From an uncultured Bacteroidota bacterium (GTDB taxonomy: Bacteria > Bacteroidota > Bacteroidia > Bacteroidales > CG2-30-32-10): a DNA stretch of 39,014 nt. How positions within the stretch are numbered: the stretch's first letter is position 1; each line of letters starts with the position of its first letter. The notes under the pieces are model-generated. The model saw only the letters and a list, made by a program, of their open reading frames with translations. It was not told the DNA's origin and made no database searches. The DNA is taken from positions 1 to 39,014 of the forward strand of contig CAISZK010000413.1 in the NCBI GenBank assembly GCA_903889915.1, read 5' to 3'. Shown here in pieces: positions 1 through 39,014 of the stretch. Both the position numbers and the translations under genes were made by a program.

Positions 1-2133
1 ACTGTAAATCCTCTGCCTTATACCGAAGCGGGTAATGACACCATCATTACGCTGGGCGATGCTATCCACATCGGAAGCAATCCCATTGCCGGTTATTCTT
101 ATTCATGGTCACCAACGATTGGATTGAGCGACCCTACAATTGCCAACCCTATTGCCACCATTCCTTCTTCAACAAAATATTATGTGACCGTGACCGATCA
201 GGTGACAGGCTGCACCAATGTTGACAGCATCTTTGTAATAAATGCAGTGACTGCCGGCGAAATCGGAACTGCTCAGGCAATTTGCAATGGTGATACACCG
301 TCCATGCTGACATCCATCGCTGATGCAATCGGGTTAGGTATCATTTCGTATCAATGGCAGACAGACGCAAGCGGCGCCTTTACGACTATTGCAGGAGAAA
401 CAACCAACAGTTATCAGCCACCTTCATTGACGGCAAACACCAATTATCGCAGAAGATCAGTTTCAGTTTATAACGGAGATACCACTTATTCGGCATATAC
501 AACGCCGGTATTAATTACTGTCCGCGCATTCTGGACGGGTATTACAAGCTCTGAATGGACTGATGCCACCAACTGGTGCAACACAAATCCGACAGATTCC
601 ACAGATGCCATCATCCCGGCAGGAACTCCTTATGCACCACATGTTACTTCCGGTCCGCTGGCACCCGCTTCATGCCGTAATCTTACCATTGAATCAGGCG
701 CTGTAGTGACTATTGAACAGGGAAAAGCGTTAACGGTAAACGGAATTGCATCACTGAATTCGCCGGAGTGTCTTGTTCTCTTATCTGATTCCGCAGGTAC
801 AGCAACATTTGTTGACAACGGTATTGTTGGCAATGGTACTGCACATGTGGAGAAATATCTTACAACAGATCGCTGGTGGTATATTGGTTCGCCACTTACA
901 ACAATTAGTGGGTTCGATGCATTCGGTGAACTTTCAGCAGTGCCCAGCACTGGAACACGGGCATTTTACTATTACGAGCCTGATCCCGATTCAGCTTTCT
1001 ATATCCCTTTGACTGATACCAACACGCTGAAACCATTCCAGGGATATGCCTTCAAGGAGTTCGGCCCAAGTGCGCTGACTGCAGAATTTACAGGCAATCT
1101 TAATTCAGGAAACATAGGTATTGAAAACCTGACACGCACACCGGGAGCCAAAGCAGGATACAACCTTGTCTGCAATCCTTATCCTTCGCCGATAAACTGG
1201 GGTTGTGAAAATGCTCCGGCAACGGGATTAACCATGAACCATCTTGATCCAACAATTCAGTTCAGGGAAGAAGGCACGTACGGTACGTGGAACTGGATGG
1301 GAGACGGAACAGGAGTTAACGGCGGAACACAATTTATTCCTGCCATGCAGGGATTCTGGGTAAAGGTTTCCTATGGCGATACACTGGGAGGTTTTGAACT
1401 GACCAACAAAACAAGGTTGCAGTCAGCACAGTCGTTCCATAAAACAGCTACAGCACATGCAAATGTTTTCCGTTTTCAAATTTCAAGAGATAATATGATT
1501 GATGAATCGGCAGTGACTTTCTATCCGAATGCGCTCACAAGTTATGAAAACTATGATTCCTACAAGATGTTCACCGATATTGTTGCTTATCCGCAGTTGT
1601 ACTCGCTGACATCGAACAAGACGAAAGTTGCAATCAACGGACAACCCGACCTGGTGGCAGGGACTGAGCGGATAGTGCCTATCGGATTCCTTACAAATGT
1701 TGCCGATACATTTACCATCAGGGCGACAAACGTGGGCGATTTTGACCCGGATGTGAACGTTTATCTTGAAGACAAACAACAACACATCATTCAGTATCTG
1801 CGTCAAATAAACAGTTACTCATTTTCATCATCTGCTGTGAATGATACAAGCCGTTTCAAACTGCATTTCGGGATCATGCTGACGAGTGATCCTACCGTGC
1901 CAGTCAGTGATCCGGTAAACATTTATTCTTTCGAAAATTCAGTGTATGTTTACACCCCAACAACCAGTGATGATGAAATCAGCATCTATGATATGCTTGG
2001 GAAATTGGCTATGACTCAAAAATCCATCATGGGATTGAACAGGCTTGAACTAAATGCGGTAACGGGAATTTATGTTGTGAAAGTTCAAACCAAAGACAGG
2101 ATGATCACGAACAGGGTTATGATAGGGAGGTGA
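1..2133 (+). CDS. T9SS-sorted surface protein, 5' partial
   Basis: The frame is open from base 1, so the N-terminus lies outside the window; the internal TTG at 124 is not a credible start. The visible part begins with Ig/PKD-like text (SYSWSPTIGLSDPTIANP), a repeat type common in Bacteroidetes adhesins and surface proteins. A long beta-rich middle follows, rich in Thr, Asn, Gly and aromatic residues. The last 75 or so residues form a type A T9SS sorting domain (ISIYDMLGKLAMTQ, then GIYVVKVQTKD and a basic end). By family knowledge this directs export across the outer membrane and surface attachment. Ligand and function are unknown. A heptamer array starts at the base after the TGA stop, with no clear terminator hairpin. 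The T9SS call is firm; anything more specific is not. Confidence 0.88.
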   Translation, partial: TVNPLPYTEAGNDTIITLGDAIHIGSNPIAGYSYSWSPTIGLSDPTIANPIATIPSSTKYYVTVTDQVTGCTNVDSIFVINAVTAGEIGTAQAICNGDTPSMLTSIADAIGLGIISYQWQTDASGAFTTIAGETTNSYQPPSLTANTNYRRRSVSVYNGDTTYSAYTTPVLITVRAFWTGITSSEWTDATNWCNTNPTDSTDAIIPAGTPYAPHVTSGPLAPASCRNLTIESGAVVTIEQGKALTVNGIASLNSPECLVLLSDSAGTATFVDNGIVGNGTAHVEKYLTTDRWWYIGSPLTTISGFDAFGELSAVPSTGTRAFYYYEPDPDSAFYIPLTDTNTLKPFQGYAFKEFGPSALTAEFTGNLNSGNIGIENLTRTPGAKAGYNLVCNPYPSPINWGCENAPATGLTMNHLDPTIQFREEGTYGTWNWMGDGTGVNGGTQFIPAMQGFWVKVSYGDTLGGFELTNKTRLQSAQSFHKTATAHANVFRFQISRDNMIDESAVTFYPNALTSYENYDSYKMFTDIVAYPQLYSLTSNKTKVAINGQPDLVAGTERIVPIGFLTNVADTFTIRATNVGDFDPDVNVYLEDKQQHIIQYLRQINSYSFSSSAVNDTSRFKLHFGIMLTSDPTVPVSDPVNIYSFENSVYVYTPTTSDDEISIYDMLGKLAMTQKSIMGLNRLELNAVTGIYVVKVQTKDRMITNRVMIGR

Positions 2134-2182
2134 TTGGTCATTGGTCATTGGTCAATAGTCATTGGTCAATAGTCATTGGTCA
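2134..2182. repeat. Heptamer array (TTGGTCA), 7 units
   Basis: Seven consecutive 7-bp units, TTGGTCA or ATAGTCA, begin at the first base after the stop codon of the upstream gene. The same unit recurs in the array at 13690-13829. No coding role is visible. Confidence 0.9.
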
Positions 2183-2237
2183 TTAAGTTATTGAGATGTT
2201 ATTTTGAAAATTATCAGATGAAATGGATTTTGTAACA

Positions 2238-2540
2238 ATTACATTAAGCGGGAAAATTGTGACGTGCACGGAGGTGAAGGTAACATTTTACTTTGACATG
2301 AAAACATAAGTCGTGAGCGCGGTGACATCAATTGAGGGTGGAAAAACAAGACACTTTAACATGATTACATGGCTCATGAGGAAATTTATATGGCGCGAGA
2401 GCTCGGTGACATAGCTCGAGAGGTCTGTGACATGACGCGATGTCATAGTTACATTACTCGAGAGGTCTGTGACATGACACGATGTCATAGTCACATTACT
2501 CGAGAGGTCCGTGACATAACTCATGAGGTTGGTGACATAA
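2238..2540. repeat. Degenerate 21-bp periodic array with GTGACAT core
   Basis: A core close to GTGACAT falls on an exact 21-bp grid at 2238, 2259, 2280, 2301, 2322, 2364, 2406, 2427, 2448, 2469, 2490, 2511 and 2532. Grid positions 2343 and 2385 are decayed. The right half (2406-2540) is well conserved and alternates two 21-bp subunits, giving a 42-bp higher-order unit with CTCGAGAGGT blocks. The left half is recognisable only by phase. Short open frames exist on both strands because 21 is a multiple of 3; they are not treated as genes. Confidence 0.85.
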
Positions 2541-2564
2541 TTTTTTTTGAAGGATAAAGGTGCT

Positions 2565-2618
2565 CGGATTACAAATCCTTATAGTAAAACGGAACGGATT
2601 AATTAAATCCGTTCCGGC
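2565..2618 (-). repeat. Palindromic two-hairpin repeat, copy A
   Basis: A small hairpin GGATT-aca-AATCC (2566-2578), the linker TTATAGTAAAA, and a large hairpin with an 11-bp perfect stem CGGAACGGATT and loop AATTA (2590-2616). Copy B at 6157 is nearly identical. Copies C, D and E share the layout on the other strand with a different stem. A further GAATCCGTTCC fragment follows at 2621-2631. On the minus strand the large hairpin is followed by TTTT and lies 43 bp past the DUF5777 stop, so it may also act as that operon's terminator. Confidence 0.85.
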
Positions 2619-2660
2619 GCGAATCCGTTCCCGCACGTTTTAGAAACTAAAAGTCATTTT

Positions 2661-3533
2661 TTATTTTTTCCCAATAGCGAAAGCTCTTGATAGATTAAAG
2701 CCGAAATAGATATCTCCTTTGTTCCATTTACCTTGTGTTTCGGTGATAAATCCTCTTTCAAATAGAGGATGGGAATTGGTCAGGAAAAGCTGAAAGATAT
2801 GTCCGCCGGTTTCGATGTCAATACCTAATGATAAAGAATTGATTGCTTCCTTTGCGGCCTGCCCGGGTAACAGGTAGTAATATTCTGCATTTACCGAAAG
2901 GTGTTTCAGAATTTTACAACTCATTCCTCCACCCATGGCAAAAATGTCATTCTGATCAATCTTTAACGCTACAAGGTTTTTGTGCACATGAGTTGGCATC
3001 AGTTGCAGAGACAATTCAGTTCCTATCCTTGAAGATATCAGTAACTGGTTGACATAGGAAAGGCGCGAAGTAAAATAATTTTTACGTCCCGGAACTGCCC
3101 ATTGTAAGGAATTCACGGCCATTCCTCCATAGTAAGTAACTGAAAAAGGCACGCCACCTTTTTTCTGTCGCAACAACCGAAATTTCAAATTGCCATCAAA
3201 AGTTTTTTCATAAGTGCTTCTTCCTATACCCACCGACAACCAGTTGGAGATTCCATAATCCAACCCGAAACGAATGGTTGACATATCCAATCCGAAGAAA
3301 TTATAACTACCACTGCTGAGCTTGTCGAAATGGTGTGAAATCATAAAATTGAGGTTACCTTTGTCAATGGTTTCAACCGATTGTCCGAGTATGATATGAT
3401 TCGATCTGAAAGTCTCGATTGATCTGGCTTCGGATGAAGTTGAATCCTTTCCAAGCATATTCATCAGGTCCTGACCATAGCCGGATGATGCAATGAAAAA
3501 AGACAATAAAAGAATTAAGAAATTTCTGTTCAT
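2661..3533 (-). CDS. DUF5777-family outer-membrane barrel protein
   Basis: A 290-residue protein with a cleavable signal peptide (hydrophobic LILLLSFFIASSGYGQ). The mature part alternates beta strands with turns, as in an outer-membrane beta-barrel. The segment ETIDKGNLNFMISHHFDKLSSG, followed by FFGLDMSTIRFGLDYGISNWLSVGIGRS, matches the pattern I know for DUF5777 proteins. These are small Bacteroidetes barrels often found near cytochrome-like lipoproteins and YceI proteins. It is the last gene of a five-gene minus-strand cassette starting at 5702. The molecular role is unknown; a link to an envelope electron-transfer or lipid system is only inferred from context. Confidence 0.8.
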   Translation of the reverse strand: MNRNFLILLLSFFIASSGYGQDLMNMLGKDSTSSEARSIETFRSNHIILGQSVETIDKGNLNFMISHHFDKLSSGSYNFFGLDMSTIRFGLDYGISNWLSVGIGRSTYEKTFDGNLKFRLLRQKKGGVPFSVTYYGGMAVNSLQWAVPGRKNYFTSRLSYVNQLLISSRIGTELSLQLMPTHVHKNLVALKIDQNDIFAMGGGMSCKILKHLSVNAEYYYLLPGQAAKEAINSLSLGIDIETGGHIFQLFLTNSHPLFERGFITETQGKWNKGDIYFGFNLSRAFAIGKK

Positions 3534-3592
3534 GATTTATCTTTTAATCAAAAATTGCATTTCAATAAGAAAAAGGCACACAAAATATTTTG

Positions 3593-4147
3593 TTACGATT
3601 TTACGGCGCCCATTGAAAATGCAACATTTATCTGTACAGTTTTGGCAATATTTTTAGAAACAACACTTGGGATTTTCACATTGTAATCACTCAGTGTAAC
3701 ATCAAATTTTGAGGTTCCGATTATTTTGCCATCCTTGATCTGTAATGTTCCCTTTTCGGTCACACTCTTCGTAACTCCATGGATGGTGAGGCTACCCTGA
3801 ATGTTTGCATTGTAAGTACCATCCTTGCTAAAATTGACATCGCTCAGGTTTGTAATTTTTCCTTTGAAAGTTGAGTTGGGATATTTATCCGATTCCATAT
3901 AATCATCGTTGAAATGTTCCTGCATCAAAGCTTTTTCAAACTCGAATGATTTGACCAATATTTTTACGACAAAGTCGCCGGTTGAAGTGTCAATGGCAGC
4001 GCTGACTTGATCATTTGTAGCCTGTATCTTTTCAATTTCGCCATCAGAGTAGAAAGAAACCTTTCCATTTTTGGTGATATACTTTTGTGCAAATAAATTA
4101 GCAGAAGCCAGCATGATGAGCATTGCTAAAAAAAATAATTTTTTCAT
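3593..4147 (-). CDS. YceI-family periplasmic protein
   Basis: A 184-residue protein with a signal peptide ending near ANLFAQ. The YceI lipocalin-like fold is recognisable from YITKNGKVSFYSDGEIEKI at the start, the FKGKITNLSDVNFSKDGTYN block, and the core GSLTIHGVTKSVTEKGTL. Family members bind isoprenoid chains (for example the quinone tail analogue in the TT1927b structure) inside a beta-barrel in the periplasm. It lies 25 bp after the OB-fold gene and 59 bp before the DUF5777 gene, so it is probably co-transcribed. A role with quinone-like lipids and the neighbouring haem lipoproteins is plausible but inferred. Confidence 0.88.
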   Translation of the reverse strand: MKKLFFLAMLIMLASANLFAQKYITKNGKVSFYSDGEIEKIQATNDQVSAAIDTSTGDFVVKILVKSFEFEKALMQEHFNDDYMESDKYPNSTFKGKITNLSDVNFSKDGTYNANIQGSLTIHGVTKSVTEKGTLQIKDGKIIGTSKFDVTLSDYNVKIPSVVSKNIAKTVQINVAFSMGAVKS

Positions 4148-4172
4148 CTTGTTATAAATTTAATTGTAAATA

Positions 4173-4610
4173 CTAATCTTTTATCAGGGAGCATTTTTCA
4201 AGGATCACATCAGAATCATTGAAACCGGAACAGGCTCCTTTGACATTGACAGTTGTTCCCGGCATAATTTTTTTTGCGTCTTCATTGAATTTTGGCAGCA
4301 TAGTACACCTGATGCCTTCGTCACCAAAATCGCCTTTTGAGAATACAAACACAGCGATAACCATTGAATCTGTGACTTCGATCTTATCAACTTTTCCTGA
4401 AAGTTCAATCACTTTTCCGTTGTACAAAGAATCCGAATGCTTTTTGTTTGCTGTATATTCTTTATACAATTTCATTGAGTTGAGTGTAAAATCAGGCGTG
4501 GCGTGCTCAATATCTTTATGAGGTTTGTTGATATAAAATTTATACACTGCCAACGAGGAAATAATTGCAACCGCAACAATTGCCAACGATATTTTCATCC
4601 ATTTTTTCAT
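4173..4610 (-). CDS. OB-fold (tRNA_anti-like) membrane-anchored protein
   Basis: A 145-residue protein with one N-terminal transmembrane helix (about residues 6-26, MKISLAIVAVAIISSLAVY) and a single globular domain. The pattern YNGKVIELSGKVDKIE ... GIRCTMLPKF ... GTTVNVKGACSGFNDSDVILEKC is that of the tRNA_anti-like OB-fold family. Despite the name, these are small envelope proteins in Bacteroidetes. Two Cys (in KGACSGF and EKCSL) could pair in the periplasm. It sits between the cytochrome-like and YceI genes in the same operon. Family assignment is moderately sure; the ligand is unknown. Confidence 0.72.
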   Translation of the reverse strand: MKKWMKISLAIVAVAIISSLAVYKFYINKPHKDIEHATPDFTLNSMKLYKEYTANKKHSDSLYNGKVIELSGKVDKIEVTDSMVIAVFVFSKGDFGDEGIRCTMLPKFNEDAKKIMPGTTVNVKGACSGFNDSDVILEKCSLIKD

Positions 4611-4634
4611 ACAATTTTGCTTTTAATTTGTTTA

Positions 4635-5006
4635 TTAATTTTGAGGTGCCCCGGCTTTTATCCAAACCCTGAAATCAGCGATGCTGCAATAATCAAGCTG
4701 ACCTCCCGGAGGCATGGGTTTAGAAATATACTGAACAGCATTGAACAATTTGCCATTGTCAACGACAGTTTTCACTCCATTATAGTTATCAAGGAAAACC
4801 TGAGGATTGCCATAGGCAGATGATCCGCTATGGCAGGCAACACAATTCCTTGACAGTATCTGACTGATGGTTCCGCTATAAGTTACACTCGAAGTGTCGC
4901 AAATTGAACTGCTGAAGCGGTACAGATCCTGTTCGTTGTCCCTGTAACAACCCTGCACAATTAGCGCCGTTATTCCAAGAAAGATGAGGTATTTTACTTT
5001 TTTCAT
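4635..5006 (-). CDS. Monohaem cytochrome c-like lipoprotein
   Basis: A 123-residue lipoprotein. The signal peptide ends in a lipobox (LIVQGC, lipidated Cys about 20). One CXXCH haem-binding motif, CVACH, lies at about 55-59. The MPPGG motif near residue 98 is a likely distal Met ligand. C-terminal WIKAGAPQN matches the end of the short Bacteroidetes cytochrome-like domain also found twice in the adjacent upstream gene. The gap to that gene is 6 bp, so the two are surely co-transcribed. Likely an envelope electron carrier. Haem attachment is inferred from the motif. Confidence 0.8.
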   Translation of the reverse strand: MKKVKYLIFLGITALIVQGCYRDNEQDLYRFSSSICDTSSVTYSGTISQILSRNCVACHSGSSAYGNPQVFLDNYNGVKTVVDNGKLFNAVQYISKPMPPGGQLDYCSIADFRVWIKAGAPQN

Positions 5007-5012
5007 AATTTA

Positions 5013-5702
5013 TTAGTTGTTTAACATTCCACCCAAAATCCAGTTATGAATTTGAGACAGGTTGCAATCTGACAATTTATTTCCGGGAGGCATAACGGCG
5101 CCACTTGTACCGGTTACCCGGCCATACAAATTCTGTGAGTTCACTGCTGCCACAATATTATTATAGGAAGACAGATCCAGCGCAGGATTGCCTGCAGGAT
5201 TGCTTCCTGAATGACAACCCTGACAATGATTTTGAATGGTTGGCCCAACAGCTCCCGAAAAAGTTGTAATTGTTGAATCGCATGCACAGGCAGTATTCTG
5301 CGCACCCTGCTGTATCCATGTATAAATTAAAATTACCTGGTTTGTTGAAAGCTGAGGTTTGCTGCCTGGCGGCATAGGCTCCTCACCTCCTCCAATAATA
5401 GCATTATAAAGTGTGCTGCCATTAGGATTACCAGCCTGAACAACGTGCATGATATTACTATAAGTGGTTAAATTCATAGCTTCTGAATTTCCATCATGGC
5501 ATCCGGTATAGGCGCAATAAGTCTGAATAAGCGGTAGTATCTGATCGCTAAAACAAATGCCGGAATTTGATCCATTGCCACCATTGGAATTTTGGATATT
5601 AGGCGGAATTACGGGAGGAATGGGATCGTGCTTGCACGAAACCGCATTTATGATCATTATCACGAATGCTGTAATTGCAATAAAAAGTAAACTTTTTCTC
5701 AT
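5013..5702 (-). CDS. Two-domain cytochrome c-like lipoprotein
   Basis: A 229-residue lipoprotein (lipobox AVSC, Cys about 23) followed by a Pro/Asn/Gly-rich linker. It carries two tandem copies of one domain. Copy 1 has CAYTGCH (about 63-69), an expanded CX4CH haem motif, a PMPPG Met motif (Met about 110), and WIQQGAQ. Copy 2 has CQGCH (about 160-164), a canonical CXXCH, a VMPPG motif (about 204), and WILGGM. Having one CX4CH and one CXXCH site in one protein suggests two haems with different attachment geometry. First gene of the minus-strand cassette. A surface or periplasmic electron-transfer role is inferred. Confidence 0.82.
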   Translation of the reverse strand: MRKSLLFIAITAFVIMIINAVSCKHDPIPPVIPPNIQNSNGGNGSNSGICFSDQILPLIQTYCAYTGCHDGNSEAMNLTTYSNIMHVVQAGNPNGSTLYNAIIGGGEEPMPPGSKPQLSTNQVILIYTWIQQGAQNTACACDSTITTFSGAVGPTIQNHCQGCHSGSNPAGNPALDLSSYNNIVAAVNSQNLYGRVTGTSGAVMPPGNKLSDCNLSQIHNWILGGMLNN

Positions 5703-6156
5703 GCTTGATTGAGTAAATAAATAAATTTATTTAAAGAAAAATGAACTGAGCACTAACAAAAGGATATTCATCTGAATGCTGTTGCATAGTTGAAGAAAAC
5801 GCAAAAAATAATTTTCTTCTGTGACAGAAACATCAAGTGTTGAAGCAGATCATAGAATGCTTCGGGTCATCATTACAAAGTTTCACTTTTCGATGGGCAA
5901 AACTATGGTGACTTTTTCACGTGAGGATTAAATCAGGATTAACTCAGGATTAAAATAAGATTAAGAGGTGAAGAGAGGATGAATTTCTGGGATTTTTGAT
6001 TTTTGATTTTTGATTGAATGGCTATGTGAAACCGATGTTCTGAATGGGAACGCGTTTGAAACGCGCTCCATCCGGGCATGAGTATGAAATGTAAAATAAT
6101 AAATGATAAATAAAAAATGTAAATCAGAAGGAACAATGGGGTTGGTGACTTTTGGT
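5703..6156. other. Intergenic region with short repeats
   Basis: No supportable gene. It must hold the promoter of the minus-strand cytochrome cassette, though no convincing box was found. About 5925-5962 carries four 11-bp degenerate units of the type CAGGATTAAAT. Three heptamers GATTTTT lie at 5991-6011. A short palindrome CGCGTTT-g-AAACGCG lies at 6051-6065. A small open frame on the minus strand here has no recognisable protein features. Confidence 0.6.
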
Positions 6157-6210
6157 CGGATTACAAATCCTTGTAGTAAAACGGAACGGATTAATTAAAT
6201 CCGTTCCGGC
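6157..6210 (-). repeat. Palindromic two-hairpin repeat, copy B
   Basis: Nearly identical to copy A at 2565: small hairpin GGATTACAAATCC, linker TTGTAGTAAAA, and large hairpin CGGAACGGATT-aatta-AATCCGTTCCG (6182-6208). It lies 92 bp upstream of the promoter region of the chemosensory operon. It cannot serve as a terminator for either flanking gene in the orientation seen for copy A. Confidence 0.87.
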
Positions 6211-6300
6211 GGGAAAAACTAAGTGGGTTTTTGAACTGGTGTGATCGCGGAAATTCAATTTTTTTTATTCAACAAAAAAATAAAAACAATCACCATGCAA

Positions 6301-6335
6301 ATTGATATCTGAATGGTTTTTTTTTCCTACTTTTG
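6301..6335 (+). promoter_or_regulatory. Candidate promoter of the chemosensory operon
   Basis: TACTTTTG at 6328-6335 fits the Bacteroidetes -7 consensus TAnnTTTG. A weak -33 candidate, ATTG, lies at 6301-6304. The box ends 35 nt before the GTG start of cheW. The same box at the same distance lies in front of the duplicated cheW (10705-10712). Confidence 0.62.
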
Positions 6336-6369
6336 TTTTCACTTTTAATGAATTTCCAATCTCAGGCCT

Positions 6370-6831
6370 GTGGAACAAAACAAACGCATAGTACATTTTA
6401 AAATAAACGGTGATTCGTATGCGCTGCATCTTGACGCAGTTGAACGGGTTGTACATGCAGTTTATGTTACGCCTATACCACGCGCCCCGGAAATAGTGAC
6501 GGGTATTATCAATATTGAGGGTACTGTAATTCCCGTGATTGATGTGAGGAAATGTTTCCGTTTGCCTTTGGTAAAACTGCACCCCGATCACCGGTTTATT
6601 ATTGCCAACAGCGCCAAGCGAAAAGTTGCACTGATGGTTGACAGTGTTGGTGAGGTGATGGAATGTGAACCCGGTGACATTGAAAACGAAAAAACAGTAT
6701 TGCCTGAAATGCCTTTTGTAAAGGGCATTGTCGTTCTTGAAAATGGACTGATACTGATCAATGATATTGATAAATTTTTGTCGCTTGAAGATGAAAAGAT
6801 ACTTGAAGATGCTTTAAACAACCGCCAATAA
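6370..6831 (+). CDS. cheW: CheW coupling protein (WspB-like), copy 1
   Basis: A 153-residue single-domain CheW with a GTG start. Typical core: YALHLDAVERVV, PIPRAPEIVTGIINIEGTVIPVIDVRK, and VDSVGEVMECEPGDIE. It would link an MCP to CheA on the inside of the membrane. The GTG start is supported by the paralogue at 10747, where GTG and the following GAACAAAAC are conserved, and by the conserved 35-nt spacing to the promoter box. First gene of the operon, directly followed by cheR (TAA then ATG with no gap). By eye about 85% identical to the copy at 10747 (23 differences in 153). Confidence 0.95.
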   Translation: MEQNKRIVHFKINGDSYALHLDAVERVVHAVYVTPIPRAPEIVTGIINIEGTVIPVIDVRKCFRLPLVKLHPDHRFIIANSAKRKVALMVDSVGEVMECEPGDIENEKTVLPEMPFVKGIVVLENGLILINDIDKFLSLEDEKILEDALNNRQ

Positions 6832-8352
6832 ATGTTGACAGGATTTGGAAATAACTATCTGCAGGAATTCAGCGATTATATAGCGCTGGAAACGGGTTTG
6901 TTTTTTCCGGAAGAACGCTGGAATGATATGGAGCGAAACCTGAGAAGCATTTCGAAAGATTTTGGCTACAACGACGTGAAGAGTTTTGTGCGATGGATAG
7001 CTTCGGGCAAGTGTTCCAAAGAACAAATAGAGATCATGGCGCATCATCTCACCGTGGGTGAAACGTATTTTTTTCGTGAAAAGAATTGCTTCGAGATATT
7101 GAGAAAACAGTTGATTCCCGAGTTAATTAAACTAAGGGAAAACAATATCCGAACCATACGCATTTGGAGCGCCGGATGCTGCACAGGCGAAGAAGCTTAT
7201 TCTGTGGCGATTTTATTGAAGGAACTCATTCCCGATATTCATCGCTGGTCCATTTCAATTCTGGGCACTGATCTGAATACAAAATTTCTGAAAAAGGCTG
7301 AGAGAGGCATCTATTCAGTGTGGTCGTTTCGCGAAAATTCGGACTGGATACAGGAGAAATATTTTAAGAAACATGGTCATAACGAATTTGAAATCATTCC
7401 TGCCATCCGCAATATGGTGAAGTTTTCGTATCTGAATTTGGTGGAAGATGCGTTTCCCTCGCTGCTGACGGGTACACACAGCATAGATTTTTTGTTTTGC
7501 AGGAATGTGCTGATGTATTTCAGCAACGAAACAGCACGAAAAATTATTAACCGCTTTTATAAATCAATCACCGACGAAGGCTGGCTACTGCTGAGTTCCG
7601 TTGAAACCAATATCATCAGAGACATGCAACTGAATGCTGTGATGATATCGGGACAAACTTTCTACAGGAAAAACCTGGAGAAATATCATGCCGCGGACAG
7701 CAATGTTGCCGAATCTTTTCCTTTTTACACAGACGAAGCAAAAGTTGATGAACTTCCGGTTTTTCATTTTATTGAAGAAGCAAAAGACAATGTAGAAACA
7801 ATAATTCCGGAAGGCATTGTTCATGCAAAAAAAGAAGCGGTACCGGTTGACGGAGATAAAGAGTTATACCGGGAAGCGACAGAAGATTTTGAGCAGGGCA
7901 ATTATGGCAAAGCCATTGAAAAACTACAAACACTGGTATCGAAAAATCACGGCCGCAATGCTGCGGCAGCAATGCTACTGGCAAAATCCTATGCAAATCA
8001 GGGTAATCTTTTGGAAGCATACAACATGATCGAACTGGCTTTGAAAACCGACAGGACCAATGTGGAATATCATTTCTATCATGCTACAATTTTGCAAGCT
8101 GCCGGAAAAATGACAGAAGCCCTCGAATCGTTTCGCAAAGTTTTGTTTCTTGACCACGATCTGGTGGTGGCTCATTTTGCTATTGCCAGCATACTACAGA
8201 ACATTGGCAAGCAAAAAGAGGCGCAGAAGTATTACAACAACAGTCTTTCGCTGCTGGAAAAATATGATGACGATGATGTTCTGACCGCATCGGAAGGAAT
8301 TACTGCAGGAAGATTGAAAAAAATTATTTTAGCTGTAAACCATCATAAATGA
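6832..8352 (+). CDS. cheR: CheR-type MCP methyltransferase with TPR tail (WspC-like)
   Basis: A 506-residue protein. Residues 1-100 form the CheR N-terminal helical domain (FRE segment HLTVGETYFFRE). The methyltransferase follows with the SAM-binding motif IWSAGCCTGEEAYSVA (about 111-126) and FLFCRNVLMYF further on. From about 345 to 490 there are several TPR-like repeats (EDFEQGNYGKAIEKLQTLV, AKSYANQGNLLEAYNMIELAL). It should methylate glutamates on the co-encoded MCPs. CheR with TPRs is typical of Wsp-type and other non-flagellar systems. The start is fixed by the abutting cheW stop. The stop overlaps the next cheW by 4 bp (ATGA). The receptors end in KYKV and lack a C-terminal NWETF-type CheR tether, so docking may use the TPRs (inference). 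Confidence 0.94.
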   Translation: MLTGFGNNYLQEFSDYIALETGLFFPEERWNDMERNLRSISKDFGYNDVKSFVRWIASGKCSKEQIEIMAHHLTVGETYFFREKNCFEILRKQLIPELIKLRENNIRTIRIWSAGCCTGEEAYSVAILLKELIPDIHRWSISILGTDLNTKFLKKAERGIYSVWSFRENSDWIQEKYFKKHGHNEFEIIPAIRNMVKFSYLNLVEDAFPSLLTGTHSIDFLFCRNVLMYFSNETARKIINRFYKSITDEGWLLLSSVETNIIRDMQLNAVMISGQTFYRKNLEKYHAADSNVAESFPFYTDEAKVDELPVFHFIEEAKDNVETIIPEGIVHAKKEAVPVDGDKELYREATEDFEQGNYGKAIEKLQTLVSKNHGRNAAAAMLLAKSYANQGNLLEAYNMIELALKTDRTNVEYHFYHATILQAAGKMTEALESFRKVLFLDHDLVVAHFAIASILQNIGKQKEAQKYYNNSLSLLEKYDDDDVLTASEGITAGRLKKIILAVNHHK

Positions 8353-8990
8353 TCGCGATGCTTAAAGGAAAAAAGGAAAATTTGAAAACACGCAACTTCA
8401 AACGGAGTATGGATGGCATTCACAAAATGGTTGTTGATGCTAATCCAGGCTCCAATCATATCAATAACGATGATGAAAACAATCTGCGTATTCTGAAACA
8501 ACGGGCAGAACAACTTGCAAAGCCTCCAAGGTCAGAATCGGATGTTGAATTGATTGAGATCATAGAATTCACCATGGCGTATGAAAATTACGGAATTGAA
8601 TCCGAATGGATACGCGAAATCTATACTTTGAAAGAGATAGTACCAATTCCGGGGACGCCGGCTTTTGTTATGGGAATTACCAATGTACGCGGGCAAATAC
8701 TCTCGGTGATTGACATGAAGAAACTGTTTGAACTTCCTGCCACTGGAATATCTGAAATGAACAAGATCATCATCATCAGAAATAAAGAAATGGAGTTTGG
8801 CTTGCTTGCCGATTTTATTCTTGGAATGAAAAAAGTAAATGTAAACAGTTTACAAAGGCAATTGCCAACACTGACAGGGGTACGGGCCAAATATCTGCTG
8901 GGCATTTCTTCTGATAAGATTATCATCCTTGATGGAGAAAAACTTCTCACAGATAAAGATCTGGTAGTAAATGTAAGAAACGAAAACTAA
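8349..8990 (+). CDS. cheW: CheW with N-terminal extension (WspD-like), copy 1
   Basis: A 213-residue protein. About 65 residues of charged, probably flexible extension (LRILKQRAEQLAKPP) precede a CheW domain (EIIEFTMAYENYGIESEWI, then GITNVRGQILSVIDMKKLFEL). A longer second CheW is characteristic of Wsp-type operons. The ATG at 8349 overlaps the cheR stop. The second ATG at 8358 (MLKGKK) matches the only start available in the paralogue at 11265, so it may be the true one (210 residues). Beyond residue 44 or so the two copies differ at very few positions, while the first 40 are divergent. Confidence 0.92.
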   Translation: MIAMLKGKKENLKTRNFKRSMDGIHKMVVDANPGSNHINNDDENNLRILKQRAEQLAKPPRSESDVELIEIIEFTMAYENYGIESEWIREIYTLKEIVPIPGTPAFVMGITNVRGQILSVIDMKKLFELPATGISEMNKIIIIRNKEMEFGLLADFILGMKKVNVNSLQRQLPTLTGVRAKYLLGISSDKIIILDGEKLLTDKDLVVNVRNEN

Positions 8991-9026
8991 TTTGAAATTA
9001 TTAATATTAATTTAAAACTCAACACT

Positions 9027-10661
9027 ATGAAATGGTTTATTAACTTGAAAATCCGCTCAAAAATGTTCCTCTCATTAGGAATATTATTTGCATTAGCTGT
9101 AATTACGATCGGTCTGGCAATTTTGACAATATCTGAAATATCCGATTCTCAAAAAACAATAAATGAGGTTAATGTTGTTGCTCTTGAAAATATGTATAAG
9201 ATAGAATCAGGACTGAAAGATAATCGTGAATATATCCATGAGATGACAGATTCAAAAGATGCTGTTGCATTTCAAAAATTGCAAAAAAAGATTGATGATG
9301 AAGAAGCCAACATAAATACACTTTTGTCAGAATCAATGAAGTTGAATACAAATGACACTGCCGGAACCCGTTTATTAAAAAGGTTTGAAACCAACTGGCT
9401 CGTTTATACAAAACAGACAGGTGAGGAAATAAAATTATTAAACACGGGCAAAATAGCAGAAGCTAAATCAGTGGGGGATGAAATTCACAAAGATTTATTT
9501 GAGAATCTTACAGCAGAAATTTTGGCAGTTGCAAATCATATAAAAAGTAAAAATGATTCAATATATCAATCGAACCAAAAACAAATTACACAATTGTACT
9601 ACATTGCAGTGGGCTTAGGTTCTTTAGACCTGCTTGATATTATAGCCATTTTATGGGCAATTATTTCTTTAATTGCAGTTCCATTGAAAAAAATCACGTC
9701 ACTCACAGAAAAAGTTGCAGATGGCGAATTCAATGTAGCTGTTGAAACTGTTGACAGAAAAGATGAGATAGGCATACTGATGAGAACCTTTCAGAAAATG
9801 GCAGAAAATCTGAGGAGGATGACAATGGATACGAAAGATGCCGTTAATCTTCTCAGCACTTCTGCAAGCGAAATTCTTGCATCCACAGCACAACTGGCAT
9901 CGGGAGCCACCGAAACTTCTTCGGCTATAACCGAGACCACTACCACAGTGGAAGAAGTGAAACAAACCTCACAGCTTGCTACACAAAAAGCCAAAATGGT
10001 TTCCGACACTGCCAGCAATGCTTCGCAGATCTCTGTTGGCGGAAAAAAATCAGTAGAAGAAACCATGATCATCATGAACAATATTCATGAACAAATGGAA
10101 CTAGTTGCCGAAACCATTGTCAGGCTGAGCGAGCAGAGCCAGTCAATAGGTGAAATAGCAGCGACAGTGAATGATCTGGCTGAACAGTCGAATCTGCTAG
10201 CAGTGAATGCAGCCATAGAAGCGGCAAAAGCAGGTGAACAGGGAAAAGGCTTTGCCGTGGTGGCACAGGAAGTGAAAAGCCTTGCTGAGCAATCAAAACA
10301 GGCTACAACTCAGGTGAGATTAATATTAAATGACGTTCAGAAATCAATCAGTGCAGCGGTAATGGCAACCGAACAGGGAAGCAAAGCCGTGGAATCGGGT
10401 GTTAAACAATCGAAAGAAACAGGTGAGGCAATCAATAATGTGATGTCGTCTATTTCAGAAACATCACAGGCTGCCATACAGATTCTGGCAACAACCCAGC
10501 AACAAATTGTCGGGATGAACCAGGTGGCACAGGCAATGGAGAATATCAATCAGGCAAGTATTCAAAGTTTGTCGAGCACCAAACAGGTTGAGATGGCTGC
10601 ACATACATTGAACGATATGGGCATAAAACTAAAGCAATTGATTGAAAAGTATAAAGTGTAG
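9027..10661 (+). CDS. Methyl-accepting chemotaxis protein, single HAMP
   Basis: A 544-residue MCP. TM1 is about 12-35. A roughly 150-residue helical periplasmic sensor follows, of the four-helix-bundle MCP type. TM2 is about 188-218, HAMP about 218-266. The long coiled-coil signalling domain has its hairpin tip at about 375-415 ([20 protein letters not shown]). It ends in LIEKYKV with no NWETF pentapeptide. Compared with the paralogue at 11926 it lacks exactly 42 residues, which in the paralogue form most of a second HAMP-like unit. Ligand unknown. It follows cheW by 36 bp in the same operon. Confidence 0.95.
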
Positions 10662-10678
10662 TTATTTCTGATTTAAGA

Positions 10679-10712
10679 TTTGAGATCAGTATAATTTTTT
10701 TCTATACTTTTG
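10679..10712 (+). promoter_or_regulatory. Candidate internal promoter of the duplicated block
   Basis: TTTG at 10679-10682 and TACTTTTG at 10705-10712 match Bacteroidetes -33 and -7 boxes with a 22-nt spacer. The -7 box ends 35 nt before the GTG start, exactly as in the first copy, so the duplication carried its promoter. The neighbouring text TTTTGTTTTCA and CAGGCNTGTGGAACAAAAC is conserved too. Confidence 0.62.
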
Positions 10713-10746
10713 TTTTCATTTTACATCAATTTCTAATAACAGGCTT

Positions 10747-11208
10747 GTGGAACAAAACTTACGCATTGTAATCTTTAAAATAAACGGTGATTCGTATGCG
10801 CTGCCTCTTGAAGCAGTTAAGCGGGTTATACACGCTGTTTATATTACACCTATACCCCGTGCCCCGGAAATAGTGACGGGTATCATCAATATTGAGGGTA
10901 CTGTAATTCCGGTGATTGACCTGAGAAAATGTTTCCGCCTGCCACCGGTAAAACTGCATCCCGATCACCGGTTTATCATTGCCAACAGTGCAACACGAAA
11001 AGTTGCACTTATTGCCGATAGTGTAGGCGAAGTGATGGAATGTGAACCCGGCGACATTGAAAACGAAAAAACTGTATTGCCCGAAATGCCTTTTGTAAAG
11101 GGTATTATTGCTATTGAAAAAGGTGTGATACTGATCAACGATATTGATAAATTTCTGTCACTTGAAGAAGAAAAGATGCTAGATGAGGCGTTAAGCAACC
11201 AACAATAA
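10747..11208 (+). CDS. cheW: CheW coupling protein (WspB-like), copy 2
   Basis: A 153-residue CheW, same length and GTG start as the copy at 6370, with about 130 of 153 residues identical by eye. Changes are mostly conservative (V/I, D/E, L/I), which suggests both copies are under selection. It sits 85 bp after the first MCP and starts the second cheW-cheW-mcp block. It is followed by a 15-codon cheR scar instead of cheR. Confidence 0.95.
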   Translation: MEQNLRIVIFKINGDSYALPLEAVKRVIHAVYITPIPRAPEIVTGIINIEGTVIPVIDLRKCFRLPPVKLHPDHRFIIANSATRKVALIADSVGEVMECEPGDIENEKTVLPEMPFVKGIIAIEKGVILINDIDKFLSLEEEKMLDEALSNQQ

Positions 11209-11256
11209 ATGATCACAAGGCTTGAAAAAAATATTTTAGATGTAAACCATAATTAA
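11209..11256 (+). pseudogene. In-frame scar of a deleted cheR copy
   Basis: A 15-codon frame, MITRLEKNILDVNHN, sits exactly where cheR sits in the first block. It starts on the ATG that abuts the cheW stop, like cheR. Its first three residues parallel MLT of CheR. Residues 4-15 align without gaps to the CheR C-terminus (RLKKIILAVNHH). The DNA around both ends is also conserved, including ATCGCGATGCT before the next cheW. The simplest reading is an internal in-frame deletion of about 490 codons after duplication. Whether the micro-frame is translated is unknown; it could keep ribosomes moving to the next cheW. Confidence 0.85.
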
Positions 11257-11264
11257 TTATCGCG

Positions 11265-11897
11265 ATGCTAAAAGGGAAAAAAGAAAATTTGAAAACACAC
11301 GACTTAAGCCGGAGTATGGATGATCTTCATAAAACGAATGATCCTGCATATCCCGACTCCTTTAAGGTCAATAACGATGATGAAAACAATCTGCGTATTC
11401 TGAAAAAACGAGCAGAACAACTTGCCAAGCCTCCCAAATCAGAATCAGATGTTGAATTGATTGAGATCATAGAATTCACCATGGCGTATGAAAATTACGG
11501 AATTGAATCCGAATGGATACGCGAGATCTATACCTTGAAAGAAATAGTACCTATTCCGGGGACACCGGCTTTTGTTATGGGTATAACGAATGTGCGCGGG
11601 CAAATACTTTCAGTGATTGACATGAAGAAACTGTTTGAACTTCCTGCCACAGGAATATCTGAAATGAACAAGATCATCATCATCAGGAATAAAGATATGG
11701 AGTTTGGCTTGCTTGCAGATTTTATTCTTGGGATGAAAAAGGTAAATGTAAACAGTTTACAAAGGCAGTTGCCAACACTGACCGGGGTAAGGGCCAAATA
11801 TCTGCTGGGCATTTCACCTGAGAAAGTGATCATCCTTGACGGGGCAAAACTCCTTACAGATAAAGATCTGGTAGTAAATGTAAGAAATGAAAATTAA
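11265..11897 (+). CDS. cheW: CheW with N-terminal extension (WspD-like), copy 2
   Basis: A 210-residue paralogue of the gene at 8349. By eye there are 22 differences in 210, of which 15 lie in the first 40 residues. The CheW domain itself is almost unchanged (FVMGITNVRGQILSVIDMKK is identical). The start is ATG in MLKGKK; upstream in-frame codons give no alternative ATG. The cheR scar ends 8 bp before it. The variable extension could set which complex each copy joins (inference). Confidence 0.93.
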   Translation: MLKGKKENLKTHDLSRSMDDLHKTNDPAYPDSFKVNNDDENNLRILKKRAEQLAKPPKSESDVELIEIIEFTMAYENYGIESEWIREIYTLKEIVPIPGTPAFVMGITNVRGQILSVIDMKKLFELPATGISEMNKIIIIRNKDMEFGLLADFILGMKKVNVNSLQRQLPTLTGVRAKYLLGISPEKVIILDGAKLLTDKDLVVNVRNEN

Positions 11898-11925
11898 CTT
11901 AATAACAACTTAAAAATCAAAGTCT

Positions 11926-13686
11926 ATGAAATGGTATATTAACATGAAAATCCGCTCAAAAATGTTCCTCTCATTAGGAATATTATTTGTATTAGCTGTA
12001 ATTACAATCGGTCTGGCACTTGTGACAATATCTGAAATATCCGATTCTCAAAAAACAATGAATAATGTTAATGTTGTTGATCTTGAAAATATGTATAAGA
12101 TAGAATCAGGGTTGCACCGCAATCTTGAAAACATACATGAGATGATGGGATCGAATGATGTCGCCGCCATTCAGAAATTACTAAAAAAAATTGATGATGA
12201 AGAAGCCAATATAAATACACTTTTAACCGGGTCGTTGAAATTGAATTCAGAAGACACTGCCGGAACCCGTTTGTTGAAAAGATTTGAAACAAACTGGCTC
12301 ATTTATACAAAGCAAACTGATGAGGAAATAAAATTGATAAATACTGGCAAACTTGAAGATGCTAAATTAATGGGAGATGAGATTCATAAAAACTCTTTTG
12401 AGAAGCTTATAAACGATATTTTTGTTGTCGCTAATCGGGCAAAAGGCAAAAATGATTCAATTTATCAATCGAACCAAAAACAAATTACAAAACTATACTT
12501 CATTGCAGTGGGTTTAGGTTCTTTAGACCTGATAGATATTATAGCCATTTTATGGTCAATTATTACGCTGATTGGAATTCCTTTGACTAAAATTACAGTT
12601 CTCACAGAAAAGGTTTCAGAAGGAGATTTCAATGTAGCTGTTGAAAGTGTTGACAGAAAAGATGAGATCGGTATTTTGATGAGAACCTTTCAAAAAATGG
12701 TGGATGGCTTTAAAGATATGTCAGTTTCAGCCAACCGTATGGCATCAGGCGATCTGTCAATAAAGATGAATAATGAAAAGCATGAAAATGATACAGGCAT
12801 GTTGACGAAACCATTGCGACAGATGGAAGAAAATCTGAGGAAGATCACTATAGATACCAAAGAAGCCGTTAATCTGCTCAACACTTCAGCAAGCGAAATT
12901 CTTGCATCCACAGCTCAACTGGCATCGGGTGCAAGCGAAACTTCATCCGCTATCACCGAAACCACGACCACGGTGGAAGAAGTGAAACAAACTTCACAGT
13001 TAGCTACCCAAAAAGCAAAAATGGTTTCCGACACTGCCAATAATGCATCACAGATCTCTGTTGGCGGGAAAAAATCAGTGGAGGAAACCATGATCATTAT
13101 GAACCGTATTCATGAACAAATGGAACTGGTGGCCGAAACCATTGTCAGGCTCAGTGAACAAAGTCAGTCAATAGGTGAAATAGCAGCAACAGTGAATGAC
13201 CTGGCCGAACAGTCGAATTTGCTTGCTGTGAATGCAGCCATTGAAGCGGCAAAAGCAGGAGAACAGGGTAAAGGTTTTGCTGTGGTGGCACAGGAAGTGA
13301 AAAGCCTTGCAGAGCAATCAAAACAGGCCACTGCACAGGTTAGAGTAATATTGAATGATGTGCAGAAATCCATCAGCGCAGCAGTGATGGCAACCGAGCA
13401 GGGAAGCAAAGCCGTGGAATCGGGTGTTAAACAATCCAAGGAAACTGGAGAATCAATAAGCAATGTGATGTCGTCCATATCCGAAACATCACAGGCAGCA
13501 ACACAGATCCTGGCAACCACTCAGCAACAAATTGTCGGTATGAACCAGGTGGCACAGGCTATGGAGAATATCAAACAGGCAAGTATTCAGAGTTTGTCGA
13601 GCACCAAACAGGTTGAGATGGCTGCACGCAATTTGAATGAAATGGGTATAAAACTGAAACAATTGATTGAACAGTATAAAGTGTAA
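11926..13686 (+). CDS. Methyl-accepting chemotaxis protein, tandem HAMP
   Basis: A 586-residue MCP with the same plan as the one at 9027: TM1 about 12-35, helical periplasmic sensor, TM2 about 188-218, HAMP, signalling domain ending in LIEQYKV. After FQKM (about residue 258) it carries an extra 42 residues ending in RQM. They include [10 protein letters not shown] and [10 protein letters not shown], features of a second HAMP (connector plus second helix). The periplasmic part differs more from the paralogue than the signalling part, so ligand specificity may have shifted while CheA/CheW contacts stayed the same. Confidence 0.95.
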
Positions 13687-13689
13687 TCA

Positions 13690-13829
13690 GTCATTGGTCA
13701 TTGGTCATTAGTCATTGGTCATTGGTTAATGACTACTGACTTTTGACTTTTGACAATTGACTAATGACTACTGACTATTGACTAATGACTACTGACTATT
13801 GACCATTGACTATTGACAAATGACTATTG
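13690..13829. repeat. Phase-locked heptamer array, 20 units
   Basis: Twenty consecutive 7-bp units fill the whole spacer between the MCP stop and cheA. The first six are of the type GTCATTG. The remaining fourteen are of the type ACTATTG, ACTAATG or ACTACTG. The second type is close to the complement of the first, so the array can fold back on itself. The last unit ends at 13829, so the cheA initiation region directly abuts the array. Confidence 0.92.
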
Positions 13830-13832
13830 ACC

Positions 13833-16112
13833 GTGAAACAGCAAGATGAAAAATTTTTAAAGATGCTGCTCGAAACGTTTAGGATAGAAGCGGAAGAGCG
13901 GTTGGGAAACATTTCTCATGCCCTTTTTGAACTCGAAAAAGAAGAGTTGCCTGAAAAGCAAGAGGGTTTGATAGAGGCTACTTTTCGTGAATTCCATAGT
14001 TTGAAAGGAGCTGCACGCAGTGTAAACCTTAGCAGTGTTGAAAAAATTTGCCAGGCTGCCGAAAGTGTCTTTTCACGACTTAAAAGCAAACAGTTACAAA
14101 TAACTGACGTCATCCTTGATGAAATTATTAAATGTGTTGATTGCATTAAGGATTTGATGAATCCTGAAAAACACTACCTGCAAAGTGAGATGTCGGCAAG
14201 AGCGTTGAAATTGTCTGTCCGGCTTGAACAGGCTGCAAGAGGTGAATTTTTAGAAAAAGATGTTGCAGAAGATTTACCTGTTGAAAATAGCGAAGAATCA
14301 GAGAACGAAAAATATACTTCTACAGATTCTACAGTCCGTATTTCAATCGTAACTCTCGATTTGCTCATGCAGCAGGTGGAGGAACTACGTTCTATAAAAC
14401 TGATGGAAAAAGATCAGGGCATTGAAGTGAAAAAAATATTAGACGATTTCGAAGCTATCAGAAAAATTTTACTAAAGAATAAAGTCAATATCAGATCGGT
14501 GCGAAGCGCTATCAAAAAATCGAACAGCGATAGCGCCAATGTTTATATTCCCCAGGTTTCAACTATTTTTGATATCCATGAACAGTCCGAAACACTGATC
14601 AAAACCCTCGCCCACAAAGTAAAACTTATCAGTGACAAAGCAGAGCATAACTATCGTGCCATAGAAAGCCAGATCGAAGGACTTACACAGGATATGAAAA
14701 AAGTGATGATGATGCCTTTTTCACTATTGCTGCAGTCATTTCCAATGATAGTAAGAGATCTGTCACGGCACCAGGAAAAACAGGTTGAACTGGTAATTGA
14801 GGGTGATAATATTGAAACAGACAGAAGAATATTGGATGAACTGAAATATCCTCTCATCCATCTCGTACGTAATTGCATTGACCATGGCATTGAAACCCCT
14901 GCCATAAGATTGAAAAAAGGCAAACCTGCACAGGCAAAAATTAAGATCAGCATTTCCCAGATTGATAGCTCTACTGCCGAAGTTCTAATTTCAGACGATG
15001 GTTCAGGAATTGACATTGAAAAACTACGCAACACTGTAAGAAACAAAATCAGCGACGCTGATATTAACGTTGATGAATACACCGAAAAAGAACTGCTTCC
15101 TTTTATTTTTTATTCAGGTATTTCCACCAAACAGGATATTACTGCTATTTCAGGCAGGGGATTAGGGCTTGCCATTGTCCGTGAAAAAACCGAAGGATTG
15201 GGTGGTACTATTTCGCTTTCAACTGAAAAAGATAAAGGCACTACCTTTAAGATACAGCTTCCTTTCAACCTTGCTTCTTTTCATGGTGTTGAAGTTATCA
15301 TTGCCGGTCAGAATTACCTGTTGCCAACCATTTATGTCGAGAGGGTTCTGGCTATACCTAAAGAACAAGTTGTTTCGCTCGAAAACCGTCAGGCAATTGA
15401 TGTTGAAGGCAAAGCTGTTTCATTGATGCCTCTTGCTCAAATTCTGGGTATTGAAAATAACACCTCAAATGCCAACAATGATGACAAACTTTCTGTTGTT
15501 GTTCTCAAAACAGCAGGCAGAAGGATAGCTTTTTTGATTGATAAAATTGTCGGGGAGCAGGAAGTATTGGTTAAAAAACTGGGAAGTCAGTTAAAAGTTG
15601 TCAGGAATATTTTGGGAGCCACTATACTTGGAAACGGCAAAATTGTGCCGGTTTTGAATGTTCCTGACATTTTAAATTTCTCGGAAAACACTTCATTCAC
15701 CATTCATAATTTATTTAACCCGCAGGAAGTAATGAGCACATCAAAAAAGAGAATAAACATCATGGTTGCCGAAGATTCCATCACATCGCGAATGATGTTG
15801 AAAAATATTCTCGAATCGGCAGGCTACAATGTAACAACTGCCATTGATGGTCTGGATGCTTACGAACAACTGGCATCGGGTGGTTACGACCTGGTTGTTT
15901 CAGATGTTGACATGCCGCGCATGAGTGGTTTTACACTTACTGAAAAAGTGAGAGGCGATAAAAGATTCTCTGATCTGCCCGTTATCCTGGTTACAGCCCT
16001 CGAATCAAAAGAGGACAGGGAGCGTGGTATAGACGTCGGCGCAAACGCTTATGTGGTGAAACGAAGCTTTGACCAAAGCAACTTACTCGATATTATTAAG
16101 AAAATTATTTAA
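13833..16112 (+). CDS. cheA: CheA histidine kinase with C-terminal receiver (WspE-like)
   Basis: About 759 residues from the GTG at 13833; a TTG at 13827 lies inside the heptamer array and is less likely. An Hpt domain comes first with phospho-acceptor His about 55 in EFHSLKGAARSV. A dimerisation/linker region follows with no clear CheY-binding P2 domain. The ATPase has LVRNCIDHGIE (N box), DDGSGID and GRGLGLAIV. A CheW-like P5 domain spans about 485-620. A receiver occupies about 640-759 with acidic pocket VAED, Asp about 691 in SDVDMP, and Lys about 743 followed by Arg rather than the usual Pro. It takes signals from both MCPs through the CheWs and can phosphorylate its own receiver, CheB, and perhaps the downstream receiver-kinase. 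Confidence 0.94.
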   Translation: MKQQDEKFLKMLLETFRIEAEERLGNISHALFELEKEELPEKQEGLIEATFREFHSLKGAARSVNLSSVEKICQAAESVFSRLKSKQLQITDVILDEIIKCVDCIKDLMNPEKHYLQSEMSARALKLSVRLEQAARGEFLEKDVAEDLPVENSEESENEKYTSTDSTVRISIVTLDLLMQQVEELRSIKLMEKDQGIEVKKILDDFEAIRKILLKNKVNIRSVRSAIKKSNSDSANVYIPQVSTIFDIHEQSETLIKTLAHKVKLISDKAEHNYRAIESQIEGLTQDMKKVMMMPFSLLLQSFPMIVRDLSRHQEKQVELVIEGDNIETDRRILDELKYPLIHLVRNCIDHGIETPAIRLKKGKPAQAKIKISISQIDSSTAEVLISDDGSGIDIEKLRNTVRNKISDADINVDEYTEKELLPFIFYSGISTKQDITAISGRGLGLAIVREKTEGLGGTISLSTEKDKGTTFKIQLPFNLASFHGVEVIIAGQNYLLPTIYVERVLAIPKEQVVSLENRQAIDVEGKAVSLMPLAQILGIENNTSNANNDDKLSVVVLKTAGRRIAFLIDKIVGEQEVLVKKLGSQLKVVRNILGATILGNGKIVPVLNVPDILNFSENTSFTIHNLFNPQEVMSTSKKRINIMVAEDSITSRMMLKNILESAGYNVTTAIDGLDAYEQLASGGYDLVVSDVDMPRMSGFTLTEKVRGDKRFSDLPVILVTALESKEDRERGIDVGANAYVVKRSFDQSNLLDIIKKII

Positions 16113-16122
16113 AAAGACTTTT

Positions 16123-17169
16123 ATGATTAACCTGCTGATAGTTGATGACTCAGCCGTAGCAAGAACATTTCTGAATTATATTTTTTCACTCGATCCCGAC
16201 ATCAGGGTAGTGGGCATTGCCCGAAGTGGAATTGAAGCCCTTGAACTGGTCAAACGAAACAAACCCAACGTAATTTCCATGGACATTCACATGCCTGTGA
16301 TGGATGGGTTTGAGACTACGAGGAAAATTATGGAGACCTTTCCCACCCCCATTGTTCTTGTGAGCCAAAGCATGAACATCACCGAGGTTTCTATTGCTTA
16401 TAAATCCATTGAAGCAGGCGCTCTGGCATGTGTGGCGCGACCTGTAAGCATTGATCATCCCGATTTTGAAAAAGGCGCCAAAGAGCTTATTCAGACTATC
16501 AAACTTATGTCGGAGGTGAAGCTTGTGCGACGCTGGGCCAAAAAAGAAGGGCCAACAGAAACGCATACCGAAGCTGTTGCTAAAAAAAACGATTTCGTTA
16601 TCCCTGCCAATCATGTCAGCCTGCTTGCAATCGGCGCTTCTACAGGCGGACCTTCGGTGATACTTGAAATTCTTTCAGGGATCTCAAAAAATATTCCGTT
16701 CCCCGTGCTTATCACCCAACACATGTCGCCCGGATTTGAGCAGGGTTTTGCTGACTGGCTTTCACATTCCAGCGGCTTACCTGTTTCCATTGCAATGCAC
16801 GAAGAACGACCGGTTAAAGGTCATGTGTATCTTGCCCCTACAAATTTTAATATGGGGGTGAATGCCAAAGGTCAGATCACACTTTCAAAAGCAAAAGCCA
16901 ACCAGCATATTTGCCCCTCAATAGATTTTCTCTTCCAATCTGTTTCAAGAGTTTATGGCGGTTCGGCTGTTGCGATAATTCTTTCGGGTATGGGAAGTGA
17001 TGGCGCATGCGGCATGAAACTGTTGTACGACAAAGGCGCCGTCACCATTGCGCAGGACGAAAAAAGCTGTGTGGTATATGGTATGCCCAAAGAGGCGATC
17101 AATGCACAGGCAGTAAAATATGTGTTACCCCCAACGGAAATTTCGGAATTTATTAATTCGATTATTTAA
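16123..17169 (+). CDS. cheB: CheB protein-glutamate methylesterase (WspF-like)
   Basis: A 348-residue protein from ATG 16123 (MINLLIVDDS). An in-frame upstream extension reaches back over the cheA end but adds no domain. Receiver at 1-125 with Asp about 54 (SMDIHMPVMDG). The methylesterase domain has Ser about 173 in GASTGGPS, His about 200 in TQHMSPGF, and Asp about 293 in GMGSDG, the known CheB catalytic triad. It removes methyl groups from the MCPs when phosphorylated by CheA, closing the adaptation loop with CheR. The gap to cheA is 10 bp. Confidence 0.95.
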   Translation: MINLLIVDDSAVARTFLNYIFSLDPDIRVVGIARSGIEALELVKRNKPNVISMDIHMPVMDGFETTRKIMETFPTPIVLVSQSMNITEVSIAYKSIEAGALACVARPVSIDHPDFEKGAKELIQTIKLMSEVKLVRRWAKKEGPTETHTEAVAKKNDFVIPANHVSLLAIGASTGGPSVILEILSGISKNIPFPVLITQHMSPGFEQGFADWLSHSSGLPVSIAMHEERPVKGHVYLAPTNFNMGVNAKGQITLSKAKANQHICPSIDFLFQSVSRVYGGSAVAIILSGMGSDGACGMKLLYDKGAVTIAQDEKSCVVYGMPKEAINAQAVKYVLPPTEISEFINSII

Positions 17170-17184
17170 TTAAAAAATTTGATC

Positions 17185-18462
17185 ATGGACAAAACAGACA
17201 AAATGATTTTAATCGCAGAAGACAGTCCTACACAGGCTGCCACGCTCGAACATTTATTAACATCGGCAGGATATCCTGTTATTGTAGCGTCTAACGGAAA
17301 GCAGGCTTATGAAGAAGCTTTGAACCACAAGTTCCATTTAATTATCAGCGACATTATGATGCCCGAAATGAATGGCTACGAATTGTGCCATGCCATCAAG
17401 GCAAATCCGGATCTGAAGCGACTGCCTGTGTTGTTGCTTACTTCATTTACCGAATCCAACAGTTTGCTGAATGCGTTGAAAGCCGGAGCCGAATTTTTTA
17501 TCACCAAACCTTACAAAGATGAGGTGCTTTTGCGCAAGGTTGAATCGCTTATCAATAACCCGGTAAAGGGATTTGCAGAGTTTCCGGGCAACAAGTTTTT
17601 TATTTCCGAATTCAATAAGCTTTTGGATTATGTGGACGAGCGCAACAAGACCGTTAATTTCTTCATGTCCACCTTCGAATTTCTCAAAGATCAGAATGAT
17701 CAGCTTTCCGAAGCCGAAGAGTCATTGAGAGAATTGAATCAAAAACTGGTTGACCTCAACAGTACCAAAGATAAACTCTTTTCAATCATTGCCCATGATC
17801 TGAGAAGCCCTTTTGTCGGCATTTTGGGATTGACTGAACTGCTGATCGGCAACATCAAAAATGTGGATCCTGCTACGGCTGAAGATTATATCAGCGATAT
17901 ACACTCTGCTGCCAAACAGACTTTCACTTTGCTTGAAAACCTGCTTGCATGGGCCAAAACCCAAACAGGACAAATTGATTTCAAGCCTGAAACCATTAAC
18001 CTGAAAGGTATTGTTGAGGAAGTTGTTGCCGTGTTGAGTTATCCGGCACGCATAAAAAACATCTCACTAAACATCGCTCCTTCCGTTGACATTGATGTCT
18101 ATGCCGACCAGAACATGCTGAAGACCATACTGCAAAACCTGGTTTCAAATGCCATTAAATTTACCAGGCCCGAAGGTACAATTGAAATTACCGCCACTCC
18201 AAACCATAGCTCTGTTGAAATTTCCGTAAATGACAATGGAATTGGCATCAGCGATGAAAACAAAAACAAGCTTTTCCGTCTCGACAGCAATGTATCAACC
18301 TATGGCACCGCCGACGAGAAAGGTTCAGGACTGGGGCTGGTGCTTTGCAAGGAATTTATTGAAAAACACGGAGGAAATATCAGGGTTGTCAGCGATGTGG
18401 GAAAAGGAAGTGAGTTTAAAATAAAGCTGCCGTATCAGAACACGGGAATGCAGGTGACATAG
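17185..18462 (+). CDS. Receiver-histidine kinase, likely output of the chemosensory system
   Basis: A 425-residue soluble protein from ATG 17185; a TTG six bases upstream is less likely. N-terminal receiver with Asp about 56 (SDIMMPEMNG) and Lys in ITKPY. A coiled-coil linker spans about 155-195. HisKA follows with His about 204 in FSIIAHDLRSP, then HATPase with LVSNAIKFT, DNGIGI and GSGLGL. No transmembrane segment, so its input is presumably phosphorylation of its receiver. It is the last gene of the operon, where Pseudomonas wsp operons have WspR (receiver plus GGDEF). The gap to cheB is 15 bp. Its own target regulator is not encoded nearby. Confidence 0.9.
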   Translation: MDKTDKMILIAEDSPTQAATLEHLLTSAGYPVIVASNGKQAYEEALNHKFHLIISDIMMPEMNGYELCHAIKANPDLKRLPVLLLTSFTESNSLLNALKAGAEFFITKPYKDEVLLRKVESLINNPVKGFAEFPGNKFFISEFNKLLDYVDERNKTVNFFMSTFEFLKDQNDQLSEAEESLRELNQKLVDLNSTKDKLFSIIAHDLRSPFVGILGLTELLIGNIKNVDPATAEDYISDIHSAAKQTFTLLENLLAWAKTQTGQIDFKPETINLKGIVEEVVAVLSYPARIKNISLNIAPSVDIDVYADQNMLKTILQNLVSNAIKFTRPEGTIEITATPNHSSVEISVNDNGIGISDENKNKLFRLDSNVSTYGTADEKGSGLGLVLCKEFIEKHGGNIRVVSDVGKGSEFKIKLPYQNTGMQVT

Positions 18463-18572
18463 GGAATATCTTCTCAATCAAAAAAGGGACAATGACGTGC
18501 TGCAAATCCGAACTGACAGGCATAATTTTTAAATTTAAGTTTAATTATCAGCAATTTAGCATCACTCCTCTT

Positions 18573-18803
18573 CTCGTGAGCTGCGTAGCTCGTGGAACGA
18601 GCTATGCAGCTCGTGGAACGAGCTATGCAGCTCATGGAAGGAGCTATGCAGCTCATGGAAGGAGCTATGCAGCTCGTGGAAGGAGCTATGCAGCTCGTGG
18701 AAGGAGCTATGCAGCTCATGGAAGGAGCTATGCAGCTCGAGGAACGAGCTATGCAGCTCGTGGTATGAGCTGTGTAGCTCGTGCGGTGAGCTGCAAAGCT
18801 CGT
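18573..18803. repeat. 21-bp minisatellite with internal palindromes, 11 units
   Basis: Eleven units on an exact 21-bp grid, tracked by GCAGCTC or close variants from 18585 to 18795. Consensus unit CTCGTGGAACGAGCTATGCAG. Each unit contains GAGCT-atgc-AGCTC and often CTCGT-gga-ACGAG, so the array can form a string of small hairpins. A last displaced half-unit lies at 18834. Long open frames run through on both strands because the period is a multiple of 3 and lacks stops; they are low-complexity and not accepted as genes. The rest of 18463-18572 shows nothing recognisable. Confidence 0.9.
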
Positions 18804-18867
18804 GCGAAAAGCCACATACAGATGACTATCTGTGCAGCTCATGGGACGGGTACGTAAGCATAATTAT

Positions 18868-18928
18868 CCGCCGATCCGCCGACAGGGATTTGTAATCCCT
18901 GTCGCTTTACTATATGGATTATTAATCA
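18868..18928 (+). repeat. Palindromic two-hairpin repeat, copy C
   Basis: Perfect 11-bp stem CGACAGGGATT with loop TGT (18880-18904), linker GCTTTACTATA, then a degraded small hairpin GGATTATTAATC. Same layout as copies D and E, and inverted relative to A and B. A direct CCGCCGATCCG block precedes it, as in copy D. Confidence 0.82.
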
Positions 18929-19004
18929 GTTTAATAATAATTTCATGGATTATTTTTAATTGCAATAGATGTTATTTTATTAAAATAGTAAAAGCCTAAT
19001 TTCA

Positions 19005-19012
19005 TATATTTG
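19005..19012 (+). promoter_or_regulatory. Candidate -7 box for the GT-C-like gene
   Basis: TATATTTG matches TAnnTTTG 133 nt before the ATG at 19146. No good -33 TTTG was found at the expected distance. The surrounding DNA is very A+T-rich, so chance matches are likely. Confidence 0.3.
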
Positions 19013-19145
19013 ATGAAAATTTCGGAAACCATTATCACCAGAACAACGAAATTAATGTATTTATATTTATTACCAGATCGATTTTAAAATCTTTGAGTAG
19101 AAGCCTAAGTTGAACTGTAATTAGAAATAAACTAATAATAACAGC

Positions 19146-20945
19146 ATGAATGCAAAAAAGAAAAATTTAAAAAAATCAGCGCCAATTAATAAATCAAAGG
19201 TCGGCAAAACCACCGGTAGAAGTAAAATTACAGAAATACATTCTCCATTAATCAAAATTCTTTGTATCGATAATAAATTAAGGTTTATAAGCTATGCGGC
19301 TATTTTATTAATAGGAGTAATTTTAAGATTTTCAACTACATTAAAAACGGGACTTGACCCTGACTCAACAGGCTATTTAACTCCTGCATTAAAATTATTA
19401 ATTAATGGCGATTTATATCACCTTTATTCAAGAAGCTACCCATACCCATTGTTCTTAACTGTTATTTTATATTTTTTCAAAAACATAAATTCCATTGCAT
19501 TAATTCAACATGTATTAGGTATTTTATCCATTGGTCTTTTAATATACATTATCGAACATTATTGGCTTAACCGTTTTCAAAAAGATAAATTAAAAATAAC
19601 ATCTGTTTTCTTGACCTTTTTATTTATTGCTTTGATTTGTTGGGATAGTAATATTATTGAATTTGAAAAAATGCTTAGGCCAGAAGGAATATTAATGCCT
19701 TCAATAATATTGTCCTTATTTGCAATTGCCTTATCGTGGTACAATATTAAAAGCAAGTATCATAATGTACATTTTTATGCTGCAATTTTTCTACTATTGT
19801 TTTTTGCTTTGATGCATCCAAGATGTCTTGCAGCTTTTCTGGCGGTGATAATTATTTTAATCATCAATGAAGTTGTGCATTCAAAATCTATTCAAAAGAG
19901 ATTTCTAACAATTATTGGTACATTGCTGGTTGCTTTCATTTGTTTTTACCCTGAGTATTATCTTATTAATAAATACGACAGGACTACTTCTGTTTTTTCA
20001 ATGCGTCAGTTTATTTTCAGCAACAGCCCATTGATACTTAAAGCTATTAATAATGGAATTACAGCTAACGACGATTATGACAATAATTATCTTAAAAAAG
20101 ATTTATTATTAACCTTGAATGATGAACAAGACAAGAAGAATTTCCCAATTTTAAAATTCAATATTGATAAAATCATGTGGGATTTGACAAACATGAAGCT
20201 GAATCAATATATCCTCACGACCACCCTTCATAATCATCCTGAAATACCATTTAAAGATGGTCAGTACAGGTTTACAGAGACTAACATTGTATCACTAAAC
20301 AAGGAGTCACAGGATAAATACAATTCGTATTATAAAACGTGGTTCAAAATAATATTAACAAAGTACCCTTACGAAGTATTTCAAAAAACTTGCAGACAAG
20401 TTATAAATGTGTTATTTGGGGATAAGGGTGATTTTACCAAATTCTATTGTTTGTTTGATGGTCATCAGAGTTATGGATCTGAAACAGGTCTGGTGGATTA
20501 TTTAAAAAGCAATTATAATTACCATCCTGAAGAAACTGTTACAATAAAAGGGTCCAATGTGACAGAAATATTCTATAATTTTCTGACTTTTCCATTGAGA
20601 GTGTTATTTATTTTGTGTTTGATTTATGCCATCATTTTCTTATTAAAAAAAAGACTATCTCTCTTAACGATTATTTCCTTTCAAGTTGTTGTTATTTATC
20701 TATTAACAGTTGCATTCCTGCATACTTTTGACAATTCCAGGTACTTAATCTGTTTTTCGCCAATGATATATCTTTTCATTTTGTTTTGTTCATTTGACAT
20801 AATATTAGCATTCCAACAGCGTTATATTTTAAAGACTCAAAAAGCTCTCCCTGACACAAACGCACGTTTTAAGAAGCTTACAAATAAGAATTTTTTAATA
20901 AATATTAGAAGACAGGTTATCAAGATTTTTCATACTAACTCATGA
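19146..20945 (+). CDS. Polytopic GT-C-like membrane protein
   Basis: A 599-residue protein with a Lys-rich cytoplasmic N-terminus (about 1-28), then many hydrophobic helices (AAILLIGVILRF about 51-62, FLTVILYFF, and so on). The first extracytoplasmic loop carries LDPDSTGYL (Asp about 71 and 73), the place and type of acidic motif expected in GT-C glycosyltransferases such as the PMT/ArnT/GT39 relatives. GT-C enzymes transfer sugars from polyprenyl-phosphate donors outside the cytoplasm. A soluble domain (about 290-460) is followed by further C-terminal helices and a basic tail. Codons are strongly A/T-biased compared with the chemosensory genes, consistent with acquired DNA. The enzyme class is inferred from topology and motif only. 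Confidence 0.6.
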   Translation: MNAKKKNLKKSAPINKSKVGKTTGRSKITEIHSPLIKILCIDNKLRFISYAAILLIGVILRFSTTLKTGLDPDSTGYLTPALKLLINGDLYHLYSRSYPYPLFLTVILYFFKNINSIALIQHVLGILSIGLLIYIIEHYWLNRFQKDKLKITSVFLTFLFIALICWDSNIIEFEKMLRPEGILMPSIILSLFAIALSWYNIKSKYHNVHFYAAIFLLLFFALMHPRCLAAFLAVIIILIINEVVHSKSIQKRFLTIIGTLLVAFICFYPEYYLINKYDRTTSVFSMRQFIFSNSPLILKAINNGITANDDYDNNYLKKDLLLTLNDEQDKKNFPILKFNIDKIMWDLTNMKLNQYILTTTLHNHPEIPFKDGQYRFTETNIVSLNKESQDKYNSYYKTWFKIILTKYPYEVFQKTCRQVINVLFGDKGDFTKFYCLFDGHQSYGSETGLVDYLKSNYNYHPEETVTIKGSNVTEIFYNFLTFPLRVLFILCLIYAIIFLLKKRLSLLTIISFQVVVIYLLTVAFLHTFDNSRYLICFSPMIYLFILFCSFDIILAFQQRYILKTQKALPDTNARFKKLTNKNFLINIRRQVIKIFHTNS

Positions 20946-21025
20946 GGAAACAGAACGCGAACTTACGGATTAGCACCAATGTAGTAAATTCCTGATATTT
21001 ATTTTTTAATAACAACTTTACCATA

Positions 21026-21271
21026 ATGACTTTAGATGAATTAAAAAAGAGATTACATGATCATAATGTTCCTGAACGCTGGTATTCATTAGATAATGGT
21101 TTAAAATCAGATGCAATTATTCTTTACAAGAATTATTACAAATGGGAATATTTTTATTTTGATGAAAAAGGCAATCGTCTTCAGCAAAAAACATTTGATA
21201 AAGAAGAAGAAGCATTTGATTATTTTTGGGAAAAAATACTGAGAGAATTACAATTTTTTAAAAGGCTCTGA
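21026..21271 (+). CDS. Small hypothetical protein
   Basis: An 81-residue soluble, charged protein with no signal peptide. It begins MTLDELKKRLHDHNVPERWYSL, and the middle reads KWEYFYFDEKGNRLQ. The pattern (helix, YSLDNGL, then aromatic strands and FDKEEEAFDYFWEKIL) recalls small proteins often seen as immunity or orphan proteins near polymorphic toxins, but I cannot assign a family and no toxin gene is adjacent. A+T-rich like its neighbours. Upstream gap 80 bp. Confidence 0.6.
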   Translation: MTLDELKKRLHDHNVPERWYSLDNGLKSDAIILYKNYYKWEYFYFDEKGNRLQQKTFDKEEEAFDYFWEKILRELQFFKRL

Positions 21272-21346
21272 TAGCACTCATTAATTAATTTTCGAACGAT
21301 TCAAACATATGCTACAATAAAAAATCAAACATTTAACCCTCAAATT

Positions 21347-21862
21347 ATGATCCAAAAAATTAAAAATAGTCATGGAACAATTTTCCCACCTGCCCTGGTC
21401 TTTGCAGGATATGTTTTTCTGGTGTTCGGTATCATTTCCGTTATTAGCATCTGGATAGCAGGAATGATATTGATTATTTTAGGAGCATTTATTTGTTTTT
21501 CTTATTCAGGAATTGAGATTGATGTAACCGAGAAAAAATACAGAGAATATACTTTTTACTTCGGCATCAAAAGCGGCAAATGGATGCAGCTTGACAGATT
21601 TTCATTCCTTACCGTTTTGTGCAACAGAGAAGTCTATGAAGTTCATAGCAGAGCAAATGTTACCACTTCTGACAGTGAGAAGTTTTACGATGTTTTCATG
21701 CTCGACAAACTTCACAGGGAAAAGCTTTTATTAAAAAGGTTTAAGAATGCGGAACTTGCAACTGAATATGCTAAAAAAATCTCCATTGAGTTGAATATGG
21801 AATGTGCAAAATATAATCCGGTTTTGACAACGGCATCAAAACTTAAGCGTTACAGGAGATGA
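21347..21862 (+). CDS. Hypothetical two-helix membrane protein
   Basis: A 171-residue protein. A hydrophobic hairpin spans about 15-50 (ALVFAGYVFLVFGIISVISIW, then GMILIILGAFICF). A cytoplasmic beta-rich domain follows (IEIDVTEKKYREYTFYFG) and ends in basic residues. The arrangement resembles small bacterial PH-like membrane proteins, but this is only a shape match. A palindromic repeat begins 6 bp after the stop. Confidence 0.62.
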   Translation: MIQKIKNSHGTIFPPALVFAGYVFLVFGIISVISIWIAGMILIILGAFICFSYSGIEIDVTEKKYREYTFYFGIKSGKWMQLDRFSFLTVLCNREVYEVHSRANVTTSDSEKFYDVFMLDKLHREKLLLKRFKNAELATEYAKKISIELNMECAKYNPVLTTASKLKRYRR

Positions 21863-21867
21863 AAAAT

Positions 21868-22009
21868 TCCGCCGATCCGCCGACAGGGATTCCGCCGACA
21901 GGGATTTGCAATCCCTGTCGTTCTACTATAAGGATTTTTAATCCGATTTATAAAATCTTTTCATACGCACTCGTCAGACAGAGCGCGAACTTTCAGAAGA
22001 ACTCCACCC
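21868..22009 (+). repeat. Palindromic repeat copy D with long tail (direct repeat of copy E)
   Basis: Starts with CCGCCGATCCGCCGACAGGG, a partial duplication. A perfect hairpin CGACAGGGATT-tgc-AATCCCTGTCG follows at 21896-21920. Next come linker TTCTACTATAA, small hairpin GGATTTTTAATCC, and a roughly 65-bp tail up to about 22009. From 21896 it is nearly identical to 23434-23548. Both copies have the same orientation and bracket the three-gene redox module. Confidence 0.88.
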
Positions 22010-22027
22010 ATGATTTCAAACACTTTG

Positions 22028-22552
22028 TTATGAGTTGTGTGTACTTACCAGTTTATTAAAAGTAGTAATAAACCATTTCAGTCTTTTGATAACATGAAGA
22101 ATAAGATATACTGAAAGAATTATTGCAAGCTTATCATGTATCTCAATGAAAGTCTTTCGCAGCATTAAATCGCCTTTCATTAAATCAATAAACCAGGGTA
22201 TCAATCCGGTGATAGCAACCAGGATAAAAACAACCGATAAGGTCAAAACTTGTCTGTTTTTAGCCACGAGCTTTTTCCTGATGACTACTTTATACCATTT
22301 CCAATGCAGAGAAATATGGAAAATCATTAATATCGAGAGGATGATAATTGAAATTTTATGAATATCCGACCAACCATTATAACTTATTCCAAGAACATGG
22401 TTATTTAAAGCAATTTTCCCATGGTGGCCAATATGATATTCTACCTGGATGAGTAATCCCGAAAAAACTGTCAATAATCCTAAAATAAGTAACCCGGAAT
22501 TGATAAACAAACTATAAAAAATGCTTTCCCAATTTGACGATCCTCTTTTCAT
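22028..22552 (-). CDS. DUF4405-like four-helix membrane cytochrome b protein
   Basis: A 174-residue protein with four predicted transmembrane helices. His residues fall at helix positions suited to haem binding: SDIHKISIIILSILMIFHISLHW and IHDKLAIILSVYLILHVIK. This matches my memory of DUF4405 proteins, which resemble the membrane cytochrome b part of small redox modules. Its ATG overlaps the stop of the upstream ferredoxin gene by 4 bp (ATGA), so translation is coupled. With the ferredoxin it could form a membrane redox complex (inference). Confidence 0.78.
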   Translation of the reverse strand: MKRGSSNWESIFYSLFINSGLLILGLLTVFSGLLIQVEYHIGHHGKIALNNHVLGISYNGWSDIHKISIIILSILMIFHISLHWKWYKVVIRKKLVAKNRQVLTLSVVFILVAITGLIPWFIDLMKGDLMLRKTFIEIHDKLAIILSVYLILHVIKRLKWFITTFNKLVSTHNS

Positions 22553-22782
22553 TTGATTACTTTACAAATAGCCTCAGAGGAGCAGACTTTAACGCATTTC
22601 AGACAGCCTGTACAATTACTAACATTTGCAAATTTAACATGTTTATGCCATGGAATATTTATTCTCCTGATTACATTGTTTGCACAAATTTCCTGGCATT
22701 TCCAGCATGCTGTACATTTATTAGTATCGAGTAAAACAAATGCTGTACCTGCATGTTCTCTTTTGTTGAATCCTTGTCTCAT
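22549..22782 (-). CDS. 2[4Fe-4S] ferredoxin
   Basis: A 77-residue protein from ATG 22782 (MRQGFNKREHAG); a TTG seven codons earlier is possible. Two cluster motifs: CTACWKCQEIC followed by a separated fourth-ligand region, and CTGCLKCVKVC. The insertion between them (IRRINIPWHKHVKFANVSN) makes it longer than clostridial ferredoxins. No signal peptide, so it acts in the cytoplasm. It lies between the Crp/Fnr gene (72 bp gap) and the DUF4405 gene, which suggests electron delivery to or from that membrane protein. Confidence 0.87.
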   Translation of the reverse strand: MRQGFNKREHAGTAFVLLDTNKCTACWKCQEICANNVIRRINIPWHKHVKFANVSNCTGCLKCVKVCSSEAICKVIK

Positions 22783-22854
22783 ATTCCAATAATTTGTGAG
22801 CAAAATTCTTCAAAAGTCAGCGTCCAAACGATAACAATTGTTAAGAAATGAGAC

Positions 22855-23409
22855 CTATTTTCTGTTTCTTATTCGGCTAAGTGAAATTGGAGTTATTCCT
22901 AAATAGGAAGCAATATAATGTTGTGGTACCCGTTTGATTATTTCAGAATGATTTTTGATTAAATCTTCATACCGCTCTTGTGGAGTGTCTTTTATCCGTG
23001 AAAGAAAAAGTTGTCCATAATTCCTGAAACGCTGGAAAATAAAATCATGAAAAATATCTTTAAATTCAGGGTAGGCTTCAAAAAGTTGTGTAAAGTCATT
23101 TTTTGCAATTGAAAAAATAATCGAGGGTTCTATGCTTTCAATTGTAAACAGACTTGGTTTGATATTCATCAAACTGTCAATAGAAGCAACGGGCTGTCCT
23201 TCAAAAAAGAATTGAAAAGTAATGTCTTTTCCATCTTTATTGAACCACTCACGCAAACAGCCTTTTTTTATGAAATAAATGTTGTTTGCAATTTCTCCCT
23301 CATGCAATAAAACTGTTTTAGAGGCAATTTCTTTTTCAAAGAATGCCTTCTGAAACTTTGCCCGGTTCTTTTCATCCCTTTTTATTGCATTTATTAATTT
23401 ATCAAACAT
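22855..23409 (-). CDS. Crp/Fnr-family transcriptional regulator
   Basis: A 184-residue protein from ATG 23409 (MFDKLINAIK); a GTG eight codons upstream lies just outside palindromic copy E and is not preferred. The N-terminal cyclic-nucleotide-like domain has LLHEGEIANNIYFIKKGCLREWF. The C-terminal helix-turn-helix is VPQHYIASYLGITPISLSRIR, typical of the Bacteroidetes branch. The lack of clustered N-terminal Cys argues against an Fnr-type Fe-S sensor. It probably regulates the ferredoxin-DUF4405 pair downstream on the same strand. Confidence 0.9.
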   Translation of the reverse strand: MFDKLINAIKRDEKNRAKFQKAFFEKEIASKTVLLHEGEIANNIYFIKKGCLREWFNKDGKDITFQFFFEGQPVASIDSLMNIKPSLFTIESIEPSIIFSIAKNDFTQLFEAYPEFKDIFHDFIFQRFRNYGQLFLSRIKDTPQERYEDLIKNHSEIIKRVPQHYIASYLGITPISLSRIRNRK

Positions 23410-23432
23410 TATCAGTTCTTTTAGAGTTTCCA

Positions 23433-23548
23433 CCGACAGGGATTTGCAATCCCTGTCGTTCTACTATAAGGATTTTTAATCCGATTTATAAAATCTTTTC
23501 ACACGCACACGTCAGAGACAGAAAGCGAACTTTCAGAGAAACACCAAC
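23433..23548 (+). repeat. Palindromic repeat copy E with long tail
   Basis: Perfect hairpin CGACAGGGATT-tgc-AATCCCTGTCG at 23434-23458, then the same linker, small hairpin and tail as copy D. Differences from D are a few substitutions and short indels in the tail. It lies 24 bp upstream of the Crp/Fnr start on the opposite strand, so it could shape that promoter region. Confidence 0.88.
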
Positions 23549-23566
23549 AAAATCCTTAATTTCCAA

Positions 23567-24055
23567 TCATTTTTTATTTATTATTCGTTTGTGCTCCTTC
23601 TTCAGCACAGCAGGTTTTGCATTGAACACATTTTGGAATAAAAGTATCTTTTCTTTGAGAGTCATATTTATCAGATCCTGATTTGCGTACCACCATTTAT
23701 AAAATTCCACAGGTTTATTTGAATAAGGGACAAGAGCCTGAACAGGGTAATCATAACCTGTAAATTTTATTCTTGTTTTCAATCCCAACGCCTCGGCAAA
23801 ATATTGCGGATGGAACGCTCTTAATTTTGAAATCAGGATAGCAAATACATCTGTATTAACCCTGACATTTTTAGCTCTCCTAAATTTATCGAATGAAACA
23901 GGATCTTCAGTTAACCACCTGGAAATGCTCATGGTTTTCAACCCCGTTTCGGTTTGGATGATCATGAGGTCGGTCAAAAAATATGTTCTGTTGCTATCAG
24001 GATTAGAAACAGGAATGATTGTTTCGTGGTCTGAATTTGAATGATCTTCTGTCAT
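23567..24055 (-). CDS. Hypothetical protein
   Basis: A 162-residue soluble protein of no family I recognise. The N-terminus is acidic and polar (MTEDHSNSDHETIIPVSN). The middle (ISRWLTEDPVSFDKFRRAKNV) and the aromatic segment KPVEFYKWWYANQDLINM look like an ordered helical domain. The C-terminus is very basic (KKEHKRIINKK). It follows the T9SS gene by 65 bp on the same strand. Coding is likely but not certain. Confidence 0.58.
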   Translation of the reverse strand: MTEDHSNSDHETIIPVSNPDSNRTYFLTDLMIIQTETGLKTMSISRWLTEDPVSFDKFRRAKNVRVNTDVFAILISKLRAFHPQYFAEALGLKTRIKFTGYDYPVQALVPYSNKPVEFYKWWYANQDLINMTLKEKILLFQNVFNAKPAVLKKEHKRIINKK

Positions 24056-24120
24056 GGTTGATTCTATTTAAAATCGCAATCATTTCAGGTTTGCAATTGC
24101 TGATTTATCCATTTGTGCGA

Positions 24121-25404
24121 TTATTCTTTTATGAATCTCCTTGTCGCAATTCCCTTGTCTGTCTGAAATGTCGCATAATAAAAGCCCTTTACAAAATTTG
24201 AAATATCTACAGATGTTTTTGTTTGAATGAGTGCTTGCTTGGATAATAATTGACCTTGTATATTGTAAATCGAAAGTGTTGCAACTTTGTTTGGGGTAGC
24301 GGTTTCAATAATCAGATTGTTTTGTGCAGGGTTAGGAAAAATATTAAAGTCCCGGGGATTATACTCATTTATGCCTGCTATCTGCACATAGATCATATTG
24401 GAAGTGTCCGAAATACAACCATTGGTGTCAGCCACCACTGTGAAGTAATATCCTGTTGTATATGCAATATAGTACTGCAATGTATCACCCACAAGCAATA
24501 CGTTTCCCAAGGAATCACGATAATACCACTGATTACCAAGAGGAACATTGGAAACCAATGAGTCATTATTCACAAGCGTAACCACAGGTGTTGGAAATAT
24601 AGTAACCATTGTTTGAACAGGAGGGTCTGCTTGTCCATTTACTGTCATTATCATTGTATAAATTCCTGAATTTGCATTTGTAGCATTTGGAATTGAAGGG
24701 TTCATCAAAGTTGAAGTGAATCCGTTAGGCCCGGTCCAGCTATATGTTGCACCGTTAACAGGATTTCCAACTGTGAGGTTCAGTGTCTGCCCTGCACATA
24801 AGGGACCATTATTGGCAATTAATGTTGCAATCATTGAACAATCCGTACTTCCCGGTCCCATTACCTGTGAAAAGAAAATATTACAAGGAACATTAGAGTA
24901 ATTTGAAATCATTAATAAGTAATACTGGCCGGTGTAGGCATTTGGAATATAACACCACTCTACCGAGCTTACATCATAGCTGCAATCAACAACGTTCCCA
25001 CTTGGATAACCACCACCTTGTCCTGACGCATGATGACTGGCAAGACCAACACCTCCGGTAAGGGAATCGCAGGCTGGCGAGGGTGTAAATGGCCCCCAAC
25101 AACAAAAATCAACGTCATTGGTACTGTTTCCTCCCACCATCTTAATTTCAAGGTTTCCCGGATTTGCTATTTTCAAATAATACCATGCAGGGTTTGGTTC
25201 CGACCCAAGGCAACTATAACTTGGACCTGCTTGAGCAGTACCCGAATTTACTCCGGCAGGATAACTATAAGTGCTGCCGGTGCAAAAAGGAAAAGCAGTT
25301 GAACATAAATTATTTTGCGAAAAATTTCTTCCTGGGATGAATAATAAAACTAAAACGAATGACAGATAAAATATCATTGTCGGTCTTGATGGTTTATTTT
25401 TCAT
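24121..25404 (-). CDS. Secreted T9SS-sorted protein with Ig-like domain
   Basis: A 427-residue protein. Signal peptide IFYLSFVLVLLFIPGRNFSQ. The first domain (about 32-185) is the Cys-rich beta-sandwich frequent in Bacteroidetes secreted proteins (CSTAFPFCTG, WYYLKIANPGNLEIKM, DVDFCCWGPF). An Ig/PKD-like domain follows (GPLCAGQTLNLTVGNPVNGATYSWTGPNG). The last 75 or so residues are a type A sorting domain (FNIFPNPAQNNLIIE, then GFYYATFQTDKG, ending in RRFIKE). It should be exported and anchored outside the cell. Function unknown; adhesion or display is typical for such architecture. Confidence 0.88.
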   Translation of the reverse strand: MKNKPSRPTMIFYLSFVLVLLFIPGRNFSQNNLCSTAFPFCTGSTYSYPAGVNSGTAQAGPSYSCLGSEPNPAWYYLKIANPGNLEIKMVGGNSTNDVDFCCWGPFTPSPACDSLTGGVGLASHHASGQGGGYPSGNVVDCSYDVSSVEWCYIPNAYTGQYYLLMISNYSNVPCNIFFSQVMGPGSTDCSMIATLIANNGPLCAGQTLNLTVGNPVNGATYSWTGPNGFTSTLMNPSIPNATNANSGIYTMIMTVNGQADPPVQTMVTIFPTPVVTLVNNDSLVSNVPLGNQWYYRDSLGNVLLVGDTLQYYIAYTTGYYFTVVADTNGCISDTSNMIYVQIAGINEYNPRDFNIFPNPAQNNLIIETATPNKVATLSIYNIQGQLLSKQALIQTKTSVDISNFVKGFYYATFQTDKGIATRRFIKE

Positions 25405-26123
25405 AATAAGTATTTATAAAAATGGTTAAAAATAGGTTCTTGTAAAATAGTATTGTCAACGGTTACCTCCTGTCGAATGATGATAATACAAGCAAAATTG
25501 TTTCCTTTATTAATATCGTTATAATAGGGCCGAAAATTATCCTGTTAAAAGCAAGTGTCACAGTGCACGTTTGAAAGAAGTAAATTCAATAATTTGTTTC
25601 ATGTAATTGTTTTTTAAAACCCACCGCCAACAAACTAATACGACACGCAGGATTTCGTGATAAATTTACCACTAAGGGCACCAGGTTCACTAAGCTTCAC
25701 TAAGAAATTACTTAGTGTTTCTGAGTGTTCTGAGTGATCTTAGTGTTGAAAAGAAAATTATCCTTTAATCTATCCTAAGTAAATTTTTTCCAAAATTACA
25801 AAAATTATTTGCACCTTATATATTTTACATCAAAGTTTTCAACAATGGGAAAAACACAGCAGGGATGAATTTTTCCCGAAACTTTAGTTCTCTTTTAATT
25901 GTGAGAATTAAAAATCAGATTCGCGCCACCTCTGAAAAATCCAACTCTATAAACATGTAATCCGGGATTAAAGAAACCTGTCAGCGTTTTTTCAACCTGA
26001 CAGCGTTTTGTAAACAAAAAAAATCTCATTTTCGAAATGCGGCTATAGCCAATTACCCTTTTTGATCTTTATTCATTTCATTAAAATGAACTGCAATAAA
26101 TACCACCCATTATTTTAAGATCA
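25405..26123. other. 719-bp intergenic region with two small repeat elements
   Basis: No supportable gene. 25666-25750 holds a decayed inverted-repeat element listed separately. 25975-26010 has two copies of AACCTGNCAGCGTTTT spaced 19 bp, whose cores CTGTCAG (25978-25984) and CTGACAG (25997-26003) are inverted relative to each other. The first 60 bases presumably hold the promoter of the minus-strand T9SS gene, but no box matched well. Confidence 0.55.
25666..25750. repeat. Degenerate CACTAAG/CTTAGTG inverted repeat
   Basis: Starts with TTACCACTAA, then three direct CACTAAG copies. The hairpin CACTAAG-aaatta-CTTAGTG lies at 25698-25717. Degraded GAGTGTTCT and CTTAGTG copies follow on the right. 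The left end shares TTACCACTAA with the element at 37551, so both may belong to one family. Confidence 0.6.
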
Positions 26124-26999
26124 TCACTTATTCACAATTTGAAGAAGCTTTTTCAGATCTTTCACTTTACGCTTTTGGTCAATTTTGCTATAGATGGCTA
26201 TCAGTTCGCTGATGTGAATGGAAATAATATCAAGGTTTGAACATGGTAAAAAATATTTTTCCTGAGGCTCAACTTTAATGTCCATCAGGTATCTCTCCAC
26301 TTCTTTCCTCGAAAATATTGCTCCCTTATAAAACGGGTTGATATAAAACCTCACGTCATTTACCTGTGGCTGCCCCTCCCCTTCTTCAGTTTCGTCCATA
26401 AATGCAAGAATAAACTGACCGGGCAGGTCAACACCGTAAACCGGTAAATGCAATTGGCGAGCGATGATGATATACAAAATCCCAAGCGACACAGCATTTC
26501 CCTTGTGGGTTTCGAGAAGTGTATTCAGGTAGGCGCTTTTCAGATCATAAAAACTTTCAGTGTTCCCCGTAAAACCGTTCGTATCATAAATCACATGGTT
26601 GATAAAAGTGATCTTTTCAGGGTCCGGTTGCTGGTCATTCAATTGAATCCAGATGTCACGAAGGATGATCTCGATCTGTGTCCTGATGTCATCTTCCTTC
26701 ACTTTGTAATGTTCCAGGCGGGCAAGGCGGATACACATCTCAATCATTTCATAATCGTCCAGGTCCTTCTTTCCTTCAAGATCGGCGCAGAGTGCAGCAA
26801 ACTGTATCTCATAATTTATTTCCTGCAGGCGTTGAAGAACCATCGAATCAAAAGTGTTCTCACTTTTCTCAAGCAGAACAGGAATGGCAGCAGTTCCAAA
26901 CGAAAGAATTTTCAAAGCTATTCCTTCAAATATCTCCTCGCTCGGCTCATCAATCAGGCTGACCAAAGCATTAAGTTCACTTTCGTCCTTTTCGTTCAT
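26124..26999 (-). CDS. SirB1/transglutaminase-like family protein
   Basis: A 291-residue cytoplasmic protein. An N-terminal helical part (about 1-115) precedes the SirB1-type transglutaminase-like core GNAVSLGILYIIIARQLHLPVYGVDLPGQFILAF. In members I recall, the last motif carries His (PxHF); here the residue before F is Gln, so a catalytic role is doubtful. The C-terminus is helical and basic. It follows the phosphorylase gene on the same strand. The 119-bp spacer between them is entirely a heptamer array that abuts its ATG, leaving no visible Shine-Dalgarno sequence. Confidence 0.8.
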   Translation of the reverse strand: MNEKDESELNALVSLIDEPSEEIFEGIALKILSFGTAAIPVLLEKSENTFDSMVLQRLQEINYEIQFAALCADLEGKKDLDDYEMIEMCIRLARLEHYKVKEDDIRTQIEIILRDIWIQLNDQQPDPEKITFINHVIYDTNGFTGNTESFYDLKSAYLNTLLETHKGNAVSLGILYIIIARQLHLPVYGVDLPGQFILAFMDETEEGEGQPQVNDVRFYINPFYKGAIFSRKEVERYLMDIKVEPQEKYFLPCSNLDIISIHISELIAIYSKIDQKRKVKDLKKLLQIVNK

Positions 27000-27000
27000 G

Positions 27001-27119
27001 GATGTTGGGTGTTGGGTGTTGGATGTTGGATGTTAGATGTTGGATGTTAGATCTTGGATGTTGGATCTTGGATCTTGGATCTTGGATCTTGGAATTTGAG
27101 ACTTGGATCTTGGAATTTT
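27001..27119. repeat. Heptamer array (GATSTTG), 17 units
   Basis: Seventeen uninterrupted 7-bp units, mainly GATGTTG on the left grading into GATCTTG on the right, with two GGTGTTG, two GATGTTA and some decayed units. They fill the full spacer between the phosphorylase stop and the SirB1-like ATG. The gradient suggests local slippage or unequal exchange. Confidence 0.92.
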
Positions 27120-27991
27120 CACGCAGTGATTCTGTCCAGCACCATCTGAATCATTTTTTCAACAGCCGGATGATAATCCTTGCTGAATTGTTTGCTCACG
27201 CGGTTAGCGATGATTGTACAAATTGTGACAGCCTGATGCCCGAGCACAGCGCTCAATCCATACAATGCCGAAGTTTCCATTTCGAAATTGGTGATGCGGT
27301 TTCCTTTACAATTGAAAGTTTCCATTTTCTCATTCAACATCGGATCCAGAGGAACAATTCTCAGTTGCCTGCCCTGCGGTCCATAGAAACCTGAAGCAGT
27401 TGCAGTGATACCTTTAAACAACCCTTCACCGAGTTTCTTCATAAGAATTTCAGAGGCTCTGACTGTGTATGGCCTGGCAAGTCTTTTGCCCCAACCTGTA
27501 TGCTCCATAAATGCTTCGGTTATTTCATCGCTGAAAATATTTTTCTCAGTCTGATAAAAATTCAGCAATCCATCAAGGCCAAGTCCGTATTCCGACATCA
27601 CATAATTATCAACAGGGATATCAGCCTGCAGTGCGCCCGATGTGCCGAGCCTTACCAAATGAAGACTGGTTTTATTTTCTTTGATTTCACGATTGCCAAG
27701 ATCAATATTCACAAGCGCATCAAGCTCGTTAACGACAATGTCAATATTATCAGTCCCGATACCCGTTGACAAAACAGTGATCCTTTTTCCATTGTAAGAA
27801 CCGGTGTGCGTCAAAAATTCCCTGTTCTGTATCCTGCATTCAATATTTGTAAAGTGTTTGGAAATCGTCTCCACACGGCCCTGATCGCCTACAAGGATAA
27901 TATTGTTTGCAACCTGTTCAGGGTGCAACATCAGGTGATAAATACTGCCATCAGGATTGAGTATAAGTTCTGTTTCCGCAATTTTTCTCAT
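27119..27991 (-). CDS. udp: Nucleoside phosphorylase (uridine phosphorylase type)
   Basis: A 290-residue PNP/UDP-family enzyme. Phosphate-binding text ILVGDQGRVETISKHF and STGIGTDNIDIVVNEL are near the N-terminus. VRLGTSGALQADIPVD and the base/ribose site ITNFEMETSALYGLSAVLGH follow. These are the hallmarks of uridine phosphorylase-like enzymes (nucleoside + phosphate to base + ribose 1-phosphate). Length is slightly above that of E. coli Udp. ATG 27991 is preferred. It is divergent from the universal stress gene at 28104. Exact base preference cannot be read from the sequence. Confidence 0.87.
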   Translation of the reverse strand: MRKIAETELILNPDGSIYHLMLHPEQVANNIILVGDQGRVETISKHFTNIECRIQNREFLTHTGSYNGKRITVLSTGIGTDNIDIVVNELDALVNIDLGNREIKENKTSLHLVRLGTSGALQADIPVDNYVMSEYGLGLDGLLNFYQTEKNIFSDEITEAFMEHTGWGKRLARPYTVRASEILMKKLGEGLFKGITATASGFYGPQGRQLRIVPLDPMLNEKMETFNCKGNRITNFEMETSALYGLSAVLGHQAVTICTIIANRVSKQFSKDYHPAVEKMIQMVLDRITA

Positions 27992-28009
27992 AAGTAATAT
28001 TAGATTATG

Positions 28010-28024
28010 ACGAACAAAATTCGT
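28010..28024. promoter_or_regulatory. Small inverted repeat in the udp-usp divergent region
   Basis: ACGAA-caaaa-TTCGT lies between two divergent genes and could be an operator or chance. The rest of 27992-28103 shows no clear promoter pair. Confidence 0.25.
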
Positions 28025-28103
28025 TATTTTGCACGTTTTAATTAATGCAAATATAAAAAATAATCCCCATACCCATTCTTTAAAGAGTACACATTAGAAC
28101 AAA

Positions 28104-28973
28104 ATGAAAGGTCATTATAGTAACATACTGGTGCCAACAGATTTTTCGGAGCAGTCACTTCTTGCACTTGAGCAGTCGTTTACACTGGCAAGACTGCTGA
28201 ATGTTGAGATCACGTTATTGCATATTTTTGAGAAAACCAACATTCATTATGCATTTGGTTTATTATCGCGTGAGCCAAGTGAAGAAGAGTTGAACAATAA
28301 CCAGGAATCCTGTTATGCCCGTTTACTTCAAATTGCCGAAAGTTCTTCAAAAAATTCTTCAATAAAAGTCAATCCTTTATTGCTGAATGGAGTGGTTCAT
28401 GAAAAGATTCTTGGTGTAGCAAAAGACATTTATGCCCGTTTCATTGTCATGGCCACCAATAGTTCAGATCCTGACAAAAAGAAAGCATTTATCGGAACCA
28501 CCACCGCGAATGTTATACTCACAGCTCCATGTCCCGTCCTGACATTTAACGGAACAAACATCAGGGGAAATTTTGAAACAATTATTCTGCCGCTTGACCT
28601 GACCAAACAAACTCAACAAAAAATAACCAAGGCCATAGAGTTTGCCAAATATTACAACTCAACAATACGCGTAGTCTCTGTTCTACTCACCGACGAACCC
28701 GATGTTGTGAACCGCCTTACAGAACAACTCAAACTGGTGAAAGAATACATTGAGAAGCGGGACATTTTCACGACTGCAAAGATCATTCATGGCGATCCTG
28801 CTGCCGGCGGACTCACTTCATACATTATTGATTTCGCATACGAAAATAATGGCGATCTGATCATGATCATGACACAGCAGGAAGTTGATGCACGGGAGCA
28901 ATTTCTCGGATCCAGTGCAAAGGCTTTTATCACCAATGCAAAAATTCCGGTGCTTTCAATTACACCGAAATAA
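28104..28973 (+). CDS. Universal stress protein, tandem UspA domains
   Basis: A 289-residue protein made of two UspA domains (about 1-150 and 155-289). Domain 1 begins NILVPTDFSEQSLLALEQSF and ends GTTTANVILTAPCPVLTF. Domain 2 ends FLGSSAKAFITNAKIPVLSI. The Gly-containing nucleotide-binding loop is partly kept in both, so ATP binding is possible. Tandem Usp proteins are common single-gene stress proteins in Bacteroidetes. No partner is apparent in the divergent phosphorylase or the next operon. Confidence 0.92.
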   Translation: MKGHYSNILVPTDFSEQSLLALEQSFTLARLLNVEITLLHIFEKTNIHYAFGLLSREPSEEELNNNQESCYARLLQIAESSSKNSSIKVNPLLLNGVVHEKILGVAKDIYARFIVMATNSSDPDKKKAFIGTTTANVILTAPCPVLTFNGTNIRGNFETIILPLDLTKQTQQKITKAIEFAKYYNSTIRVVSVLLTDEPDVVNRLTEQLKLVKEYIEKRDIFTTAKIIHGDPAAGGLTSYIIDFAYENNGDLIMIMTQQEVDAREQFLGSSAKAFITNAKIPVLSITPK

Positions 28974-29098
28974 AAAATTCTATAACCGGAAATGAAAGCA
29001 AGAATTACACATGATTTTTTTATTTCAGGATCAATGGTGACATTTTTTTAAACGGGTAAAGAAATCCGTAAAATCTTTAAAAGATCAAACTCTGGCAA

Positions 29099-29881
29099 AT
29101 GGACATAAATTCTATTCATACCGTTGTATTTATTGGCGCAGGCAATGTTGCATCACATTTGTTCGAAGCTTTTCAGAACACAGGACGAACAGTTGTTCAG
29201 GTGTACAGCCGCAGCGAGATCTCAGCGAAAACACTTGCTGAAAAATATGGAACACCATACACCTGCGACCTTGAACAGATCAATAAAAATGCCGACCTTT
29301 ACATAATCTCGGTCAGTGATGCAGCGCTGCCATTGATTGCACAGACAATGAAAACCGGCGATAAACTTGTTGTGCACACTTCGGGGTTTCACTCAATGAA
29401 AGCTATTGAAGGAGTCTCTGAAAATATCGGAGTTTTTTATCCGCTTCAAACTTTTACCAAAAACAGGGCTGTTGATCTTCTCACGATACCTTTGTGCATT
29501 GAAGCGAACAGCAATGCAAGCCTTGGTTTGCTCGAAGACCTTGCCCTTTCATTTACTCCGGATGTGAGAATGATCAATTCACTGCAAAGAAAAAAAATTC
29601 ATCTCGCAGCAGTGTTTGCCTGTAATTTCACAAATCATTTGTACCGGGTTGCCGAAGAAATAATAAGCAGTTGCGATGTTCCTTTCGACATACTGAAACC
29701 ATTGATAAAAGAAACTGCCAACAAAGTCATGAATATTCATCCACACGATGCACAAACAGGCCCCGCCAGAAGAAATGATGCAGCAGTGATGGAACAACAT
29801 TTGAAAATGCTGGACGATGATGACAACAAAGAATTGTATGTAAAGATCAGTTCAATGATCAGGAAAGAATTTGAAATATGA
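29099..29881 (+). CDS. Rossmann/DUF2520 oxidoreductase-like protein
   Basis: A 260-residue protein. The N-terminal NAD(P)-binding Rossmann fold has VFIGAGNVASHLFEAF and ADLYIISVSDAALP. The C-terminal DUF2520 helical domain has KIHLAAVFACNFTNHLYRVAEE and HPHDAQTGPARRND. The fold is that of ketopantoate-reductase or F420-dependent reductase relatives; the substrate is unknown. First gene of a same-strand row with kdsC, a UbiA prenyltransferase and maf, an arrangement I know from many Bacteroidetes. Confidence 0.88.
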   Translation: MDINSIHTVVFIGAGNVASHLFEAFQNTGRTVVQVYSRSEISAKTLAEKYGTPYTCDLEQINKNADLYIISVSDAALPLIAQTMKTGDKLVVHTSGFHSMKAIEGVSENIGVFYPLQTFTKNRAVDLLTIPLCIEANSNASLGLLEDLALSFTPDVRMINSLQRKKIHLAAVFACNFTNHLYRVAEEIISSCDVPFDILKPLIKETANKVMNIHPHDAQTGPARRNDAAVMEQHLKMLDDDDNKELYVKISSMIRKEFEI

Positions 29882-29923
29882 AAGTGGAAATTTGAAATTA
29901 TGAAGCTAGCACTGGCTATACGA

Positions 29924-29972
29924 AACTTTGAACCTTAAACCTTGAACCCAACAACAAACAACAAACTACTAA
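29924..29972. repeat. Degenerate heptamer array, 7 units
   Basis: Seven in-phase 7-bp units: AACTTTG, AACCTTA, AACCTTG, AACCCAA, CAACAAA, CAACAAA, CTACTAA. They fill much of the 103-bp spacer before kdsC. Weaker than the other arrays, but the phase is exact. Confidence 0.6.
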
Positions 29973-29984
29973 CCTTTTCAGCGC

Positions 29985-30509
29985 ATGAGCAATTTTAAAG
30001 AAAAACTTAAAAACATCACAACCTTCATTTTTGATTATGATGGCGTCCTTACCAATGGCAACGTTATTCTTACTGAAACCGGCGAGGCTTTGAGGACAGC
30101 GAATGTTAAGGATGGTTACGCCATGCAGTATGCAATTAAAAAAGGCTACAGGGTTGCTATTATTTCCGGGGGTATTTCACAAACCATCTCGAAGAGATTT
30201 CTTGCACTTGATGTACGGGATGTATTCCTGGGAGTGTGTAATAAAATTGAAGTGTATAAAGAATATCTCGAAAAAAATAATCTCGTGAATGATGAAATAT
30301 TATTCATGGGCGATGACATTCCCGATTATCATTTGATGTGCCTGGCAGGAATGCCCACCTGTCCGTCCAATGCTGCAGAGGAGATCAAGTCCGTTGCCAA
30401 ATATATTTCAAATATTAAAGGCGGCGATGGATGTGCGCGCGATGTGATAGAACAGGTGCTTAAAGTGCAGGGCAAATGGTTCGACACTGAACATGCTTTT
30501 AGCTGGTAG
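29985..30509 (+). CDS. kdsC: KdsC-type KDO 8-phosphate phosphatase
   Basis: A 174-residue HAD phosphatase. Nucleophile motif FIFDYDGVLTNG (Asp 17 and 19), VAIISGG (motif II), then FMGDDIPDYHLM (motif IV). Short HADs without a cap that form tetramers are the KdsC family, which removes phosphate from 3-deoxy-D-manno-octulosonate 8-phosphate in lipopolysaccharide core synthesis. Length and motif spacing fit. N-acylneuraminate 9-phosphatases look alike, but the context favours KdsC. Confidence 0.9.
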   Translation: MSNFKEKLKNITTFIFDYDGVLTNGNVILTETGEALRTANVKDGYAMQYAIKKGYRVAIISGGISQTISKRFLALDVRDVFLGVCNKIEVYKEYLEKNNLVNDEILFMGDDIPDYHLMCLAGMPTCPSNAAEEIKSVAKYISNIKGGDGCARDVIEQVLKVQGKWFDTEHAFSW

Positions 30510-30558
30510 TTCCGATATTCATGAAGATTTGTATTTTTGAAGAAAATTAAAAAATAAG

Positions 30559-31494
30559 ATGCTGCCATTTTTCAAGCTCATCCGCATTCAGAATTTGTTT
30601 ATTATTGCGGTAACGCAATATCTTTTCAGGTATGCCATCCTCATACCCGTCATGAATTTTGAACACATCAATCCCATGCTTAGTCATTTTAATTTCGCCC
30701 TGCTCGTGCTGTCAACAATACTGGTAGCAGCCGCCGGCTATGCAATCAATGATTATTTCGACCTCAGGATTGACAGGATCAATAAAAACAACAGGAATGT
30801 TGTTGGCAAAAATTTTTCCCGGCGAACGGTAATAAAATTTCATTTCGCATTAAATATTGTAGCGATCATTCTGGGGACATGGGTAAGTTATAAAGCCGGT
30901 TCACTCAAACTGGCAACGATCAATATCGTGATGGCAACATTGCTGTGGATGTATTCAGTGAAGTACAAAGCTTATTTTCTCGTGGGTAATATGCTGATCG
31001 CATTTTCAACTGCAATGACCATCATCGTTGTCTGGTTGTTTGATACGATCGCTATCAACAAGGCAGGGATGATTATCATTAACTACTCACACTTATTAAA
31101 TATTCTCATCTGGCTCTTTGTCGGGTTTGCTTTTGTTATTTCAATGATCAGGGAGATCATCAAAGATGTTGAAGATTTTGAAGGCGACAAAAAAGTTGGC
31201 TGCTCTACAATACCGGTGGTCATTGGAATTAATAAAACAAAGTATCTGTTGATTGCTCTCACCTCCTTATCTGTGCTGGCTTTATCGTTCATTGATTTTA
31301 AAGTTTACAGAACTTTTGGATTGAATTTTCCGTTCTGGTATATTGCAGTTGCAGTAGTTCTGCCTTTCATTTATTTGCTCTATACAACCATCAAAGCAAA
31401 AGAAAAAGAAGATTATTCTTTCATGAGCAGGGTCACCAAATTCCTTATGCTTGCAGGAGTCCTTTCAATGACATTTATTTTCCTGAAGTTTTAA
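30559..31494 (+). CDS. UbiA-family prenyltransferase (geranylgeranylglycerol-phosphate type)
   Basis: A 311-residue polytopic membrane protein. Two Asp-rich motifs bind Mg-diphosphate: NDYFDLRIDRINK (about 64-76) and KDVEDFEGDKKVG (about 200-212). Around them are eight or nine helices. This is the UbiA superfamily. The branch in Bacteroidetes next to kdsC and maf is usually annotated as geranylgeranylglycerol-phosphate geranylgeranyltransferase-like. The product in this organism is unknown; menaquinone-type substrates are an alternative. A TATTTTTG box at 30532-30539 might give an extra promoter. Confidence 0.88.
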   Translation: MLPFFKLIRIQNLFIIAVTQYLFRYAILIPVMNFEHINPMLSHFNFALLVLSTILVAAAGYAINDYFDLRIDRINKNNRNVVGKNFSRRTVIKFHFALNIVAIILGTWVSYKAGSLKLATINIVMATLLWMYSVKYKAYFLVGNMLIAFSTAMTIIVVWLFDTIAINKAGMIIINYSHLLNILIWLFVGFAFVISMIREIIKDVEDFEGDKKVGCSTIPVVIGINKTKYLLIALTSLSVLALSFIDFKVYRTFGLNFPFWYIAVAVVLPFIYLLYTTIKAKEKEDYSFMSRVTKFLMLAGVLSMTFIFLKF

Positions 31495-31504
31495 TTTCAT
31501 TTTG

Positions 31505-32086
31505 ATGCTACACGAAAAGCTTAAAGACTACAAAATAATTCTGGGTTCTCAATCACCGCGCCGACAACTATTGTTAAAGGGTCTTGATATTCCTTTTGAA
31601 GTAAAGGTAAAAGAAACCGAAGAAAATTTTCCTCCTCATTTGAAAAGAGAAGACATTGCAATTTATTTATGCAAAAAAAAAGCCGCAGCTTTTGAAAATG
31701 ATATTGATGATAAAACTCTTTTGATAACTGCAGATACCATCGTCTGGATCAATGAACATATATTGAACAAGCCCAAAGACCATGCGGACGGAGTGGAGAT
31801 ACTGACAGAACTTTCAGGTAAGATGCATGAAGTGATCACAGGTGTGTGCCTGAAAACAAAAAATAAAACAAGTTCATTTTATGCACTCACAAAAGTCTTT
31901 TTCAAAGAACTTTCACTAAAAGAAATTGAGTATTACATTTCAAATTATAAGCCCTGGGACAAAGCCGGCGCTTATGGCGCACAGGAATGGATAGGCTATG
32001 TTGCCATTGAGAAGATTGAAGGCTCGTACTTCAATGTAATGGGGCTGCCAACACGTATGCTTTATGAAGAACTAATGAGGTTTTAA
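31505..32086 (+). CDS. maf: Maf-family nucleotide pyrophosphatase
   Basis: A 193-residue protein from ATG 31505; a TTG just before is an artefact. Begins with the Maf signature ILGSQSPRRQLLLKGLDIPF. TADTIVWINEHILNKPKD and ITGVCLKTK follow, and later YKPWDKAGAYGAQEWIGY. Maf proteins hydrolyse dTTP/UTP or modified nucleotides as a house-cleaning activity. The GAYGAQ segment is typical of the dTTP/UTP-type branch. It starts 10 bp after ubiA, so it is co-transcribed. Confidence 0.92.
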   Translation: MLHEKLKDYKIILGSQSPRRQLLLKGLDIPFEVKVKETEENFPPHLKREDIAIYLCKKKAAAFENDIDDKTLLITADTIVWINEHILNKPKDHADGVEILTELSGKMHEVITGVCLKTKNKTSSFYALTKVFFKELSLKEIEYYISNYKPWDKAGAYGAQEWIGYVAIEKIEGSYFNVMGLPTRMLYEELMRF

Positions 32087-32163
32087 AGCATTTAGTATGT
32101 CTTGTTTTTTTTACTAATTTTGGGCACTCAAATTATCTGCTAATAAATTTTTTTTTACTTTAA

Positions 32164-32195
32164 TTTGGTTAATATGAAATTATGTGGTATTTTTG
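32164..32195 (+). promoter_or_regulatory. Candidate promoter of the ArsR-like gene
   Basis: TTTG (32164-32167) and TATTTTTG (32188-32195) match the Bacteroidetes -33 and -7 boxes with a 20-nt spacer. Start of transcription near 32202 would give a leader of about 180 nt, rich in A and T. Confidence 0.65.
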
Positions 32196-32384
32196 TCAAG
32201 GAATTTAAAGCTAAAACTTAAGACTTTATTAAATTTAGCGAAAAAGAAGTAGCATTTATTAATATAGTTATTTGTTTTAGCAATAATTTCATCAATTATA
32301 GAGTTCTATTAAAAACTAGAATAATTAATCAATAAATTAAAAACAAACAAAACAAAGTAAAAATTAATCTTAAAAAAAAAAGTT

Positions 32385-32687
32385 ATGGAAATTAATATTG
32401 AAAAAGCACGTTTCGCTATCAAGAGATTGCGGACATTATGCCATCCAATCAATCGCAGAATCGTTACTCTGCTTGAGACCGAAAAGGAACTGGATGTAAC
32501 TGACATTTACGAAAAACTGCGTCTGCAGCAGCCTATCGCTTCTCACTATCTGATAGAACTGAGAGAAAGAGGCATCTTATTATCAAGACGCGATGGTCGT
32601 AAAATTTATTACAGTGTTAACCCTCTCTTCGTTGATCAACTCAAAGAAGGCGTTGAAAGCTGTGTAAAAATTGAGATCGTAAAGTAA
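32385..32687 (+). CDS. ArsR-like winged-helix regulator
   Basis: A 100-residue DNA-binding protein. Fold order: helices (IKRLRTLCHPINRRIVTLLE), then the recognition region LRLQQPIASHYLIELRERGIL, then the wing SRRDGRKIYYSV. This is the ArsR-type winged helix. Only two Cys are present, not in the ELCVC metal-site pattern, so a metal sensor is unlikely. Single gene with its own promoter and terminator, consistent with autoregulation. The targets are unknown. Confidence 0.85.
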   Translation: MEINIEKARFAIKRLRTLCHPINRRIVTLLETEKELDVTDIYEKLRLQQPIASHYLIELRERGILLSRRDGRKIYYSVNPLFVDQLKEGVESCVKIEIVK

Positions 32688-32711
32688 AACTTTAATTTTA
32701 AAGTTATAATC

Positions 32712-32748
32712 AGGGTCACACTCTTCACTGGGTGTGACCTTGTTTTTT
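32712..32748 (+). terminator. Intrinsic terminator of the ArsR-like gene
   Basis: Stem AGGGTCACAC / GTGTGACCTT (with one G-T pair) at 32712-32721 and 32732-32741, followed by GTTTTTT. It lies 24 bp after the stop. Confidence 0.85.
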
Positions 32749-32911
32749 GTATCAAACCTTTTTCTGATTTTATTTTCTCCTGCAATCATTTTTTCTTTTC
32801 TCTTTGCCTGACTTTTTATATGTAGATTTGTGAATCAAATTTTACTATGCATTGTAATTTCAATTCTCATTTTTTTAGTATGGTTAATCCAAACACAAAA
32901 TAAAAAAACCT

Positions 32912-34882
32912 ATGAAAAACCTTATCATTACTGCTGTCTGCTTATGCCTGATATTTAATTTCACTGAAAACCTGTCAGCACAAACTATCCATCCGTTTCC
33001 ACAAAAAGAGTTGAACGACCTTACTGCAGCAAGGCTTAAACAAAACAATATGCAACCTGTTCTGAAAAGCATAAGCGAAACTCCGGCTCAGCATTCAGTA
33101 TTCAAAACACTTCAACAATTGCAGGTAAAAAACATTTTCAAAAATCATTCTCCAACTTCCATTGATACCATTACCATAGGTGGCGATACTTTGATTGTCG
33201 GTTACACGCCAAATGACACATTGAGAATTACCGGCAACTGGACACATATTGGCCCCATCATCGTTTTGAACAGCGGTGTCCTGATCTTTAAACATGCGAA
33301 TGCAACCATTGTAGGCGACATCTATGTGGCAGGTCATGGAAAAGCTTTCTCCGATTCCTCATCAATTTATCTCCCCCAGCAATATTTGTATCAGCGAAGC
33401 ATCGTGGTGGTGCAGAATGGATATTTGAATTTTTCTAATACTGTTTTTAATTATGGCGGATTTTCGCACAGCTTCGTGGTGCGCGATTCTGCAAATGCTT
33501 TTCTGACGAACATCACGAACAATGATTACACCACTACCGGTTTGAACGGACATGCCAATCTGACAATCAATGGCAATAATCTAACAGGTGAATTTATCAT
33601 AGACGATTATGTAAACCTCCATCTCAGGCATGCTACAAATGCACTGTTGTGGCATCAGTTCCCCGACACTGCTGTCATCAATCACAGCTTTCCGAACGGA
33701 ACCACTGTGAATTCATACGTCTTCAACAAAACCACACCCGGAGTAAGCGGTATAGAATACAATGTTCAGGTTGATACTTCTTATAATATCCAGTGGTCGC
33801 TGATGCCCGTTAATGGTTCGACTGTGACAATTTCAAATTCCACTGTTCGCGCCGTGGGGCTTTGGTTTATGGGTGCAGATAGCTGCACTGTGTCAGGATT
33901 GGTGAACAATTCAAACTATTCGAATTTCACAGCTCCACTGACCGACCGCAATCTTCAGTTTATTAATTCCAGCGTGCAGACATGGAGTTTGTACCCTATG
34001 CAGAGTTCTGTGGTCAATCTTTCAGGAAGTATCGTTGGCGAAATCGGAACTGAAGGAACTTCCAAACTCACTGGTACAGGTTATGTGGTGGATGGTTCCG
34101 GGGGTTATTGCTGGTCGTCGGATTTTTCTTTTCTGATAAACTCGAACACAACGGTTACTTCATTTGTACGAAGCGAAAGAAATTCATTTCAGATTTTTGC
34201 TTATTGCACTGAGAGCAATGGGGTGCCTACTGCAATCGGGCAATCATTATTGATGGTAGTGCAAAGTATGATTCCGCAGAACCCTGTTCCTTATGATGCA
34301 AGTTGCGTTTGGTTCGCCAACATTTCTCAGCCTTCAAGCGCTTATGTTGATTCCACAGTCTCCATAGTAGGTTCGGCGTTTATCAACAAGACAGCAATAA
34401 GTCCTTATATGGATTTTGGAAGTTACCGTGTATGGTATCAAAAATCAGGTGACACAGTCTGGACAGCAATCAACAATCCTGTCTTCACAAAAGTGGATAA
34501 TAACATTCTTGCATCATGGAACACACACGGACTTACAGCAGGTGCATACGTTCTTCGCCTGGATATGCGCGACAACCTCACAGACACTGTGGATGCAATT
34601 AAAGGAGTAAATCTTCTGCCTGAAATTCTTTTATCAGATGGGGAAACAATGTCTGAAAATAAAATCAGCATTTATCCGAATCCCGCAACGGATGTACTAA
34701 ACATCAGCACCGGTCTCAAAGCTACAATTGAAATTTCAAATATTGAAGGACAAATTTTAAAAAGTCAGAACACAAATGAAAACACTATTCCTATTGACAT
34801 ATCAGACTTTTCGCGGGGGATGTATTTTGTGAATATTGTTACTACAGAAAGAAGGGTTGTGGAAAAGTTTATTAAAGAATAA
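32912..34882 (+). CDS. Secreted T9SS-sorted beta-helix-like protein
   Basis: A 656-residue protein. Signal peptide ends near ENLSAQ. The middle (about 80-420) is built of short strands with Asn/Thr/Ser turns (GVLIFKHANATIVGDIYVAG, SVVNLSGSIVGEIGTEG), suggestive of a right-handed beta-helix. A fibronectin/Ig-like segment follows (YMDFGSYRVWYQKSGDTVWT). The C-terminus is a type A sorting domain (NKISIYPNPATDVLNIS, GMYFVNIVTTERR, ending KFIKE). Secreted and cell-surface anchored by family rule. The substrate is unknown; no polysaccharide-enzyme motif was recognised. Confidence 0.87.
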   Translation: MKNLIITAVCLCLIFNFTENLSAQTIHPFPQKELNDLTAARLKQNNMQPVLKSISETPAQHSVFKTLQQLQVKNIFKNHSPTSIDTITIGGDTLIVGYTPNDTLRITGNWTHIGPIIVLNSGVLIFKHANATIVGDIYVAGHGKAFSDSSSIYLPQQYLYQRSIVVVQNGYLNFSNTVFNYGGFSHSFVVRDSANAFLTNITNNDYTTTGLNGHANLTINGNNLTGEFIIDDYVNLHLRHATNALLWHQFPDTAVINHSFPNGTTVNSYVFNKTTPGVSGIEYNVQVDTSYNIQWSLMPVNGSTVTISNSTVRAVGLWFMGADSCTVSGLVNNSNYSNFTAPLTDRNLQFINSSVQTWSLYPMQSSVVNLSGSIVGEIGTEGTSKLTGTGYVVDGSGGYCWSSDFSFLINSNTTVTSFVRSERNSFQIFAYCTESNGVPTAIGQSLLMVVQSMIPQNPVPYDASCVWFANISQPSSAYVDSTVSIVGSAFINKTAISPYMDFGSYRVWYQKSGDTVWTAINNPVFTKVDNNILASWNTHGLTAGAYVLRLDMRDNLTDTVDAIKGVNLLPEILLSDGETMSENKISIYPNPATDVLNISTGLKATIEISNIEGQILKSQNTNENTIPIDISDFSRGMYFVNIVTTERRVVEKFIKE

Positions 34883-34892
34883 AATGCTACAA

Positions 34893-34930
34893 GAAAAAGT
34901 CCGGGTGCGACTCAAAGTCGCGCCCGGACT
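34893..34930 (-). terminator. Intrinsic terminator for the DUF4139 gene
   Basis: Stem AGTCCGGGTGCGA / TCGCGCCCGGACT (34898-34910 and 34918-34930, one G-T pair). On the minus strand it is followed by TTTTTCTT. It lies between convergent genes and could act in both directions, but the T-run favours the minus strand. Confidence 0.85.
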
Positions 34931-34968
34931 AATGCTCTTAGAGGTATCCAATCTTAGGAAACCGTTTT

Positions 34969-36600
34969 TTATTCTACATAAACGCTCTTGTCTTTTGGAT
35001 ATTTTACGGTATAGGAAAACTTGAGTTTTTTAGTTTCTGCACTCGCCAGCTTCATTGTCCATTTGAGCGAACCTGTTGTTTCATCATAGGCTGCTTCAGG
35101 AGAATCGCCTTTTTCAATTTCAATTTGCTTGTCAGTTGTCAGAGGTATCTGATCTTCCACAACAATATTTACAGGCGTCTTCTTTTTATTTCTCACATCT
35201 ATTTCCCATGCCACAGCCACCTTGCGATTGGCGCCAACAAGTTTGGTTGAAGAAAACTCTTTTTGTTTAACTCTTGTCACCACTATATTTTCATCACGGC
35301 CTAAGGAAAAGTCAATAGTGTCTTTTGTGTTTTTCACGTCGAGATACGATTTGCCAATGTAGGTTCCTTCAAAATAAAGATTGATATATCCTGATAAGAG
35401 GTTGTAATTTTCCCAGCCTGTAACCTTCGCAAGCAGGAATGCTGAAGGATCAAGTTTTGGTGCGCAATAGTACTGATAGGTTGCAGGCAAAGTGTTGCTC
35501 TGTATATCTACAACTGTGTTTTTGCCGCCTGAATTTATTGTGTAAGGAATGCTGATGTCAAATTCAAAATTTGTCGCATTTACATCAACAGATGTATAAC
35601 TTGAAGTGGTCTCAGCTTTCACAGGTGTGTACATTTGTGCTTTCGGTGCATTGGATTTATCTTCACTCTTTTTTGTCTCCTGGTCAGCAGTAACTGTTAC
35701 TTCGTTCATAGTACGGTAATCAGAAGTGTAGTTATTATAAATGTAGAGGTACCAAGGGTTGATGATTGGTTTTGATCCCGATTGTGTCGGATTTCCTGTT
35801 GACAATGTCAGCGTAACATTTTTCCAGTCTTCGCCTGTTGTCTGGTAAACGTTGGCTTTATAATCAAGTGATATCGGACTGTCAACATTGGTTGCACGCA
35901 AATCATACGTGGCATACCAGTAGGCTCCGGAGACTGCATAGGTCAGTTCAAATGTAGCGGCAACCCTTGTCTTGGCTGAAACGGCAACAGTGATCTCACT
36001 TGTCGGAATGTTCAGTTTTGCATTTTCTGTAGCGAGCTGGCTTGTTACTTTTGTAATGTTCTCTTTAATTTTGATGATCTTCGCATTTGTGATAAGCAAT
36101 TTTGAACTGATGTCAGCAAGGTGTGTGCGGAAATAGTCAGCCAGCGTTTTAACATCCTCAACTTTGACTCCGGTATTTGCTCCGCCTATTGCCTGATTTG
36201 CGATGATCATTGTCTTTTCTTCAGTATAGACATTGAGCATGCTCTGCTGAAACAGTAGTTGTGTGTTGTACGACTCAAGCGAATCTTCCATCACCTGCAC
36301 TTCTTTTGTCTTCGTTTGTGAACTTAAATAATCGAGTTGTTCCGACACAGAAAGTATGGTAAAATCACCGGTCCCTTTTACCTGGATACTCGAAGCATTT
36401 ACATATTGTGACAATCCTCCGAATACAAAGTACGATTGCCCGGCAGGTATTGTTGCGCTGGCTGTTCTTGTTACCTGTGCACCGCTAAGGAAAACGGTGA
36501 CCTTTGTTATTTCCGACTTAACCGGTATTTTATCATCATCAGCTTTTGTGACCATGTTCATGCCCAGGACCAGCATGAGTGTTAATGCAATGTTTTTCAT
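34969..36600 (-). CDS. DUF4139 (mucoidy inhibitor MuiA-like) protein
   Basis: A 543-residue secreted protein. Signal peptide about 1-20 (LMLVLGMNMVTKA). The N-terminal domain begins ITKVTVFLSGAQVTRTASATIPAGQ, a hallmark of the DUF4140/DUF4139 pair. A helical coiled segment spans about 95-195. The DUF4139 beta domain has FELTYAVSGAYWYATYDLRA and DWKNVTLTLSTGNP. The C-terminus has VEDQIPLTTDKQIEIE and ends with LKWTMKLASAETKKLKFSY. Sometimes annotated as MuiA. Biochemical function unknown. Monocistronic, with a clear terminator. Confidence 0.88.
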   Translation of the reverse strand: MKNIALTLMLVLGMNMVTKADDDKIPVKSEITKVTVFLSGAQVTRTASATIPAGQSYFVFGGLSQYVNASSIQVKGTGDFTILSVSEQLDYLSSQTKTKEVQVMEDSLESYNTQLLFQQSMLNVYTEEKTMIIANQAIGGANTGVKVEDVKTLADYFRTHLADISSKLLITNAKIIKIKENITKVTSQLATENAKLNIPTSEITVAVSAKTRVAATFELTYAVSGAYWYATYDLRATNVDSPISLDYKANVYQTTGEDWKNVTLTLSTGNPTQSGSKPIINPWYLYIYNNYTSDYRTMNEVTVTADQETKKSEDKSNAPKAQMYTPVKAETTSSYTSVDVNATNFEFDISIPYTINSGGKNTVVDIQSNTLPATYQYYCAPKLDPSAFLLAKVTGWENYNLLSGYINLYFEGTYIGKSYLDVKNTKDTIDFSLGRDENIVVTRVKQKEFSSTKLVGANRKVAVAWEIDVRNKKKTPVNIVVEDQIPLTTDKQIEIEKGDSPEAAYDETTGSLKWTMKLASAETKKLKFSYTVKYPKDKSVYVE

Positions 36601-36775
36601 AATTTCAATTTTTATTATTTTAATAATAGGATGCAGGAATTTAAAATTTTCACAAACTTAATTAATAAAATTCAGATGGACCTGTTTTTTATTTCATGCA
36701 GATTAGTATTTTTGTATTCATTCTAAGCAGGCATTTTCAATGAAAATTGTCATTAAATCAATAAATAAAGTCATT

Positions 36776-37435
36776 ATGAAAAAAACATTTTTAGCAAGCG
36801 TAATTTTATTGACTTCATTATTTGTGTCAGCACAAAAAATCGAAGTAAAGGAAGACAACGTAAAAATCGGGGGAGCAAAAAACCCGGCTCTTGTAGTTAC
36901 AATTTACGAAGCAGACAAATCCACAGTTGAAAAAGCATGGAAAAGTCTGATGAAAGATTATGGCGCCAAGGTTACGAACAAAGATGAAATTTTTGCGGAC
37001 AATGCCACCATAAAAGATATGTCAGCGAATACAGTTGATGTATATGCCACAGCCGAAGAAAAAGACAACACCATTGTATTCACGGTTGCCTTCGATCTTG
37101 GAGGTGCATTTGTGAGTTCTTCAACCCATTCCGATCAATATAAAGTTGCAGAAAAATTGGTGAGAAAGTTTGCTGTTGATGTGAGCAAAGAAGCTGTTGA
37201 AGCTAAACTCGCAGCAGAAAAGAAAAAACAAAAAGAACTTGAAAGCGACCTCGCCGACCTTGTAAAAGAAAAAGCAAAACTTACAGATGCAATTGCAGAA
37301 TACAATAAAAAAATTGCAGATGCTCAAAAGAAAATTGAGACCAATACAACAGATCAGGATGCAGCAACCAAGGCCATTGAAACGCAGACAAAGGCCGTTG
37401 AACTGGTTCAAAAAAAGCTGGACAGCATTAAGTAA
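36776..37435 (+). CDS. Secreted coiled-coil protein, unknown
   Basis: A 219-residue protein from ATG 36776, where a clean signal peptide begins (MKKTFLASVILLTSLFVSAQ); the frame extends 12 codons upstream without adding a sensible start. An alpha/beta domain (about 20-130) reads VVTIYEADKSTVEKAWKSLMKDYGAKV. A long Lys/Glu/Ala-rich coiled coil runs from about 140 to 219 (LAAEKKKQKELESDLADLVKEK). Likely periplasmic. I recognise no named family. A TATTTTTG box lies at 36707-36714, 61 nt upstream. Confidence 0.75.
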   Translation: MKKTFLASVILLTSLFVSAQKIEVKEDNVKIGGAKNPALVVTIYEADKSTVEKAWKSLMKDYGAKVTNKDEIFADNATIKDMSANTVDVYATAEEKDNTIVFTVAFDLGGAFVSSSTHSDQYKVAEKLVRKFAVDVSKEAVEAKLAAEKKKQKELESDLADLVKEKAKLTDAIAEYNKKIADAQKKIETNTTDQDAATKAIETQTKAVELVQKKLDSIK

Positions 37436-37550
37436 ACCATTGTTTCCGATGACCCGCTAATTGAAAATTTCGAAATAATTTCTCAATACCTTTTCACAAA
37501 AGTTTCAGGTAGAAAATTGAGTTTACTCCAAAAAGTAATAAATGTGAAAA

Positions 37551-37722
37551 TTACCACTAAAACACAAATACACTTCACCCCGTGGGATAGCGCTGTTTTA
37601 AAGATACTCATTAAATCTAAAACATATCCAACGGGGTAAAAAACACAAAATGCAAGTTTTTTATAAAATACAATTTTGTAGTCTCGCATGTGCGGGATGG
37701 TGTTTTCGTGTTTTTGTGGTAA
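37551..37722. repeat. MITE-like nested inverted-repeat element
   Basis: Outer arms TTACCACTAAAACACAAATA (37551-37570, matching on to 37572) and, inverted, ending TTTTTGTGGTAA (37701-37722), about 19 of 22 paired. Nested inside is a second inverted pair ACCCCGTGGGAT (37577-37588) and ATCCAACGGGGT (37626-37637), and a small palindrome CGCATGTGCG (37685-37694). The 172-bp element holds no gene. The remaining parts of 37436-37811 show nothing recognisable. Confidence 0.75.
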
Positions 37723-37811
37723 AAAGGACTTATCGAAGTGGACTCAAAATTTAATTTCAAATTTTCTACCCCGTATTGTGGCCGGATCTTTCTAACAATA
37801 TTTTCAAATTG

Positions 37812-38408
37812 ATGTTATCGAAATTCAAAATATTTTTTTTCCTGACCACGCTTTTATTCTCAGCAATACTGAGAGGACAGAACATTGACATCAGGATACT
37901 CAAATCAATTAATAAACCCTGCAATCCACCTGCTGACAAATTCTGGCATATTGTTTCGGACACAAAAACAACCGTTGCAATCGCCACACCACTGACCATG
38001 TTTGCAACCGGACTGGCCATTCACAGCAATGATCTGCAAAGGAACTCATACTTTTCATGCACATCCATATTTCTTGCAGCAGGTCTTTCATCAACCCTGA
38101 AAATAATTTTCAGGAGACACAGACCATATTTCACTTATTCCGACATCATCGTTAAAAAAAGTAATTCCGGGAAATATTCATTCCCTTCGGGTCATACTAC
38201 CATGGCTTTTGCCACTGCCACCGCATTGAGCCTGTCATTTCCCAAATGGTATGTCGTTGTTCCGTCCTATGGTTATGCAGCCGCTGTGGCGTTCTCGCGC
38301 ATGTATCTGGGTGTGCATTACCCTACAGATATTCTCGGTGGTATGATCCTCGGAATAGGCACTTCATTCCTTGTTTTTAAATCGGAGAAATGTTTATTGA
38401 AAAAATAA
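37812..38408 (+). CDS. PAP2-family phosphatase
   Basis: A 198-residue protein from ATG 37812 with an N-terminal hydrophobic signal or anchor (KIFFFLTTLLFSAILRGQ). The three acid phosphatase motifs are present: KIIFRRHRP, PSGHTTM, and SRMYLGVHYPTDILGG with the catalytic His. The helices between them fit a membrane lipid phosphatase (type 2 phosphatidic acid phosphatase), such as undecaprenyl diphosphate, lipid A or phosphatidylglycerophosphate phosphatases. The specific substrate is not readable. Confidence 0.9.
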   Translation: MLSKFKIFFFLTTLLFSAILRGQNIDIRILKSINKPCNPPADKFWHIVSDTKTTVAIATPLTMFATGLAIHSNDLQRNSYFSCTSIFLAAGLSSTLKIIFRRHRPYFTYSDIIVKKSNSGKYSFPSGHTTMAFATATALSLSFPKWYVVVPSYGYAAAVAFSRMYLGVHYPTDILGGMILGIGTSFLVFKSEKCLLKK

Positions 38409-38411
38409 ATT

Positions 38412-38419
38412 TACATTTG
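38412..38419 (+). promoter_or_regulatory. Candidate -7 box upstream of the small secreted protein
   Basis: TACATTTG matches TAnnTTTG, 24 nt before the ATG at 38444. No convincing -33 box. Confidence 0.35.
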
Positions 38420-38443
38420 TATCAATAGAAATCGTACAATTTT

Positions 38444-38851
38444 ATGAAATATCTCTTACTGCCTTTGTTCTGCATCATTTTTCAGTTGCATGTATTTTCA
38501 CAGAAAAATTACACCTTCATCCGTGAAGCTGATTTAACAGGGAAGCAACAGGCTGCCTGGTATAGCTTTGATACCACATGGAAAAAACATATTTTTCCAG
38601 GCTGCCTCCTTGAAAATCATTTAAAACTTAGTTGCGCACATTGCGATAACATTTACATTGATGTAAAACTAAAAATTGATTCAACAGGGAAACTTGTCAG
38701 TTATGAAAAGACAGGTGGCGAAATGTGCGGACAGGAGGTGACAGACAAACTCGTCAAATGTTTCCTCGATTTTTTCTACTTCCTCGAATTCCCGCCGGAA
38801 CTCAGAAATGTTATTCTCGAAGTAAAGCTGGGAAGTAGCCTGAAATGCTGA
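38444..38851 (+). CDS. Small secreted protein, unknown
   Basis: A 135-residue protein with signal peptide YLLLPLFCIIFQLHVFSQ. The mature part has Cys in several places (GCLLEN, SCAHCDN, EMCGQE, VKCFLDF), which could form disulphides. CAHC lacks a following His, so it is not a haem site. The C-terminal half (IYIDVKLKIDSTGKLVSYEKTG) hints at a TonB C-terminal-like strand-helix pattern, but this is not firm. It lies 35 bp after the PAP2 gene and a transposase remnant follows. Confidence 0.7.
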   Translation: MKYLLLPLFCIIFQLHVFSQKNYTFIREADLTGKQQAAWYSFDTTWKKHIFPGCLLENHLKLSCAHCDNIYIDVKLKIDSTGKLVSYEKTGGEMCGQEVTDKLVKCFLDFFYFLEFPPELRNVILEVKLGSSLKC

Positions 38852-38867
38852 AACCACTATTTTTTTA

Positions 38868-39011
38868 ATTGACTTTTTTAATCAAAAGCTGAATTATATC
38901 CACATGAACCCGGTAAGAGCAGAAATTGTTACTGAACCGCATCATTACCTGTATAGCTCAGCATTAAATTATGCAGGTGAAAAGGGATTGTTAGATGTTT
39001 TATTTATTTAA
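38868..39011 (+). pseudogene. 3' remnant of a Y1 (IS200-like, RAYT) transposase
   Basis: The frame IDFFNQKLNYIHMNPVRAEI, then VTEPHHYLYSSALNYAGEKG, is the conserved C-terminus of REP-associated tyrosine (Y1) transposases, where YIHxNPVRAxxV and YxYSSAxxY are signature blocks. It runs to TAA at 39009-39011. The catalytic His and Tyr region is absent; a stop at 38841 and the end of the previous gene lie directly upstream. Thus only about 47 codons survive. Confidence 0.85.
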
Positions 39012-39014
39012 AAA

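Follow-up and report, generated by a model that had tools for sequence, protein, structure and literature searches.

A cheR remnant in the second copy of a duplicated block within a Wsp-like chemosensory cluster of a Bacteroidota bacterium

A duplicated block in a Wsp-like cluster

The window (the whole stretch of DNA analysed, 39,014 nt of contig CAISZK010000413.1 from an uncultured member of the Bacteroidales) contains a Wsp-like chemosensory cluster on the forward strand, in the order cheW-a, cheR-TPR, cheW-b, mcp, then cheW-a, cheW-b, mcp, and finally cheA-REC, cheB and a gene for a REC-histidine kinase. In the first block, cheW-a (6370–6831; Pfam CheW, 1.3e-27) is followed by the sole intact copy of cheR-TPR (6832–8352; Pfam CheR, 2.5e-48, and several TPR models) and by cheW-b (8349–8990; Pfam CheW, 1.2e-25); these three genes occupy the WspB, WspC and WspD positions. 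The cheW-b gene of this copy has two possible starts, one at 8349 in an ATGA that overlaps the cheR stop and one at 8358. The block ends with mcp (9027–10661; 544 aa; Pfam 4HB_MCP, HAMP and MCPsignal). The second block comprises cheW-a (10747–11208; Pfam CheW, 3e-29), a 15-codon frame (11209–11256), cheW-b (11265–11897; Pfam CheW, 4.1e-25) and an mcp gene encoding 586 aa (11926–13686), with 42 aa inserted behind the HAMP domain. Single copies of cheA-REC (13836–16112, WspE position; Pfam Hpt, HATPase_c, CheW and Response_reg), cheB (16120–17169, WspF position; Pfam CheB_methylest, 2.6e-60) and the REC-histidine kinase gene (17185–18462; Pfam Response_reg, HisKA and HATPase_c) follow, all three with approximate starts.

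Promoter-like elements (TACTTTTG) that fit the Bacteroidota -7 consensus TAnnTTTG lie on the forward strand 5′ of both blocks, at 6328–6335 and 10705–10712. In the window, this motif is no more frequent than chance predicts, and the sole support for the elements is their pairing in the two leaders. The stretch TACTTTTGTTTTCA is identical in both leaders at these positions, which suggests that the leader was duplicated along with the block. At the 3′ edge of the block, positions 13687–13830, which separate the second mcp from cheA, hold degenerate short repeats (TCATTGG / ACTATTGACTA), and 3′ of the cluster, positions 18474–18857 hold tandem repeats that are open on both strands (SCIAPSM.. / YAARGRS..).

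As in the Wsp system of Pseudomonas (wspA-F), two different CheW adaptors, a CheR-TPR, one MCP, a CheA-receiver fusion and CheB are clustered (PMC8552884, PMC3447774), and cheR lies between the two cheW genes, as in the Wsp order B-C-D. The present cluster differs from Wsp in that mcp comes after the second cheW instead of first in order, the block is duplicated with cheR gone from copy 2, and a REC-histidine kinase stands in place of a GGDEF output regulator. The ACF-class CheR-TPR clusters share with it a CheR-TPR gene that adjoins multidomain response regulators, including REC-histidine kinases (PMC3447774), whereas the cluster described here carries a second, cheR-less cheW-cheW′-mcp unit in tandem. 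The CheR methyltransferase domain is fused to TPR repeats, two distinct cheW genes, an MCP gene, cheA-REC and cheB share one cluster, and a multidomain response regulator (REC-HisKA-HATPase) is present, which, judging from its position, is probably the output regulator. Neither a WspR-type GGDEF protein nor a WspH regulator is encoded in the cluster, the gene after cheB being a REC-histidine kinase without GGDEF according to Pfam. By gene content, we assign the cluster to the Wsp-like/ACF type and not to Wsp proper.

A cheR remnant between the second pair of cheW genes

The 15-codon frame between the copy-2 cheW genes (hereafter the stub) reads ATG ATC ACA AGG CTT GAA AAA AAT ATT TTA GAT GTA AAC CAT AAT TAA, and its translation is MITRLEKNILDVNHN*. 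The stub ATG starts at the base right after the cheW-a stop, the same place as the cheR ATG in copy 1. DNA comparison with copy 1 identifies the stub as the first ~16 and the last ~32 nt of cheR (6832–8352); under this model of a cheR start joined to a cheR end, 39 of 48 bases match, against maxima of 30 for shuffled stubs and 29 for random 48-mers (n = 5000). The last ~35 bases align with cheR 8314–8349 at a score of 50, compared with maxima of 33 for shuffles against the whole of cheR (n = 2000) and 37 against its end (n = 5000), and the best score of this 3′ part elsewhere in the window is 26. The 5′ part matches cheR at 8 of the 13 bases after the ATG, a value reached by 11 of 1588 window ATGs, and over a longer stretch at 11 of 17, reached by 4 of 1588, with the genuine cheR start included in both counts. 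Both ends of cheR are present in the stub, in order and above chance, and the shuffle and random-sequence nulls rule out a fortuitous likeness. A sequence-only reading of this DNA had claimed a 15-codon frame resembling the start and end of cheR, and had proposed an alignment against shuffled sequence as a check; the frame and the alignment are both confirmed by these values.

The stop of the stub lies one codon earlier than that of cheR, through a change of AAA to TAA. The ATGA overlap that offers a possible cheW-b start in copy 1 is gone from copy 2, and cheW-b of copy 2 must therefore start at 11265. A CheR C-terminal protein HMM did not detect the window stub, because the last codons of cheR are poorly conserved; the evidence is thus the DNA comparison with copy 1.

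The order cheW-a, cheR, cheW-b was found in ~80 loci of many phyla, from GTDB genomes and the order to which the window belongs, nearly always with mcp, cheA and cheB next. Most of these loci come from a search with cheR itself and are thus biased towards sets that carry it. A cheW-b query, free of this bias, retrieved 19 other genomes of the order, among them one that has a set lacking cheR, and gave two weak matches only among 395 genomes of the class outside the order. G004, from the same family, and G171 are the closest relatives and carry a single cheW-cheR-cheW′-mcp block each. Protein identity is 85–90% between copies 1 and 2 of the window and ~47–63% between either copy and G004 or G171; therefore, the duplication postdates the divergence from these relatives. 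Searches of the 60 nearest genomes, of 393 from the order and of 395 from the class found no tandem block, and viral contigs were also negative for the duplicated block.

Since cheR lies between the cheW genes in ~80 loci, the gene is ancestral at this locus; copy 2 has lost it, and copy 1 did not gain it. A later insertion of the gene into copy 1, with the 48-base spacer of copy 2 as the ancestral state, is extremely improbable: the cheR-bearing loci include the single-block relatives, the copy-2 spacer itself holds both cheR ends, and we found no point in favour of such an insertion. Relatives pointing to a later insertion had been named in the sequence-only reading as evidence against a loss from copy 2, and the cheR-bearing loci reject the insertion scenario.

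The net loss in the copy-2 cheR is 1470 nt, exactly 490 codons, and is thus in frame. A breakpoint scan gave 38–39 matches of 48 for junctions throughout bases 8–23 of the stub, at the ends and inside this range, so the junction is placed within the interval 11216–11231. A 5-bp CAGGA repeat (6839 and 8306; 1467 nt apart, in frame) fits at the edge of this interval and is too short for proof. A 9-bp direct repeat, CTGCAGGAA (6859 and 8303), was rejected as the deletion site, being out of frame and misfitting the stub.

We consider, with a probability of about 90%, that the remnant arose by a duplication that included cheR, followed by a large net in-frame loss from copy 2. The sequence-only reading had proposed this same history, and both the cheR ends in the stub and the ~80 relatives with cheR at this place support it. 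The genome is a draft of 476 contigs, in which two near-identical cheR copies might have been collapsed by the assembly; such an artefact is very unlikely, since a collapse would join identical sequence, and the two copies diverge here, at ~9 of 48 bases in the stub and by 10–15% in the flanks.

A second loss of cheR and the state of copy 2

Another genome of the same order, G179, carries on its contig 117 a set of cheW-a, cheW-b, mcp, cheA and cheB without cheR. Its contig 148 retains cheR, cheW-b, mcp and cheA, and the genome has further CheR genes. The spacer between the cheW genes of contig 117 (140 nt; locus L183, 8907–9050) scores 14.9 bits, with one frameshift, against an HMM of the CheR-TPR C-terminus built from 82 relatives. 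None of 400 shuffles reached this score (maximum 9.3), and 2 of 400 random 144-mers exceeded it, both of them within the stretches where cheR meets cheW-b in other loci. If no frameshift is allowed, the match is weak, and 10 of 1000 shuffles are as good. At the start of the spacer, an ATGA overlaps the cheW-a stop, and a micro-frame runs from it for 37 codons. Contig 117 has thus undergone a separate loss of cheR in the same place, and what is left is a frameshifted remnant of the CheR C-terminus. Together, the two losses indicate that cheR was lost from an extra copy of the set at least twice. In both genomes, cheR is missing from the same slot of the extra copy, a remnant lies in the spacer, and cheR is kept in the other set of the genome; the G179 set differs in being dispersed instead of tandem, in having its own CheA and CheB, and in its longer, frameshifted remnant.

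The frameshift in G179 also bears on how the second cheR of the window disappeared. Stepwise decay, by frameshifts and then erosion, with the frame of today open by accident, draws on this parallel and on an alternative gapped alignment that puts a 1-nt indel in an A-run of the stub 3′ part, but a single net deletion plus substitutions suffices without further indels and is simpler, and we regard such decay as rather improbable. Because the relatives searched (393 genomes from the order and 395 from the class, none with a tandem block) gave no intact second cheR, the data fit one deletion, stepwise erosion or a loss during the duplication itself. The simpler history of duplication followed by deletion would have run as follows. 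The cheW-cheR-cheW′-mcp block was duplicated in tandem with its leader in the Wsp-like/ACF cluster of this lineage, and the second cheR was then excised between its first ~6 and last ~10–13 codons by the 490-codon net in-frame deletion, which would leave a stub that is untranslated or briefly translated. Copy 2 persists as an additional receptor with its two adaptors, most likely signalling into the single downstream CheA and CheB. A plausible driver is enzyme balance: doubling cheR without cheB would double the CheR:CheB ratio, and losing the extra cheR would restore it. The cheR-less set of G179, with its own CheA and CheB, does not fit this idea.

The copy-2 genes are intact and under constraint. 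The cheW-a copies share 86% nucleotide identity (dN 0.077, dS 0.49) and the cheW-b copies 89% (dN 0.058, dS 0.37), and the dN/dS of ~0.13–0.16 is accompanied by no general rate increase, with slightly more unique changes in cheW-b of copy 2 (5 versus 0, against G171). The insertion in the copy-2 MCP (42 residues; 12700–12825) has no counterpart in copy 1, G004 or G171. It is six heptads in length, and its first part is HAMP-like below the cut-off.

Two MCPs are encoded in the genome above the Pfam cut-off, both in this cluster. CheR also occurs twice above the cut-off, once as the CheR-TPR described here and once on contig 222, where it shares an open frame with CheB; CheB occurs twice, here and in this CheB-CheR fusion. 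Because there are two receptors and one CheR-TPR, a shared CheR-TPR is the simplest reading. Genome content thus makes it likely that the two receptors share one CheR-TPR methyltransferase, in a genome that is ~96% complete and that, with the CheB-CheR fusion elsewhere, leaves room for other enzymes. The copy-2 receptor would then be methylated, if at all, by the remaining CheR-TPR. Neither MCP has a strict receptor methylation motif, and methylation of either one thus remains putative. Receptor-only duplications (e.g. loci L115, L140 and L043) likewise have one cheR serving two MCPs in one cluster, but there mcp alone is doubled and no loss of cheR is needed.

Spacing of the adaptor genes

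Stop-to-start gaps are 0 nt from cheW-a to the stub and +8 nt from the stub to cheW-b, and without the stub a single gap of +56 nt would separate the two cheW genes. Coupling distances of about -8 to +10 nt have been described, and in reporters little re-initiation or coupling is left at ~20 nt (PMC10666635); translational coupling matters in the chemotaxis operons of E. coli (PMC2716512). Both gaps of the stub fall within this range. In relatives, cheW-a and cheR, and cheR and cheW-b, overlap or touch, with a median gap of -4 nt. Gaps within -17 to +10 nt account for 93% of the cheW-a to cheR junctions and 81% of the cheR to cheW-b junctions, compared with 19% for cheW-b to mcp and 48% for mcp to cheA in the same loci; the nearest-start rule behind these values favours short gaps, and the internal control cheW-b to mcp uses the same rule.

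These distances would allow ribosomes leaving cheW-a to restart at the stub ATG, to stop 15 codons on and to restart at cheW-b, keeping the adaptors in step without CheR. Selection of the stub as such a ribosome bridge concerns its present role and is compatible with the deletion history. The contrast between the cheR junctions and cheW-b to mcp in relatives argues for it, as do the 56-nt gap that would exist without the stub, well over the reporter limit, and the G179 remnant, where an ATGA likewise overlaps the end of cheW-a and the frame runs on for 37 codons. On the other hand, an open frame is expected by chance at ~0.15 overall, given an in-frame deletion in ~1/3 of cases and ~46% open frames when nine substitutions are simulated under neutrality. 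Of the stub codons, the nine 3′ ones that lie clear of the junction show three amino-acid changes and zero silent changes, and the stub peptide is therefore not conserved. Moreover, the short gaps in relatives are partly favoured by the nearest-start rule, the G179 micro-frame stops 30 nt short of the assumed cheW-b start, and other work cited in PMC10666635 reports coupling over longer gaps, so a 56-nt gap may not abolish it. We therefore treat the bridge as a tentative possibility with the balance against it. The suggestion in the sequence-only reading that the frame was kept for coupling between the cheW genes holds for the geometry, while retention for that purpose is a tentative idea. It is unlikely that the in-frame stub was retained to ferry ribosomes between adaptor genes once coupled via the lost cheR, with a parallel in another lineage, so that translation geometry outlives the enzyme.

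The stub is an ordinary gene-loss remnant after duplication that happens to keep its neighbours near enough for linked translation. No close parallel emerged from a search of the literature on gene remnants after tandem duplication. The locus offers a clear example of an extra receptor unit joining a chemosensory array without doubling the methyltransferase, and the order holds a second, independent case. Should the stub truly bridge ribosomes, the spacing needed for coupling could be selected even after loss of the gene that supplied it.

Follow-up and report, generated by a model that had tools for sequence, protein, structure and literature searches.

Direct repeats around a Crp/Fnr-ferredoxin-DUF4405 operon as probable members of a dispersed, REP-like repeat family in an uncultured Bacteroidota bacterium

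The redox module and its flanking repeats

The window, by which we mean the whole stretch of 39,014 nucleotides that was analysed, contains a group of three minus-strand genes for a Crp/Fnr-type regulator, a ferredoxin and a DUF4405 membrane protein, flanked by two repeats, D and E. The preliminary description held that D and E are near-identical, lie in the same orientation and enclose these three genes and nothing else, and in this it was correct: the two are direct repeats that agree at 91.6% of positions over 119 bp, or at 93.6% over 110 bp once the edges are left off, and no further evident gene lies between them. The features with which the argument is concerned are these:

2561-2628, plus strand: head copy with the other hairpin-B type
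6153-6220, plus strand: head copy with the other hairpin-B type
18868-18933, minus strand: repeat C, a third head copy, on the same strand as D and E
20948-20978, minus strand: tail-only decayed match, directly past the end of a gene for a 599-aa protein
21868-22010, minus strand: repeat D, a two-hairpin head (21884-21949) and a tail (about 21966-22010)
22028-22552, minus strand: DUF4405 membrane protein (PF14358), likely a b-type cytochrome, the family function being taken from PMC11334425
22549-22782, minus strand: ferredoxin (Fer4) with two [4Fe-4S] motifs, 77 aa from the likely ATG
22832-22843, no strand assigned: operator-like palindrome TAACAATTGTTA between the Crp/Fnr and ferredoxin genes
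22855-23409, minus strand: Crp/Fnr-type regulator (PF00027), 184 aa from an ATG placed by alignment with the copy on contig C294
23422-23546, minus strand: repeat E, a head (23422-23487) and a tail
38856-39011, plus strand: C-terminal relic of a REP-associated tyrosine transposase (RAYT) of the type found in genome G008, 49 aa, 65% identical to the G008 protein

The longest exact stretch common to D and E is 69 bp (21895-21963 and 23433-23501), as against at most 15 bp for the longest exact repeat in 50 shuffles of the 6-kb stretch, and their DNA-fold z-scores are -5.0 and -5.9, respectively; an Rfam scan of the window returned nothing at gathering scores. The outer end of D also has 24 bp exactly in common with copy C (18867-18890), and the three copies C, D and E look, from such identities, as if sequence had been exchanged among them. 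The faint tail-like match that had been pointed out near 20949 is real, with 74% identity to the repeat tail over 31 nt. The tail is in fact a separate repeat, with 13 core matches in 457 kb; it is found up to 75 bp upstream of 5 of the 66 heads described below and folds weakly (z of -1.2 and -0.6). The A+T-richness ascribed to the 18.9-23.5 kb stretch also holds, the GC content being 0.312 over 18875-23546 relative to a mean of 0.376 for 495 sampled genome windows, and is extreme in 18938-21867 (0.294, with 1.4% of sampled windows lower) and mild in the module itself (0.324, with 10.5% lower).

Other repeated sequences are present in the window. The two plus-strand head copies form a same-orientation pair (95% over 63 bp) around YceI-like and CxxCH-bearing genes, labelled by eye, and from 6318 to 13084 a chemotaxis-type gene block is duplicated, its copies being 85-87% identical. 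There is a tandem array of a 21-bp unit at 18536-18829, and short arrays of 7- or 14-bp units lie at 2116-2206, 13669-13845 and 26985-27124, the first two of which are partly inverted relative to each other.

Within the module, the ferredoxin and DUF4405 genes overlap by 4 bp, and the order Crp-ferredoxin-DUF4405 is the same in all three known copies, namely that in the window, that on contig C294 of the same bin, and that at locus L046 of Breznakibacter. The palindrome TAACAATTGTTA between the Crp/Fnr and ferredoxin genes is intact in the window and in C294 and has one base changed in L046, where palindromes stand both before the ferredoxin gene and before the DUF4405 gene (4877-4898 and 5185-5206), the one before DUF4405 being perfect. 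The motif AACAATTGTT occurs four times in 555 kb of own-genome sequence, and two of these occurrences are the window and C294 sites. The palindrome resembles the box of the Crp-like regulator PrfA, TTAACANNTGTTAA, and heme b binding has been demonstrated for DUF4405 proteins (PMC11334425). The module is like Crp/Fnr-regulated electron-transfer operons with DUF4405-type cytochromes in having a regulator of this type and a nearby TTAACANNTGTTAA-type palindrome, and differs from them in being a compact three-gene unit, found in three copies, beside which no apbE gene or flavinylated partner was noticed.

A second copy of the module and its distribution

The copy on contig C294 (L026, 3657 bp) has 80% nucleotide identity to that in the window over 1369 bp, and the homology runs from 6 bp ahead of the Crp ATG as far as the C-terminus of DUF4405; D/E-type repeats are lacking from it. 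Relative to the rest of the own-genome sequence examined, the module is the only part of C294 held in common. The dN/dS values between the two copies are 0.05, 0.25 and 0.15 for the three genes, with a dS for the Crp gene (2.7) that is near saturation, and as judged from these comparisons purifying selection acts between the copies. On C294, the order is a thioredoxin-like gene, the module and an IS91-type transposase gene, and the module lies between imperfect attC-like palindromes; positions 1-2430 of the contig have the appearance of a cassette-like array around the thioredoxin-like gene and the module. A 14-nt segment at the start of the module unit pairs with one at its end at 93% complementarity. 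Three candidate attC-like sites there have fold z-scores of -2.95, -1.54 and -3.14, of which the -1.54 was reached in 18 of 200 shuffles.

These features make the C294 copy like an integron cassette or a CALIN, as a gene unit between imperfect palindromes with complementary ends, and one might therefore suppose that the module reached the window as an integron-type gene cassette and that the repeats were inserted at or near its ends later. The extent of the homology between the copies would suit this well, as would the end of the window copy, CACACAAC (minus strand, 22034-22041, in the last DUF4405 codons), which resembles the end of the C294 unit, CACACAA, except that this 8-nt match was spotted after the fact. 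We nevertheless regard such an arrival as doubtful. None of 11 integrase matches in the genome exceeded the TIGR02249 cut-off, the split matches skip profile positions about 180-237, and matches below the cut-off are meaningless because all 14 of 14 control genomes give them too. A DNA search of the bin found no other stretch resembling the C294 sites, no partner half was seen in the sequence around D, and the window copy, in contrast to integron cassettes, has no attC. C294 itself differs from integron cassettes and CALIN in that it has no integrase and has two long sites and one short, with R-box matches that are partial by eye. In tetranucleotide composition it lies nearer to the genome mean than do 64% of 125 own-genome windows, which is compatible with membership of the bin, although a 3.7-kb contig could be mis-binned.

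The module is patchily distributed. At an E-value of 1e-3, the DUF4405 protein has a match in 3 of 59 other relatives and a strong one only in G033; a 395-genome sample of the phylum gave no further genome with a match at 1e-20. When 84,980 species genomes were scanned by pattern, one relative emerged, Breznakibacter xylanolyticus; its DUF4405 protein and that of G033 read identically. Among viral contigs, 105 stretches fitted the pattern and none was a relative, and the module was not found in plasmids.

The preliminary description had proposed looking for the presence or absence of the module in relatives, and the answer is a weak one. None of the 5 same-family genomes searched (two of which are less than 90% complete) yielded the module protein, and to the left of 26.1 kb the gene order is not kept in any of the four in which the locus was compared, so that the absence of the module cannot be tied to the repeats. 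The genes to the right (26124-28973) do occur together, in whole or in part, in G001, G002 and G004, the G001 and G002 stretches being short contigs; none of the tested genes from 13827 to 25404 lies beside this block in relatives, apart from generic receiver-domain matches in G003. The absence of the module from same-family genomes fits its acquisition in the lineage of the window, and the redox operon was probably acquired horizontally. What supports mobility of the module is its patchy distribution and the repeat-free C294 copy, and not D and E.

The repeat family and its link to a transposase

The repeat unit consists of a small hairpin, CGGATTnnnAATCC, a spacer around TATARTAAAACG and then a hairpin with 11-bp arms; the small hairpin is nearly invariant (CGGATT...AATCC). 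A regular expression for the head proved too loose (49 matches versus 11 in one shuffle of the sample), and a covariance model built from 27 copies was used instead. It identifies at least 66 copies in the bacterium's own genome, 16 in G007 and 2 in G008, the first number being a minimum, as 150 of the 3270 candidates from the first look were scored. Five of these copies are in the window and the rest, at least 61, lie in other parts of the genome, and the same 66 were recovered in 59 genome stretches, most of them picked for carrying matches; a BLAST search of the genome with D gave at least 35 matches, with 40 of 65 candidates scored. The copies are mostly intergenic, as the centres of only 2 of 66 fall inside open reading frames of at least 150 aa, compared to 69% of points placed at random in those loci. 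The arms of hairpin B differ between copies yet stay complementary, with 39 double-changed cells among the 27 copies versus 13.4 in shuffles, a value reached in 0 of 500. Two of the five whole-structure covariation measures do not exceed the shuffles, namely the count of double-change pairs (five; 97/500) and that of further pair types.

The family is connected to a RAYT. In G008, a 180-aa gene on contig C37 is flanked by two copies in opposite orientation, one about 11 bp upstream of it and the other about 31 bp downstream, and its product matches NF047646 (REP_Tyr_transpos) at 96.8 bits, where the NCBIfam cut-off is 80. G007, in which repeat copies are present within about 1 kb of two related transposase genes, encodes in the one that was compared a protein 52% identical to that of G008. 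In the window's own genome, a full-length matching RAYT was not found in the sequence examined; the relic at the right-hand end is 5'-truncated and its stop lies 3 bp from the end of the contig. The flanks of the six Y1 genes of this genome carry other repeats, none of them of the D/E family. Judging from these sequences, the family is RAYT-linked and REP-like, with a Y1/HUH RAYT as its likely transposase.

The features in common with REP, REPIN and BIME elements and their RAYTs (TnpA-REP), including REPtrons, are the short palindromes, the tens of dispersed and mostly intergenic copies, the compensatory changes in stems and the two copies that flank a RAYT gene in G008. The family differs from these systems in its two-hairpin unit and in having mostly GTAA or ATAA, as opposed to GTAG or GTGG, before the hairpin: over 66 copies the foot is GTAG in 4, GTGG in 1, GTAA in 21, ATAA in 22, ATAT in 3, ATAG in 2 and none of these in 13, so that the 5' GT[AG]G foot of canonical REPs is missing from most. 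Since RAYT-linked structures that lack this foot have been described (PMC6006769), we have filed the family as REP-like and not as canonical REP. It differs further from REPIN and BIME inverted doublets in that copies in this genome are mostly single or in the same orientation, and from REP/RAYT systems in that its own genome shows just the relic of a matching RAYT.

Local direct copies are a habit of this repeat family. There are 17 neighbouring pairs within 10 kb, of which 13 are in the same orientation, and in 2000 simulations of uniform placement without contig breaks the mean was 7.3 and the maximum 17, so that the clustering is not accounted for by plain scattering. For 10 of the 37 copies on multi-copy contigs the best match is on the same contig, whereas shuffled labels gave 1.0 on average and never more than 8 (2000 shuffles). 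The strongest local same-orientation sets include a triple on contig C85 (89-100%), pairs on C45 (90.8%) and C464 (92%), and D-E itself. In the C85 triple (L094; copies at 47, 3657 and 8669, all on the plus strand, spanning 47-8736), the second and third copies enclose trpS (312 bits against a cut-off of 176.75) and hflX, and a bracket of such repeats is thus no sign of dispensable cargo.

It had been suggested that recombination between D and E would excise the module as a circle. The anatomy behind this proposal stands and recombination over 69 bp is physically possible, but with at least 66 mostly intergenic copies and recurrent local direct pairs the D/E pair is no special boundary. We consider it very unlikely that D and E function as the boundaries of an excisable unit whose recombination frees the module and leaves one repeat behind, even if the exact identity, the patchiness of the module, its A+T-rich surroundings and the end that D has in common with C, which would agree with past recombination involving C, D and E, are all as might be expected of one. 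In addition to the size of the family and the similar pair around the housekeeping gene trpS, the repeats have diverged by about 8%, which indicates no recent exchange over their whole length; there is no recombinase gene between them; and no excised, single-repeat or empty-site form was seen, the nearest genomes compared being of the same family and having lost the gene order.

Within the family of 66 copies, D is the best match of E and E that of D, and their combination of head and tail is not seen elsewhere at such identity, which leaves room for an event specific to the two. One such event would be a Campbell-type capture, in which a circle with the module and a single repeat underwent one recombination with a resident repeat, an old, one-off step that is now frozen; the patchy, A+T-rich module would agree with this, and C-D and D-E would then represent two successive captures. 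This, too, is unlikely, as RAYT-driven copying or gene conversion accounts for the pair equally well, the trpS pair represents direct copies made without capture, and, the module being all that C294 has in common with its own genome, no repeat-bearing donor is known.

Repeats and operon as independent elements

Taken together, D and E are very probably members of a dispersed, intergenic, REP-like and RAYT-linked family that happen to lie around an independent operon. In the model we propose, a RAYT, whose matching form was found here only as a truncated relic, probably copied the hairpin units into intergenic gaps long ago. Their extended similarity suggests that D and E then arose from each other, or from a common local ancestor, by local copying or recombination, and that other same-orientation neighbours of the family arose in the same way. 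Deletion of the module by general recombination over the 69 identical bp could occur, but it would not be a programmed excision.

As for the operon, the palindrome is conserved, and the Crp/Fnr regulator probably binds TAACAATTGTTA just downstream of its own gene, in which case it would control the translationally coupled ferredoxin and DUF4405 genes. The sensor would thereby switch on a small electron path from ferredoxin to a membrane cytochrome. It is tempting to speculate, with low confidence, that the module and its operator constitute a self-regulated mobile redox cassette acquired twice by the same lineage, once into the integron-like array of C294 and once into a REP-rich chromosomal site at which attC was lost and the ends were replaced by RAYT-linked repeats.

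Near-identical direct repeats around a tidy group of genes, then, need not signal a mobile unit, as the same family brackets a tRNA-ligase gene. The analysis connects a palindromic repeat family whose foot is non-canonical with a likely transposase, and it draws attention to a compact ferredoxin-cytochrome operon under probable Crp/Fnr control, the operator and function of which may be tested.
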